Part shown: piece after piece, positions 1 through 64,000 of the stretch
Numbering within the stretch: the stretch's first letter is position 1
How the letters are laid out: the number at the start of each line of letters is the position of its first letter
Origin: Nymphaea colorata
Taxonomy: Eukaryota; Streptophyta; Magnoliopsida; Nymphaeales; Nymphaeaceae
DNA: 64,000 nt
Reading direction: 5' to 3'
Assembly (NCBI RefSeq): GCF_008831285.2
Contig: NC_045139.1
Location: forward strand, 11,132,704 to 11,196,703
Position numbers and translations under genes: made by a program
Notes under the pieces: generated by a model
The model's input: the letters and a program-made list of their open reading frames with translations, nothing else
The model's database searches: none
Told to the model about the DNA's origin: nothing

Positions 1-387
1 GGGGGCGTATTAAAGAAGAACCTTCAATTTTGACTCATGAGCAATCAAGTCAGCAAGGAAATCGTCTATCAAATAGTGTAATGCCCAAATTCAATGCAAC
101 GTTCAGTTTTGGTATCGACAGCTGCAAGGAACAAAACGCTTCTATGGAACGTCATTTAATGGGCTCTACAAATGGAAAGCAGCAGTTATCATGTGCCAGC
201 CAGAATGCTCCCAATCTGATCCACGATTCTCACAATGCAACGCAAGGAGAAAAGGAAATAAATCTTGATGAGAGGATAAGAAGAAAAGGAAAAAAGAAAG
301 ATCATAAAGATGGTGATTTGGCTCACGATTCTCAAACTGAAATAATTATGCCCAAAAATCTCTCACTGGTTACAGGGAGATTTTTGT
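1..387 (+). CDS. 3'-terminal coding exon of an unidentified gene (partial)
   Basis: The frame starting at base 3 is open from the window edge to a TAG stop at 385-387, giving about 127 residues of a C-terminus; there is no need for an internal start, because the frame is also open upstream of the first methionines. The peptide is polar and rich in Ser, Asn, Gln and Lys, with a basic cluster (RIRRKGKKKDHK) near residues 94-105 that could be a nuclear localisation signal. I see no recognisable domain, membrane segment or signal. The lack of any ATG at the edge and the AT-rich non-coding DNA after the stop suggest a last exon followed by a 3' UTR. I do not recognise the family, and a chance open frame or a retained intron cannot be excluded. 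Confidence 0.4.
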
Positions 388-1222
388 AGCCTCTTACTAC
401 TGTACAAAAAGTGACGATGTGCATAGAAAGTGTAATCAAGAAAAAAGAAAAAGAAAAGAAACAAAGAAGGAAGGCACTTTGATTTTCTGATTGTGGACGT
501 AGGTTCTCAAGGACCGAACCACGTAAATCTTGTGTTTTCTCTTTTCCTCTTCCTTTCTCTATTGCTTCCTATTTTCTTTAAAGTTCTTGTATGATTTATA
601 TGAGTTGATCAACTCCATTCATGGAGTGAGCGAATCATGACTCTGGTCAGCAGTCATATGTTCTATTCTAAGACAAGTTTACAAACTGATCTATTGTTCT
701 CTTGCTTGAACTTTTTCAAGGTGGTGTTCTCTTGATGGTTTTATATATGGAACTTAAGTGAACTTTGTTCTTGTATAGTAGCAATAAGCAAAACAAAATT
801 TGTACTTACCCTGTTACAAGAACTTTCATGTAAACCTGTCTTCCCTTGAACGCGGAGACTGGAAGCACAGCGCCGGGCGCCAGCCTTCTGCTCACTTGAA
901 CGAAACCCGGGCACTTCAGGTTGTAGCATCCAGTTTTGGCATAGGCATCCCTCTTGGGGTGTGTATGTCATGCCTGGTTCCATGGCAAAGTTTCCTTCTT
1001 TCTTAACCAGTAGGTTCTTTTAAACACAAATTAATTGCATCCAGAGACTTAGTTGCACTCTTGGCAGCGTCAAATAATGTCTGTCCATCCTGCCTGACGT
1101 TTGTTTCTGTCTTATCCGATCGATCTGTATTATCCGATGTTTGTGTCTTTCATCCTTAGTTCTGTCTGTTTTATCTAGTGTTTGTATCTTCTCTAATCAG
1201 TTTTGGCTATCATATTTGTTTT

Positions 1223-1273
1223 GTCCGCTATATGATATCTTATTTTTTGAACATGTTATATCATATAGCGGAC
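1223..1273. repeat. Perfect 16-bp inverted repeat (hairpin)
   Basis: The arm GTCCGCTATATGATAT at 1223-1238 is matched exactly in inverse by 1258-1273, with a 19-base spacer. It may be the relic of a small inverted-repeat transposon or simply a stem-loop. No flanking target duplication is obvious. Confidence 0.75.
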
Positions 1274-1546
1274 ATAACGCTAGCTCAAATGTGAGTTACT
1301 TCCAACTTTAGAAAATGGACAAGGACAACGAAATTTTAATACATGTTTACAAAAGAAACCTCCCAACAACATATTTTCATACAGGAAACTCACATACATT
1401 TACAAAACTCTAAACAAAAACCGCTCATGAATTCTTAGCCTTCACATAATGCCTATGCAATTTCAAGAAAGAAAGCCAAAAAATCTCTTAAATTACAGTG
1501 TCTTTTCCATCTGGCTCTTCTGTTTCATCGTGGAGACCTCATACTC

Positions 1547-1550
<4 letters not shown>

Positions 1551-1582
<32 letters not shown>

Positions 1583-1683
1583 GTAACTTTAGGAATAAAA
1601 CCGACTTTGAGCCCTGGAAGTTACTACTATATATATATATATGTAGGAATAAAACCGACTTTGAGCCCTGGAAGTTACTACTT
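1551..1683. repeat. Duplicated foldback unit with (TA)n tracts
   Basis: A (TA)n tract at about 1551-1579 is followed by a unit whose ends are inverted (TAGTAGTAACTT and AAGTTACTACTA). Its core (AGGAATAAAACCGACTTTGA) occurs at about 1590-1609 and again at about 1645-1664, each copy followed by the same GCCCTGGAAGTTACTACT. A second short TA tract separates the copies. It looks like a tiny non-autonomous inverted-repeat element that duplicated within a microsatellite. Confidence 0.6.
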
Positions 1684-1954
1684 ATGTTTGCATATACAAT
1701 CGTTTGTATATGCAGCTGTTGTGATGCGGGATTTCCTTTGTAGATCATGATCAATAAGATATTCTGTTCGGATCTTCATGTGCTAATGCTTTCATACATA
1801 AGGAAACATGTAATAAGTGCATGCATATAGTTTATGTTGCATGGCAATTCTCATTTATCGGTTATGAACTGAGGGACGTATATTTAAGAGTGCACAGACA
1901 GACCAAAGCAGTTGGGGAATTTTTTAAAGAAGTCCATCAAATGGCTAAAATCGA

Positions 1955-2240
1955 TTCTGAAACTGAATGAACGGGTCTGAAAAACCCTAAATCGGTCTGA
2001 AAATCAACTGAATCGGTTTCGAAAAGCATGAACCGGTTTGAAAATCAACTGAACTAGTCTGAAAAACAACTGAACTGGTCTTAAAATCAACTGAACCGAT
2101 TTGAAAATCAACTGAACCGGTCTGAACCATTTTAAACTTGAACTAAATCGGTTCCGAAAAGCACGAACCGGTTTTGAATCGAGTCGAATCAGTCTTAAAC
2201 CGAATGAATCAGTTCGATTTTCTTTTGAATCAGTTTAAAA
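1955..2240. repeat. Degenerate tandem array of ~20-28-bp units
   Basis: Variants of CTGAACCGGTCTGAAAATCA recur about ten times with substitutions and small length changes, in the same orientation. The array grades into a segment with GGTATGGATAC-like motifs at about 2265-2400. I see no coding frame of note. It is probably a minisatellite inside or next to an old transposon. Confidence 0.65.
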
Positions 2241-2389
2241 AGAAAACCGTTTTACAAAGTTTAAAACGTATGGATACGGGTTGGGTACCCGATGTGGATC
2301 TAAAAGAACCGTATGGATATCGGGTGCAACGACCCGGCACAGATCCAGAAGAATCGTATGGATACGGGTCGGGTCCAACATGACTCGAC

Positions 2390-3240
2390 CCGGATCCAAA
2401 ATCTTCAACTTAAGCGGGCAGCCGGCAAAAAAAAAAAATTTTATACCCGCCTGCCTACCGCTCGAGCGGTTTCTGGTAGCGTAATCGATGCTCGATTTGC
2501 CAAACACCGAACGGCAGATCGAGCGGCAGAAACCCCTCCGACAGGCCTCCTTTGACCTTGGGTGGGCGTCGGGGGGTTGCACAGCCCCGTTTGGTGACGG
2601 CGAACTCACCGGCGGTTGCCCCTCGCCAGCCGTCGACCCTCGCTGCCATCGTCTCTCTCTGTGCCCCTTTCCCTTTTGTGGCTGCGACGGAAGACGAGAA
2701 GCCACCGGCAGGCCACCCAACAACGTGGGTGACCGCCGGCGGGTCGCGCCAGGACGGTCGGAGGCCGGCCGGCCGACGCCCACCAAGATGACCGGAAAAC
2801 GGCCACGCCAGTGTCGGTCGGTGACCCTCACAACGGCCGGCCGTCGCCCAAATGGCCGGCCGTCCCCGCCCAAAAATGGTGGAAGTCGTCTGTCGCCCAA
2901 AACTAAAGTCGTCGCCCCTTTCCTTTGCCTTCTTTCTGCTGCTGCAACAGAAGGCCCACGACTTCCATCGCCCACGCCTACAACGGAAGTTCGGTGGCTT
3001 CCATCACCCTAACGGCCGGCGTTGCCCCTCCTTCGTTACTCTGCCTCGACCGTCACCGGAGGAGGAGGAGGCAGCGTTTCTCCTTAGAGAGGGGCAAGAA
3101 AGGGGAAGCGTTTCTCCTTAGAGAGGGGCAAGAAAGGGGAAGGAGAGAAGTTGACACTGCCTGTCGCTCCTTCGGGCCTCTCATGGCGTGCATGCAACAG
3201 AGAATGGGAAAAGGACTTTGATTGATCCATGTAGCTACCG
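2390..3240. repeat. GC-rich repeat-like block with a 35-bp direct duplication
   Basis: This block is strikingly GC-rich against the AT-rich surroundings, with many CCGGCCG-type words and a palindrome ACCGCTCGAGCGGT near 2457-2470. A unit beginning GCGTTTCTCCTTAGAGAGGG is duplicated head to tail at about 3074-3143. It has open frames on both strands but none resembles a known protein. It may be an internal part of a DNA transposon or a captured gene fragment. Confidence 0.45.
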
Positions 3241-3934
3241 TACGACACAAAAAAAAAAAAAATCACCTCTGATAGTAATTGATGGACTAATTGATGGAAA
3301 GATTCCATGCATACACGAATATGCCCTAAACAAGATCATGTTAAATCATTCAAAACCTTAATTGTAGCAGAAGCGTTACTTGAATCTATCTAAACAACAT
3401 GAACGGTAGATCGCAGTAGGATCTTCTAGGGTCTGTACGACGCACATGCGATCTCTCTCAGATAAAGGAGACAACTCTAGAAACAATGTTTCAAGCAACC
3501 GTTTTACGACCCTAAGGACCACTACCCATTTATATCAAAAACAATTATGGATTTAACCCCTCAAAGAGTCTGTAATTACGTAAATATATCTATACAATAT
3601 AAAATACCTTATACCATATAAAATAACGTAATATTCCAAAACACAATCAATTAAGTAACAGTATTCTTATTATGAAATGGAACTGTCAGTTTTTGCATCT
3701 TCAGCATCCATCGATCAGAGACAATGATAAACAGTTCCTGTCATGGTATCACCATCACCAATATAAAAGAAATAAAATAATAACCAACATAAAATGAACA
3801 CCAATACCATCAGCTCCTGCTGTATTGTCCACCCACCAACAGTTCAAAAATTTTACATAGCTTTGATGCATATATGAGAGAAACAGAGGTCTGTTTGCAG
3901 TTTTATTGCTGCTTGGAGAAATTCCTCTCTTCGT

Positions 3935-6900
3935 TCACATGCCAACCGTGGCCTTGTACAGCTGCTTCAGGCATGCGGCGATCTCATCAGCTGAGGCTCC
4001 TTCAGAGGTGCGAATGAGGAGGGGGCTCTCTGGTGGCACAGTGTCCTCTCTGTGGTAGGAACCATTTGTCCTCAGGAGCTCCTCTGACCCATTTTCTACC
4101 ACGCCCTTGAGGAGCATGGTCTTGTGGGAGCCAGACAGAAGCTCCTCGTAGTCGGTGTCTCCACGCTCTCCAAGGAGCACATACATATTTGCAACATTTA
4201 GACCCCACCGAACAAAGAGGTACCTGCACATAGAAAGTGAGGGAGACGGAGAGAGGTCAAACTTAGTCTTGCTTCATCTTTTGATCTTTCTGTGATGTGG
4301 CTGCTCCTAAAAAAGAAAGCTTTATTATGGCTTTATCACGAATTGACTCATCTTCCACATTTTCTCTACGTCGAAATTTGACATAGGTCCATGTGTTTCT
4401 AAGGAAAAAGTATTGCATAAGAACCGGGCATGGCATTCCACCCTGCCAATAGCTGTTGAACATTGTTATGCTCGTTATGCTACACCTGCATGCATGTTAT
4501 AGCTTCATTAATTTACATAACTATACGTAATCAATGCTCCTCGTTTGTGGTATCCAACTCATGATTTTTTTTAGGCGTTTATTGTTGAAAGATATTGATG
4601 AGTTATTTTGCACGTATTTTAATGATTTAACAATGGATGCATGCACAAAAGTTGAGGTTTTGACTTCCAAGCCATACTAATACAAGATATGTCAGGATTA
4701 CATGTGGACACATGGGTTCAGCTCACAAGGCTCAAGCATTCAACAGGACACAAGTCATAGTCATATGTTTTCTTTTTCTGTATTTTAATGTAAAGAAATT
4801 ATTTGAGGAATTGTTACCAAAGCACCGAAGAACTAATAAAATTACTAAATAATGGGCATACAATTCATGTCTCAACCTGCATTTTCTCACGTCAACAGGG
4901 GCATGAATGAAGGATACAGCCACAATGGCCCTAATTCGCCTTCAGTAACATGGTACAGAATTTGTGTCTTAGCAGATTCCAATCTGCTTGAATATTAATC
5001 ATGAACAACACAAACAAGGATGGTAAAGTCGGTGCCTAAATAGTCACTCAAAGATGACACATAGTGTACGTGTCGTGGATGTGGAGGATAGGGCTGTAGA
5101 TGTTCGTACCTGAGTGCCTGTGATCTAGATGCAAGCAGAGGAATGACTTGTAACCGCGTAGAGTTCCTGCAATACATTAGATGGCACCGCAGTCCCCTCA
5201 TGCGAAGCTTCTGCCTCAGTTCATCTATATTCTTTGCCTGCATTAGAGGCACAATACAAATTCAGGCAGACACCACAAAAGGAAAAATGGCAAAATCTAT
5301 TAGTTTTAGAACCAGTTGAAAGAATTCCTCGTTCTTGCTTTTAGACCAAGTAGCCACTATTCTTTTTATTTACATAAAGGCATTTTGCTTCTCCTTTCCA
5401 GCAGGAGAATATACTATATTATGATTAATCCATATTCTTTTCATGCAATATGATATGATAAATTATTTACGAACTAATAGAAAAATACTGTTAGCGTAAA
5501 TGTGCCAGTTAGCCATACACCTTTTTAGGATCCTTTACTAAATATGAAATACAGTGAGCATTGCACGCTGTCTCATCTTCCTCAATAACACTTGAAGAAT
5601 TAGAAGACTTCCCATTCCTCATCTCTGAAGAATTCATCAATTTTGTGATAGTCTTTCTCAGTCCATCATATCCCCATCTGTAGTCAATGTGTGAAGCATA
5701 GTCACGGTCTGGGCAGAGCTTCCCATTTTCCATACATTGGTGTGTGCCTGGGTAATAGACCTCACTCCCACTGCTGCATATCAGAGCATCAAATTCTGTG
5801 GCTTGAATTTTTCCTGATGCCAACAACTGCAACGTCTCTGAGAGAGGCATTGCTGTTGACAGTGCAAATCCAGAAACTCTTGATGCCAATGTGTCTGACT
5901 TAACAGCCTTGAACGTTTCCTGGATCGCCTTCAGCATCTTCGTAATTGGCTTTCCTTCTTCATTATAACTGTCCAATGCTATCACAAAAAGCCTCTTCCT
6001 TCTTCTTAATGCTGGATACTTATTTAGTGAATTCTCATTCTGTTTCTTGCTCACATCTGTCTGTTGCACGTCAGTTGATGCTTTCTTTAATTTGTTCATA
6101 ATTCGCTTCACCTGGTCTTGTACCCCAGGATCTGCTTCTGCTGCCACCTTCTCAAGTTCCTCAGGATCATATTCAGCTGAACCATTGACAGATGATCTCT
6201 CACCATCAACTGAAAGCCTGAGGGACATGTCCTGCACATCCTTCAACGAATCACCCAATGAATCTTCTGCTATTGTATCATCCAGTGGTGTATCCAATTG
6301 CCAATGGGGGTGCCTCATCCTGCAGCTTGCCACCCTTGTAAGGTAAGTTCGGCAATGCTCTGGCCATGAAAACAAATGGATGTTCTTCCATCCATTCTTT
6401 CTGCATTCTGACCAGAGATTTTTATCTGCAACCAATTTCAGCAAGGCATCCGCAATAGCTTTATCATCGTGAGGATCCACCAGCAATCCATTGTTCAATG
6501 CCTAAACCATTTAAAAGCATGCAACAATAAGATTCAGGAACCTTTGCCACTTCCTAGATATATGCCAGATATCATACCCGGTGGATGTCAACTGGACCCC
6601 CATTCTTTGTCGCTACCATTGGCAAGCCATGTGCGGCTGCCTGCAACAGGCATCAGAAGTAAATATCCACATGGTAAAACAAACACACACAGACACAAAT
6701 ATAAAGAGAGATGATATTTAGCATCAGAATCAGAGCCAACCTCAATTAGAGTAAGACCAAATGGCTCCACCAGAGCTGGATTTATGAATACTCCCTGTAA
6801 TTTCAACAAGTTACAGAGGATTAACAACGATATGAGATAAATAACAATAGATAGACAAAGAAAATCACAAACCTTAGCCTTTGCTGCTAGCCTATAGATC

Positions 6901-9900
6901 TCTGGTACATCAGACTGTTTATGATGCTTTGGGTATGCAACCTGGCCATACAGATCATACTTATCTATCATCTTCAGAACTGTAGTGAGTACACTAGCGT
7001 TACCTCCAGTCATTTCATCGATGTCGTCCCTGTTTCCCATAATCAATGTCTGCATGCAACCATAAATTTAAATCGATGAGGATGTTAAACCTGCTGGGTA
7101 AATAACAGAAGTAAAGGTCAGATACTTACCAAATTTGCAAGTTCTCTTAAAGGACGACACTCACCAAAGGCTTTCAAGAGTGTAGTTATGTTCTTCTTCG
7201 GATCTGGCCTAGACAACGCCAATATCATTGGCTTATGTGGATTTGTAAGAAAACGCATCACCTGCAATATCCTAACAGTTTATAATGCATGATAGAAATT
7301 GATGTAAGGTTCACATCAAGCTTCTTCAATTAAAAAAGCACATAAACATAAACATAAACTGACTTGTGACTTCATGGTTCAACTCTCCGTAGTGATGGAT
7401 CACAAACCATATTGCCTGTCCACTCCCATTGACTTGCAATAACTAACTAGGAGATTTATCAAGCTTGGTTCATGCCCAATAAATGTATAGTATCATGTAC
7501 ATTTGCTACAGGACACTGTATGGACATAATTGAGTAAGATGAGGTTCAGAAACTACTGTTGTGCAAGAGAGAGATAGTGTGTGTGTATAATGTTGCATGT
7601 CCCAAACGGCCAAACCAAACGTCATATCATCTAAACAAGGGACAAAAATTCTAAGTGAAGTGCCACATAACATATAACTTGGTGATGCATGTCACCCAGC
7701 ATAGTGGTCTGGGAATTTGGACTACAACAGAAGAAGCCCCAGTTGAAACAACGCCCTATAATTTAAATTTTCAGTCTTTAGTTTGAAACATACATCAGTC
7801 CATATAAGTGGAACAGACTTAGGAGAAGCACCCTCTGTGATCAATGCTGCAAGTTCACCATCAGCTTCATTGGGATCCTGCTCTTGAACCACGTTGCTGA
7901 AGTCCATACCAGGAGGTATAACCTGTGTAAGTACCAGCAGTATCTTGAGTTCCAAAAACCAATAATAGCAGATAGTTTACTTTTCATGATTAGTTGTACA
8001 AAAAAGTTTCCCTATTCTGGAAGGGAAGACTGCAGTTACGACCTCTTAAGGGACAATAAAGAAATGAGCAGCACAATCTGGCAGGATGAGAATTAGCTTG
8101 ACATTAATAGTAACCCTTGCATTTTATGCAGTTAAGGAGCTAGAACGAACAAGTAACGGGAAAATGATCGAAAATATAAGGGAAAAAAATCTTAAATTTC
8201 AGAATTTTTTATATGCTTTGATCCACTTAATATGCAGAAATTGAAGCTCTTTCATTCTTAGAGGATGTAACAACTGAGTATGCTGACTGCTTTACAATTT
8301 ACAAACATTTTCCTAAACACAAATAATATTACAACTAGTTTGCCCCTTTCACAGTTCAAATTAGATCAAAATTAACAACATAGAAAGGACAAAGCAAAAA
8401 AATTGTTGCATCCCCTAAATGGCACTTTCTGAAGTACTTCGTACCCAATTTGGTAAAACATGATATAGTAAGTCGATGTTTTGAAATCATGATAAATGCC
8501 AACACATATGAACTATAGAAATAAAGAGATAGTGTTGAACATATTTGGCCTGCTGACTGCGAGTTCTCCCCTTTCTTTCTTTTTGTGTTTAGATGTGCTT
8601 AGGTATACACGCATGTGCTATTCTGTGCCTCTCTGTATGTGTGTGCTTCTTTGTCTATTTTTCCACACATACCGCCATTCTTGGCATGTAACGGCCGTGG
8701 CAGTTTACTCCTCTCCTACCGCGAGCTCTTAACACCTTCTCAAGTTTGACATCAAAACCATCATATAGGCCCCATTGTTCTTCAATTTCCTGCTTAGTAC
8801 TTGTAATGACAAGTTCTGCAGCATCAAGAGAGAGTTCTTCAGCCTCTATGCGCCGCATTATCTTGTAAGTTGCATTTATGTCCTCCTTTGATTGACGACC
8901 CTGCTTAAGAAGTTGTTCTAGCTTATTCCGACCAAGAGAATGGCCCGTAAGAACCATAGGAACATTCAAGGCACCAGAAAGAAGTGCAGCACTATCACCC
9001 GCGTCTGCATAGTGGCCATGAATGACATATGGCCATACCGGCTGCCCCTTGCCAATCTGCTCTGCCAACACTTTGGACATGTTAAGGATGTGAGCTAAAG
9101 CTCCATCAACAAACTCTTGGATATAAGGCCACAATAACTCTTTGCGAAGATACTTATCTCTAGGACCAAAGGGTATACGTATAATGTATGCACCACTACT
9201 CTCTCCTGCATCATTTCCATCTGAATCATATGATCCTGGAGCTAACATCTCTGTCGGCTCCCCATAACTCCAGTCAACATCTGGTGATGATACTTGACGG
9301 GTAAAGAGGTCCACCCTGTATACTCCAGGCATCATAGAGAGTGCCCTGGAAAGCTCTACCACATATTTCACCTGAACAATTTTCCATGTTGCATGTCAAT
9401 CATACACGGATTGCTTAGCATTGCATTCAGAAAGATACAACAGTACCTGACCGCCAGTATCAGAATCTCGACCCAGCTCCATGTTTTCTCCACGAACTAG
9501 ACCATGCAAACTATTTGAACAAAGACATTTACGTTATTTCATCGCGAAGAAATCAAGACTGCCACAGATAATAGAATATCTTTTCTTAGAAAAGAAAATA
9601 AATGCATTAAAAAATCAGACAGAATAAGAAAGAATGAAGCATCACAACGTTCCTAATTGAGCCTTAAAAACTTTCGCCATTTATAATCATTATACAAGAT
9701 CTAATAAAATATGCAGAACATATTGTAAGATGCATCTTGTGCCATTGATCCACAACTCATGAGATTACATGTTTCTCTAATCATGATGAGCCCATAGAGC
9801 TGGAGACCCTACATAGTTACACATTAAATTTGATTTCAAATAGTAACATTGTAATTTTTTAATGAATTGAATTTATGAAAATAGTTTTGGACTGCTCCAG

Positions 9901-12900
9901 ATAAGGCAGTTGACACGTGGTACACAAAAGGTCATATAAATGTCATAGAAAGCATTAAAATACCTGCAATTATCTCATTTGGTCTAGAAATGGTCTGTCA
10001 ACAACTAGGAAGATCTTTGAAAAATTTTCCAGATGACATGATGATCTGTATATAAAAGATTTTGATTTTTTGGCATGTCAATGTCATACTCTGTGAATGA
10101 TTCATAACATCTAAGAGATTCAGAGCCCCAAATTGGTTACTGATTCTGCATTTCTGTATTGCCAGGATATTTCTATATATTTGTCAGAGAACAATGCCCT
10201 CAAATAAGATGGAAAATTCAAGTATAGTTTTCTGCATTTCCTTCTAGCATGCGCTTATGATTTTAGTACATGATTTCTCATAAAAAGAAAGCTACAGTCC
10301 CCTATAATATTGATGACCATGTAGATCTGTATACTTGCACAGTATTATTAGAAACTGTATGCACTTATTTTAGTGAATTTGTTGCTTGAAGTTTACGTAT
10401 TTGTACCACTGTTTGTGTTCTACCAGAAAGGGTCTTAAGTCGTCAAACTTGCTGGGTCGACCCGCCGACCAGCAGGTCAGTCAGGTAATCCAGGTCATGA
10501 GTTTCCAAACAACGGTTGAAATTTCCAAGTATTTTACTGACTCCTACATTCTCAACACGAATGTATTTCATTTTGTTTAATACATTAATTCTACATGTTC
10601 TTTTTGTTTCATTAGTTGCAGTCATGCAGGGACAGCATGATTGTCCTAACCACGGTATGCAAGTCTGCACTCCAAAGTCCAACCTCTCAAGAACTAAGTA
10701 ACATCGACTCTTCAAAAAGGTTGTCAAACTCCAGTCATGTTCATGATTGTCCTGACCATGGCATGCAAGCTCTGTCCTGTCAATATCCAAGTAACATGCA
10801 CTCTTCAAAGAGGTTGCTGAACCCAAGTTGACACAACCAAGAAGCAGGTGCTGGTGTGGCTTGGGTATGGCAATAGACAAATTACTAGTAACATGATAGC
10901 CTGTTAACTGCTAATTGCTAGTTTTATTGTTTGTTTGTGGACAATATTATCGCCAGTTTTATTGTTTGTAGGCACTTTTATACACGCACACACCCATACC
11001 CACATCCTGCACCTGTGTGACATAGGTGAAGATTCAATAGTTCAACTATAGTCACGGTAGGTGGCGATCATTCTGTTACCAGGATATGCTTTGCCTATCC
11101 ATGTCAGCCCTCTGTTTGATCAATCTCTTGTTTGACAAGGAAAAAGTTAAGAAAAAAAAAAAAGATTACTCGGTCTCTGCTGACCTCTGTTGCCCTAGTT
11201 GCGCACTTAAACCCCTCCCTTTATCTCTCACATCTCTCTTTTTCAGGATTTGGCTGGACAGGAAAGAAGATGCCTCAGCCACCCAATGCTACTCCTAGTT
11301 GACCTCAAGCTTGTGCAATTAATTTTTAGTAACCAACAAGCTCTAAAAGTACTATGAGGGTTTCCTGATATTTTACATTCATAAGTTGAAATGCCTAAAA
11401 CCCAAAAAGAACAAAATCTCTACTACTTTTGAATGAAAATATGTTTTCCTTAGTAATATTTGATGTTTGAAAAATGAAATAGCTAATATTTGGTGCATCA
11501 TGTTGCTCATAAGGGAATTACTGGGCAAAAAACCAGTGAAATTTTCCATATTCTTCAATGTTGCTTAGACCAATTTACACCATTTCTTTAGTTAAACTAG
11601 TTTCTTCATTCTACTGCAAACTTGAAGCCGTCCTGGTTTAGATGTCCTGTTCCACCATTGGAGGTGTGCTATTTCTTTAATATGTATCATGAGCTGAAAA
11701 ACTGCAGGGCATCCACTTGCTGCACTAACAATGATCTAATTTACAAGATATAAGCACATCCGTCATCAAAAGTATTGAATTTCTTTAAGCTCATTAAATC
11801 TTGACACCAAATTCCAAGTGTCCTACCATCAGATGTACCTTCAATATGTGGATGGCCTTTCTCTTAAGGAAGCTAAGAAAAAACCTTTTATCAGTTTTCT
11901 TTTCACTTTTCTTAGAGCCTGTGTATTTCTGGTTATACCATGCCTGAAATGCATTAATGAAAAGGAATAGATGCAAAGATGGTGAAACAACAGAAGTATA
12001 TTTGCTCAAAAATTCTCTGCCCAAATGCAGAACATTTGGCCAATGTTAGAAACTATATTAGTCTTCACAAAATATGGTTTTCCAGAACCATCACTACTGC
12101 ACAGTTGTCAATCACACTAGCTATGTATAGATACAAGAACAGGAAACATGAGAAGCAAAAAGAACCTTACAAGTATTGCTACTTGGTACCCAAAGAAAGA
12201 ACAGAATAAGAGTAAAACAATAAATATGCCATGCATTGCTCTTACGCAAACAAATATATGTTTATTCATTTATTACCAAGCTACAGCATTTTAATAGGAA
12301 ACCTTAAGAAAGGGACAACAGTTCAAAGTCCATAGAGTTAATGAGGATACGCAGAGAACAATTACTCCAGTATGGCTCCACGACTCTATGCAGCCACCAA
12401 GGCTAAACCAATTATCCAAGAGAATAAGATATTCATGTTATTTCTCAAAAAATCAGGTGCCGTTTCTGCACTAGATTACTTACTTAAAATAGATAAAATA
12501 AGAACTAAAGAAGAAACTCTTGCAGAGATAAAACAAAAAAGCATGTCTTGACAAAGTAATAAGGAAAGACTAAAAAAGTTAATATATTCGTAGATAAAGA
12601 AACAACAATATACCTGATAAGCACAATGTAAAGTTTCTTTTCCTTGTTGTCATCAGACCAAACCTGAAGATCTGAAAAGTTCCTCTGAAATTTATGCCTT
12701 GGAGTCTCACTTAGCACGAATGTTTCCCCTGGATTATCACCCCTTTCCCCTTCAGATAAATCTTCTGACATATCCTCTGTTGCATCCCTCCTTCCTTGCT
12801 CTCGTTCTAGTCTGCGGCTTGCTAGCCTTTGAAAATCTTCCCATTCCAACTGTCCAAAGAAAGCATGAAGAATTGAGCATAATTTGACTGGGATAATATG

Positions 12901-14320
12901 AGGAACTCTTGTCTGAAAAATGCACACCTACAAGCATAAACTCAGTCACATTTTCTAAATGACCCATCAGTTGCATTCAGAATATGCAGGGTTGCCAATG
13001 CTCCTATTAAATATTTGTTAGTTTGTATAAGATCAGCAGAATTGTTCATTTATCACCATCATGCTAAGGCAGATACACCTTGACACCAACACTATCGGCC
13101 TATGCCGATTCTGGAGGATAATGACATCCCACCATTTATTGCATCTCCAACAAGGTCTACTGGAAAGGAATTAGTTGCCGGTTGCTGTTTCCCTCGATGA
13201 ATTTCACCACATATGCATTAAAGACGATGAGCAGGAAATGAGCACACATGCATGCATTATTCATCTTTTCATGATATTAACACTGCCGTTATTGGACACT
13301 TTTCACTCCAGATATGCCAACCCCACAGGAGCAGCAGATAACGTAGCATCAGATCTGAAACTCACAGAATGTATAATGAAGTCTGTTAATGATTAGATAT
13401 TTAATGATCTACAAGTTTGACATCAGCATTTGTACCTTGCCAAAAATACCAATTTGCAATGCAACTCAAATTGCCACATAGACAACCAAATGTTCTGTTG
13501 CAAATCATTATTTCATCGTCCAAAATCTTAAAGAATCAACAGAGGCAACCCTTGTCAGCCCAATGCCCTCTGGACCATGCCATGACTTGGACGTTCCCAT
13601 ACCATTTGAAAATAAGAAAAAACGTAGAAAATCAACTTCAGGTCAATCTTCGTTAGTTGAGATGGATTTTTATGCCACCTTCAAATTCCTTTAGAGCATA
13701 CAAAACAAGAGAAAAGTCAATGCCCATAATCCAAACCATGCAGCATGGTCGCAAACTAAAAGAAGAAAACAAGAACAGAACAGCCCATTTGACAACTGTC
13801 TTATTACATTGTGCATATTCGTCCAACAAATAAAAGACCTAAACAACCCATTTTATATCATTAAATTACAAGAAACACATGGATTTTCCATTCTGCGATC
13901 AATCAAGTCATAAAGAGGATTGCAATAAAAGCCAGTCCTTGTAACACTACTCTCGTGTTTAATTACATTCAGAAAGAGGATACCAACAAGAAACTAAAGA
14001 AGGAAAGCAAATGAATAACAGAGACAGAGGAGAGCAACCTGCTTCTTCTTCCTGGCGAGGTGCCAGATGCGCCAGCACATGTTCTCCAGGCGGCTGCTGC
14101 GCTCGCGGGTGTTGCGAGTGGCGACCACCTTGATCCACGTCCGGTGGAGGTCGCTCTCGTCGACGCCCGTCACCACCTCCTCCACGAAGTACTTGGTCGG
14201 ATTGAAGTGGCCGCGCTCCCTCACGTTCACCAGCATCGGCCGGCTGTCCTCCGCTATGGACGCCGCCCCGCTGTCCAGGATGGCCTCCAGGTACCCGTTT
14301 ATCCATTCGTTCCCCGCCAT
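3935..14320 (-). CDS. SPS: Sucrose-phosphate synthase, family C (12 exons, complete)
   Basis: This enzyme makes sucrose-6-phosphate from UDP-glucose and fructose-6-phosphate in the cytosol, the committed step of sucrose synthesis. Exons in coding order, complement strand: 14039-14320, 12614-12849, 9447-9510, 8673-9371, 7794-7922, 7130-7261, 6873-7049, 6741-6794, 6578-6640, 5521-6501, 5110-5237, 3935-4223. All junctions are GT-AG and join in frame to 1077 residues, the usual length. It starts [18 protein letters not shown], the classic SPS start. The glucosyltransferase (GT4) part shows [16 protein letters not shown] (about 312-327) and the catalytic EX7E motif [10 protein letters not shown] (E583, E591). 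A C-terminal phosphatase-like domain starts near 784 (FVIALDSY) and lacks a catalytic DxDx[18 protein letters not shown] (about 145-161) marks family C; S153 sits in a basic-x-x-Ser context that could be the SnRK1-type regulatory site. Intron 2 is about 3.1 kb. Confidence 0.97.
9511..12613 (-). other. Large SPS intron 2
   Basis: This 3.1-kb intron of SPS holds no supported gene. It contains a diverged direct duplication (10636-10830) and otherwise ordinary AT-rich DNA. The exons on either side join in frame at the serine of the conserved [10 protein letters not shown] segment. Confidence 0.8.
10636..10830. repeat. Diverged ~106-bp tandem duplication in SPS intron 2
   Basis: CATGATTGTCCT begins at 10636 and again at 10742. 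The sequence after each start can be followed with many substitutions to ACTCTTCAAA(A/G)AGGTTG. It is an old two-copy duplication with no sign of coding. Confidence 0.6.
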
Positions 14321-14518
14321 CTTCTTCTCCTTCTTGGTGCCTGCTGTCTCTACGTTGTTCTTTCTGTTTGTACTTCTCCGGCTCTTTGGTGATGAAGAAT
14401 GAGCGAATGAATTGATAGACGATGTATGATGCGATAGATCTCTGAACGTATCCTCTTGATACTACAGAGATATTGGAATATCTTCCTTGGGATAGAACTG
14501 CTGTTTTTGTTCTTCATG

Positions 14519-14800
14519 CATATGTATACGCGAGGGAGAGAGAGAGGGACAGGGTGACTGACTCTGTCTTTGCAGTACGCAGGTTCTTAGAGAAGCTACG
14601 GTTTGTATCTTTTTCATCCTCCATTTTGTCTGACGGTGGTGGTGATGATGGCAGGGGTGGTGTAGAGAGAGAGAGACGCGCAGAGAGGCTCACAAGACGC
14701 AAGCAGGATGAGAGAGAGAGAGAGAACGAGAGAAAGGCACGCACAGGACAGAGAGGCTCACAGGACGCAGGCAGGATGAGAGAGAGAAAGTGTGACCCCA
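14519..14800 (-). promoter_or_regulatory. Pyrimidine-rich leader/promoter region of SPS
   Basis: On the SPS sense strand this stretch is dominated by CT and CTT runs (GA runs on the plus strand, e.g. 14531-14546 and 14720-14732). It lies 200-480 bases upstream of the ATG. Such tracts are common in plant core promoters and 5' leaders. I cannot place a transcription start site. Confidence 0.35.
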
Positions 14801-14940
14801 CGTATCCGGCGGGCATTGTCTACGCGTCATCGTTTCACGTCGCCAGATGCCATACTCTGCTCAGTGCTCACTTCCGGGTTGTCTCGGCCTCAACCGAGCC
14901 TCTCCCACTCTTTCTTATTCATTTATTTTATGTACATATA

Positions 14941-15035
14941 TAATGGTGCTTTTTAAAATTATTTCAGCATCTAATCAGATCAAATGGTGCTTTTTAAAAT
15001 TACTTCAGATCAAATGGTGCTTTTCAGAATTATCT
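14941..15035. repeat. Short direct repeats, TGGTGCTTTT units
   Basis: TGGTGCTTTTTAAAATTA-like units occur three times (about 14943, 14985 and 15016), interleaved with CAGATCAAA. CATCTAATCAGATC and its inverse CATCTGATTAGATC flank the set. It is a small mixed direct and inverted repeat cluster. Confidence 0.5.
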
Positions 15036-15446
15036 AGACATCTGATTAGATCCGTCCAATCATATTAAACCATTAAAAAAATATTAAAAAACGATTACAT
15101 TTTCATAATTTAATATCATTTATATCTTTTTTATTATTTTTTTATTATTGAAAAATCATCATTCACTCGTTTATATATATATATATACATAAAAGTTAAA
15201 ATATGCGCTGCCTAGGTTTGATGCAGTGGACAAATTAGCGGTGGGAAGGGAATGTTTCCAAATTATTATTTGACAGCTTTTGTCTCGTTCCTGCTCATGT
15301 GTGAGTGCCGTGGGAGTACAGACATAAATGCAATTCATTGTTTGTATATTTAAATAAATTCTCTAGTGAAATTGCTGGGATGGGAAGGGGGCCCTCTCCT
15401 TATATTTTAGAAAAATTCAAAATTTATGTGTAAATTAAAATAATCG

Positions 15447-15447
<1 letters not shown>

Positions 15448-15488
<41 letters not shown>
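15448..15488. repeat. (TA)n microsatellite
   Basis: About 40 bases of nearly perfect TA dinucleotides in an AT-rich spacer. Confidence 0.9.
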
Positions 15489-15489
<1 letters not shown>

Positions 15490-16832
15490 ATTTGAAAATT
15501 TTATTTTAGTTCATGTTAAAATTTTAAAACTATAATTTGATATCTGCGACAAAAAATTTCTAACATCACCCCTGAATCCAACCATGAGGACAGTTGTCTT
15601 TCCATTGTTTTTAACCCCAGACTCATTTTTCATTTAAATCATTTTGACGCTTGAGCTAATGTACAACTTTGTTAAACTATAGTAACAAGAGTAAGCCTCA
15701 AAATGCATAGTTGGTTAGTTTAAGTGTTACTTTTATTCTCATAAATGTTAAGACTATAAATAAAAACATGTGCACCACTAGAATTGAATAATATATCTTT
15801 TAACACCACCCAAAATTTCGAAAGCACCTTTGGATCCTGAGGGTGAAATCAGATAAACTAAATTGATAAGTTTCTTCCTTTTTTTTCTTTTGAGTTTTCA
15901 CTGCATCCCATAAAATTGAAGGAAAAAAAAAAAACATGAATTATTGGTTGTTCTGAAATGTACTAATGCAGCTATGATGCTGTCATATCAGCATCTTCTC
16001 GATCCTTTTCGAAATTATTTCTTAATATTTTTTATGTTTAAATTGTTCCATGGGACCTAAAGAAATGTCACTTTTTGATGCAGGCGTGGGTAAAGCGAGT
16101 GATTGGTGGGGCCCCACACGTTCCACCACCACCAACTAAATGACTCTGTATCGTCATCTTCTCACCAGATCATTCATTGTCGGAGTTCTTTTCTTCTTTA
16201 CAATGGCAACTATTTATTATACAAAGGCATCTGAGTTAGTTCCCTGGCTTCTTTTGAAGTGGTGGAAATGCTTTATTAGTTCACCGATTGATTACAATTT
16301 TATAAGATACACTGTGGGAAGATTCGCTGTTTGCAGTTGAAATGTTTGCAGTTGAAAAAGATAGTTCTCTCTCTCTCTCTCTCTCTCTAAAGAATCATCC
16401 ACTAGAAAATATGTCATGTTGGTAGTTGTGAAAAGTTTTTTCTCTTTCGAGTTTGTCACGTTCATAAGTGAAAGTTTTGAAAAGGATTGCACTGAACTTT
16501 TCTAAGTGGGAAAGTGCAATTTTTTGGGAGCAAGTGGCATGAGTCACCATAAAATTTAATTAGATTTGTTTGTTATATTAGGGAGAGCGACACTATGACG
16601 GAGCTAGAATTTTTTGGTTGAAGGATACTCGCTATAATTTTTTGGTTGAAGGGTACTCAATTATAAGCTCAGGTGTGATGTGGGCACCCCATGTAATTTT
16701 CAAAACATCCTATACTCGTAATATTAATTTCAACTCATTTTAAATAAATTTTTGATTGGTCGGCATAGTGTGGGCCATTGCCTACACGACCTCATGTATC
16801 TTTGCCATTAGGATGAGCTTCTTTCTCTCTCT

Positions 16833-16835
<3 letters not shown>

Positions 16836-16902
<67 letters not shown>
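16836..16902. repeat. (TA)n microsatellite, ~67 bp
   Basis: An uninterrupted TA array preceded by a short CT run (TTTCTCTCTCTC). Its length makes it prone to slippage, and it is self-complementary. Confidence 0.95.
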
Positions 16903-16905
<3 letters not shown>

Positions 16906-19900
16906 AATGGTGAAAAAGATTTTGTTGGGGCACTCAAGAGGGCATTTGGCTACATATTATGCTCTTTAAGTATATAATATATATATTATTTATTTATCTG
17001 ATTTTAAATCTTTTTAACGTGTCACCCAATTATTTGGATTTGAAATAAGCGGTTTTAGAACTAAATTGGCATCTGATATCGATACACAATCGAGATGCGA
17101 TAAATATCTCAGAGGATTTACATATAAATTTTAGACTTTATCTAAAGGCCATTTTAGTTTTAGAAAACATGGTATACATTATAAAACTTTATTAAAATTA
17201 ATTCGGTAAAGGTTGAATCTGACAACTTTGTTAAAATCCGTTTAACTTCCTTTTGTTTTATCTGTTTTTTTTTTCAATTTATTGTTCACGTGTCAGAGCA
17301 AACTTTTCCAGTAAAAGCAATTCTCCATTAACTGAGCAGCTTTAACCCCTTTCACCTTAATAAAGCACACAAAAACCTCGTGATCTAAATGAAAAAATTG
17401 TGTTCTCTTTTTACCTTCTCCGGAACAAAATACTGAGACCTTCAAATGCAAAATTGTTATGATTTAGTGTATATCCAACTATTCCTCTCTCTTTTTATAT
17501 AATATATATATATATATGCTAAATTGGTACTTCCAAGTGGAAATTTTTTTCATTAAATGATAGTTTAAAAAAACCATTTAGAATATTCTTTCGTCCAACA
17601 GCAATAAATAATTCAGCTTTTCTCAGAGTAGTACAAAATATATTATACGCAAGTTGCTGGTGTTAAAAAATGAATGTCCTATCTATCATTCTTAATTCAG
17701 AAATACAATATGCCCCGGTATGTTCTATTCTTTTCTTCTTCCAACTCAGCACGAACATCAGTATCAAAGCGCATTGTATAAACTTACTTCCGGATTTTAC
17801 CTCCTCTAAGGTTAGATATTAAGATATATGAAATTAGTGCCTTATTCTTTGTTAGGAACACGTAAAAAAGTTTGGAGACACTACTATTCATTGTGTTCTT
17901 TCTTTGTTCTTTAATTTTTTTTACTTAAAAAAAATATTCCACTTGAATTGAGATCTCATTCATGAAGGAGGCTTTGTCCGATTCTGTAAAGAAACCGATT
18001 TTGATGGCTTTTTGCATTTTTTTCCCAACAAAGCAACTAGGTACGTGAAAAAAACATGTAGAAATCAAACAAATTCATGATGTTAAATCTGATCTATTGA
18101 CATTTCTATATGCACTGGCCTAGTCCAACCTCGCATCTACCCTCCATCTCCCTGAATCAACGGCCAGGATTGCATCTTTGAGGCTCATATTTTAAGAAGA
18201 TTATTTTCTTTTTTGTCTATATAAACGTGGAAGGAGGGCCTCATCCGGAGCCTAGGCTAACCAGCGCCGTGCAATTTATAACCTATCTAGTGACGCTTTT
18301 GTCGCGTTGCTTTTTATGGTGGCCAAAGTGGGACCCACACCGCCGGGCCTCACGCCATTGGACTCGCGCGTTAGCCGTTAGGCTTTTTTTTTTTTTTTAG
18401 GTCCATAGCTTTCCTGTCCAAGGAGGAGGAAGGGCCAAGAGCGAAATCGCATCAGTTTCATGTCCTCTAATCTGATGCAAGTTTTGAGTCATGTCTTGGA
18501 TGAGTGGTGAACTTAGTCTTTGGTTGGAGCTCAGTTTTGAGGCTCTCAAGTTGGTAAATTGGATTTGAAATTGAATCTAATGAGATCCATTTCATATTCA
18601 AACTCGTCCACTTGTCAACAGGATCGAATCTGGTTTAAGGGTTTTGTCATTTTTTCGTCCGGCCAACTTTTATTGTATTTAGCTGTTCCAGATCTGAATC
18701 ATTTGCATATTTCATTAGGCCGGATGAAGCTTCCGAGGGGGTGGACTGGGTGAGTGAGAGGATCACAACCCATTACTCGGAAAAGAGCTCAAAGGCCATC
18801 CTTATTTTCCTTGCCTTTAAGGTCGTGGGCGGTGTTGGTGTCATTGGCAAGACGGTGCACCCTTCAACTTAAGGACCCTGCTCCATTATTTAAGACTCAC
18901 AAGTACAGTACCAATGGTGATTGAACGAAAGATGTGGCTCAGGCAACTTGCAGGGATGTTCACAGTGGCGATTTACTTTAATAGATGAAAAACATTTACT
19001 TAGTTTGATTGATGAAGAGGAAGATTCATAACTTTTCTCATGACTGATGACACCTCATTCACTGGTTGCACATTGGTAGGCCTCTGGTTGGTATAACTTT
19101 TGAGGTTTTTCGCTTGTAACGATGCTTTGCTTGAGCAGGGGATACTTTCATCATCTCGAACTTCTCACCAACTTTGTGAGATTCACAAGATGGCCAAATT
19201 TACTGTTATATAGAGAAAAAAAAAAGAAGAAGAAGAAAAACTTGAGTTTACCAGAAAGCAAAGGACAGTTGAACTGTCATGTGATTCTTGAAATTTTCAA
19301 AGGCTTTCTTGGATCTTTATCACTTGACCGTCTTCAGGCGAGCGATGAGTCGAGTCTTCAAGGCAACAAGTGCACAACCAAAAAATATCGTAAATGTACC
19401 ATGATCTCGCATTTTGGATAGAATGGCAGAAAGATGATATTCTGGACGTGTTGCCAGAATGTGGTGTTGGAATTATCATCTCCATCTTAGTATATGTAGC
19501 TTTTGGCAGCATTTCTGATACCAAGCAACAGGCGGGTGCTGGAGAAACCAAAGATGCTTTTCAATTCAATAGAATCTAACAATTGTTAGATTTTGTTCTT
19601 TATCTTTATCTTTTTATTATATTTTATGAAGAAATGTGTGCGTTCTTAATGTAAAATTATGCTACTATAAATTATGTACCCATTCGCTGGAAACTGACAA
19701 GAATCTAATGCAGCCTAAACTTGAGAGGAACCAGGTTTGGCTTCATCCGCCATTAGCACAGGTTGGGCTATTCAGACTCTCAATGGCCTTGGCCAAGGTC
19801 AAGCCAACCCAGCGTTGGCATGAAGACCATGCAGTGGGGAGGAGGAGGTGAGAAAAAAAGAAACCTGGCTAGGAAGTGAGACTTAAAATCTCATCCTGAA

Positions 19901-20579
19901 AGAGGTCAAAAGTTCAAGATGCAGGTCGCAGGGTGCACTTGGCACAATCGGGATGTGGTCTGCATAGCCTCACCTTTCCAAATTAAAAAGGAAATAATAA
20001 AAAAACGTAGGGGGACTGCAGCAAATGGCTGCGTCCAAGCAACATTAGATACTGCAAATAATGCATTTGGCACACATAAACACAATCCAAAGCTGCACTA
20101 TTTTTTCAATTCCTGAAACAATACAAGATCAGCAAACTCTTCAGTTGCTGGTAGCAAGGACAACAAACTACAGGCATGCCTCTTCCACATCTTCCCTGGT
20201 AAGGACTTCCATGGGATCATATATCTTCAGCATATTGGCATCAAAATTCACAGACAACAAACTTGCTGGAATTAGCTGCAAAGACTCAGTGACAAGCAAG
20301 GACAGAGAAAGCTCCAAGAAACCAAAAGAAACCTCGGACTTTCTGACCACGCACCACCAAACAATTCCTCTCCTCGACACGCACCAAAAATTGTGAGAAT
20401 CAATCGCAATAAACTCAAAGGAACTGCAAACTTTCCATTAAAGCCTGGCCAGGACATTTTGCTCCTCCACAAGCACAAGAAATTGCCAAACTGGTAACTA
20501 AAACTGATCGGGTGCATGCTGATAAGCAGGCTAAAGAACACCATGTTCTTCCAAAATTCTTGTTGGGGCACATCACTCC

Positions 20580-23500
20580 TCACATTCTGTACATATGTGA
20601 CTGGCTCTGAAGGGCTTGGTTATCCTCTAGCAGTCGGTCATACTCTAGAAGCAGGTCCTCAGACTGCTTTTGAAGGGCAACAACATTAGCTTCTGCAGCT
20701 TGCAACTGCTTGCTCTTCTCTTCAGCCTCGTCTCTCAGTTTCTGTAGATGGCCTGTAAGGCGTGAAATTTCTTCTTTCAAAGCCGATGCTTCTTGAGAAG
20801 CCTTCTTCTCCTTCTCCTTGAGGACCAAACACTCTTCCTCGAGCCGTTCAGCCTGCAATTTTGAAGTGACAAGGGCTGCACGAGAACGACCTATTTTTCT
20901 GAGATAATGATGCAAGCGAAGAACAACAAACCCCAGAAGAAGACAGAATCCTGCACAAAAATAGATAAGTCTTCATACCACTGCCAGATCTTACTGATGT
21001 GCCATAGTGCCTCAAACATATTTGCTCCAGTCCCTTACCATGATTGACCCTTGAAAGATCTTTTGCAAAAACATAAAAAAGAGCAGATATGCAAGTGCAG
21101 ATGAAAAGTTGACAATTTGTTGAGCTGCTAGGAATGCAGCTCTAGACACGGGGAAAACTGCTGTCAGCAGTTCCTTCACAATCTCCTAATTCTTAGTCAC
21201 AAACAAAGAAAACGAATAAGAAGATAAAGATGACTAGCTGCTTCTCCAGAGAAGGCCTTCTTGTGGCTCTAACTTGCTGAGGGCTATGTCCATCTTTTGT
21301 GACTTGACAAATAATAGGAGCACAAGCATGTAGCAAGAAGAAAATCCATTCTGAATGAAAACTTCAGAAGCATAATAGCAAGTGAACATAGAGAAAGATG
21401 CCCAGCTGCTTCTCCAGAGAAGGCCTTCTTGTGAACGTTAACTTACAAAGGGAGGGATATGTCTATCTATTGTAACTTTAGAAGCACAAGCATGGGGCAA
21501 GGGGAAAAACCAGTCTAGATTAAGACTTCCGAAGCATAGTGACAAGTGAACATAAAGCGGAGAATATACTCAAAGATGTAAACCCTGTATATGGTTCCAT
21601 TTTTCAAAAGGAAATACTGCACAACCAAAACAGACAGAGACACTTAATGGAAAGAGAAGATAATAATACTTATACCAGTTAAAAAGGTAATTTAACATAT
21701 AGATAAGCTTCCCATCTAGGCCTGTATCCATTGATTTAAGTTTAGTGATCATAATGTACAACAATTATTTTTCCTAATCCAGCATAACTAATTTTCTATC
21801 TGCCTGAAAGCAAGGACAAGCATTTCATGGACTATCAAGTGTTTATTATGATAATATCTTTTACATCCATTCAAAGAGAGGTTATAGCATAATCTCTTCA
21901 TATCCTTCCACTAGTCTCAAAAGATAATGGATCATTTGATGCACTAACATGATCATTTACCAATAGGGCGAAGATAATCCTTACATTTGACCGACCAGTG
22001 TGCCTGTCAAGCCTTTTGGCTAGACCTAAACATCTCAAGAAAATCAACCACACAGATGTGGCTGGATTGTCCAAAATTATAGCTGTGCAAAATAATCACA
22101 AAAATATGATAGATAAATCAGATTTTTGTAACATGATCAACTTAAGTTGTCCATTTCTTTTTTGTCGATACCCCTGTAAAATCAGATTTACACATCAGAA
22201 TTTTTATACTTGCTTTCCAATATATAAATTCAAACATGGTCAGATTGCTGAGAACCAGCCAGTGTATATACACATAACTTGACATAGAAAAGAGGAGAAC
22301 CTGGTTAGCATCACTTGCACAGTGTGAGCAACCTACTATTTGAATATCAGAAACAAGACTTTTCATTGTTATGAATAAATGGCACCACCATAAGTATGAA
22401 TTTACGCTTTCATCTGGTTAATTAGAATTTATTTCAAATATCAGTTCCACTTGACTTCATGAGCTGATCTAGCAGAAAAGCACAATGAGGAACATTTGAA
22501 TCAGTGTTTATCAGCAAGAATTCTGCCTTGGCCACATAGCAGGTAAACTATGTTTACTTTGTACTTTGTAGTGCTCTATCTCAATAGAATCTGTCCATTC
22601 ACCTCTCCAAACGAAACATGGAAGCTCAAGTTAGTAAGCAATCACAAAAAAAATCATTAAAATTAGCAGTCAAATATAACTTGTCTGTGACTTTGTGGTT
22701 GCTTTCCTTGTTCAGTTTCTGCATGCACAACCTTCATCCACTAGCTTATACTTTTATGCACATCCACATGAAAACTATATGTTTTTGCAACATGTGGACA
22801 GGAAAATTGTTGCAGCATTATAGTTTTTGCACTAGTAACAGTGTTGATTTTCTAGCTCAAACATCTATCATGCAATCTGTTCAAGTTAAATAAGGATGAA
22901 ATGAAAGACTCAACACCTCAAATATACTTGAGCTCAGAACTCGCTATTCTTTCACATCACAAGTCTAGAGTGAGTACCAACTTCCAAACATTTTGAACCA
23001 AAACCAGTAATGCAAATGGTGGTACTTGCTTGGTACCCTTCATATCACTTGTATGCTCCACCCAGATTCCAGGTTTTGGACACAGAAGCTAAACGTTTAT
23101 ATGAACAGAAGCAAAGTGTGAGATTACTCGTGGCAGCAGTCAGAAGTGTTGAAGTAAACAATGACGTGCAACAAAACAATTTGCCAAACTTTCAACTCTG
23201 GATTGAAATATTCAAACTCAACTATATCATACTGACACAAGTTAAGATTAAATACTGAAAAGTTGACTTTGCAACCTAGATGCAATGTCCAATTTTACAG
23301 AATGGGATACTCAATTTCATGGGGACATACTAAGTTCAGGCCGTGGTGAAAATTCTGCCACAAAACCTGGTCAAGAGAGGTCCATGGCCACCAAAACGAG
23401 ATAACTCCACTTCCTTCTTTTCGCTTTCACCAGCCATATGTTTCAAAATGAGACACGCCTTTTAAAAACTAATCATCTTTACAGACAAAAGACTTCACCC

Positions 23501-24551
23501 GTCCATTCTTACTCCTACACCAACCAATCACTAATATCACTTGCAATCCCTCCCACAACATGATACCGTCTATCAAAAACTTTCAAGTCTGCCTCTTTTG
23601 CACACAAACATATAAATATAATCATTGAAAACAACCTGCAGCTGCAGCTCATAGCTATAAGCTAGCTAGCAAATAAATACATGATAACTGAAACAATTTG
23701 CAAATGCAGCTGTAGCTACATTCCTGATGCTTATACTAAGCACTTTCCAACTCATTGATGAGGGAAACCATGGGTCATCCCCGCATTAGCCATTGACTGG
23801 AGCTCGTTCAAGCAAGCCAGGCTGCACAGCATCACCACTTTGCACCTCCTTCCGATTGTTCCCGGTGCAAGAATGATCCTAGAAGTCATAAAACCATAAT
23901 AATTTATCTAAAAAGGCATAAAGATATAGATCCCATTAATGTCAATATTCCTTTGACATGACCACTACTGAGTTATTCTTCCTCCTTTGTCAACCGCCAC
24001 CTTCATTAACCAAACTTCACTTTCATTGAACGAAAAAAGAAACAGAAAAAAAGGAAAATGCAAACGCAATCTTGTGCCTTTACCAATATAAATAGCTATC
24101 AGAGAAACGTAGAAAGCGGATTATACAACAGATGAACAACAAGTGCACCGTATTAAGAAAATCAAGCCAAGCTGAAGCAGACAATCAAGAACCGCATTTT
24201 TTTAAAAAAAAAGGACGAAATAGCAATGAGAGTGGAGATGGGTAGTGGACACTGGAGCATGGTACCCATAAGAGAAGCTTCGAGAACGTGGGTGCTCCAC
24301 AGGACCTGGTCCATTGGGGTGGTGGTGCCGACTTTGACACCCTTCTTTCCGATCTTAAGGATGCTGGTGAGGCTGGAGATGAATATGAGAGACATGGTGC
24401 AGGCGAGCGTCTTGATGGTGGGAGGGCCCCTGCCCGTCTGCAGCTGATCCAACGCTCTCATTGTCAATTCCGTGAAGGGCCCCATCTTGAGGATCAGCAG
24501 AGACGCCACCGCCCCCTCCACAAGTAACACGAGAACCAGCAGAGGGATCAT
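20580..24551 (-). CDS. BAP31-like ER membrane protein (2 exons, complete)
   Basis: Plant homologue of B-cell receptor-associated protein 31, an ER membrane protein implicated in sorting and quality control of membrane proteins. Coding exons are complement 24266-24551 and 20580-20950; they join at ATGG/GA in frame to 218 residues, the usual family length. Three membrane segments are visible near residues 3-22, 48-67 and 92-110, with the family segment MDQVLWSTHVLEASL just before the third. After LRLHHYLRK follows a charged coiled coil (about 125-212) ending LLLEYDRLLEDNQALQSQ, typical of plant BAP31. The chosen start gives MIPLLVLVLLVEGAVA, matching the family; an in-frame ATG 42 bases upstream would add an unusual basic extension. 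The C-terminus (SHMYRM) lacks the KKXX retrieval signal of animal BAP31. The 3.3-kb intron is the bulk of the gene. Confidence 0.94.
20951..24265 (-). other. Single intron of the BAP31-like gene
   Basis: The intron is 3.3 kb and ordinary in composition. It contains a diverged tandem duplication (about 21215-21560). No nested gene is supported. Confidence 0.8.
21215..21560. repeat. Diverged ~170-bp tandem duplication
   Basis: AGCTGCTTCTCCAGAGAAGG occurs near 21236 and again near 21404. The following bases also correspond, including AAGTGAACATA near 21380 and 21545. It is an old segmental duplication inside an intron. Confidence 0.6.
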
Positions 24552-24845
24552 TGCCTCTCTCCCCCTCTTTCTCCCTCTCTGTCTTTCTCCCACTCTCCCT
24601 TTCTCTCCTCAACTGCCCCCAATGTGTCGAAAGAACTACAGTAAAGTAGGATGAGCGCTAGTCAGAGAGAGAGAGAGCACGCAAAGAATCTCAGAACGTG
24701 ACCGAGCGTCGGACGAGAGAGAATGACAGAGACAGCCGAGAGACCATCGCGGGGAGGATGCTTTTTATGGGTTTAAGGATTTTTCAGGAGGTGTGCTTTT
24801 TACAGGCCTCAAAACGGGCGAAAATTTTGTTGTACACCATGAACT

Positions 24846-24923
24846 CAATGCCTCAACCGGCACCGGCATAGCGTAGCGGGTTGAGAAGTCAATGCCTCAA
24901 CCGGCATAGCGTACCTGGTTGAG
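24846..24923. repeat. Short repeat, TCAATGCCTCAACCGGCA units
   Basis: TCAATGCCTCAACCGGCA occurs at about 24847 and again at about 24890, and GGGTTGAG and GGTTGAG follow in inverse sense (CTCAACC). It looks like a small duplicated segment of an older element. Confidence 0.5.
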
Positions 24924-26582
24924 TTAGTGTCTTTATTAACCTAGATGTTCCTGTGTTTTAAAGCGGTAGGGCGCGACATTTAAGCTGAAGGGTGCACCGT
25001 TGCTATCGCTGACACCGATACAGCTCAAAACCCCGGAGGCAGGAGAAATGGGAGGCCTTCGGGCTTTTTTCGAGCGGTGGGATTAATACCTCTTTTTCCT
25101 TTTTCCTGCAAATATACTTCATTTTAAAGTTAATTACTTATAACAGCCTAATAATTGAGGAATTATAAATGACCCATTGATTTTTTTAAAATAATTTTTT
25201 GACAAATAATTTTAGACACCTTGTTCATAATAATCTTTAAACTAAAGCAATCCAAAGTTATTTTCATCGAGCAAATTTGTTTGGAAACTCAACCTAGCCC
25301 TTCTGATTGATCTCGGAAGAGAAAGTAATTTCACTTGGATCTCCACTCAATTTCATTAGATCTGGTGCAACATTGTTTCTGTTGACGTGGTAAAAGTTTC
25401 ATAGTAAAATTCATGGTTCATCAAACTAAGAATCTTAGGTGAGACTTAAGATCCACACTTAATATCTGTGTTTTACTTCTTTGTAGTGAGGAAAAGTCGG
25501 ATTTAGGATCGAAAGGGTTGGGATCTTAAAGAATCTCAAATTTGAGCCTTTAGATGCCGTCTAAGATAATGAGTATTAGAGAAACTGGTGACTTTTTGTC
25601 TCCCACCTTGTTCTTCTTGTCATGGAAACCTTCTCCAAATGTATTCAAGCTATATATTGTGGATAGGTTGTGGATAGGAAGGGTTTTAGAATCCCATAGC
25701 CCCCATGAGGATGGCTGGCCCCGTGTTCTTTATCCTTGACAAATGACGTTCTTTTGTTTTACAAATGTATAAATCAAGCTAACTCTATATGAACTTGAAT
25801 GAAAGCATGAAGGATGAACCTGGTTATATGCGCTACACTGGTGCATAATTTTTCATGCGCTAACATAGTTAATAACTAAAATACTTTTAATTTATGCTGA
25901 AAAAAACTTTTTGTGAAGACAAAAATGGAAATGAAACAAAAAAAATTTATGGAAAACATTTATTTTTAACGAATTACCAAAATGTCATTCTCCCTGTAAT
26001 GCGCACACGCAACTTTCTATGCATGAACGTTGGTCAATGTGGAGAAAACATGTCTATTATCATTCATCTTTGAGAATAGTAAGGCTTTTGTATTTTAAGC
26101 ATCCCTTTATAAGATGCATTTGTTAGCTTTGCATTTCATATCCAATCTCATATTTGTTGGGGGATTTAAGATTCTAACATACATGATTTTAATTCAATAA
26201 GAGAACCAAAATATGCAGATTTCAAATAAGTTGGCTAGCAGGGGCAAAGGGAAGGAGGGCTGGCAAGGGCTATGACCCCCCTTCATGTTTTGATAATTTA
26301 AATCTTAGCTATCAAAGTTTTAAAAATGTTAGCTTGGCCCTTGTAAAACTTTTGAAAAAATTTAGGTTGGCCTCAATTAAAAATTTTCAAAAAATTTATA
26401 TAATAGGTTGAAATATTATTGGCTTCACCCGTGTTAGCTAGGGTGGAAATGTGGAATTCATTAAATATGTTGCTCTAAACACCTTGTCCTCAACACTAGA
26501 GGGGTGGAGTCAATAATTTTCCATAAAGGGAGGCAAAATAGAGTTTTAAAATTTTGACAAGAGCTGAAATATTTTTTTTAAA

Positions 26583-26935
26583 TTTGAATATAAAATAAAT
26601 GATAAATTTTTAAATTTACATATAAAATTTAAGGTCGGACCTCCCCTTCAATCAATGTATAGCTTTTAAAATGTAAGTATGAATTTAAAATCAATTCAAA
26701 ATTTGTATATAAAATAAATGATAAAATTTTAAATTTACATATAAAATTTAAGGTCAGACCTCCCCTTCAATCAATATATAGTTTTTAAAATGTAAGTATG
26801 AATTTAAAATCAATTCAAAATTTGTATATAAAATAAATGGTAAATTTTTAAATTTACATATAAAATTTATGGTCAGACGTCCCCATCAATCAATTTATAG
26901 TTTTTAAAATATAAGTATGAATTTAAAATCAATGC
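26583..26935. repeat. Tandem array, 119-bp unit, three copies
   Basis: The anchor AAGGTC(G/A)GACCTCCCCTTCA occurs at 26631 and 26750 and as a variant at 26869, an exact 119-base spacing. The unit is AT-rich with the words TATAAAATAAATG and GTAAGTATGAATTTAAAATC. Copies differ by a few substitutions. The array lies 0.4-0.75 kb upstream of the METTL13-like ATG. Confidence 0.85.
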
Positions 26936-27086
26936 TAGTGAATCAAGCGTAAGCTCACTTTATAAAAGCCTCAAACTCAAACAAAACATCATGTGATACG
27001 TCATCGCTATCCATCCCTAACCTTGAGCTACTTCGATTCGAATATCTGGATGTCGAACTATGAACCGACTTCGTAAAACCCCCACA

Positions 27087-27099
27087 AAACCCTAAACCC
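27087..27099 (+). promoter_or_regulatory. Telo-box (AAACCCTAAACCC) upstream of the METTL13-like gene
   Basis: AAACCCTAAACCC lies about 245 bases before the ATG. Telo-boxes are known in plants from promoters of genes for translation components, which would fit a gene whose product modifies eEF1A. Its use here is inferred from position alone. Confidence 0.45.
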
Positions 27100-27342
27100 A
27101 TTTGACGCGATTCAACGAATCACCGCCGCCAAGTGCTTCTCTAACGCTACCGTAGATTGTCGCAGACCCGAACCTGCGGGTGAGAACGACAAGCACATTG
27201 CACAGCCATACGCAATATCACTCGATCGATTTCTGCACTCCGGCTAAAACCCTGCGCGGGTTCTTCCCCACCGAAAAACCTCAGGGTTTCTAACGGGCGC
27301 AGAGCAAGCAGAGGCGAGAACCAGAGAGGGACAGCAGGGGAG

Positions 27343-30300
27343 ATGGAGGAGGAGCTGCTGAAGACGCTGGGGACTTCACGAACAGAGACAATTGGGACAA
27401 GTTCTTCACCATCAAGGGCAGCCAGGACCCCTTCGAGTGGTACTCCGAATGGCCAGAAGTCAGCGGCCTGCTCCTCCACGAGCTCCGCTCCCTCGCGCCC
27501 GCTTCTCCCGATGGATGCGGGACCGGAGATTGCAGCGACAGTGCCACTGCTCCTGATGCCACCGCCTGCCGGATCCTGGTTCCCGGGTGCGGGAACTCCC
27601 GTCTCTCGGAGGGCCTCTATGACGCCGGGTTCCGTGACATCACCAACATTGATTTCTCCAGGATCGTTATCTCCGACATGCTCCGCCTCCACATTCGATC
27701 GCGTCCCAGCATGCGCTGGCGCGTCATGGATATGACCGACCTGCAGGTTTTTCTTTTTCGCCGCTCTGCTAGCCTTTTTTGTTTTCTTGAACGCCTTCTG
27801 ATCGGGAATAGTGCTCTAATTGTATATTTACTGGTTCTCTGCAGAAGTGGACTTCAATTTCTGTTAGTTTCGATCAAAATTGATTTGTTCCGATTGATTC
27901 ATGACGACTTTAGTATTTACTGTTATTTTTCATTTGCTCCATCACTTTTGTGCGCTTCTCTTGTATAGAGTCGTCTTGGTGAATCCGAGTTTTGGTTACA
28001 GCAGGCAAACCCAAATCCTTAAGCCTATACGTAAGTGTTTTTGGCGAGGTAGAGTTCATGCAGAGAAGGGAAGGTCATATTGATGTTCTTATCGGGTGTG
28101 TAACTAGAGATGAAACGCGAGTAAAAGGAGCATGAAGAACGTGTAGGGGAACCTTTCCCTAAGGTGTCGCTAAACTTGTCTAAGCGGATAAATTTACTTG
28201 CATGATAGGAGTCGTTCGCAATTGAATTTCTTAGTACGGGTACAAGATGCAGATTTTTGAAACGTTGGAGTTGGTAAATATGCTAAATTCTGCTTTGTTT
28301 TTGAAGATAGTTTGTTGAAAGAGAACCATAGTAGTATTATTCGTCTACCTGCATAATCTCTCTCTTTGTACCATTTTCTCTATATATTCTCCTCTTCTGT
28401 TCTCTTATTCCATATGTTTACCACTTGCTTTATCCAAATTATGGTTGCTAGTTTGCAGATGGATCTTTCGATGCTGTCGTTGATAAAGGAGGGCTTGATG
28501 CTCTGATGGAACCCGAACATGGTCCAGAGCTCGGGAACCAATATCTCTCAGAGGTCTTTGGGACTTCAATTTGAGCCTTGGAATTTGAGTAATGAGTTTC
28601 ATGCTTTTCATGTATGGTTTTGTGCTTGTTAATCAATGTTATTTTGAAGCATTAGCTGGATACTCATGGGATGATTTTATGGTATCAGGTGAAGAGAGTA
28701 CTCACTCTGGGAGGGAAATTTATTTGCCTCACACTTGCTGAGTCTCATGTAGTAGGTATAGGCATACATGATTCTTTATGATCAATTCTATGCCATGTTA
28801 ACAATTGAGAGTGCAGAAGATATTGCTGGTCTTTCTAGAATTACCAATTCAAACCTCATTTTGCAGAGTTGCTTTTCTCCAAGTTCAGGTTTGGATGGAA
28901 AATTGATTTAAAACCAGTAACTCTGGGGGCCTCTAGCAATCATGGCTTTCAAACCTTTCTCTTGGTTGCCTTGAGAGAAAAATCAAGTACACTGGATTTA
29001 ATTGTACCATCTTTCAATAGTTCTATTCTTGAGCATAAAGGAAATCAGGCAAGTTATGATCTTCCTCATTCTTATTTAGTTTCATCCCATTGTTTCTTTC
29101 ATCCGTCCTCCTGAATAGAGATGGATCTTTTACTGACACATATCAAATGATGTTTGTTTATTCTTTCACAGATTCGTGGTCTATTACAAGCAGTAGATGC
29201 TGAGAACAAAATTAGGAGTGAAAGTTTGCAGGGTGGTGTTGATATTGTGTATTCCCTGGAAGATCTCAAGTTGGGGGCTGGAGGAGATCTAGAACAACTT
29301 ATTTTTGGTCGTAGGTTGCACCTCATATTGGGTGGAAAAAAACTGTCTCGTTTCAGTTACAAGGCTGTAGTTTTGGACTCCAAAGAGGCACCTGATCCAC
29401 TAATGTATCAATGTGCAATCTTTTTAGTTCCAAAGGTGAGGCATGTTTTTGGGGCAAAAGCAAACTTTGTTTCCAATTATCTTGTTTATATTGTTACACA
29501 TGATAGTTCATTATCTTGTGGTTCACTTCTCATATTTCTCAATCCAATCTGGGGATGTTTGTTGGTCTGTACAATCTAGTGAAACATGGTAAAGCTGTTC
29601 TATGTTCTCCGAGTGAAGCCTGAAGAATTATTTTCATTATACATGCAAGTACATGCAATGTGTTCCTTTTCGTATGCAGCATTTTTGAGGTTGTCTATGT
29701 GTTTCTTCTCTTTGTTGTTGTACTGCATGTAACAATTTTATGTGGCTTCTTTGTCTGAGACGTATGACTGATACCTGACATGATTGCCCTCAGATCAGGG
29801 CTCATGAATGGCTTTTTTCTTCTGAAGAAGGACAATGGGTAGTAGTTGAAAATGCAAAAGCAGCTCGCTTAATCATGGTGGGTTTGAGCTTTCATTCAGC
29901 ATTGACATTTAAATAGTTGTTCTGTTGTTATCATCATGGCTGGTGATACTAACTACGTTCTGTTGGTGTAACCTCTTGTCAGGTTTTCTTGGATTCTGAA
30001 CATAGCCTTGTGGGCATGGATGATATCCAGGTGCTCCCTTTATCTTGTATGATGCTGTAATATTTTGTTTTAATGCTTTCAACACCCTGTCCACCTTAGT
30101 AGAAAATCATCCTACAAGTGAAGTACACAGTTTTATTTATTTATTATTTAAATTCTGATCACTTTGTTTTGGCAATTATTCAGAAGGATCTCTCTCCACT
30201 GGTCAAGACTCTGGCACCTGGGAAACTTGACAATGGCACTCAAATACCGTATGCTTCTATTTTTTCATTTTTATTTACATATGCATTATTGAGGTGGCCA

Positions 30301-33300
30301 TTTTTCCTTTTTCTTTTTTGTCTTTTATTGTTCTGTCTGTACGTGTTTATTCCTTCTGTTGGATTTATTTTTTGAGACTGAGATCCGTTTTCTGTCTTGT
30401 ATGTGTGGTTTTTAACATGAAAGACAAGTATCAAGTGCCCATAAAAACATGAACTACTGTCAGACTTGTTAGGACATATAAAATCCATCACAAGGACCAT
30501 CGGTGGGTGTCGTGATGGAAGTAACTTACCTAGCAATTGAGATCATTGTTCAGTTTTTGTATATTTTGTACCATGTTCTTATTTTTTATACTGATTAGAT
30601 GTTTTGGAAATTGTGAACTTGTTCATTGTTGAACTTACTTGTTCATTGTATACTTCAGTTTTATGATGGCCAATGATGGTGTCAAGCAACGCAACATTGT
30701 TCATGAGGTTTGCTCCTGTATAGCTCTGAGTTGCTAAAATTGATATTTGTTTCTCTTTGTTTTGCATTTTTTTTTCACTTGTTGTTCTTTTTAATCAAAC
30801 TTTTATATGTTTTCTGCTGTGCAATTTGGTGTTTTAAGAAATGCTTGTGTAACAACATCCACCCTGGTATGTTTGAATTCTGGTTTTGGGTGCTGCCACA
30901 TATCAACGTACTGTATATTGCATGGATGCATAATATGTTTTATGGATATCATGGTTCTTATTTGTGTGTGTGTACTTTCTTTCTAGAGAGTCAGGGACAT
31001 CTTAAAATACTTGTTTTTGTTACCATGTTAAAGCTATTTTCTGAATTTTGTTTCTTTAATTATGTAACACACATTTCCTTCTATTTGGCTTATGAGATGT
31101 CTTGTTACATGGTTTTCAATGGTTGGATTTCAAACTTGTATTATATCAAATGTTGGAGATACATGAATGATATATCTCCTTCAATAGCTGCTCACCACCT
31201 TCAGGATGTTGCTATGCAAATTAGGGGTGGGTATCGGGCCGGGCCGGGTCGGCCCAATTCGGCCCGTCGGGCCGGCCAGCCCGGCCCGATAATATTGTCG
31301 GGCCACCAAAAATTAGGCCCGGCCCGGCCCGCCTGCGAGGAGGGAGAGAGGAGAGGGGAAGGGAGAGGAGGGAGCTGAGAGGGAGAGGGAAGGGAGAGTA
31401 GAGACTGAGAGGGAGATCGGAAGGGAGAGGAGGAGGGGGAGAGAAGCAGGCAGAGAGGGAGATGGGAAGGGAGAGGGATACGGGAAGGGAGAGGAGGAGC
31501 GAAAGGGACCGAAGGTTTGCAGCACTACGCCCATGAGGAAGACGACCTCCGAATCTGTCCCCACATTCGTTTCGACAGGGAGGAGCCGGTAGGGAAAAAG
31601 GGAATGGCAGGAGGAACTCCTTTCAGCGTCGTGTCCTCATTTTCCCCAAATCGCATTTGCTACCACAACTTAGTCTCGAAGTGGTTGGGTACCAGTACTT
31701 GAACTACAGACGGGTGAGGAGTTCTTCAATAAGTTAATAACCATCCTGAGATTGGTTGATCCTTATCGAGGCATGAAAAAAAAGATCATGTGCTACCAAA
31801 TTTGTGTTTTTTCCCTGCCGGCTCCTCCCTGTCGGCAGGGAAGGAGAGGGATAGGGAGATGGGAAGGGAGAGGGGGAGCGGAGAGGGAGGGGAGCAGAAT
31901 CGAAAGGGAGCAGAGAAGGAGAGGGATAGGGAGATGGGAAGGGAGAGGAGGAGCAGAGAGGGAGGGGAGCGGAATCGAAAAGTGGAACACGCCGTTGGAG
32001 TTGCAGATTCCTCCTGTTGCTCCTCCTTGCTGCCTGTTCACCCTGGAAAAGGGGGAAGCCGAGACAGACGCACTTGATTTGGGAAGTCGTCTTCCCCACG
32101 ATGGCGATGCTGAAGAACGGGATAACAGAGGAGGCGGCGACGGAATGGAACCTAGCGTCAGAGCTTAGAGCTTGGGAGGAAGACAACTCTCTCTCTCTCT
32201 GGTTCGTTCCCCTTTGAAAGACGACATAAGCTTCACCTTCGGACGAACCAGGCGAGGAAAGAACTCTCACGCGAGACGGAAAATTTGGATGAGGAAGAAG
32301 ACCCGAGGCGGGAGTCGGGCCAGGCCGGGCCGCCGCTGGGCCGCTCTATCGGGCCCGGCCCAGGACCACTATCGGGCCGGCCCGGCGGCGGCCCGGCCCG
32401 ACGCCCAGGCCTAATGCAAATTTGGACTGGACAATTGAGTTCTAGTTCACTCCTCCTTGTGGGAGAGTTCTGATGGACAATTTTTTCCTCTATTCTTGTT
32501 TTGGGCCACCACATATCTCGTATTGTTATTTTTCTATTTTTGTCTTTAATTGCATTTTCTGTAATTACATATGGTAGAAAGTTGCAAAATTCATTTTAAT
32601 TAAAATTTTGGTTCCAATTACTCACGGCCTGTGCTTGGCATTATTGGGAAATTGATTTTCCTATGAGATTCTGCAAAGTATAACTGGATGAACCTTCTCC
32701 AATTGCCAAAATTTTTACATGGTGCTTGAGTTCCTTTTGGAAGGGAAATGACACTGTAGGAAGTCTGGCAATAGGGAAATCCATCTGCAGCCCCTGCATA
32801 TTGCTGGATGTAATTATGGGTTCTTACAGTCTCCCTCTTCATTTTGTCCCCTCTTTTTTTGACTTGTGACATTGGAAAATGTGGAGATAGTAATGCGGCT
32901 TTTCCCATTCTTAACATTGCTGAAGAAGATGTCTCTATCTTCTTGAAAGACATCACAAATAATGATGTATGCTTTGTCTTGGATCTAATGTCTGCATTTA
33001 TTCTATTTTTGTTTTCCATGCCTCATGGCTGGAAGGCAGTTTTGAATGCAAAGTGTGGCTTTTGATTCTTGAGTGTGGGTTCAACAATGGTAATTGTGAC
33101 TTTGTTTTGCTTTTTTTGTAGTTTGTTTGAATGCCTCATATTGTGAAGTTACCTTTTCTTGCATGACTTTGTTGTGGTCTTTTAGGTTACCCATGGATGG
33201 GTTTCTCACCATGAATTTTCGTCTCTTGACTTTTCTATGGTAGCAATTTGCTGGTCATTCATATTCATCTTGTCTTATTTTCCTTGTCAGCAGCTACGTT

Positions 33301-33962
33301 GCAGACGCTGAATACTAGTTTTGACTATATATATATTCAGGGTGTCTTTCCTCACAGCCAATACCAGCTGAGTGAAATGGTTGGCTGGTCTGGGCCATCC
33401 ATGTGGACGGCCCATTCTTTAAGGTTAAAAAAAAAAAATCATACCCGATGTGGGTGGGAGAGCCAGGTGCCTCCCCGGCCCCTACAATGGGGGAGGCTGT
33501 TGCCTCCCCCTTCTATTTACACTTTTTTTTTTAAAGTTTGGGCAGGGGAGGCCGTCACCTCCCCCGGGCGTAGACCTCTGTCCCGCCGTCGCCCAAGGGA
33601 GGCGACGGCCTCCCCTGACCAAAATCTTTCTTTTATGTATAAAAAAAAGAAAAAAGCATAGAGGAGGCCATTGCCTCCCCTATCGCTGCTGCCGGCCTCC
33701 CATCGCCAGCGGACTGGGGAGGCCGGTGGCAGCGATGGCCTCCTCTTCTCCTTCTCAAAGAGGGAGGGAAGGCAGAGAAGGCGTCGCCTTCCCCACCCGG
33801 CAGCTCGATCGAGTGTCTTATTTTTTTTTGGAAATGGAAGTGGGCCATCCATGTCTCTTTTTTTATTTTTTATTTTTATTGAAATGGAAGTGGGCCGTCC
33901 ACATGGACGGCCCAAACCAGCTGAGCGTTTTGCTCGGCTGGAACCTGCGTAAGGAAAGACAG

Positions 33963-34000
<38 letters not shown>

Positions 34001-37000
34001 TTTTATAACTAGGCTAAACTCTTCGACATCTTTTAGGTGCAAAAGGAAGAAAAATAGGTTTTGTTTGTGTTACACATGAAATATCTGATGGTGGCACAAT
34101 GGATACTGTATGTGAAGACACTTAAAAGTAGTGAACACATGACATCAGGCATTGATTTTTTTTTTTGTCATATTATATTGTTAAAATTTAGAAGACCTGC
34201 GATTGTCAAGGAGTGACAGTCGTCAAAAATGTCGGAACTGACACTTTGAAGTTTGAACCTTAAGGGTGTCATGGTAACATAGGTCATTGCTACTTCGTTT
34301 TGACTCCAAACAAATTACGTTGGGAGCCTAACACAGTTGGTTGTATCCCTGTATATTCAGTCAATATTCCTTTGACTTCTCCTGTTCTCATAGAGTTAAC
34401 ACTCTTATGCTTTTGTATTACTTCACTGCTTACATGCTTTGGATTGACCATGGATGAACATGATTTCAAGCTTTGATCGTAACCATTTCTTTCCATAGTT
34501 TTAGTTTTAGTTTTTGTTTTCTTGACTTTTCTAAGTATTTCAGGTTACATCCACCATGACTGGTGAAATAATTGTTGAAGATGTTGTTTATGAAGAAACT
34601 GAAGCTCATCATGGTGATCATACTGTATCAAAAGATTCAATATTTCGGCGACTTATCTTTAAAAGAAGCTTAGGTTTGGTGCAATCAGAAGTTTTGCTCA
34701 TAAGCAAAGATATTGCTGAGACAACGCTTAATCCAGGGAGGAGGAGTAAGAGTTCCGGTCGAATAAAAAAGAAGTCTTCACAAAAAGGTCAGTTAAATGC
34801 TTTCATCAATTGATGATGATCTGTCTCACCATCATTTTTCATACACCCATAGAAATTTGCACATGCACTTATGTTAGTGATTGGAACTGTATGACAATGC
34901 TTTAAGCTGTCAGAGGGATGTCAGATGGTGGATGTCAGGAAAGACTTTAGAAACATATATATGTAAAGTTTTACCTACTGGTGTTCTTGTTTGTTGGTTC
35001 ATGTTGTTTCTTCTGCACTATGGTGAATATTCACAATCACCTTATCGCTATTAGATCTATGGTTCAAAAAGAGTATATGGAAGGAAAAAAGTCGTGGAGA
35101 AAAAGAGGGAGAAGGTGAATAAAAAGAAGAAAAATGAGAAAAATGTAAAAACAAGAATAAAATTTAAAATGGTAAAAATAGAAGAAGGGAAAAAAATTCA
35201 CACTTTTTTTTTTTTTACTTGGCTGGTCTGACCCAGTAAGAAAGGTGGGTGCCTAAATTCTGGGAGCGTGGCTAGATGCACTTTTGACTACTAAGGTGGG
35301 CGTTCTCATTTTAGTACGTGTAATTATTACATGTTCAGACAACCATCCTTATGCTTGTGGCTTTCTTAGGTCTTTGTTTGTTGTCTATGGTAAATTTGAA
35401 ACTGTTGTGATTACATGTCCATTGCTTCAAGTCCTTTGAGTTATGACCTCTAGGAGGCCTTCTCTTGTTGGAGATCACAAATGTGAACCCCTTCACTTTT
35501 TTTTTTCCTTCTATATTTTATAGATAAAAAGGGATTTGTTCTACAATATCTCTTCACTTGGAAGATGCTAGCTCAAATTGGAAAAAGAAAATGAAAAAAA
35601 AAGAAAGAAAATCAATTCACTGGTTCTTTTATTTCATTTGCTTTTACAGGGTCAAGAGCCTCTTTGGAAGTTGATCATAGCTACTTGGCAAATTCCTATC
35701 ACAGGGCGATAATCAGTGGGTTTCTGTTGATTGCATCTAATATGGAACACTTGGTGGCAACTGGAGAAAAGGTAAATTTTCCAAGCTCCTTGTTGTGTAA
35801 AAGTACGATGTGAATAAAACAATTCTATCAGAAGAAATATCATCAGCGTTGTGATGTGGAAGGTACTTAAATATTTCTACAGAATAAAGCACATTATTGT
35901 GCTTGGTTGTTGTTTTTGAGCAAAGACAGCCTTATATTGATGGTTCTAACCAATGCATGAAACTTCCGTAGTTGCTTTTACAATTCCTGCTAGAATGCAC
36001 CTTTTGTAAGATTGAAGCTTATCGGTTGCAGATTAGAACCACTATCATTGGCCTTGGAGGCGGTCTTCTTCCAATGTTTCTTCGCAGATACATACCAGTG
36101 TTAGACATTGAGGTGCTTTGGAATTATATGGCCATCTAAACTTCTTTTGCTCATAAAGTTGACCATTCTATGTTTTCTTAGCAGTCTGATGTTCATGCAG
36201 GTCATTGAGCTGGATCCTGTCATCTTTAATGTAGCTAGAGATTATTTTGGTTTTACAGAGGACAACCAGATGAAGGTGATTTACATGCTTAAACCAATAT
36301 AATATGACTTTGCCTTAGTTTGTATTCTTGGTATTATCTCAACTTCTTGGTGCTAGTTCTTCCGTGACCACATTGATAATGTTGAGGAAATGTGCTGCTT
36401 TGGGATTTAAAGTTTTATGTATTTTGGAATTTAATATTAGGTAGCTTTTTGAATCTTTAAAATTTTGTTGGAGTCTTTATGTAAAGGGTTAAACATAACC
36501 CTAATCCTTATTTAGTCTAATTGAAAAGGAGCACCCGACAGATTGATGACTGCTACCTGTTCTCTCTTCCTTCCTCACGTTCTCCTCTTCTCTCTCTTCT
36601 CCACCTCTCTACGCAACATGGTATCAGAGCTTGGGACCTAGGAGTGTGCCATCTAGGGTTTCATGCGGCTTCCCTCCTTCTCTCTTTTCTCGTCTCTTCA
36701 TTCAAGAAAAGGTTGGACGTCTAAAGTTTCTGCTGCCTACAAAAGATATGGTGGGATTGTTTGATGAAAAGGGGCTGATCATGTTCTACATGTAGAGACG
36801 TGATTTGCACTCTATGTTGCTGTCGAAGTCTTGATGCTGCTGAAGAACCTAATCGGATGAAGTTGACAAGTTGCTGTCTTTGTTCATATCTGAATGTCGC
36901 AGTGTATCAGATCTAACTCAGGTGATGTCGTTGACAAACAGTTGATGTTGATCAGATCTGAATGTTGCAGAATATATCATATTTGATTCAGTTGATGTCG

Positions 37001-40000
37001 TTAAAAAAAAAAATTCAGACTAGAGAACGTCTGATCTGCTTGGCCGTGTGGTGCAGAGTTGATTCTCAGTCAAAATGGAGCAGGTTTGTCTTGAAATCTG
37101 ATTGCAGTAAGTCTGTGCATGTTGTTTATATTCAATCTGCCGTAGGTTGGTGTTGAACTCTGGCTGCAAAATTCTGTGCTTGCTAGTATATATCTTGTCT
37201 GCCGTGGGCTTTTATAGTTATCTATTTTCGTGGTTCTAGCATGGCTGCCAACAGATCTATACAACTTGATAGAACTGAATCTGGAAATCAGCACATAGAG
37301 GTTGGTGTTGAGTACAAAGCTTTTTCAAATCCATTCTCGTTTGGATCTACTATCAAAATTGATAGAGCCAACTATGATGTATGGGCTAGAACCTTCATGT
37401 TGTCAGTAGTTGGACATGAAAAGAAATATATATTGGAAGAAGATGAACCAATTGAAAAGACTGGTAAATACGCACAGTGGGAGGAAGAAAACAACATTAT
37501 TAGTGCTTGGCTTATGAATAGCACTCAGCCCCACATTGCAGCAGGGCTTTGTTATTATAATACAGCCAAAGATATGTAGAATTCTCTTCGGCAGACGTAC
37601 TCTCAAGATAAAAACATTAGCAAAATTTTATAGGTTCAGCAAGAATTGTTACAAATGCAGCAAGGTGACATGAATTTGACAGAATATTTTACAAAGTTGA
37701 AGTTCACTTATGAAAAGATGAACTCCTTAAAACCGCCCTGTAAGTATTGTCTCAAATCTCACATGGAGCAAATGATTGTTGTTAAATTTCTTGCGGGACT
37801 ATCTTCTGATTATTCTGCACCAAGGCTCAAATGCTTACAGGTTCATATTTTCTTGATGAGGCCTTCAATAGACTAAACAGATTGGCTGTTACTCTTCCTC
37901 CATCCTCGAATTACTCACAGCCTTCTGCCCTTGCCTCATTTGGAGGAGGAAGAAGTGGACTATACTCTTCCCGTGGTAGAGGAAGAGGCCGAGGTCTTGG
38001 AAGACGTGGAAGACTTCAATGCACATATTGTGGTCGTCTTGGTCACTTAGAGGATAGGTGCTAGAACAAAGTGGGTAAACCTAACTCATCCACTTCTTCG
38101 ACATCTTCATCTAGTTCTACTCCAAACACACAGTCTATCAGTATAGCTCTTAAGGCGAATCCCACTGTTGCTTCAGTAGATGCTACATCTCTTAATTTAA
38201 GTCCGGCTGAAATTGATTTAATTATGGAGCATAGATCAAATGCTACTCCTTCTACCTCATCGGCATCTACAACTATCACAAATTCAACATACTCTGCAGG
38301 TAAAACTACTTCTAATGGTTGTTGGATAATTGATTCGGGAGCATCTAAACACTTTTGTGGAGATACTAGTATTTCAAACCTACAGAAATTTGATTCGCCT
38401 CAGTATGTTCGTTTGGCGGATGGAAGACTATCGCCAGTAGAAGGACATGGAGAGGTTTATCTTTCTCCATCTTTGCATGTTCATGATGTGATATATACTT
38501 TTGAATTTCCAAAGAATTTGTTATCTGTAAGCAAACTAACTAAAGAGATGAATTGCAAAGTTATTTTTGACTCGGGTACTTGTGTATTTGAGGATCTATC
38601 AACTGGGAGGAAGATTGGTGGAGGCCATGAGATAGATGGAATATACATCTTGGATACATCCGATAAGGAGGTGTCATTCTTAGTTGATTCTTCTTCAAGT
38701 GCCTTCCAGTGGCATCTCAGATTGGGTCATCCATCATTCCCTAAACTTCGGCTGCTATGTCCTAAGATTTCTTCCACAACGTCTATCGAGTGCGAAGCTT
38801 GTCAATTGGGTAAGCATAGTCGTACTTCCTTTTCATCGAGTCAAAGTCAGTCTAGCCAAAGTCTATTTGATTTAGTTCATATTGATGTTTGGGGGCCTAG
38901 TTGGGTTCCAAGTCGGTTGTTGTCTCGTTATTATCTGTCCATTGTTGATGATTTCTCTTGTGTCACTTGGGTGTTTTTGATGAAAGACAGAACTGAAGCT
39001 CCTTGTATCTTGAAATCTTTCATATTGGAAATAAAAACTCAATTTAATTATTGTGTCAAGGTTGTTCGCACTGACAATGCTCTCGAGTTCAAATCTACTC
39101 ATTTACTTGAATTCTATAAATCCCATGGTATTGTGCCATATTTTACCTGCCCTCACACATCTCAACAAAATGGTGTAGTTGAAAGAAAACATCGCCATTT
39201 GTTGGATGTAGCCCGCACAATCATGATTCATTCTCCTATGCCTTCTAAATTTTGGGGAGATGCAATTTTAACCGTATGTTACCTAATAAATAGAATGTCA
39301 TCATCTTCCATAGACAACAAGATTTCAATTCAAATTCTCTACCTAAATAGAGCTTTATTTTCTTTACCCCCACGTATATTTGCGTGCACATGCTTTGTAC
39401 ATAAACTTGGTCCGAATCGAGATAAACTAGCTGCGCAAGCAAGTAAATGTGTGTTTGTGGGATACTCAAAAAATCAAAAGGGGTATCGATGCCTAGAGCC
39501 TATATCTAATCGAGAGTTTGTCAGTGTCGATATAACATTTCTCGAGTCGTCTCCATTCTTTCTGCAAATCCTTCATATCCAGTCTTCATCTTTCAAGAAG
39601 AATCAGTCCTGACCTTTCAAGACAGTCTTAACCTTTCCATTTTTGGTCAGGTGAGTACTAATGGCATACAATTGCAATTGGTCCTGTCCTTCCATCAAAA
39701 GAAGTCTGAGATGTCCTCTTCTGTTCCACTTTCAATTCCTTCTATTCCACTTGAGTCCCTTCCTTTTTTATCATCACCCACCTGTTCCACTCCCTCCATT
39801 CCACGGTTTAAAGATCCTCCTCTCACATATTCAAGAAGGAATCCATCATCTAATGACCCTGCACCATCTTGCTCTCGGAAAGTAAGTAGTTCTAAATTAC
39901 ATGACATGCCTGAGTGTTCCCTTGATGCTTCTGTTCCTGATGAACTACCTATTGCATTGCGTAAAGGGATTAGATTAGACAATGCACAATTCATCCTCTT

Positions 40001-43000
40001 TCTAAGTTTGTTAGTACAGCTCATGTGGGAGATCATATGTGCAAATTTATTGATGCCTTGTCAGCTACATCCATTCCTATTTCACATGAACAAGCTTTGT
40101 TGGACTCTAAGTGGTACCAGACTATGAAGGAGAAGATAGATTCTCTAATATCTCGTCACACTTGGGATCTCATTGAGCATTCTTATGGGGGCAGATATTG
40201 TTGGTTCGAAATGGGTCTTCACTATCAAGTACAACTCAGATGGTACAGTTGAGCGCTACAAGGTACGCTTGATAGCAAAATGGTACACACAGATTTTGAG
40301 ATGATGGATGACCCAATCTGACATGTTTGGGCACTATACGACTCATTATATCTGTTGCAGTTCATTATGGTTGGAACATGTACCAACTCGATGTTAAAAA
40401 TGTCTTTCTGTACGGGGATTTAACTGAAGTGGTTTATATGCAACAACCACTCGATTTTGAGAAGCAGGGGAGTGTACCAAGGTATGTTTGTTAAAGAAGG
40501 CTATATATGGTTTGAAACAGAGTCCCAAAGCATGGTTTCAGAAGTTGTGTGACGTTGTGTCTAAGTTTGAGTTTCAGAGATCGCCTTTAGATCATTCATT
40601 GTTCATAAAACAGACTTTAAGAGGTATAGTTGTTATGGTGATAGATGTGGATGATATTATTTTAACTGGTGACAATGAACAAAAAATACAAGACACAAAG
40701 AAGTATTTACAACAACATTTTGTTACTAAAGATCTTGGCTCTCTACGTTACTTCTTGGGGATAGAAGTGACAAGAAGTAAAGAAGGTCTAGTCCTTTCTC
40801 AAAGAAAATATGTTCTTGATTTGCTACACGAAACAGGTATGTCTGGAACTAAACCAGCATCTATTCCTATAAATTCTTGTACTCACTTATATGATGACAA
40901 ATCTGAACCTGTTGATATCAAATCGTATCGGTCTCTCATTAGAAAGCTACTACATGTAACAATTACTAGACCTGATATATCCTTTGATGTGGAAAAACTA
41001 AGCCAGTTTTTGGATAAACCAAAAAAAGCCCATTGGGATGCAGCTATGTTATTATTGGATAAACCAAAAAAAGCCCATTGGGATGCAGCTATGTTATTAT
41101 TGAAATTTCTAAAAGGGTCTATTTACTATTATTTAGAAGAAGCTCTTCGCTTCAGATAGAAGCTTATTCTGATGCAAATTATGCAGACTAAATTTATGAC
41201 AGAAAGTCCACTACGGGATTTTGTATCTTTGTTGGTGGCAACTTAGTCTCTTGGAGAAGTAAAAAGCAGGTTGTTGTTGCTCGATCTAGTGCAGAGTCAG
41301 AATATCGAGCCACGGCCCAAACAGCCACTGAAATCACATGGGTGAGAGCCATGCTAGAAGCTCTTGGAATTTAGATAGAATTGCCTATAAAAATGCAATG
41401 TGATAATAAAGCGGCTACTTATATAGCAAATAATCCGGTCTTTCACGAACAGACCAAACATATTGAAGTTGATTGTCATTACATTAGAGACTTGGTCTAA
41501 GCAAGGATTATTTCTACTGAGTATGTTGCTTCAGAAGACCAACCTGTAGATATATTTACCAAAGCTTTTTCGATATCCAATTTCATGAAGTGTTGTAGCA
41601 AGCTGAGCATGACAGACATCTATGCTCCAGCTTGAGGGGGAGTGTTGAGGAAACGTGCTGCTTTGGTATTTAAAGTTTTATTTATTTTAGAATTTAATAT
41701 TAGATAACTTTTTGAATTTTTAAAATTTTGTTAGACTCTTTATGTAAAGGGTTAAACATAACCCTAATCTTTATTTAGTCTAATTGAAAAGGAGCAGCTG
41801 ACAGATTGATGACTGCTACCTATTATCTCCTCCTTCCTCACGTTCTCCTCTTCTCCCTCTTTTCCACCTCTTTACGCAACAGATAAATTTATTGTGATTC
41901 ATATACTTTGAAGCATGCCGTGATTAAAATATGAAAATATTTGGATATTCTTGAATGAAAGCAAAACTGAACAATTTACATTGCATGAACATGTAATTAG
42001 AGAAGGCTGTTAAGATGGTTACATTCCTTTTTTTTTGGATTATAAACATGTCTACTAAACTGACACTGCTAAATATGCTCTGTTATCTAATTTACTGAGA
42101 CATACATGAGTAGGTGAGATCAAATTATTTCATATGGACATTGATAAGTATCTTTTGTTATGTGGGTCTAACTCTTTGATTTGCAAATACAGCAGATGCC
42201 TTTTATTATGTGAGTTGTCTGGAACTGCTTGGTTCTGACTCAGGTTTCAGGCTTACAGTTCAAAAGCATTGGGGTGTTTCTCTCTTTTAGGGGCCGTTTG
42301 ATGGCTGGAAACCATGGAAACGGAAAAAAATTTCCAGAAATATATTTCTGGAATTGAGAAATAGGAAAAAAAATTTCATATTTCCAAAACAAGCTTGTGT
42401 TTGTTAAGTAAGAAATATTTTTCCGGAAAGAAATTTTGTCGTTTGGTAGAAATGGAAGAAGGGAAGGGAAGGGAAGGAGGAGGAGGAGGAAGAAGGAAGA
42501 AGAAGGGAAGGGAAGGGAAGGGAAGGGAAGGGAAGGGAAGGAGGGAGGAGGAAGAAGGAGGAAGAAGGGAAGAGAAGGGGGAGGATGAAGAAGGGAAGGG
42601 AAGAGAAGGGGGGAGGATGAAGGGAAGGGAAGGGAAGGGAAAGGAAGGAGGGAGGATTTTGGGGATGAGGCGTCAGGCAGTGCCATCGGCGGCGGCGGGG
42701 GACGTGGGGAGGTGCCCTCGCGTGCCCTCCTCCTCTTCTTTCTCCTCCATCCTTCCCTTCCTCCTCCTCCTTCTTCCTCCTCCCTCCTTCCCTCCCTTCC
42801 TCCTCCTCCTTCCTCCTCCCTCCTTCCTTCCCTTCCTCCTCCAACGGTCAAAAACATATTTCTTGAAAATTTTTTCCACCCTTCTGGCTGGAAAAATTTT
42901 TCCAGAAATATTTTGCCGTTTCCACTTTTAACGGTAAAAAAAAAATTTCTAAGTTTGATGAGAAGGAAAAATTTTAAAATTTTGAAATTTTTTTCCACTG

Positions 43001-43929
43001 GTACAGTAAATTTCCAGGGCATCAAACGGCCCCTTAGTGAATTTAGGCTAATGTCTGTCACTTTTAGTATAAACATTGTTCAGCCACTTTGTCTAAGTTA
43101 TTAAACATCTTTTGGTTCTTTAGGTGCAAATTGGTGACGGTGTCCAGTTTGTCAGTGAAATAGCACATGCTTGTAGGCCTGAACTTGTTGATGGTGAGCC
43201 TAGATCACAGACTAGTACTGGAAGAATGAAAATTGTCTCCACCAAGGATGGCAAAGGTGATGCTGCCAACCGGAACAAAAGCAAGATAGACATATTGATC
43301 ATTGACGCAGATTCTGCTGATTTAAGGTTAGCCTATTGGTTATAGTTTTAAGAAATGTTTTGTAACAACAAATTGTAAAGTTCTTGCACTAGTTGCTGGA
43401 CTAGAAGGGCTTCACTTTCCTTAGGTGTCTTCTAGTTGCGTCTCCACTGAAAGGAAAATGTCTTTGTATATTTATTTGTGTAAGTTGTTTCTATGAGCAG
43501 CACAGGATTGACCTGTCCTCCTGCAAATTTTGTGGAGGAATCTTTTCTTGCAACTGTGAAAGAATCACTTAGTGATGTTGGACTTTTTATCATTAACACG
43601 GTCTCACGATCCCCAAGCGTCCGTGAGAAAATTGTTCAACGAATACAAGAGGTATGAAGTTATGAACCAGCAAAACTATGGTTATGTCTTTTCATTACCT
43701 TGCCCAGTATAAGGTGATCATGGTTCCTTTTCCACAGGTTTTTGCTCATATATTCTGTCTCAAGATTGAGGAAGACGTTAATGAGGTTCTGTTTGCACTT
43801 GGTGCTGATCAATGTGTCAAAGATGGTTTTCCGGATTCAACTATACAATTTCAGAATCTCTTTACCTTGGGTCAACCAAAGATATCAGCTTTCATAGAGA
43901 CTGCAAAGATGATCAAGCGCTTAAACTAG
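27343..43929 (+). CDS. METTL13: METTL13-like double methyltransferase (16 exons; exon 1 frameshifted)
   Basis: Homologue of METTL13/eEF1A-KNMT, an S-adenosylmethionine-dependent enzyme that in animals methylates the N-terminus and a lysine of eEF1A. Exons: 27343-27746, 28452-28553, 28689-28755, 28867-29048, 29172-29435, 29794-29877, 29983-30030, 30184-30248, 30659-30707, 34544-34787, 35650-35771, 36032-36112, 36201-36275, 43124-43326, 43501-43651, 43738-43929. They total about 777 codons, the plant family length. The N-terminal methyltransferase domain shows [19 protein letters not shown] near residue 78; the C-terminal, spermidine-synthase-like domain shows [11 protein letters not shown] near 548 and VIELDP at 572. 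The start [10 protein letters not shown] is in a different frame from the conserved [13 protein letters not shown] that follows: the G-run at 27369-27372 is one base short, and the conserved frame has no ATG after the stop at 27291. Intron 4 has a GC donor. Introns 9 and 13 are swollen by transposons. Confidence 0.9.
31222..32413. mobile_element. Non-autonomous hAT-type element with 8-bp target duplication
   Basis: The element begins TAGGGGTGGGTATCGGGCCG and its inverted right end reads TAGGCCTGGGCGTCGGGCCG, 16 of 20 matching. Both sides are flanked by a perfect direct repeat ATGCAAAT (31214-31221 and 32414-32421). Ends starting TAG with an 8-bp duplication are the hAT signature. The interior has no transposase; it is rich in GGGAGAGGGAAG-type purine runs, has a duplicated block (about 31842-31910 and 31916-31975), and carries an inverted repeat (CGACAGGGAGGAGCCGG near 31573, its inverse near 31816-31836). 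Some interior sequence between 31510 and 32250 could be captured host DNA. Confidence 0.88.
33343..33961. mobile_element. Mutator-like non-autonomous element with ~75-bp inverted ends
   Basis: The left 75 bases and the inverse of the right 75 bases can be aligned along most of their length. Shared words include GTCTTTCCT, CAGCTG/CAGCCGAG and GGACGGCCCA. Long imperfect inverted ends suggest a Mutator-like element. The interior has no transposase; it has GC-rich GGGAGGC and GCCTCCCC words arranged in both orientations. I could not find a clean 9-bp target duplication, because both flanks run into TA repeats. Confidence 0.55.
33965..33998. repeat. (TA)n microsatellite
   Basis: About 34 bases of TA next to the right end of the Mutator-like element. 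Confidence 0.9.
36380..36618 (+). repeat. 5' LTR of the Copia element
   Basis: It begins TGTTGAGGAAATG and ends ACGCAACA, with TG...CA termini. It aligns without gaps to the 3' LTR. Confidence 0.96.
36619..36630 (+). other. Primer binding site (initiator Met tRNA)
   Basis: TGGTATCAGAGC directly follows the 5' LTR. This is the standard Copia primer site complementary to the 3' end of initiator methionine tRNA. Confidence 0.93.
37241..41635 (+). pseudogene. Decayed Copia gag-pol reading frame
   Basis: The gag part begins with an ATG at 37241. It is broken by stops at 37577-37579 and near 37631, a frame change near 37830 and a stop at 38062-38064, just after a CX2CX4HX4C zinc knuckle (about 38022-38062). 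The next frame carries the protease motif DSGA (about 38332), the integrase residues D (HIDVWGP, about 38878), D (VRTDN, about 39064) and E (VVERKH, about 39178), and ends at 39612. The reverse transcriptase segment (40488-41159) has DVDD where YVDD is expected and a 45-bp tandem duplication near its end. The RNase H region (41160-41480) has several in-frame stops. No intact polyprotein is encoded. Confidence 0.92.
41010..41099 (+). repeat. 45-bp exact tandem duplication within the Copia frame
   Basis: The block starting TTGGATAAACC at 41010 recurs at 41055. Both copies stay in frame and encode [15 protein letters not shown] twice. The identity of the copies suggests the duplication is younger than the LTR divergence. 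Confidence 0.85.
41630..41642 (+). other. Polypurine tract of the Copia element
   Basis: CTTGAGGGGGAG lies immediately before the 3' LTR and is the expected primer for plus-strand synthesis. Confidence 0.85.
41643..41881 (+). repeat. 3' LTR of the Copia element
   Basis: 239 bp, beginning TGTTGAGGAAACG and ending ACGCAACA, ungapped against the 5' LTR with about 18 mismatches counted by eye. Confidence 0.96.
42290..43033. mobile_element. Tourist/PIF-Harbinger-like non-autonomous element
   Basis: The left end GGGGCCGTTTGATGGC and the inverse of the right end GGGGCCGTTTGATGCC agree over the first 14 bases, and TTA flanks both sides (42287-42289 and 43034-43036). A TTA duplication is the PIF/Harbinger signature. 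Subterminal AAAATTTC-type words are also arranged in inverse. The core has a 215-base purine half (GGGAAGGGAAGG runs, 42450-42660) and a 115-base pyrimidine half (42725-42842) able to pair with it. There is no transposase. Confidence 0.85.
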
Positions 43930-45298
43930 GTTGCTGCTTTGGTATACTACTTAGTGTGCCACAACACGCTGCTGAGAGATTGTGGGGTTGACCTCGTCCC
44001 CTTTGCCCATTCATGATCTTATCTCTTTGTTCCGGTCAATGCACATAAGGCTTGCTTACCCAAATGAGTTTGTGGGATAGCTCTAGCTCCTCCTCTCCCC
44101 CATCCCCAAACCCTAAACTGTGCCCTTTGCACTCCGGTGGTGGCTTACAATGCTGGTGGGGAGCACTGAACAGGTGTTGCTAGTGTGGTTTGTAATCTAT
44201 ACACCATGCCAGTTACTAGTTGTATTTTTGGCATAAATACAATATGCTAGAACAGGTCAGTTTTGATTATTTGGTTCTCGCTGTTATAACATGTTGGACT
44301 GTATTTGTTTTTCTTAACCATAATATATTCCTAGTGGCGCCCCATCCAGTGCAGCGAGAAAATGGTTCTTCTCCTTTTTGTCTCTTTCCTTCTAAAAGAA
44401 CAATTATAGATTAAGGGTCTTTGATCATTTCAAGTTTTAGTGTTAATCCTGAACCTTGGTACATCATTTACCAAATTAAACATAGGATATTGCTTCTCAA
44501 CGTATGCTTGGAGGTGAATGGCTGTAGCATGATTTGCTTTGGGATTATAAATGAGAGTCAGAGTTGTAAAGCACTTGAGAGGCAGATTAGATTTTTTCTG
44601 GCTTGTGGGATATATAAGAATTGGCTTTAGAAATTAGTATCCTTTGCAGAGCTACGGGGTCTACTGAGCTTCTTTGGTTTTCCTTTCTCCTTTTTCTCGT
44701 TTCTTCTTATCTCAAATTACTGTTGTTGCCTTTGCCTCTTTAACGTGTTTTCATGTGATCAAACATATTCGTATGCCTGCTTATTTCAACCTCAAATTTC
44801 ACGCAGAACTCTCTCTTCTGGACAGATGTTTTGTTTTTTCCTGTTTAGTGTGTAAACCACGCAAACCAGAGAAGAGTTTGAAGGGTGTTATGATCAAAAT
44901 TCTTGATTACCTCTCGACGCTTTAATTAGGTTTTTTTCAGTGGTTATTCTTGTAAGGCTTGCTGGTTGGGCTTAGCATGGTAATCGACAGGCTCATTAAG
45001 GGATTTAGTCCGTAAAGTGCTTCTGTTCAATAATCATAGTTAGTTAAAAATCAGGACTAGTTCAGACTGTGAAGCCAAATATCGGTTTGCTTAAACTATT
45101 CAACTGATCTGCTTATTCGTTTTGTCAGCTGACTAACTTTTTAACCTTATGTATTGCTGGGAGTGTGTCGTGGTAGGCGGGTCAGTTGTTACTACAAATC
45201 TCAAGAGGCACACACAAGCTTAGGCGAGCGATAGGCATTCAGTTAGGGTGGGATTCTTCCATGTAAGAAAACTGACCCCACGTATCAAACTAGCTTTA

Positions 45299-45632
45299 CG
45301 GCCTGTTTGGATGGAGAGAAAGAGAGGAAAGGAAGGGAGGAAAGTAAATGGAGAGGGAAAGGAAAACAAAAGAAATAGACGATTACAAAGCTTGTTTGGT
45401 TAAAAAAAAATGAGCAATTTTTTTTCTTTCCATCCCAATCCTTCCAATTTAGGAGGGATTTGATTTACATTGAATTATTCTGTCTTTTCCATTCATTTCA
45501 TTTCTTTTCCAGTGCAACCAAACATTTTTTTTTTCTTTTCCTTTTCCTCCTCCTACTTAATTAACCAACCAAACACAAGATGACTACCCTTTCCCTCCCT
45601 TACACCCCCTTTTCCTCCATCCAAACAAGCCA
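45299..45632. mobile_element. Tourist-like MITE, 334 bp
   Basis: The left end CGGCCTGTTTGGATGGAG and inverse of the right end TGGCTTGTTTGGATGGAG match at 16 of 18 positions. TTA is duplicated at 45296-45298 and 45633-45635. Purine-rich GGAAAGGAAGGG words follow the left end and pyrimidine-rich words precede the right end, so the element can fold on itself. There is no coding capacity. Confidence 0.87.
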
Positions 45633-46179
45633 TTAGTTGGTAAGATCAATTAAGTAGATAGCTTAATCAGATATCAGATGACTAATCCTTCACTTATAAA
45701 TATTTATATATGTTGTATTTCTGTTTTGACGTATATGTTTTTGCATTTACTTTCATATGAATGTATATATAATTATCTATAGTCAATCAAATTCAACCGA
45801 GTCAGACCGACTAGTCTCAATGAGCCTTTCTAGGGTCTCCAAACTTCCGACTTCAACAACCTAAGGTATTGTCCTTTCCATGGTTTTCCTGGTGGAGCTT
45901 AAATGATTGACTGATCGATAAAGGATGTTCTACCTCTTAAAACAACATTCTTTCTAGCGTGCCATCCAAAATCTCCCATAAAGCGTTGGAAGCCAGATGA
46001 TGCCTTCGGTTTCCTTTGAATTCAATTATTAGAAACTGGGTCTATTGATTGATCTTGGCCTTTTTTAAGAGGCTTGTTGGTCGGATTTGAGTCGTCACTT
46101 GCGTACGTCCATGTCTCTCTCCCTTTTGGCTCCATGATTGTGAAGACACTTCGTGTGGTCCTCGAGGACCGCATAGCAA

Positions 46180-46540
46180 CAAGCAAGTCGAGCTCGAGCT
46201 TGGCTCAGGTCAAGTACTGCTCTGCTCGAGCTTTATAAGGTGAGCTTGAGCTGGATTCCTTTGAGTTCGTGTCACTTACTTTACATATATATATATTTGT
46301 AAATGAAAATGAAAACCATAGAAAAGCGGTTAAAATGCATAAAAAATTACCGAACAGGGAATACGCTAGCCAAGTTGAGTTTAAACAAGTCGAGCTCATA
46401 TGACTTGAACTCGATTCATTTGTAATTTGAGTTTTAACTCCAGCTTGAGTTCGACTCTTTTATTAAGTGAGTCGAGCTCACACAAGTGAGTTTGAGTGGA
46501 GCAGAAGTTGGCTCCACTCATTGTACATCCCTATTGATCC
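46180..46540. repeat. GAGCTCGAGC-rich transposon remnant
   Basis: Repeated GTCGAGCTCGAGCTTGGCTC-type words run in both orientations. The right boundary reads CATTGTACATCCCTA, resembling an inverted hAT end (TAGGGATGTACAATG). I could not find a matching left end or target duplication. Confidence 0.45.
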
Positions 46541-47704
46541 TCTAATGGATCGCCTCTCGTTTTTAGGTGGTGCAAGTGACGGTGAGCCCTACTTGTGTTT
46601 GGTCTCCTTCTCATTAATGAATCAAATATGACTTCAATGGCGTCGGCTAATTACCATGGCCAACATGCTCCAAAACTTCGGTTGTACCAAATCCTCGTCT
46701 ATTCTTGTCACATTTCTTAGGCACGATGAGCATCATGTCATTGCGGTGATGATTTATCACTTTTTAGTAGATGATGTCCTAGCCATCCAACCTGATGCAT
46801 TTAGGTATCTCGGCTGGCCGAGATTCTTAGATGTCTACAAGGACAATTCTTACTCTACAAATGTGTAGTTTGGTGGCTAATATCAACTTAATATGGTTCT
46901 CTAGAACTTAGAAAAGTTTCATTACTTCCAACTTAAATAAATGCTAAGGGTGCATGTAGATGATGCAAGGTCGAAGAAGCACGAGCAACACAACTGTCTA
47001 CTATAAGCATGCATGGTGTTCATCTATCCCCCTCTTTATATCAGTAGCAGAGCTAGAAAAATTGGCTGCAGGAACACTTGTTTAAACAAACTCAAATATG
47101 GTGGGACACTTATATATATATATATATATAAGAATAAATATTTAAGATGTCTATTTAAAAATAAAAAACTTTTAAGAGGCTGATGTGTGATAAAACGGTG
47201 CATGTTAATGACCAATAACTCTCAAAAACAAATTAAAAATTGAGTTATGAACTAGTTAAATCAGGTAGAAGTAAGTAGTTTGGACTCTTTTCAATTTAAA
47301 AAGTAACCAAGTATGTTAAAATACCCACTTTGCCATGTTAGTACAGCGACACAAGAACCTTATTGAAGTACCCATGTGATTTAGTTTTTTTTCAAAAAAA
47401 ACAAAATCAGGTTTTAGTGATCTATTTTAGGATCCCTAAGGATTCTATCTGTAATACTCCTATCCCAATGTAGGATCAACTCTTTGTTGTACATCTTAAA
47501 AATTTTTGACAATAGAGATGAGTCTTATCTCAACGCACAATTAATAGCATATCTCATTACCTGATCAAGCTTTGACTCGTTTCTAATGGTTAACCAAGCT
47601 TAAACATGCTTAGCCTGAGCTATGGGTTTAGCTTAATCCACACCCATTCGGAAAGGGCTACTCTCTTATGGCATGTGGTCCTAACAAAGTTGTAAATCCT
47701 AACA

Positions 47705-48160
47705 TCTCTTGCAATTCCCCAAAATGTTTAGTCTAATACTATGAAAAATTTTGGAGGACTTACATAGGGAGTTGTTAAGCGATTAATTGTCTTGGTTTCT
47801 AATCATTCTGGGGCTGAAACTGAAACTGATAGGAGTGGATGCAAATCTGCCACACCAAGGTCTTGAACTCGGCATGGAAGTGGGTTGGGTTGTTACTGGA
47901 GATTTAATACCCAAACTTAAGGTCCCTTATGAGCGGAGGTATGTGAGTCAAGGAGGTGTATTATAATGTTTCCACTTGAGAAGTTTAGTCCCGGATCTAA
48001 GATTATGAAAAATCTTGAGAGACCTATAAAAGAGGTTATTACGTGATTAGTTGTCCTGATTTTTAGTCTTTTTGAAGTTGGAATAGAAGTTATTAAAAGG
48101 TGGGTTGGGATCAGAAAAACCAGAGGCCGAACACCAGTGTGGAAGTGGACTAGGTCGTTT
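47705..48160. repeat. Dispersed ~265-bp repeat, dimer copy A
   Basis: ATGAAAAAT(T/C)TTG(G/A) followed by a shared segment occurs at 47741 and 48004, a spacing of 263. Shared words include GTTATT/GTTGTTA...GATTA.TTGTC, TAGTCTTTTTG and GTGGAAGTGG. The same unit recurs at about 51.0-51.45 kb. Confidence 0.6.
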
Positions 48161-48864
48161 CATCTCGAGCACATAATCAAACTGCACAACTCATGCCCAC
48201 TTTTGATATAGATTGAATCTTGACCCAAGAGTCTGAAAACAGCATCTTTTGTGGGTCCACTGCCCTAATTAGATTGGATGGGTCCGGATATTGAGCATTG
48301 ATCTAATCTTGGTTGGAGGCATTTAATACTTGGGTCTACCTGAAAGAGAAAGAGCCACTTGCAAGCACCAAACAGGCAAATTTGATTAGACTTGAAGGGC
48401 CTTTGATCCATACCCATGAAAATTCTTCCCTGATACGCACTAATCCTAATCTAAATTGAACTGTACTTCTAAAATGGGTTTATATTAATGGTCGCTTGAG
48501 ATCTATGTTCGGATCTAGACTGGTTCCAAATAAGCCTGAATCCGTCAATCCACCTTCCTCTCAGGCTCTCAGCTGATATGTATGAATAAAATAATAATGA
48601 TTTTTAAAACTAGCGATTCAATTCAGGGTGACAGCAGTACGACTATATATATATAACAATGACTACACCTTTACAAAGCCACCAAGTCTTCTAACCAGAA
48701 CCGTTTGATCTAATGTGAAGAACAGTTAAAAGAAAAATATAAAAAAAAATGTGATGGATGTTCTCGTAATCTAATAATAGTTCACACTTTTTTCTTTTTA
48801 TTTTTCTTTCAACTATCCATATGTAGACCCTGATTAGTAGCTAAGTGTTTCATCATTCACTCAT

Positions 48865-48867
<3 letters not shown>

Positions 48868-48931
<64 letters not shown>
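48868..48931. repeat. (TA)n microsatellite, ~64 bp
   Basis: Uninterrupted TA dinucleotides. Confidence 0.95.
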
Positions 48932-48934
<3 letters not shown>

Positions 48935-50129
48935 GATGTGGTTGTGCTCATATAGTTCTAATCCAACAATCATATGAGGAGTGAGATGATGGTAGGCTGG
49001 ATTTGGTTAAGTTTGATCTAGGATGGGCTGGATCCGGACCCATCTTACGACCTGACGGCTCTAGCAAGTTGATACCCTGACAAGGACACTCTTTTAATGT
49101 GAAAAGGATGACCATATCACTTTTCATTTCTTGTTTTTGACGTTCAATTTTTTTTGGCAAGGCACGTATTGGCGATCAAAATCATCGGAAATTTTCTTAT
49201 TTTAAATAAACGTAACAAAAAAAAATATTGAGGCCTTTGGATAACAATTAAAAATAAGATTTTAAAGGCAAAACTCGGTTTTGGGTTTGCCTCCAAAGCA
49301 TCATTTAAGAAGTGTGTACCCAATTTTGATAAAACTCTGTTTTACAAAAACCTATTTTTGATAAAACTCGGTTTTAATATCAGGACATGAAGAACTTGAC
49401 TGCCGTCGGGTTTTGAACTCTACTTGATTTTGCTTTCTTTTTTAGAAATTAACTCGTCATCCAAACAATTCAATTAGATTATAAAAATAAGGTTTTCAGA
49501 AAACTTGGCTAATTGGGTCAGTACCCAATTGAATGATGCAGGCTAGAAATTTATTTTTATTTTGTTTTAAACAATTATTCCTTACTTTTAAATGAAAAAT
49601 GAAAATAGCATGACACCAAAATGTGGTACCCGCCAGCTGATAATGGCAGTACCAGACGACATTGTAGATAAAATAAAAGGCTTTGTGACTAAGTCAAAGA
49701 AAAAAAAAAAAAACAATTATGAAGGCTACCAAACCACAAGAAACGATTGCAACATTTGCATTCATTCAGTTGGTTTGCTATGTCTCCTCAAATTTTATTT
49801 TGACAAATTTTCAGTATATAATATGATAAGTTCTAAGGGTCTAATCTATTTTTCTTATAGTTTGGAATCATCAAATTTGGAGGTTTCTCAATCAATTAAG
49901 AATGTTTGAAGTTCAGTCAATTCACAAATTTATTTGTTACTTGTTCTCTTGCATGATTTTAGGTTTTTTTTTTTTTAATTACAAATGTTAAGCAATTTCC
50001 CTAAAGTGTCTGTATAAAAATAAATATTTTTGTGGGTCTCTTTAGGCAATTGTCAATATGTTAGACCCTGGTGGTTTATTTCACTGATCTACCTCACATT
50101 TTCTTTATTTATATCAAATTTTGCTTAAA

Positions 50130-50245
50130 AAAATTGAAAAAAATTTACGTATAAATTTTAGAAAAATTCACATGTCCTATATAAAAATTTTGAAAAATGA
50201 TATTTCGACGCACCTCATGAAAAATTTCTGGCTCTGCCCCTGGTA
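50130..50245. repeat. AT-rich dispersed repeat ending GGCTCTGCCCCTG, copy 1
   Basis: The order of words TATAAATTTTAGAAAAATTCAC, TATATAAAAATTTTGAAAA, GATATTTCG and GGCTCTGCCCCTG is shared with copies at about 50390-50505, 53575-53712 and 55475-55608. Inverse relatives begin GGGGCGAAGCTAGGATTTTT near 54082 and GGGGTGGAGCC near 54954. Confidence 0.55.
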
Positions 50246-51019
50246 ACAATTAAATTTTGTGGCATAGACAAAAGATAGTTTCACAAGAGATTTGAAGACA
50301 TTTCTTTTATGTCCGACTAATTGCAGAATAGCAACATCCTAGGGGCAGAGGCACGGGGCGGGTAACGACGCATCGCCCCCCCTCCCCTTACCTAGAGTTT
50401 AAAAAAAATACTTATAAATTTTAAAAAATTTAGTTTAACCAATATAAAAAATTTTGAAAATTATATTTCGGTTCCTACAAGAAATTGCTACCTCTGCTCC
50501 TAAGACAAACTTAATATGATAAATCAAAGACCAGTTTTTCCCAAGAAGTGTTTAGGTAGCAAAAATCTATTGTTACTATACCTATTCCTTACAGTCACGA
50601 ATTACTGACCCATAGACTCTTGGGTTACTTTGAAGGAAAGGTGAAAAGAATCCACAAGTAACGATATATCCGTCAACTAGAATGTTGCATATCTACTGTT
50701 TACAATCAAAAGGAGTACAGTTCATAAAAATCGAACTGATGACCAGACTTCAGCACGACTCAAAAACAATTCAACAACAAAGTTAAGGCAGATCATTGAA
50801 ACTTAGAACCTTCCATATTTGGTGAAGTAAGAATGTAATCCTATATGGGTGAAATAAGAAAGTGAAATAAGATGTTACTTAAATTACCTTAATCAAGTTC
50901 AAGTAATAAATCAAGGCACAAAAGTATCATATCAATCATGGGGCCACTATGTTTTAATTTGAGCAACTGGTAGAGAACATATTATGGGTTATCACAGTAA
51001 CACCCAAAAAATTTAATCT

Positions 51020-51450
51020 CATATTAAAGATTGTGAGAGATTTTCAAAGGTTTATAAAATGAGTTATTAAATAAATAATTATCCTGGTTCTTAGTCTTTT
51101 TGGGGTTGAAGCTAAAACTGCTAGGGGGCGGGTTGAGACCCACCAAACCAAAGACACCGAGCGTAGAAGTAGGTTGAGTTGTTACAATAGTATCAAAGAA
51201 GGTTCAACATTTGGACCTAAAGTCTCATACGTGCGTATATGTGTGTGCCTTAAAAAGGTGAATTGTAGTAACCCAAAAATTTAGTATCGTATTGAAGATT
51301 GTGAGAGATTTTCAAAAGCTTATAAAGAGGGTTATTAAATAGATGGCTGTCCTTATTCCTGTCTTTTTTGTGTTGGAGCCGAAACTGCTAAGAAGCAAGT
51401 TGAGATTTGCCGAACCAGGAGCCTGAGCTTAAAAGTGAGTCGGATTGTTA
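51020..51450. repeat. Dispersed ~265-bp repeat, dimer copy B
   Basis: ATTGTGAGAGATTTTCAAA occurs near 51030 and 51298, a spacing of about 268. The shared words GTTATTAAAT, GTCCTTATT/GTCCTGGTT, GTTGAGA and GGTTGTTACAAT follow in each unit. It is more conserved between units than dimer A. Confidence 0.65.
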
Positions 51451-51677
51451 CAATCATTGCCATTAAAATTGGGACATGAGGACCAAGACAACACCCAGAT
51501 CATAACTTTTTTTTTTCGATGAGTGATTATTTCTCCAAACTCCCCATGTCCTCCTATGCAGCTCACCCTCGGGGTTCACAGTGCTTGCGATAAGTGAGTC
51601 AGGTGTGACTGTAGATCTGATCTTAGATCGCCTCGGATTTTATCACATCAAACAAACAACCGAGGTGCAAACAGATA

Positions 51678-51712
51678 TAAATACTTGCCCTATAAATACT
51701 TGCCCTATAAAG
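51678..51712. repeat. 15-bp tandem duplication, ATAAATACTTGCCCT
   Basis: ATAAATACTTGCCCT is repeated exactly head to tail and followed by ATAAAGAG. The surroundings (51.5-51.9 kb) look like a promoter or LTR fragment but I could not find a partner LTR. Confidence 0.7.
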
Positions 51713-52079
51713 AGACCTTCAATTTCAGAGTTGAGCGGACATCTTAAGAAGGGACTAAATGTCTCGCGACCTTTTTCACCACTCAAACACTCTCGGTCAA
51801 CATTATAAGAAAGTCAATGTAGACATCTGTGGGGTGGATACTTGGTCCAAGATCTTTATCCCCAACAGCTGTCACTGCTCCTGCTCCCCACCTGCATTGA
51901 TATACAAATTAAATTAATTAATAAGTTAAAATTTAAACTTTCAAGTCAATGAAAAAAAAGGGTCCTGGTTCACATTTTTTGGACCCCCTATCCCTTTCCT
52001 CTTCACATGAAATTAGAACCTCTCATTTATTAATTGTGCTTCTCACACCCCCTTTTTCAAAAATGTTCACCTGCCTAAG

Positions 52080-52085
<6 letters not shown>

Positions 52086-52113
<28 letters not shown>
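52086..52113. repeat. (TA)n microsatellite
   Basis: About 28 bases of TA. Confidence 0.9.
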
Positions 52114-52117
<4 letters not shown>

Positions 52118-52711
52118 TTCATTGGCACTTGTCGGTGTATAATGGGAAAACGATTAAGTTTGAGTCTTAAGGAGGGTTTAAGTTCATAATCACAATCCGC
52201 ACTGGGGAATCTTAAGTTTAAGGTAACGGCACAATTAAATTAACTGGATCCCTCAAAAGGCTATTTTTCAAAAACACACACACACACGTGTGTGCATGCC
52301 AGCGAATATTCAAGTCCACCAATAATCCATGATCCGTGTATAATGAACGAATGCTTGATGTTTTTATTTATTTGTTAATTTTATTTCAAAGTCTGCCAAC
52401 GCGATATAGATGTGTTTGGTTAAATCTCTTGCATTTTGGAAATCTTAAAGGTCAGGGGTTATTTGATAGGCTCGGATTTGAGATCTAAGGTGATTTGAGA
52501 TCATTGAGAATTGCAGATCCGTGGACTAAATAAAGTTTAGACTCACTCCCATCCGACTTCAAATATGAGATTTTGGCCATAAACTAAGTATCTCAAATCT
52601 TCTTTTTCACCAACATATCTGTTTTGGATTGGATATATGACTGAACTATTCCGAAAAAATTGAATATGAAAAAAAAAATGACGTTTAATTAAGAAATCTG
52701 ACTGAATTCAG

Positions 52712-52712
<1 letters not shown>

Positions 52713-52745
<33 letters not shown>
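52713..52745. repeat. (TA)n microsatellite
   Basis: About 33 bases of TA. Confidence 0.9.
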
Positions 52746-52748
<3 letters not shown>

Positions 52749-53574
52749 GTACAAATTTAGATCAGATGTATTTTCAAACAAATATCCTATATCTAATGCT
52801 CTTACATTTTGAAAATCGGCAAAATTCAATTCAAAGTTTGGATTTGGAATCAGATATGAATGTAAAAATTGGGTTTCAAATTCCGATTCAAATATGACTT
52901 TTTGGATTTTTGTGAATATTAGAAAAAGCAGATATGCTTAAGGGTATATTCAATTCAAACCCGATCCGTTGACATCCATACTTAGATCAACCTTACACAT
53001 TTCAAGGGTGTATTTGTTTCACCATGGATTTAAGATATGCTATAATATTAAATCACCACAATCTTGAATCCCTAGATTTAGGGTTACATACTCCCATTAT
53101 TACATATAATATGAATTTAAGATCTAAGCTACTAAGCTTTTCAATATATATAAAATTAGGATCTTACCGTGCACGCCTTTTTAATGCATTCTCGAATTGA
53201 GATTAAAGGCATCGAACACTACCTAATGGATTTCCAAGACAACTTGACATTCACGAGATTTGAAAATTTAAATATCAGGAGATCATCATGTTCTTCACCA
53301 ATCCACTTGACTACTTGGTGACATTATCCCACTACGCATCATTTTCTTTACTGGTAGAAACAATCCCATTCTAAAATTAAAAGTCATTTACAAAATCTAG
53401 ATCTAACCAAGTAAACTAAAAAAACTTAGAATCTGAAAAGCAGAAATATTTTGGTCTTACGCTAGCTGTTAAGCATCCCATTTAGTATTAGAATATCACC
53501 GACGCTTGAGACTATACTTGGCGACAAAGAGGGCCCCATACTAATGCATCTCATTCCAAAATTTCATTCTTTTT

Positions 53575-53712
53575 TTTTTAATTTATATGTAAATTTTAAA
53601 AACTTTCACTTGTTCTACATAAAAATTCTAAAAAGTGATATTTATGCGCTAGTCAAAATTTAGAAACTTTAATTCGGCTCTCCTCATGAAAATTTTTTGA
53701 TTCTGCCCCTGC
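53575..53712. repeat. AT-rich dispersed repeat ending TTCTGCCCCTG, copy 3
   Basis: It follows the same word order as the 50130-50245 copy, with CACTTGTTCTACATAAAAATT and AGTGATATTT in the middle. It carries an extra segment (CTAGTCAAAATTTAGAAAC) also present at about 55545-55570, which marks these two copies as a subgroup. Confidence 0.5.
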
Positions 53713-55639
53713 CACCAGCTGTCCTGAAACAAGCAAGAAGGCGACCAATTCCGGAGCTAGAAGATGAAAACCAGCAAGAAAAGCTCCATTATTACATTCA
53801 AAAACTCTTGATGACCTTGTGATCCGTTTCACACATTGGTGGCATTTTATTAACTTGGTAGCATTTACAAGTTTGGTACAACGGCAGAGAGAGAAATTTC
53901 TAGCTAAAGGATACTAATGGTTTTTAAATTTTAAAGATTACATGACACTTATTTATGAATAAGTAAAAGTTAAGAGGTGTAGTTAACTATTTATATATAA
54001 TCACGACAATTTGTGTGACCTGGTGTGGGCAACTGCTCGCATAAGCCCACATGATGCCTCCGACTATTGGTTTGGGATGTAGGGGCGAAGCTAGGATTTT
54101 TTTCAGGGGCAGGCCAACAACTAAAATTTTTCAAATGTAAATTTTTCTTTTTACTTAGTTAGGGTGGGGCCACGGCTTAGGCATAACTTATTATACCTAC
54201 AATCATACCCAAGGGGAGGGAGGCAAGTAGCGAATCAAAAAATTTTGGCTGAGTGACACTAATATGTAAATATATTACATTGTGTGGGCCTGTGTGGGCG
54301 ACTGCCGACAAGAGCCACACCTGGCTATCCTTCTCTCTCTCTCTTCTTTTGTTTTGAAGGATAGTGAGAGGAGAAGGTACGGGGGGCGAATTGGAGCCCA
54401 ACTAAATTATAGCAACTTGCAGAAGAGGCTGGATTCTTGGTGTCAACAATTCGACTTTCCTCGGCTTCCACAAGAGCTCTTGTTGGCCGCATTCAAATAC
54501 AGCAGTCTTTGTTTGGTAGCCTCATGTCCCAGTAATTTACACTTGATAGCTGTCACCGTCTCTCATAATTTACAAGTTAAATGTGCAAATGCATCAGATC
54601 TGGGGTATAAGTTTTGTGTTTTCAGATTGAAATCCTTAATCCAAATTTGAGGCTTTGTGCATTTTCAGGCGAGCGGCGAAAATTCGTTATCCAGCTCGGC
54701 TGAAGACTGAAGCCTTTACCCAACCCGTCATTCTCATAAGGGCCATTTGGCCTGTTGTTACTGTCTCATGCATCTGTACTGAAAATGGAAGCAGAGTTGT
54801 GGAATACTAGAATGTTCTACCAATGTGTTTTATGAATCTGACTTAATTTTTTGGAATAGGTTCATGAGATGAGACGGTAACAAATATATTGCCAAACGAG
54901 TCCGTGGAACACATGGCTTGCTTTTAATGTTTGGGATGTCATCCTGCCATGTAGGGGTGGAGCCTTAAATTTTTTATTAGGTGGACAGAATTAAATTTTT
55001 AAATTTTGATTAGGATTGAAATATTATTTTTCAAAATTTTTATATAAAACAAATAAAATATTTTAAAATTTACAAAGTAGCAAAGAAGCATGGATGGAGT
55101 GCACGATCCAAGGGGAAATTAACTGCATGATGAATTATTTTAATTATCAATTCGTTAATTTAATATATCCGCAGCTCTTTGTTTTTTTTTTCTTTTTTTA
55201 CTCCTATGGACCACCATATTAAATTTGTACGGTGTTATAGGTATAAAGCATTGCATACAAGCATATGCTTCTTCTTCTCATGAAAGGTTTCTGTCCCTTT
55301 CATGAAAAATCATGTTTCTCTAGTTAAATGAGTTTGAATTTTTTTTTTGAAAATTTAGATTTAGAAAACTTGACTTTTCAAAGTATAAGGAAAACCTTAA
55401 GTTTTTTATAATTACATAGGTATGTGGGTTTCAAATATTTTAACATGGGCCCTGGTCCCACCTCAATTTTTTTTTAAATAAATTATATGTATTTTTGAAA
55501 AATTCACTTGTTTTATATAAAAGTTTGAAAATGATATTTCGGCTCTACTCAACGTTTAGAAATTTTAATTCAACACTCTTTATTAAAAAATTTTAGTTCC
55601 ATCCCTAAACAAGACATGGTACTAATTGGAGGTGCACTA

Positions 55640-57350
55640 TCCCTAAGCCTGAGCATCCAGCCGGCTCATCCAGGCGAGGCCAGACTGATGACAAGTAGGG
55701 CCCGGGCCAGTCCGACATCTAAAAACTGGGCCTGGGCCTGGCCCGACTTGGAAAATTCGAGTTCGAGCCTAGCACGGGCTTGGCTCGATTAAATTTAAAA
55801 ATCTATTTTTAATATAAAATAATATATAAATAAAATTAAAATTAAAAAATAAATTATCGGATTTATTGGGCCCAAAATTGCAATCTCAAAAATTAAGCCC
55901 GATCAAGTTTTTAACCAAACTATTTTCTAAGAAAAGGTTGGGTGAGCAAGAAGCTAATCTGACCGCCCAAGTGAAACGCCGAAGCTTCCCTTCTTCTCCT
56001 CATTCTGGCAGGATCCAAGGTTTTTATAGCTTAATTAGATAAGAATAAAATGCATAGAAAATAAAAAAAGGATACTATTATGTTGACAAATAGTAGATTT
56101 CACCATTATGTTGAAAAAAAAAGGATTGGCTCCACAATTATTGGAGTCAACTCAAGCTCGGCTCAAATTTGCTCAAAAAAACTCGATTCAAGGTTGGCTC
56201 GTTTAACGAGTTGAGCTTGAGTTTAAATTTATGGTTGAAATGTTAAATGGGTCAAGTTAGATTTGCAAGAATTAGATTTGTTTAAACTCGGCTTGGCTCG
56301 ACTATATAAAGGTGCCATGAACGAGAGTTTGTTTGCTAGGAAGTTTTTTTTTTATGAGATATTTGGATGCAAATTATATGCATTCTTTCATTAAATTTTC
56401 TGTTAAATGGCTGTTCATAGTTCAATTAGTTAAAAGAAACTAATTAAACATGTTAATGAGTTAAAAGAAACGAGATATGTTAAGTTAACAAAAGAAATTG
56501 TTTAACGAGTTATTAAACAAATCGAGCTGGAAACCACATTGTATTGTCGAGTCCAACTATAGCATGATCTATAAAACTCGAGCTAAAGTTTTTTGAATCG
56601 TGTCGAGTTCAAACTTAAAACATAAGCCGTAGTAGCATCAACTTTTAGAATGAGAGATCCTCATTGAAATTCCTGGACACATCTAACTAAGCCTGGCGTC
56701 GTTCTCTGCTACTAGACATGTACCCAGTACCCAGCTCGATCGGGCCCGGGCCTGAGCACAAAAAAACTGGCACAAGCAGGCCCAATAATAATCGGGTTGG
56801 TCCGAGTAGTTTTTTTCTTAAATTTATTATTATATTTTTTATTAATTAATGATATATATTTTATTATTAAAATATATTTTATATTTAAAGTTTTATTTTT
56901 TATTGAAAATTATTTTAATCAGATCCAACCCGAACTCAGGTATCAAGCCTAAGCTCGAACTCTAGTTTCGAACAGGCCCAACTCCTATCGAATCGGTTAA
57001 AAAAAACACCACCCAACGTTTGCTTAACCCTGGTTCATTTTAATAAGAAGGACATTCTTTTCGTTTTTGGGGCCGCTGTGTACTACCTCCTTGTATTTTA
57101 AGTTCACGATTTTTGTACGATCCTTGGCAGCAGCTGCTCCTCATATAAATAAATAAATAAAGTATATATTTACTCAATCTTGCAATCTTTTTATTAATAA
57201 CAAGGTGTATTTGAAAAAATCGAACTATTGAATCTTTGTTTGAATGAGTCAAAATTCCTTCTTCTCTCTAAAACACAAAAATTCTGCCTACCTGACTCAC
57301 GCCGGCCCTAAAATTAAATATTGGGCCAGCCCAATAAATTATCGGACAAA
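55640..57350. repeat. Cluster of hAT-like debris with GGGCCCGGGCC motifs
   Basis: TAAGCCTGAGCATCCAGCCG near 55653 resembles the inverted right end of the hAT element at 31222-32413 (TAGGCCTGGGCGTCGGGCCG). Related GGGCCCGGGCC words lie at about 55700-55750 and 56738-56760, and GGGCCAGCCC-type words at about 57320. No clean target duplications were found, so these are best read as degenerate fragments. Confidence 0.4.
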
Positions 57351-58884
57351 ATTAAGTCTTAAATAACTTATTTTTAATATATATAATTATAATATTTGTT
57401 TACAATGAATTATATTTATACATTAAATTATATATATATATATATATATTTGTTCTAATCACGCCGCATCCCACCCGAATTGCAGTGTGTTGAGCATTAT
57501 TAAAAAATAGTACAACGTGCTATTTCACCTTTACTACCCAATCTCTTGGAACCAGAAAGCTCTACTTGCTCATCGGTGGCGTGGAAAACAGAAAAACTGA
57601 AAGGGTTTCAATTTATAAATTGAAATTTGAGAAAAAATTACCATGTAATTATGTCTTAGCACTTTTTGTATTATACTTTGCTAAGGTAATTTTCAATATG
57701 CTTGAATAATCTGAATTTGAATCAAAAGTTCTCAAGATAATGAATGTGGTTTGGTATTTGTCTTCTTTCTTCACATAATTAGGTACATGTGATTGCAATA
57801 ATTCAAATGCGCCTCTACGTATGATTATAAGTTAATTTTGTTAAATGGTTTATAATTGTAAAAGTAAATATTTACATCTAGTTTGTATCGTTATGAAAAC
57901 GTGATTACGTTACTTCAAATGTGTTCCTATACATATGATTACAAGTAATTCGTTTCATTGAATGATTATAGTTCCGTTCGCGTCTTGAAGCAAACATGAA
58001 GGGGAGCTGCGTTTGTTCCTTCCGTTCCTTGGACGCCATGAACAAGACGTTCTGCTAGTAAGAAATATATTTTAAAGCCTGTTTGAATCAAGTCGGAAAC
58101 GTGCCAAAAATCTGACTTTCATGTCACAATAATTTTTTCTTAAACTAATTTTGATGTTACAATCCTTGTCGCTAATGTTATAAAAATATGAAATGAAACC
58201 AAGCAGCTAAGTTGCTGATTCAGTTGAACTAATTGTAAATCGTCAAAAAATATTATAATATATATATATGTATACATATATAATTAAAAATTTTAAAAAT
58301 ACAAAATAATTACAAACCAAAACTTTAAAAGCATTTTAAATGTAAATAAAAAGTGAAAAGCATAATTCACTCTACCAACAAAAAATCTAATCAATTAGCT
58401 CAAATAGACTAATGAACCGGATTTTTCTTTTTAAAGGACTGCATCAGATCAAAGGAAAATCACAATTGTGTATGAAATACAATCAAGTTCGATTTTGTTT
58501 CATTCGATCACTAACTTCGTATGTAGTCTAAACATAATATACGCAATTTTAAGGAAGGAAGATACGTGTGCTGTGTGTTTTTTCTTATCAGGTTTCGACT
58601 CGAGAAGCAGAGAAAATTAGAGGGTTTAAAACATGAGCTGTTAACTTCCTGTTCACTGAAAAAAAAAAAAGATCGATACGTGTATACATACGGCGGCATC
58701 TACGCCATGATTCGTGTGGTTGTGCTTTAGTTGAGCAGCAGAAAAGTCACGCCTGATGAGGTTCTGAACGTACATTCGTGTTCTTATACGGTTCGAAGCA
58801 TACGAAGGACGGGCGGGGAAGAGATATGGGTTTTGCAGTTGGCAGCACTCCGGGTCAAAGTTAACCGGAGACGCCGCTTAGTGT

Positions 58885-59160
58885 GGGAATTGGGTTTCCT
58901 CTTTTCTTCCTTCTTCTTCTTTCTCAAGTGGGTAGCGATTTGCGAGCTTCCGCTTCGTTTCTGGTGGAGCTTCAGGGTGCTTCGCCGTTCCTCCCTCTCC
59001 CTTGTGCACCCACTTTCCTCCTATCTTCCTCTCTTATTTTTTTCCTGTGCTTGATCCGAGAAGAAAGAGAATTTAAGGACTGTCCTAATTGTTTTACATC
59101 TCTCTCCCTTTTTTCCTTCGTCTTACTGTCCTTCCGTATTTCTTCTTCTGAGGATTGTGT
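58885..59160 (+). promoter_or_regulatory. Pyrimidine-rich 5' leader of the RIN4-like gene
   Basis: TTCCTTCTTCTTCTTTCTC-type runs dominate the sense strand between 60 and 330 bases upstream of the ATG. This is common in plant 5' leaders. No TATA box can be assigned with confidence. Confidence 0.35.
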
Positions 59161-59211
59161 GATTGAAGGGTGTGAGCCAGGATCCTGCTTCTTCTCGTTG
59201 GTGCATCTGCA

Positions 59212-62200
59212 ATGGCGGTGAGTCTGTGTTTGTAGCTTGGAATGATGGTGGTTTTGCATTTCTATGTTGGAAATTCTGTGGTTTTTCTTTTTGAGAGGGC
59301 CTGGTGGGTGTGAGGTATTTTGTAGACATGAGAATTTGGGGGTTTGTTGGCTGAAAATTGTGGGGTTTTTTGGGGGTGTTCTAGGAGTTGGAGATGTGGA
59401 TATGGCCATAAGTTCGATGTGGTTCTTGTCTTGAGTGGATTGAAGGTCTTTAGCTTGGAAAAGGAGACTGGATGGAATGAGATTCGGTCGGAATGATCTC
59501 AATTTAGATAGTTTCCTTTCGTATTTCCAGTAGTTTGGGGTAAATCGAGTCCTTCACGGGATGGAGTAAATGGACCTTCCTGTTCTGTTTCCTTTTTTTT
59601 CTCCCTCTTTTCGTAAATTCTGTATTGGATACTCTGTAATTGGTTGTTGTGACAATTAGAAAACATGGTTTTGAATCACCGCTGGGAAGTCGCAGTGTTC
59701 CTTGTGACACGCGTCTAATTTTGGAGATATTGATGTTAGCGTAATTTACCTAAAACATGTGAGATAGTGCATTTTGCGTTCAGATGCCTTGTCTTTTCTT
59801 GGTCTCAATTCATTATCAACATGGACAATTCAAAATTGACAGAGATAATTGTGGATCTTTGTAGTATCGGACGGATGTGATTTCTTGCGGGGCTGTGCCT
59901 TTTTAGTTTTTCCTTCCGATGGTTCGCTTATTTTATATAATTTTGGCTGGAACTGTTTTCTAACTTCTTTATCTGAATGCTATCTAGAATCTTCAATTCG
60001 GCAATATTTTTTTGCAGTTGTTTCCTTTTTTATCGGTGGAACTTTAGAACTTATTTGTTAGGCTTGTTCTACATTTTCTGCTTTAATTATTTGTTTTCCC
60101 ACTTAGGCACTCACCCAGATCAGGTTGTACGCTGCGAATTATTGTCATAACTCCCACCCTCATCCCTTTGCATGCTTTTTGAAGAAGAAGCTTTCACTTA
60201 TTCACTTTCCACATTTATGATCCTTTATAGGCTGAGACGCTTTTTTCTGTTTGTATATCTTAACATCCAGATTATACCTGCCTTAGCTGCTAAAGTCAGT
60301 GTTATGGCTTCTTGAGTGCCGAAAAACACATGCAGTGGCTGTAGTTAGAAAACATTCTTTCTGTGGTTGTCCTAGAAAGCGTCTGGTCCAGTTGTACAGT
60401 TTGCATTGGCGAGTTCTTAGGATCAGTGTGTTGTCACTCAAACACTTTGTCTTTTCCTCCTCTGAGGGTTCACTCACTATCTCTTTATGTGTACAAAGTT
60501 TAAGCTTACCTTCATGAATGCGTTCATTAACTGGATGGGTCTGTTTGAAGAAGCTTGCTAAAGGGCAATAGATATTGCCTTCACAGGACTTTGTGAATTT
60601 AGTGTCCAAGATGTACTAATTTGAGGTGATCTGATCTTGTATATTTGCTTTCAGTTCTTCCCAAGCTGTGTGTTGTACATGGCTGGTACAGTCATCTTTT
60701 GGTAAGTATTGTCTCCATAAGAAGGTGGAAGAGTTGTTTATGTGAGGTGGCTGTTGCAGTATATTTGCATGATCTCTCTTTATTACAATTTACGTGAAAC
60801 CAGCTGCATGTTAAAGAGCCTTAACTGTAGCCCCCAGTGACAAAATATAGTTACATCCTCTAGCCTCTGGAATGTGATATAAAATGTGTATATGCTGATA
60901 ATATGCCATAAATTCTCAGAGATCTTTCACTATTTGTATAGTTGAACCATCTACATATTAGATTTGATTTTAAGGTCATTGAATCCTGATTTATTTTTAG
61001 TTGAACCATCTAGCTGAATGAGTTTGAATCATTTAGGCTAGATCCGATGGCCCAGATCCGATCGGTACATCCTTAGGGGATCAGACGATGATAAAACACA
61101 CACATATACACACACATATATATAGGAAAATTGAAATCAGCCAGCTTCCATTAAAAATTGTTTTTACAGCACCATAAACCGTTGGTACGCCATAAACTAT
61201 TGCTAATGCTCTTAGCAACGATTTTTAGATACTTAATCATCCGGCAACATCCAGCAGCTGGTTGATTTCAATTGCTCTCTCTCTCTCTCATATATATACT
61301 CTACACTGATCTGCACTGATATGACATGCCATGCATGTGCATGTGAAAATTGTCCGCTAAATGGTTGGTATTTCATGCTTCCTATGGAGTTAAAAACTGC
61401 ATTTCTTGAGGTTGTGAATTGGAGGCTAAAGGGGTGAGGTCTGGTTTTAGACCTGAAACATGTAATGCTAGTGAACGGATATGCTTGAAAAAATTGGTCA
61501 CTGCGTGTAATACAAGATCACTTGTGTCATAAAGAGATTCTGTGGGTTATTTCCCTTGGGTGGTTGAGTAGGCAAGTTCATGGTCTTTTAGATTGATAAT
61601 TGTGGTGTCTATTTACTTGAGAAAATGTTGTTTGAAGCATCAGTGATGTTTCTGGTGTCTATTTACTTGAGAAAATGTTGTTTGAAGTGTCAGTGATGTT
61701 TCTGGCCTTCATCGTTCATGTAACTCCTGTAACTGACATGACTTCATTTTTGGGATGAGTTATTTATACTTACAAGATGGTGAACAGCTTGAGCGCTTGT
61801 TTAATGGCAATACTAGATTTATTTAGAACTTCTGTGCCAAACTAAATATGAACCCTTCAGCTAGGAAGCTTCCAATTTTGATATTGTACGAGAACATTCC
61901 ACAAGCAATTTTTACAACCCATCTTTTACCTTCAACACAGAGTAATTTTTTGGGGTTGCCTGTGTACAGTGTACACATATGAATGGTCTGCTTCAGATAA
62001 AGAGTGGTGGCGTGATTGAATGGAAGCGTGAATTAAATATTTTGGCTCGAACAAAGACACTATCAGACCTTGACAGCCACATAAACTTATTCCCTAAATT
62101 CTGTTTGGTGGCTAGGTGCCTTCTGATGGCATGGGTGCTTTTGTTATATGTTGAGACAAGATTGACTAATTGGACTGACAAAGTTGTACAATTTTCGAAG

Positions 62201-63985
62201 TGTGTGCTAACTGCTACCTCTGTCATACTAGTGAGAGATGCAATGCCCACGTCCTCTGGTTTTGCCAAAAACGTTGTGGTAATTTGTTTATGTGCATCAT
62301 TGGTTGTATCTGGACCGCAAATATTCGGACGAGTACTGTATTGCTTAGTCCTCCAGGTATGTCAAAGCACAGAAATGGAAATTTGTATTATTGTATATGG
62401 ATGCTGAATGGTATGTTCCTGTCAAGTTGGTTTTACTTACATCTTACAAGTTACAATTCAACATAGTATTCACCATGTATCCAAAATGATATACTGGCCT
62501 TTCTAATATAGAAAATTTACATTGCATCAATAAAGTCACCTATACAGGCATACCTGGTATTGTAGTCCCTTATGTAATAAAATGTGAGAAGGTAGCATTC
62601 TACTTGACAGACCTCTTGTTAGAGAACTTAGAATCAATATTAAACATGTAAATATTATTAATGTTATTTAAATATTTCGGCTTATTTATGCATTTAACTG
62701 TTTGAAGGAGATTGTGCTTATAGATGCATGAGATAAATCTCACACAAAAGAATAGGTGAATTGTGTCTGTTGCAGTGTATTGGTAATTTATTGAGTTTGA
62801 TGAAGCATATCTGCTTGGAGACTATTATATCTTTTTGTTTTGCTTGTGCATCCTGAGGAGTGACTTAGTTGATCACACTTTATCCTTGTTTTGTGTGATT
62901 TAAGAGAAATACGTTTTGCCCTTGTTCTATTGATAGATTCGTATGGTAGTGTCTTCTTTTTTAGAAGGGGAGGGGGTTAGGATCAATCCTCATTTCATGA
63001 TTCTGATAATTATTTTCTGATTTTTCTTAAAAGCTTGTCAACAAACTACTCTTGCTTGCTATCATTGTATGGTATCTGAATCCAGTGTGTTCCTATTGCA
63101 CTACTTGTGAGTTGTGACTTCGTAACGGAAAAAACTTCTTGACGTTATGTGGTTTCATTGTTTTGATTGCCAGCATGTACCCAAATTTGGCAACTGGGAG
63201 AGTGAGGAAAGTGTACCTTACACTGCCTATTTTGAAAAAGCTCGGAAGGACAAAACTGCAGGAGGGAAAACGCTGAATCCAAATGACCCTCTCGAAAATC
63301 CTGATGTACATATGGTAACTCCTCCAGCCACACATGCTTCTAGGCATGAGCGAGCCCGAAGTGTGGGAGAAAGTGAGGTTGGAGGACAAACCGACTCTCC
63401 TGCACACCCCGATGCTGGTGGCAGGAAGATTACAGGATCACCTCTTCATCCTAGGTACACGGGCCAGGGAAGACCTAATTCTGGTGATTCGGCAAAGAAA
63501 ACACAAAAGGAAAATGGAGGCTCCGAACGGACTGTCGAGCATTCACCATTACATCCACATTACCAAGCAAGGGTGACCAACAAGGGTGTTTCATCGCCTT
63601 CATGGGAGAGGAGGGGTTCTTCTGACGGTGGGCATGGCTTGGCACCTTTAACACCAGGACGCTCAAAGGCTAGATCCTCTACTCGAAACGATGACAATGT
63701 AAGAATTCGCAGAATCCTGATGGCTGTTGCTAAGGATCTTAATGTAACAGAGGGATGATGTGTTTTGTTTGGTGCAATTTGAATTGTACTTAGTTCGATA
63801 AAGGTGCAGCTGTTCCAAAATTTGGCGATTGGGACGAGGCAAACCCATCATCGGCTGACGGATACACTCATATCTTTAACCAAGTGAGGGCGGAAAAGCA
63901 GGTAGGATCGGCGAAGGTTCCCATGATCTCAACAGAGACACCAGCTGCATATGGCCATAAGGAGCCAGCTAGCGGTAGATCTTCG
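59212..63985 (+). CDS. RIN4: RIN4-like NOI-domain protein (first three exons; 3' end beyond window)
   Basis: RIN4 is a land-plant, membrane-attached regulator of basal immunity that is targeted by bacterial effectors and guarded by NLR receptors. Coding exons are 59212-59217, 63174-63698 and 63794-63985, joined in phase 0 to 241 residues so far. Exon 1 encodes only Met-Ala and is followed by a 4-kb intron; exon 2 then gives HVPKFGNWESEE, the first NOI motif, and exon 3 gives AAVPKFGDWDE...YTHIFNQVR, the second. VPKFGNW and VPKFGDW correspond to the two AvrRpt2 cleavage sites of Arabidopsis RIN4. Between them lies a disordered Ser/Pro/Gly-rich linker. Exon 3 ends GGTAGATCTTCG/GTATGC. The last exon, expected to carry the cysteine cluster for lipid attachment, lies beyond the edge. 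Confidence 0.9.
61129..61273. mobile_element. Short inverted-repeat element (MITE-like)
   Basis: AATTGAAATCAGCCAGCT at the left matches the inverse of the right end AATTGAAATCAACCAGCT at 17 of 18 positions. The 145-bp unit is flanked by TA and CT microsatellites, which hide any target duplication. It lies in the first intron of the RIN4-like gene. The family is not determined. Confidence 0.65.
61603..61702. repeat. 50-bp tandem duplication
   Basis: TGGTGTCTATTTACTTGAGA starts at 61603 and at 61653. The two 50-base units differ at only two or so positions (GAAGCATCAG versus GAAGTGTCAG), so the duplication is fairly recent. Confidence 0.85.
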
Positions 63986-64000
63986 GTATGCTAGCATTAT

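Follow-up and report, generated by a model that had tools for sequence, protein, structure and literature searches.

The window analysed here, a 64,000-nucleotide (64-kb) stretch of the Nymphaea colorata genome, holds a METTL13-like methyltransferase gene on the forward strand and, at 3935-12849 on the reverse strand, a gene that we take to encode sucrose-phosphate synthase. In the latter, 11 exons could be joined in frame, giving 983 codons up to the stop. A Pfam GT-B_Sucrose_synth domain lies in its ORF at 8655-9371, and the ORF at 5509-6498 gave no Pfam match. The METTL13-like gene opens with an ATG and the first 10 coding residues at 27343..27371 (bases read directly; composition), which do not share the frame of the downstream coding sequence. 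The remainder comprises 16 exons that run from 27372 to a TAG ending at 43929, a total of 767 codons with no stop. The body of exon 1 (27372..27746) contains the start of an MT13-N-like domain, including the sequence VPGCGNS, as judged by frame, PDB and Pfam matches and composition. Splice signals and frame then define exons 2-5 (28452-28553, 28689-28755, 28867-29048 and 29172-29435), exons 6-9 (29794-29877, 29983-30030, 30184-30248 and 30659-30707) and exons 10-13 (34544-34787, 35650-35771, 36032-36112 and 36201-36275), all in frame. Exons 14-16 (43124-43326, 43501-43651 and 43738-43929) carry the MT13-C motifs DADS and NEVLF and end with the TAG.

The gene has 15 introns, 14 of the GT-AG type and one of the GC-AG type. 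The GC-AG intron, a known minor splice type, follows exon 4 and begins at 29049 (+). Because exon ends were assigned manually, on the strength of splice signals and reading frame and not by gene-finder or RNA evidence, the splice sites offer no independent test of intactness. A processed pseudogene is unlikely because the gene keeps its 15 introns. An old pseudogene is unlikely as well, for the frame break near the start is the sole disabling change found and the 767 codons contain no other stop or frameshift.

The product shares with human METTL13 (eEF1A-KNMT, FEAT) the order of its two unlike seven-beta-strand domains. Only two distinct PDB sequences were matched at E up to 0.001. One is MT13-C of human METTL13 (5WCJ), with two aligned segments (E 7.9e-32); the other is 2PXX, aligned over residues 66-204, VPGCGNS included (E 1.4e-24). 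Residues 1-64 had no significant match in the PDB sequence search, and the sole database alignment over that stretch is a non-significant one of residues 6-39 to 2PXX (0.6 bits). The N-terminal seven-beta-strand methyltransferase domain, with motif I, is present, since Methyltransf_11, 25 and 31 all exceed their Pfam cut-offs over residues 65-176. The C-terminal spermidine-synthase-like domain is present as well (Spermine_synth, 27.5 bits, cut-off 22.9). The residues named for the cofactor, the substrate and Post II in MT13-C are Glu524, Asp551, Asp575, Val576, Asp577, Ser578 and Asn647 (PMC6109062). Identical residues are found at the equivalents of six of these seven, and Val576 is replaced by Ala. 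The numbering was anchored on the DVDS motif, after which the remaining residues agree.

METTL13 dimethylates Lys55 of eEF1A and trimethylates the eEF1A N-terminus (PMC10238732), and a clear METTL13 relative is reported for A. thaliana (PMC8624817). By homology, the Nymphaea product is predicted to be a dual eEF1A methyltransferase acting on Lys55 and the N-terminus. It differs from the human enzyme in being a plant protein with Ala at Val576 and with a substrate that is only predicted, and its start codon and body are, as assembled, in different frames. The structure 2PXX is eEF1A-KMT4, a paralogue of MT13-N (PMC8624817). The first domain of the Nymphaea protein resembles it over residues 66-204, including VPGCGNS. 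However, the 2PXX chain has 215 residues and matches the first domain only, whereas the METTL13-like gene has both.

The break itself can be read directly from the bases. The ATG at 27343 lies in a strong context, with G at -3 and at +4, and the 10 residues that follow from it are what we take to be the expected N-terminus of the plant METTL13 family. The body opens with GAC at 27372, whose first base is also the last base of a run of four Gs at 27369..27372. Here, at codons 9-10 of the protein, the frame changes, as both direct reading and composition indicate. We assume that the 12 residues at the start of the body are conserved, as residues 1-64 presumably are among METTL13 proteins. Upstream, the body frame is closed by a TAA stop at 27291, and its first ATG after that stop is at 27678. 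The frame of the ATG at 27343 stays open for 130 codons, its stop ending at 27735, and a Pfam search with its product at E up to 0.001 found nothing. The first-pass annotation had placed the ATG and the body in different frames, counted four Gs in the run and reported the stop at 27291 with no ATG before 27372; each of these points is borne out by the bases. Its statement that the remaining exons join in frame over about 640 codons also agrees with our model, in which exons 2-16 supply 642 of the 767 codons. We infer that the G run is the site of a one-base loss, either in the plant or in the assembly. Scans for the exon 1 pattern returned 112 matches in prokaryote contigs and three in viral contigs, both unlikely sources for a plant gene, and none of the matches was a confirmed relative.

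Base composition locates the change of frame from the nucleotides themselves. In the first nine codons, G or C occupies the third position nine times out of nine in the ATG frame and twice in nine in the body frame. In exon 1 after 27372, the body frame has G or C at 98 of 125 third positions. With all of exon 1 as the training set, a positional base model gave 27346-27371 scores of +0.44 (ATG frame), -6.01 (body) and -1.01 (third). The difference between the ATG and body frames falls at the 47th percentile of 116 exon-1 windows. Because this training took in the stretch adjoining the G run, the model was retrained on 27564-27746 only, 61 codons in the 3' half of exon 1 that match known domains. 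The retrained model gave +2.45 (ATG frame), -12.32 (body) and -0.92 (third) for 27346-27371, and -30.79, +11.46 and -25.22, respectively, for 27372-27449. Among the 105 possible switch points in 27346-27450, the best eight fall at 27364-27374, and a switch at 27372 ranks third, 0.4 bits under the best. Readings with no switch score -1.18 and -28.78, against 13.98 with a switch. Both models are simple base-by-position models, and the number of training codons is small. The frame switch at the start of the gene is more than chance. Its position in the composition means that the coding frame changes at or adjoining the G run, a conclusion that needs no recall of the protein family.

An LTR retrotransposon in intron 13 (36380..41881, +), which carries gag-pol domains and is presumably of the copia type, offers a clock for the history of the frame. 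It has 239-bp LTRs (36380-36618 and 41643-41881) and a 5-bp target duplication, GATAA. The LTR pair differs at 18 of 239 positions (13 transitions and 5 transversions), a divergence of 8% (K2P 0.080, or 0.040 per lineage). If mutation is equal in LTRs and exons and indels arise at 0.1 of the rate of substitutions, about 13 disabling changes are expected since the insertion in an unconstrained coding sequence of equal length, and the probability of none is about 2e-6. LTR mutation is often faster than exon mutation; with exons mutating half as fast as LTRs, the expectation is still about 6.5. Only the frame break was found; on these rough figures, selection held the frame through most of the interval after the insertion. 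The LTR comparison and the kept catalytic residues strengthen the earlier proposal of selection on the gene up to recent times. It follows that the lesion, if real, is young. Neutral divergence since the loss would then be at most about 0.6-1.3%, depending on the indel-to-substitution ratio (0.2-0.05), if no part of the protein was under selection afterwards; the bound would be looser had a partial product remained under selection.

The two options proposed at first pass, a homopolymer error in the assembly and a true loss-of-function allele, still lead, and we consider a one-base homopolymer error of sequencing or polishing to be the probable cause of the frame break. The gene would then be an ordinary and apparently functional METTL13-like gene in which the assembly has shifted the frame by one base at the G run. 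The plant itself would carry an unbroken gene at the locus, and the product may well retain its enzymatic function. No lesion but the break was found in the 767 codons and across the 15 introns, and the break lies at a homopolymer. The six identical MT13-C residues, the composition switch at 27364-27374 and the shortfall from the roughly 13 disabling changes expected also favour an error. A lone homopolymer lesion in a conserved gene is the pattern expected of an assembly error, while a young real null needs luck. Homopolymer errors typically affect runs longer than four or five bases, which counts against this reading. Also against an error, the 11 sucrose-phosphate synthase exons (2,952 nt) and the METTL13-like gene (2,304 nt) contain no other break. 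Of the homopolymers of at least four bases in the two coding sequences, 34 lie in the METTL13-like gene and 27 in sucrose-phosphate synthase, 61 in all, and two five-G runs in the METTL13-like coding sequence are unbroken. The assembly is therefore not grossly poor. Such errors do occur in long-read plant assemblies: a polished nanopore assembly of rice was left with 211,517 indels and 1.06 errors of all kinds per kb, which were clustered, and a one-base deletion produced a false frameshift (PMC7736813). The clustering of nanopore errors and the lower number of such errors in HiFi assemblies (PMC7736813) count against an error here. The Nymphaea break resembles the rice case in being a one-base break in a gene that is otherwise intact. 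Unlike the rice case (PMC7736813), an error at the METTL13-like gene is only probable. If it is an error, it matters for annotation only, as gene predictors would miss or truncate the methyltransferase.

A true and recent one-base deletion that inactivated the gene, in the plant or on the haplotype, is the less likely of these two options, with perhaps a quarter of the weight. It is how the assembled sequence directly reads, and it sits well with the lack of any other frame error in the two coding sequences tested. The ATG would then yield an unrelated peptide of 130 residues, and nonsense-mediated decay would probably act on the transcript. The absence of a second disabling change in 767 codons and 15 introns speaks against a real null; given the bound on neutral divergence, a real deletion must have been caught very young. 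If the lesion is no error, the gene has probably lost its function recently through an ordinary mutation; one-base null alleles as such are commonplace. A plant that naturally lacks METTL13 function would be useful for studying the role of eEF1A methylation in plants. Doubtful, and less likely again, is the stronger claim that the one-base deletion has only just removed METTL13 from this lineage or haplotype and that the plants live without methylation of eEF1A at Lys55 and at its N-terminus. Such a natural knockout would show whether the eEF1A marks are dispensable in plants. In a literature search on METTL13 pseudogenes in plants, none of the papers listed deals with a plant METTL13 loss in its title or abstract opening.

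It is very improbable that the gene works as assembled, whether translation enters the body frame from an upstream exon, begins at a non-AUG codon, reinitiates at 27678 or slips by -1 on the G run. The upstream in-frame exon and the non-AUG start had been named earlier as alternatives that would remove the need for a frameshift, and scans of near-cognate codons and AG sites leave both weak. A search for CTG, GTG, TTG, ACG, ATT, ATC, ATA, AAG and AGG found that the body frame, from its stop to 27372, holds only one AAG and three AGG as near-cognates, and the ACG at 27378 is in poor context, with T at -3. The 17 AG sites in 27281-27371 have upstream pyrimidine fractions of 0.06-0.56, against 0.50-0.81 for the 15 real acceptors of the gene. 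The sites before 27303 (0.44) and 27305 (0.50) come near the weakest real acceptors (0.50) and so lend an upstream exon some support. However, 16 of the 17 are at or below 0.50 and the site at 0.56 precedes the in-frame stop, so that none of the AG sites after the stop in 27281-27371 is more pyrimidine-rich upstream than the weakest real acceptors. Composition also argues against both an upstream exon and a non-AUG start, though not against slippage, because the coding frame before the run is that of the ATG. Reinitiation at 27678 would be hindered by the strong context of the ATG at 27343, whose frame overlaps 27678, and a start there would lose the GCGNS motif. For slippage, one tRNA could re-pair on GGG after moving back one base. 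Against programmed -1 frameshifting, there is no slippery heptamer of the form X XXY YYZ (27366-27372 reads G CTG GGG). The fold of 27376-27475, in a test restricted to structures other than pseudoknots, is weaker than that of shuffled sequences (-20.4 kcal/mol against a shuffle mean of -26.5, z +1.73). The non-AUG start, the upstream exon and programmed frameshifting are thus all poorly supported. The ranking of error, real allele and non-standard route is our judgement from one assembled sequence.

The window gave no Rfam match at the gathering thresholds, and several further features were observed in it. In intron 9 of the METTL13-like gene, a GC-rich insertion at 31223-32413 is flanked by a 9-bp duplication, ATGCAAATT, at 31214 and 32414 and has short inverted ends; from the size of the duplication we take it to be Mutator-like. 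The same intron contains, at 33364-33941, inverted arms of 51 nt that are 82% complementary and 476 nt apart, perhaps another transposon. Intron 13 carries, in addition to the retrotransposon, an element at 42290-43033 (positions counted by hand) with inverted ends GGGGCCGTTTGATG and CATCAAACGGCCCC and TTA flanks, on which grounds it is presumably Harbinger-like. Near the end of the window, the ORF at 63147-63758 (+) scores 21.3 bits for an AvrRpt-cleavage domain (cut-off 20.3) and may belong, as an exon, to a plant immunity gene of the RIN4 type.
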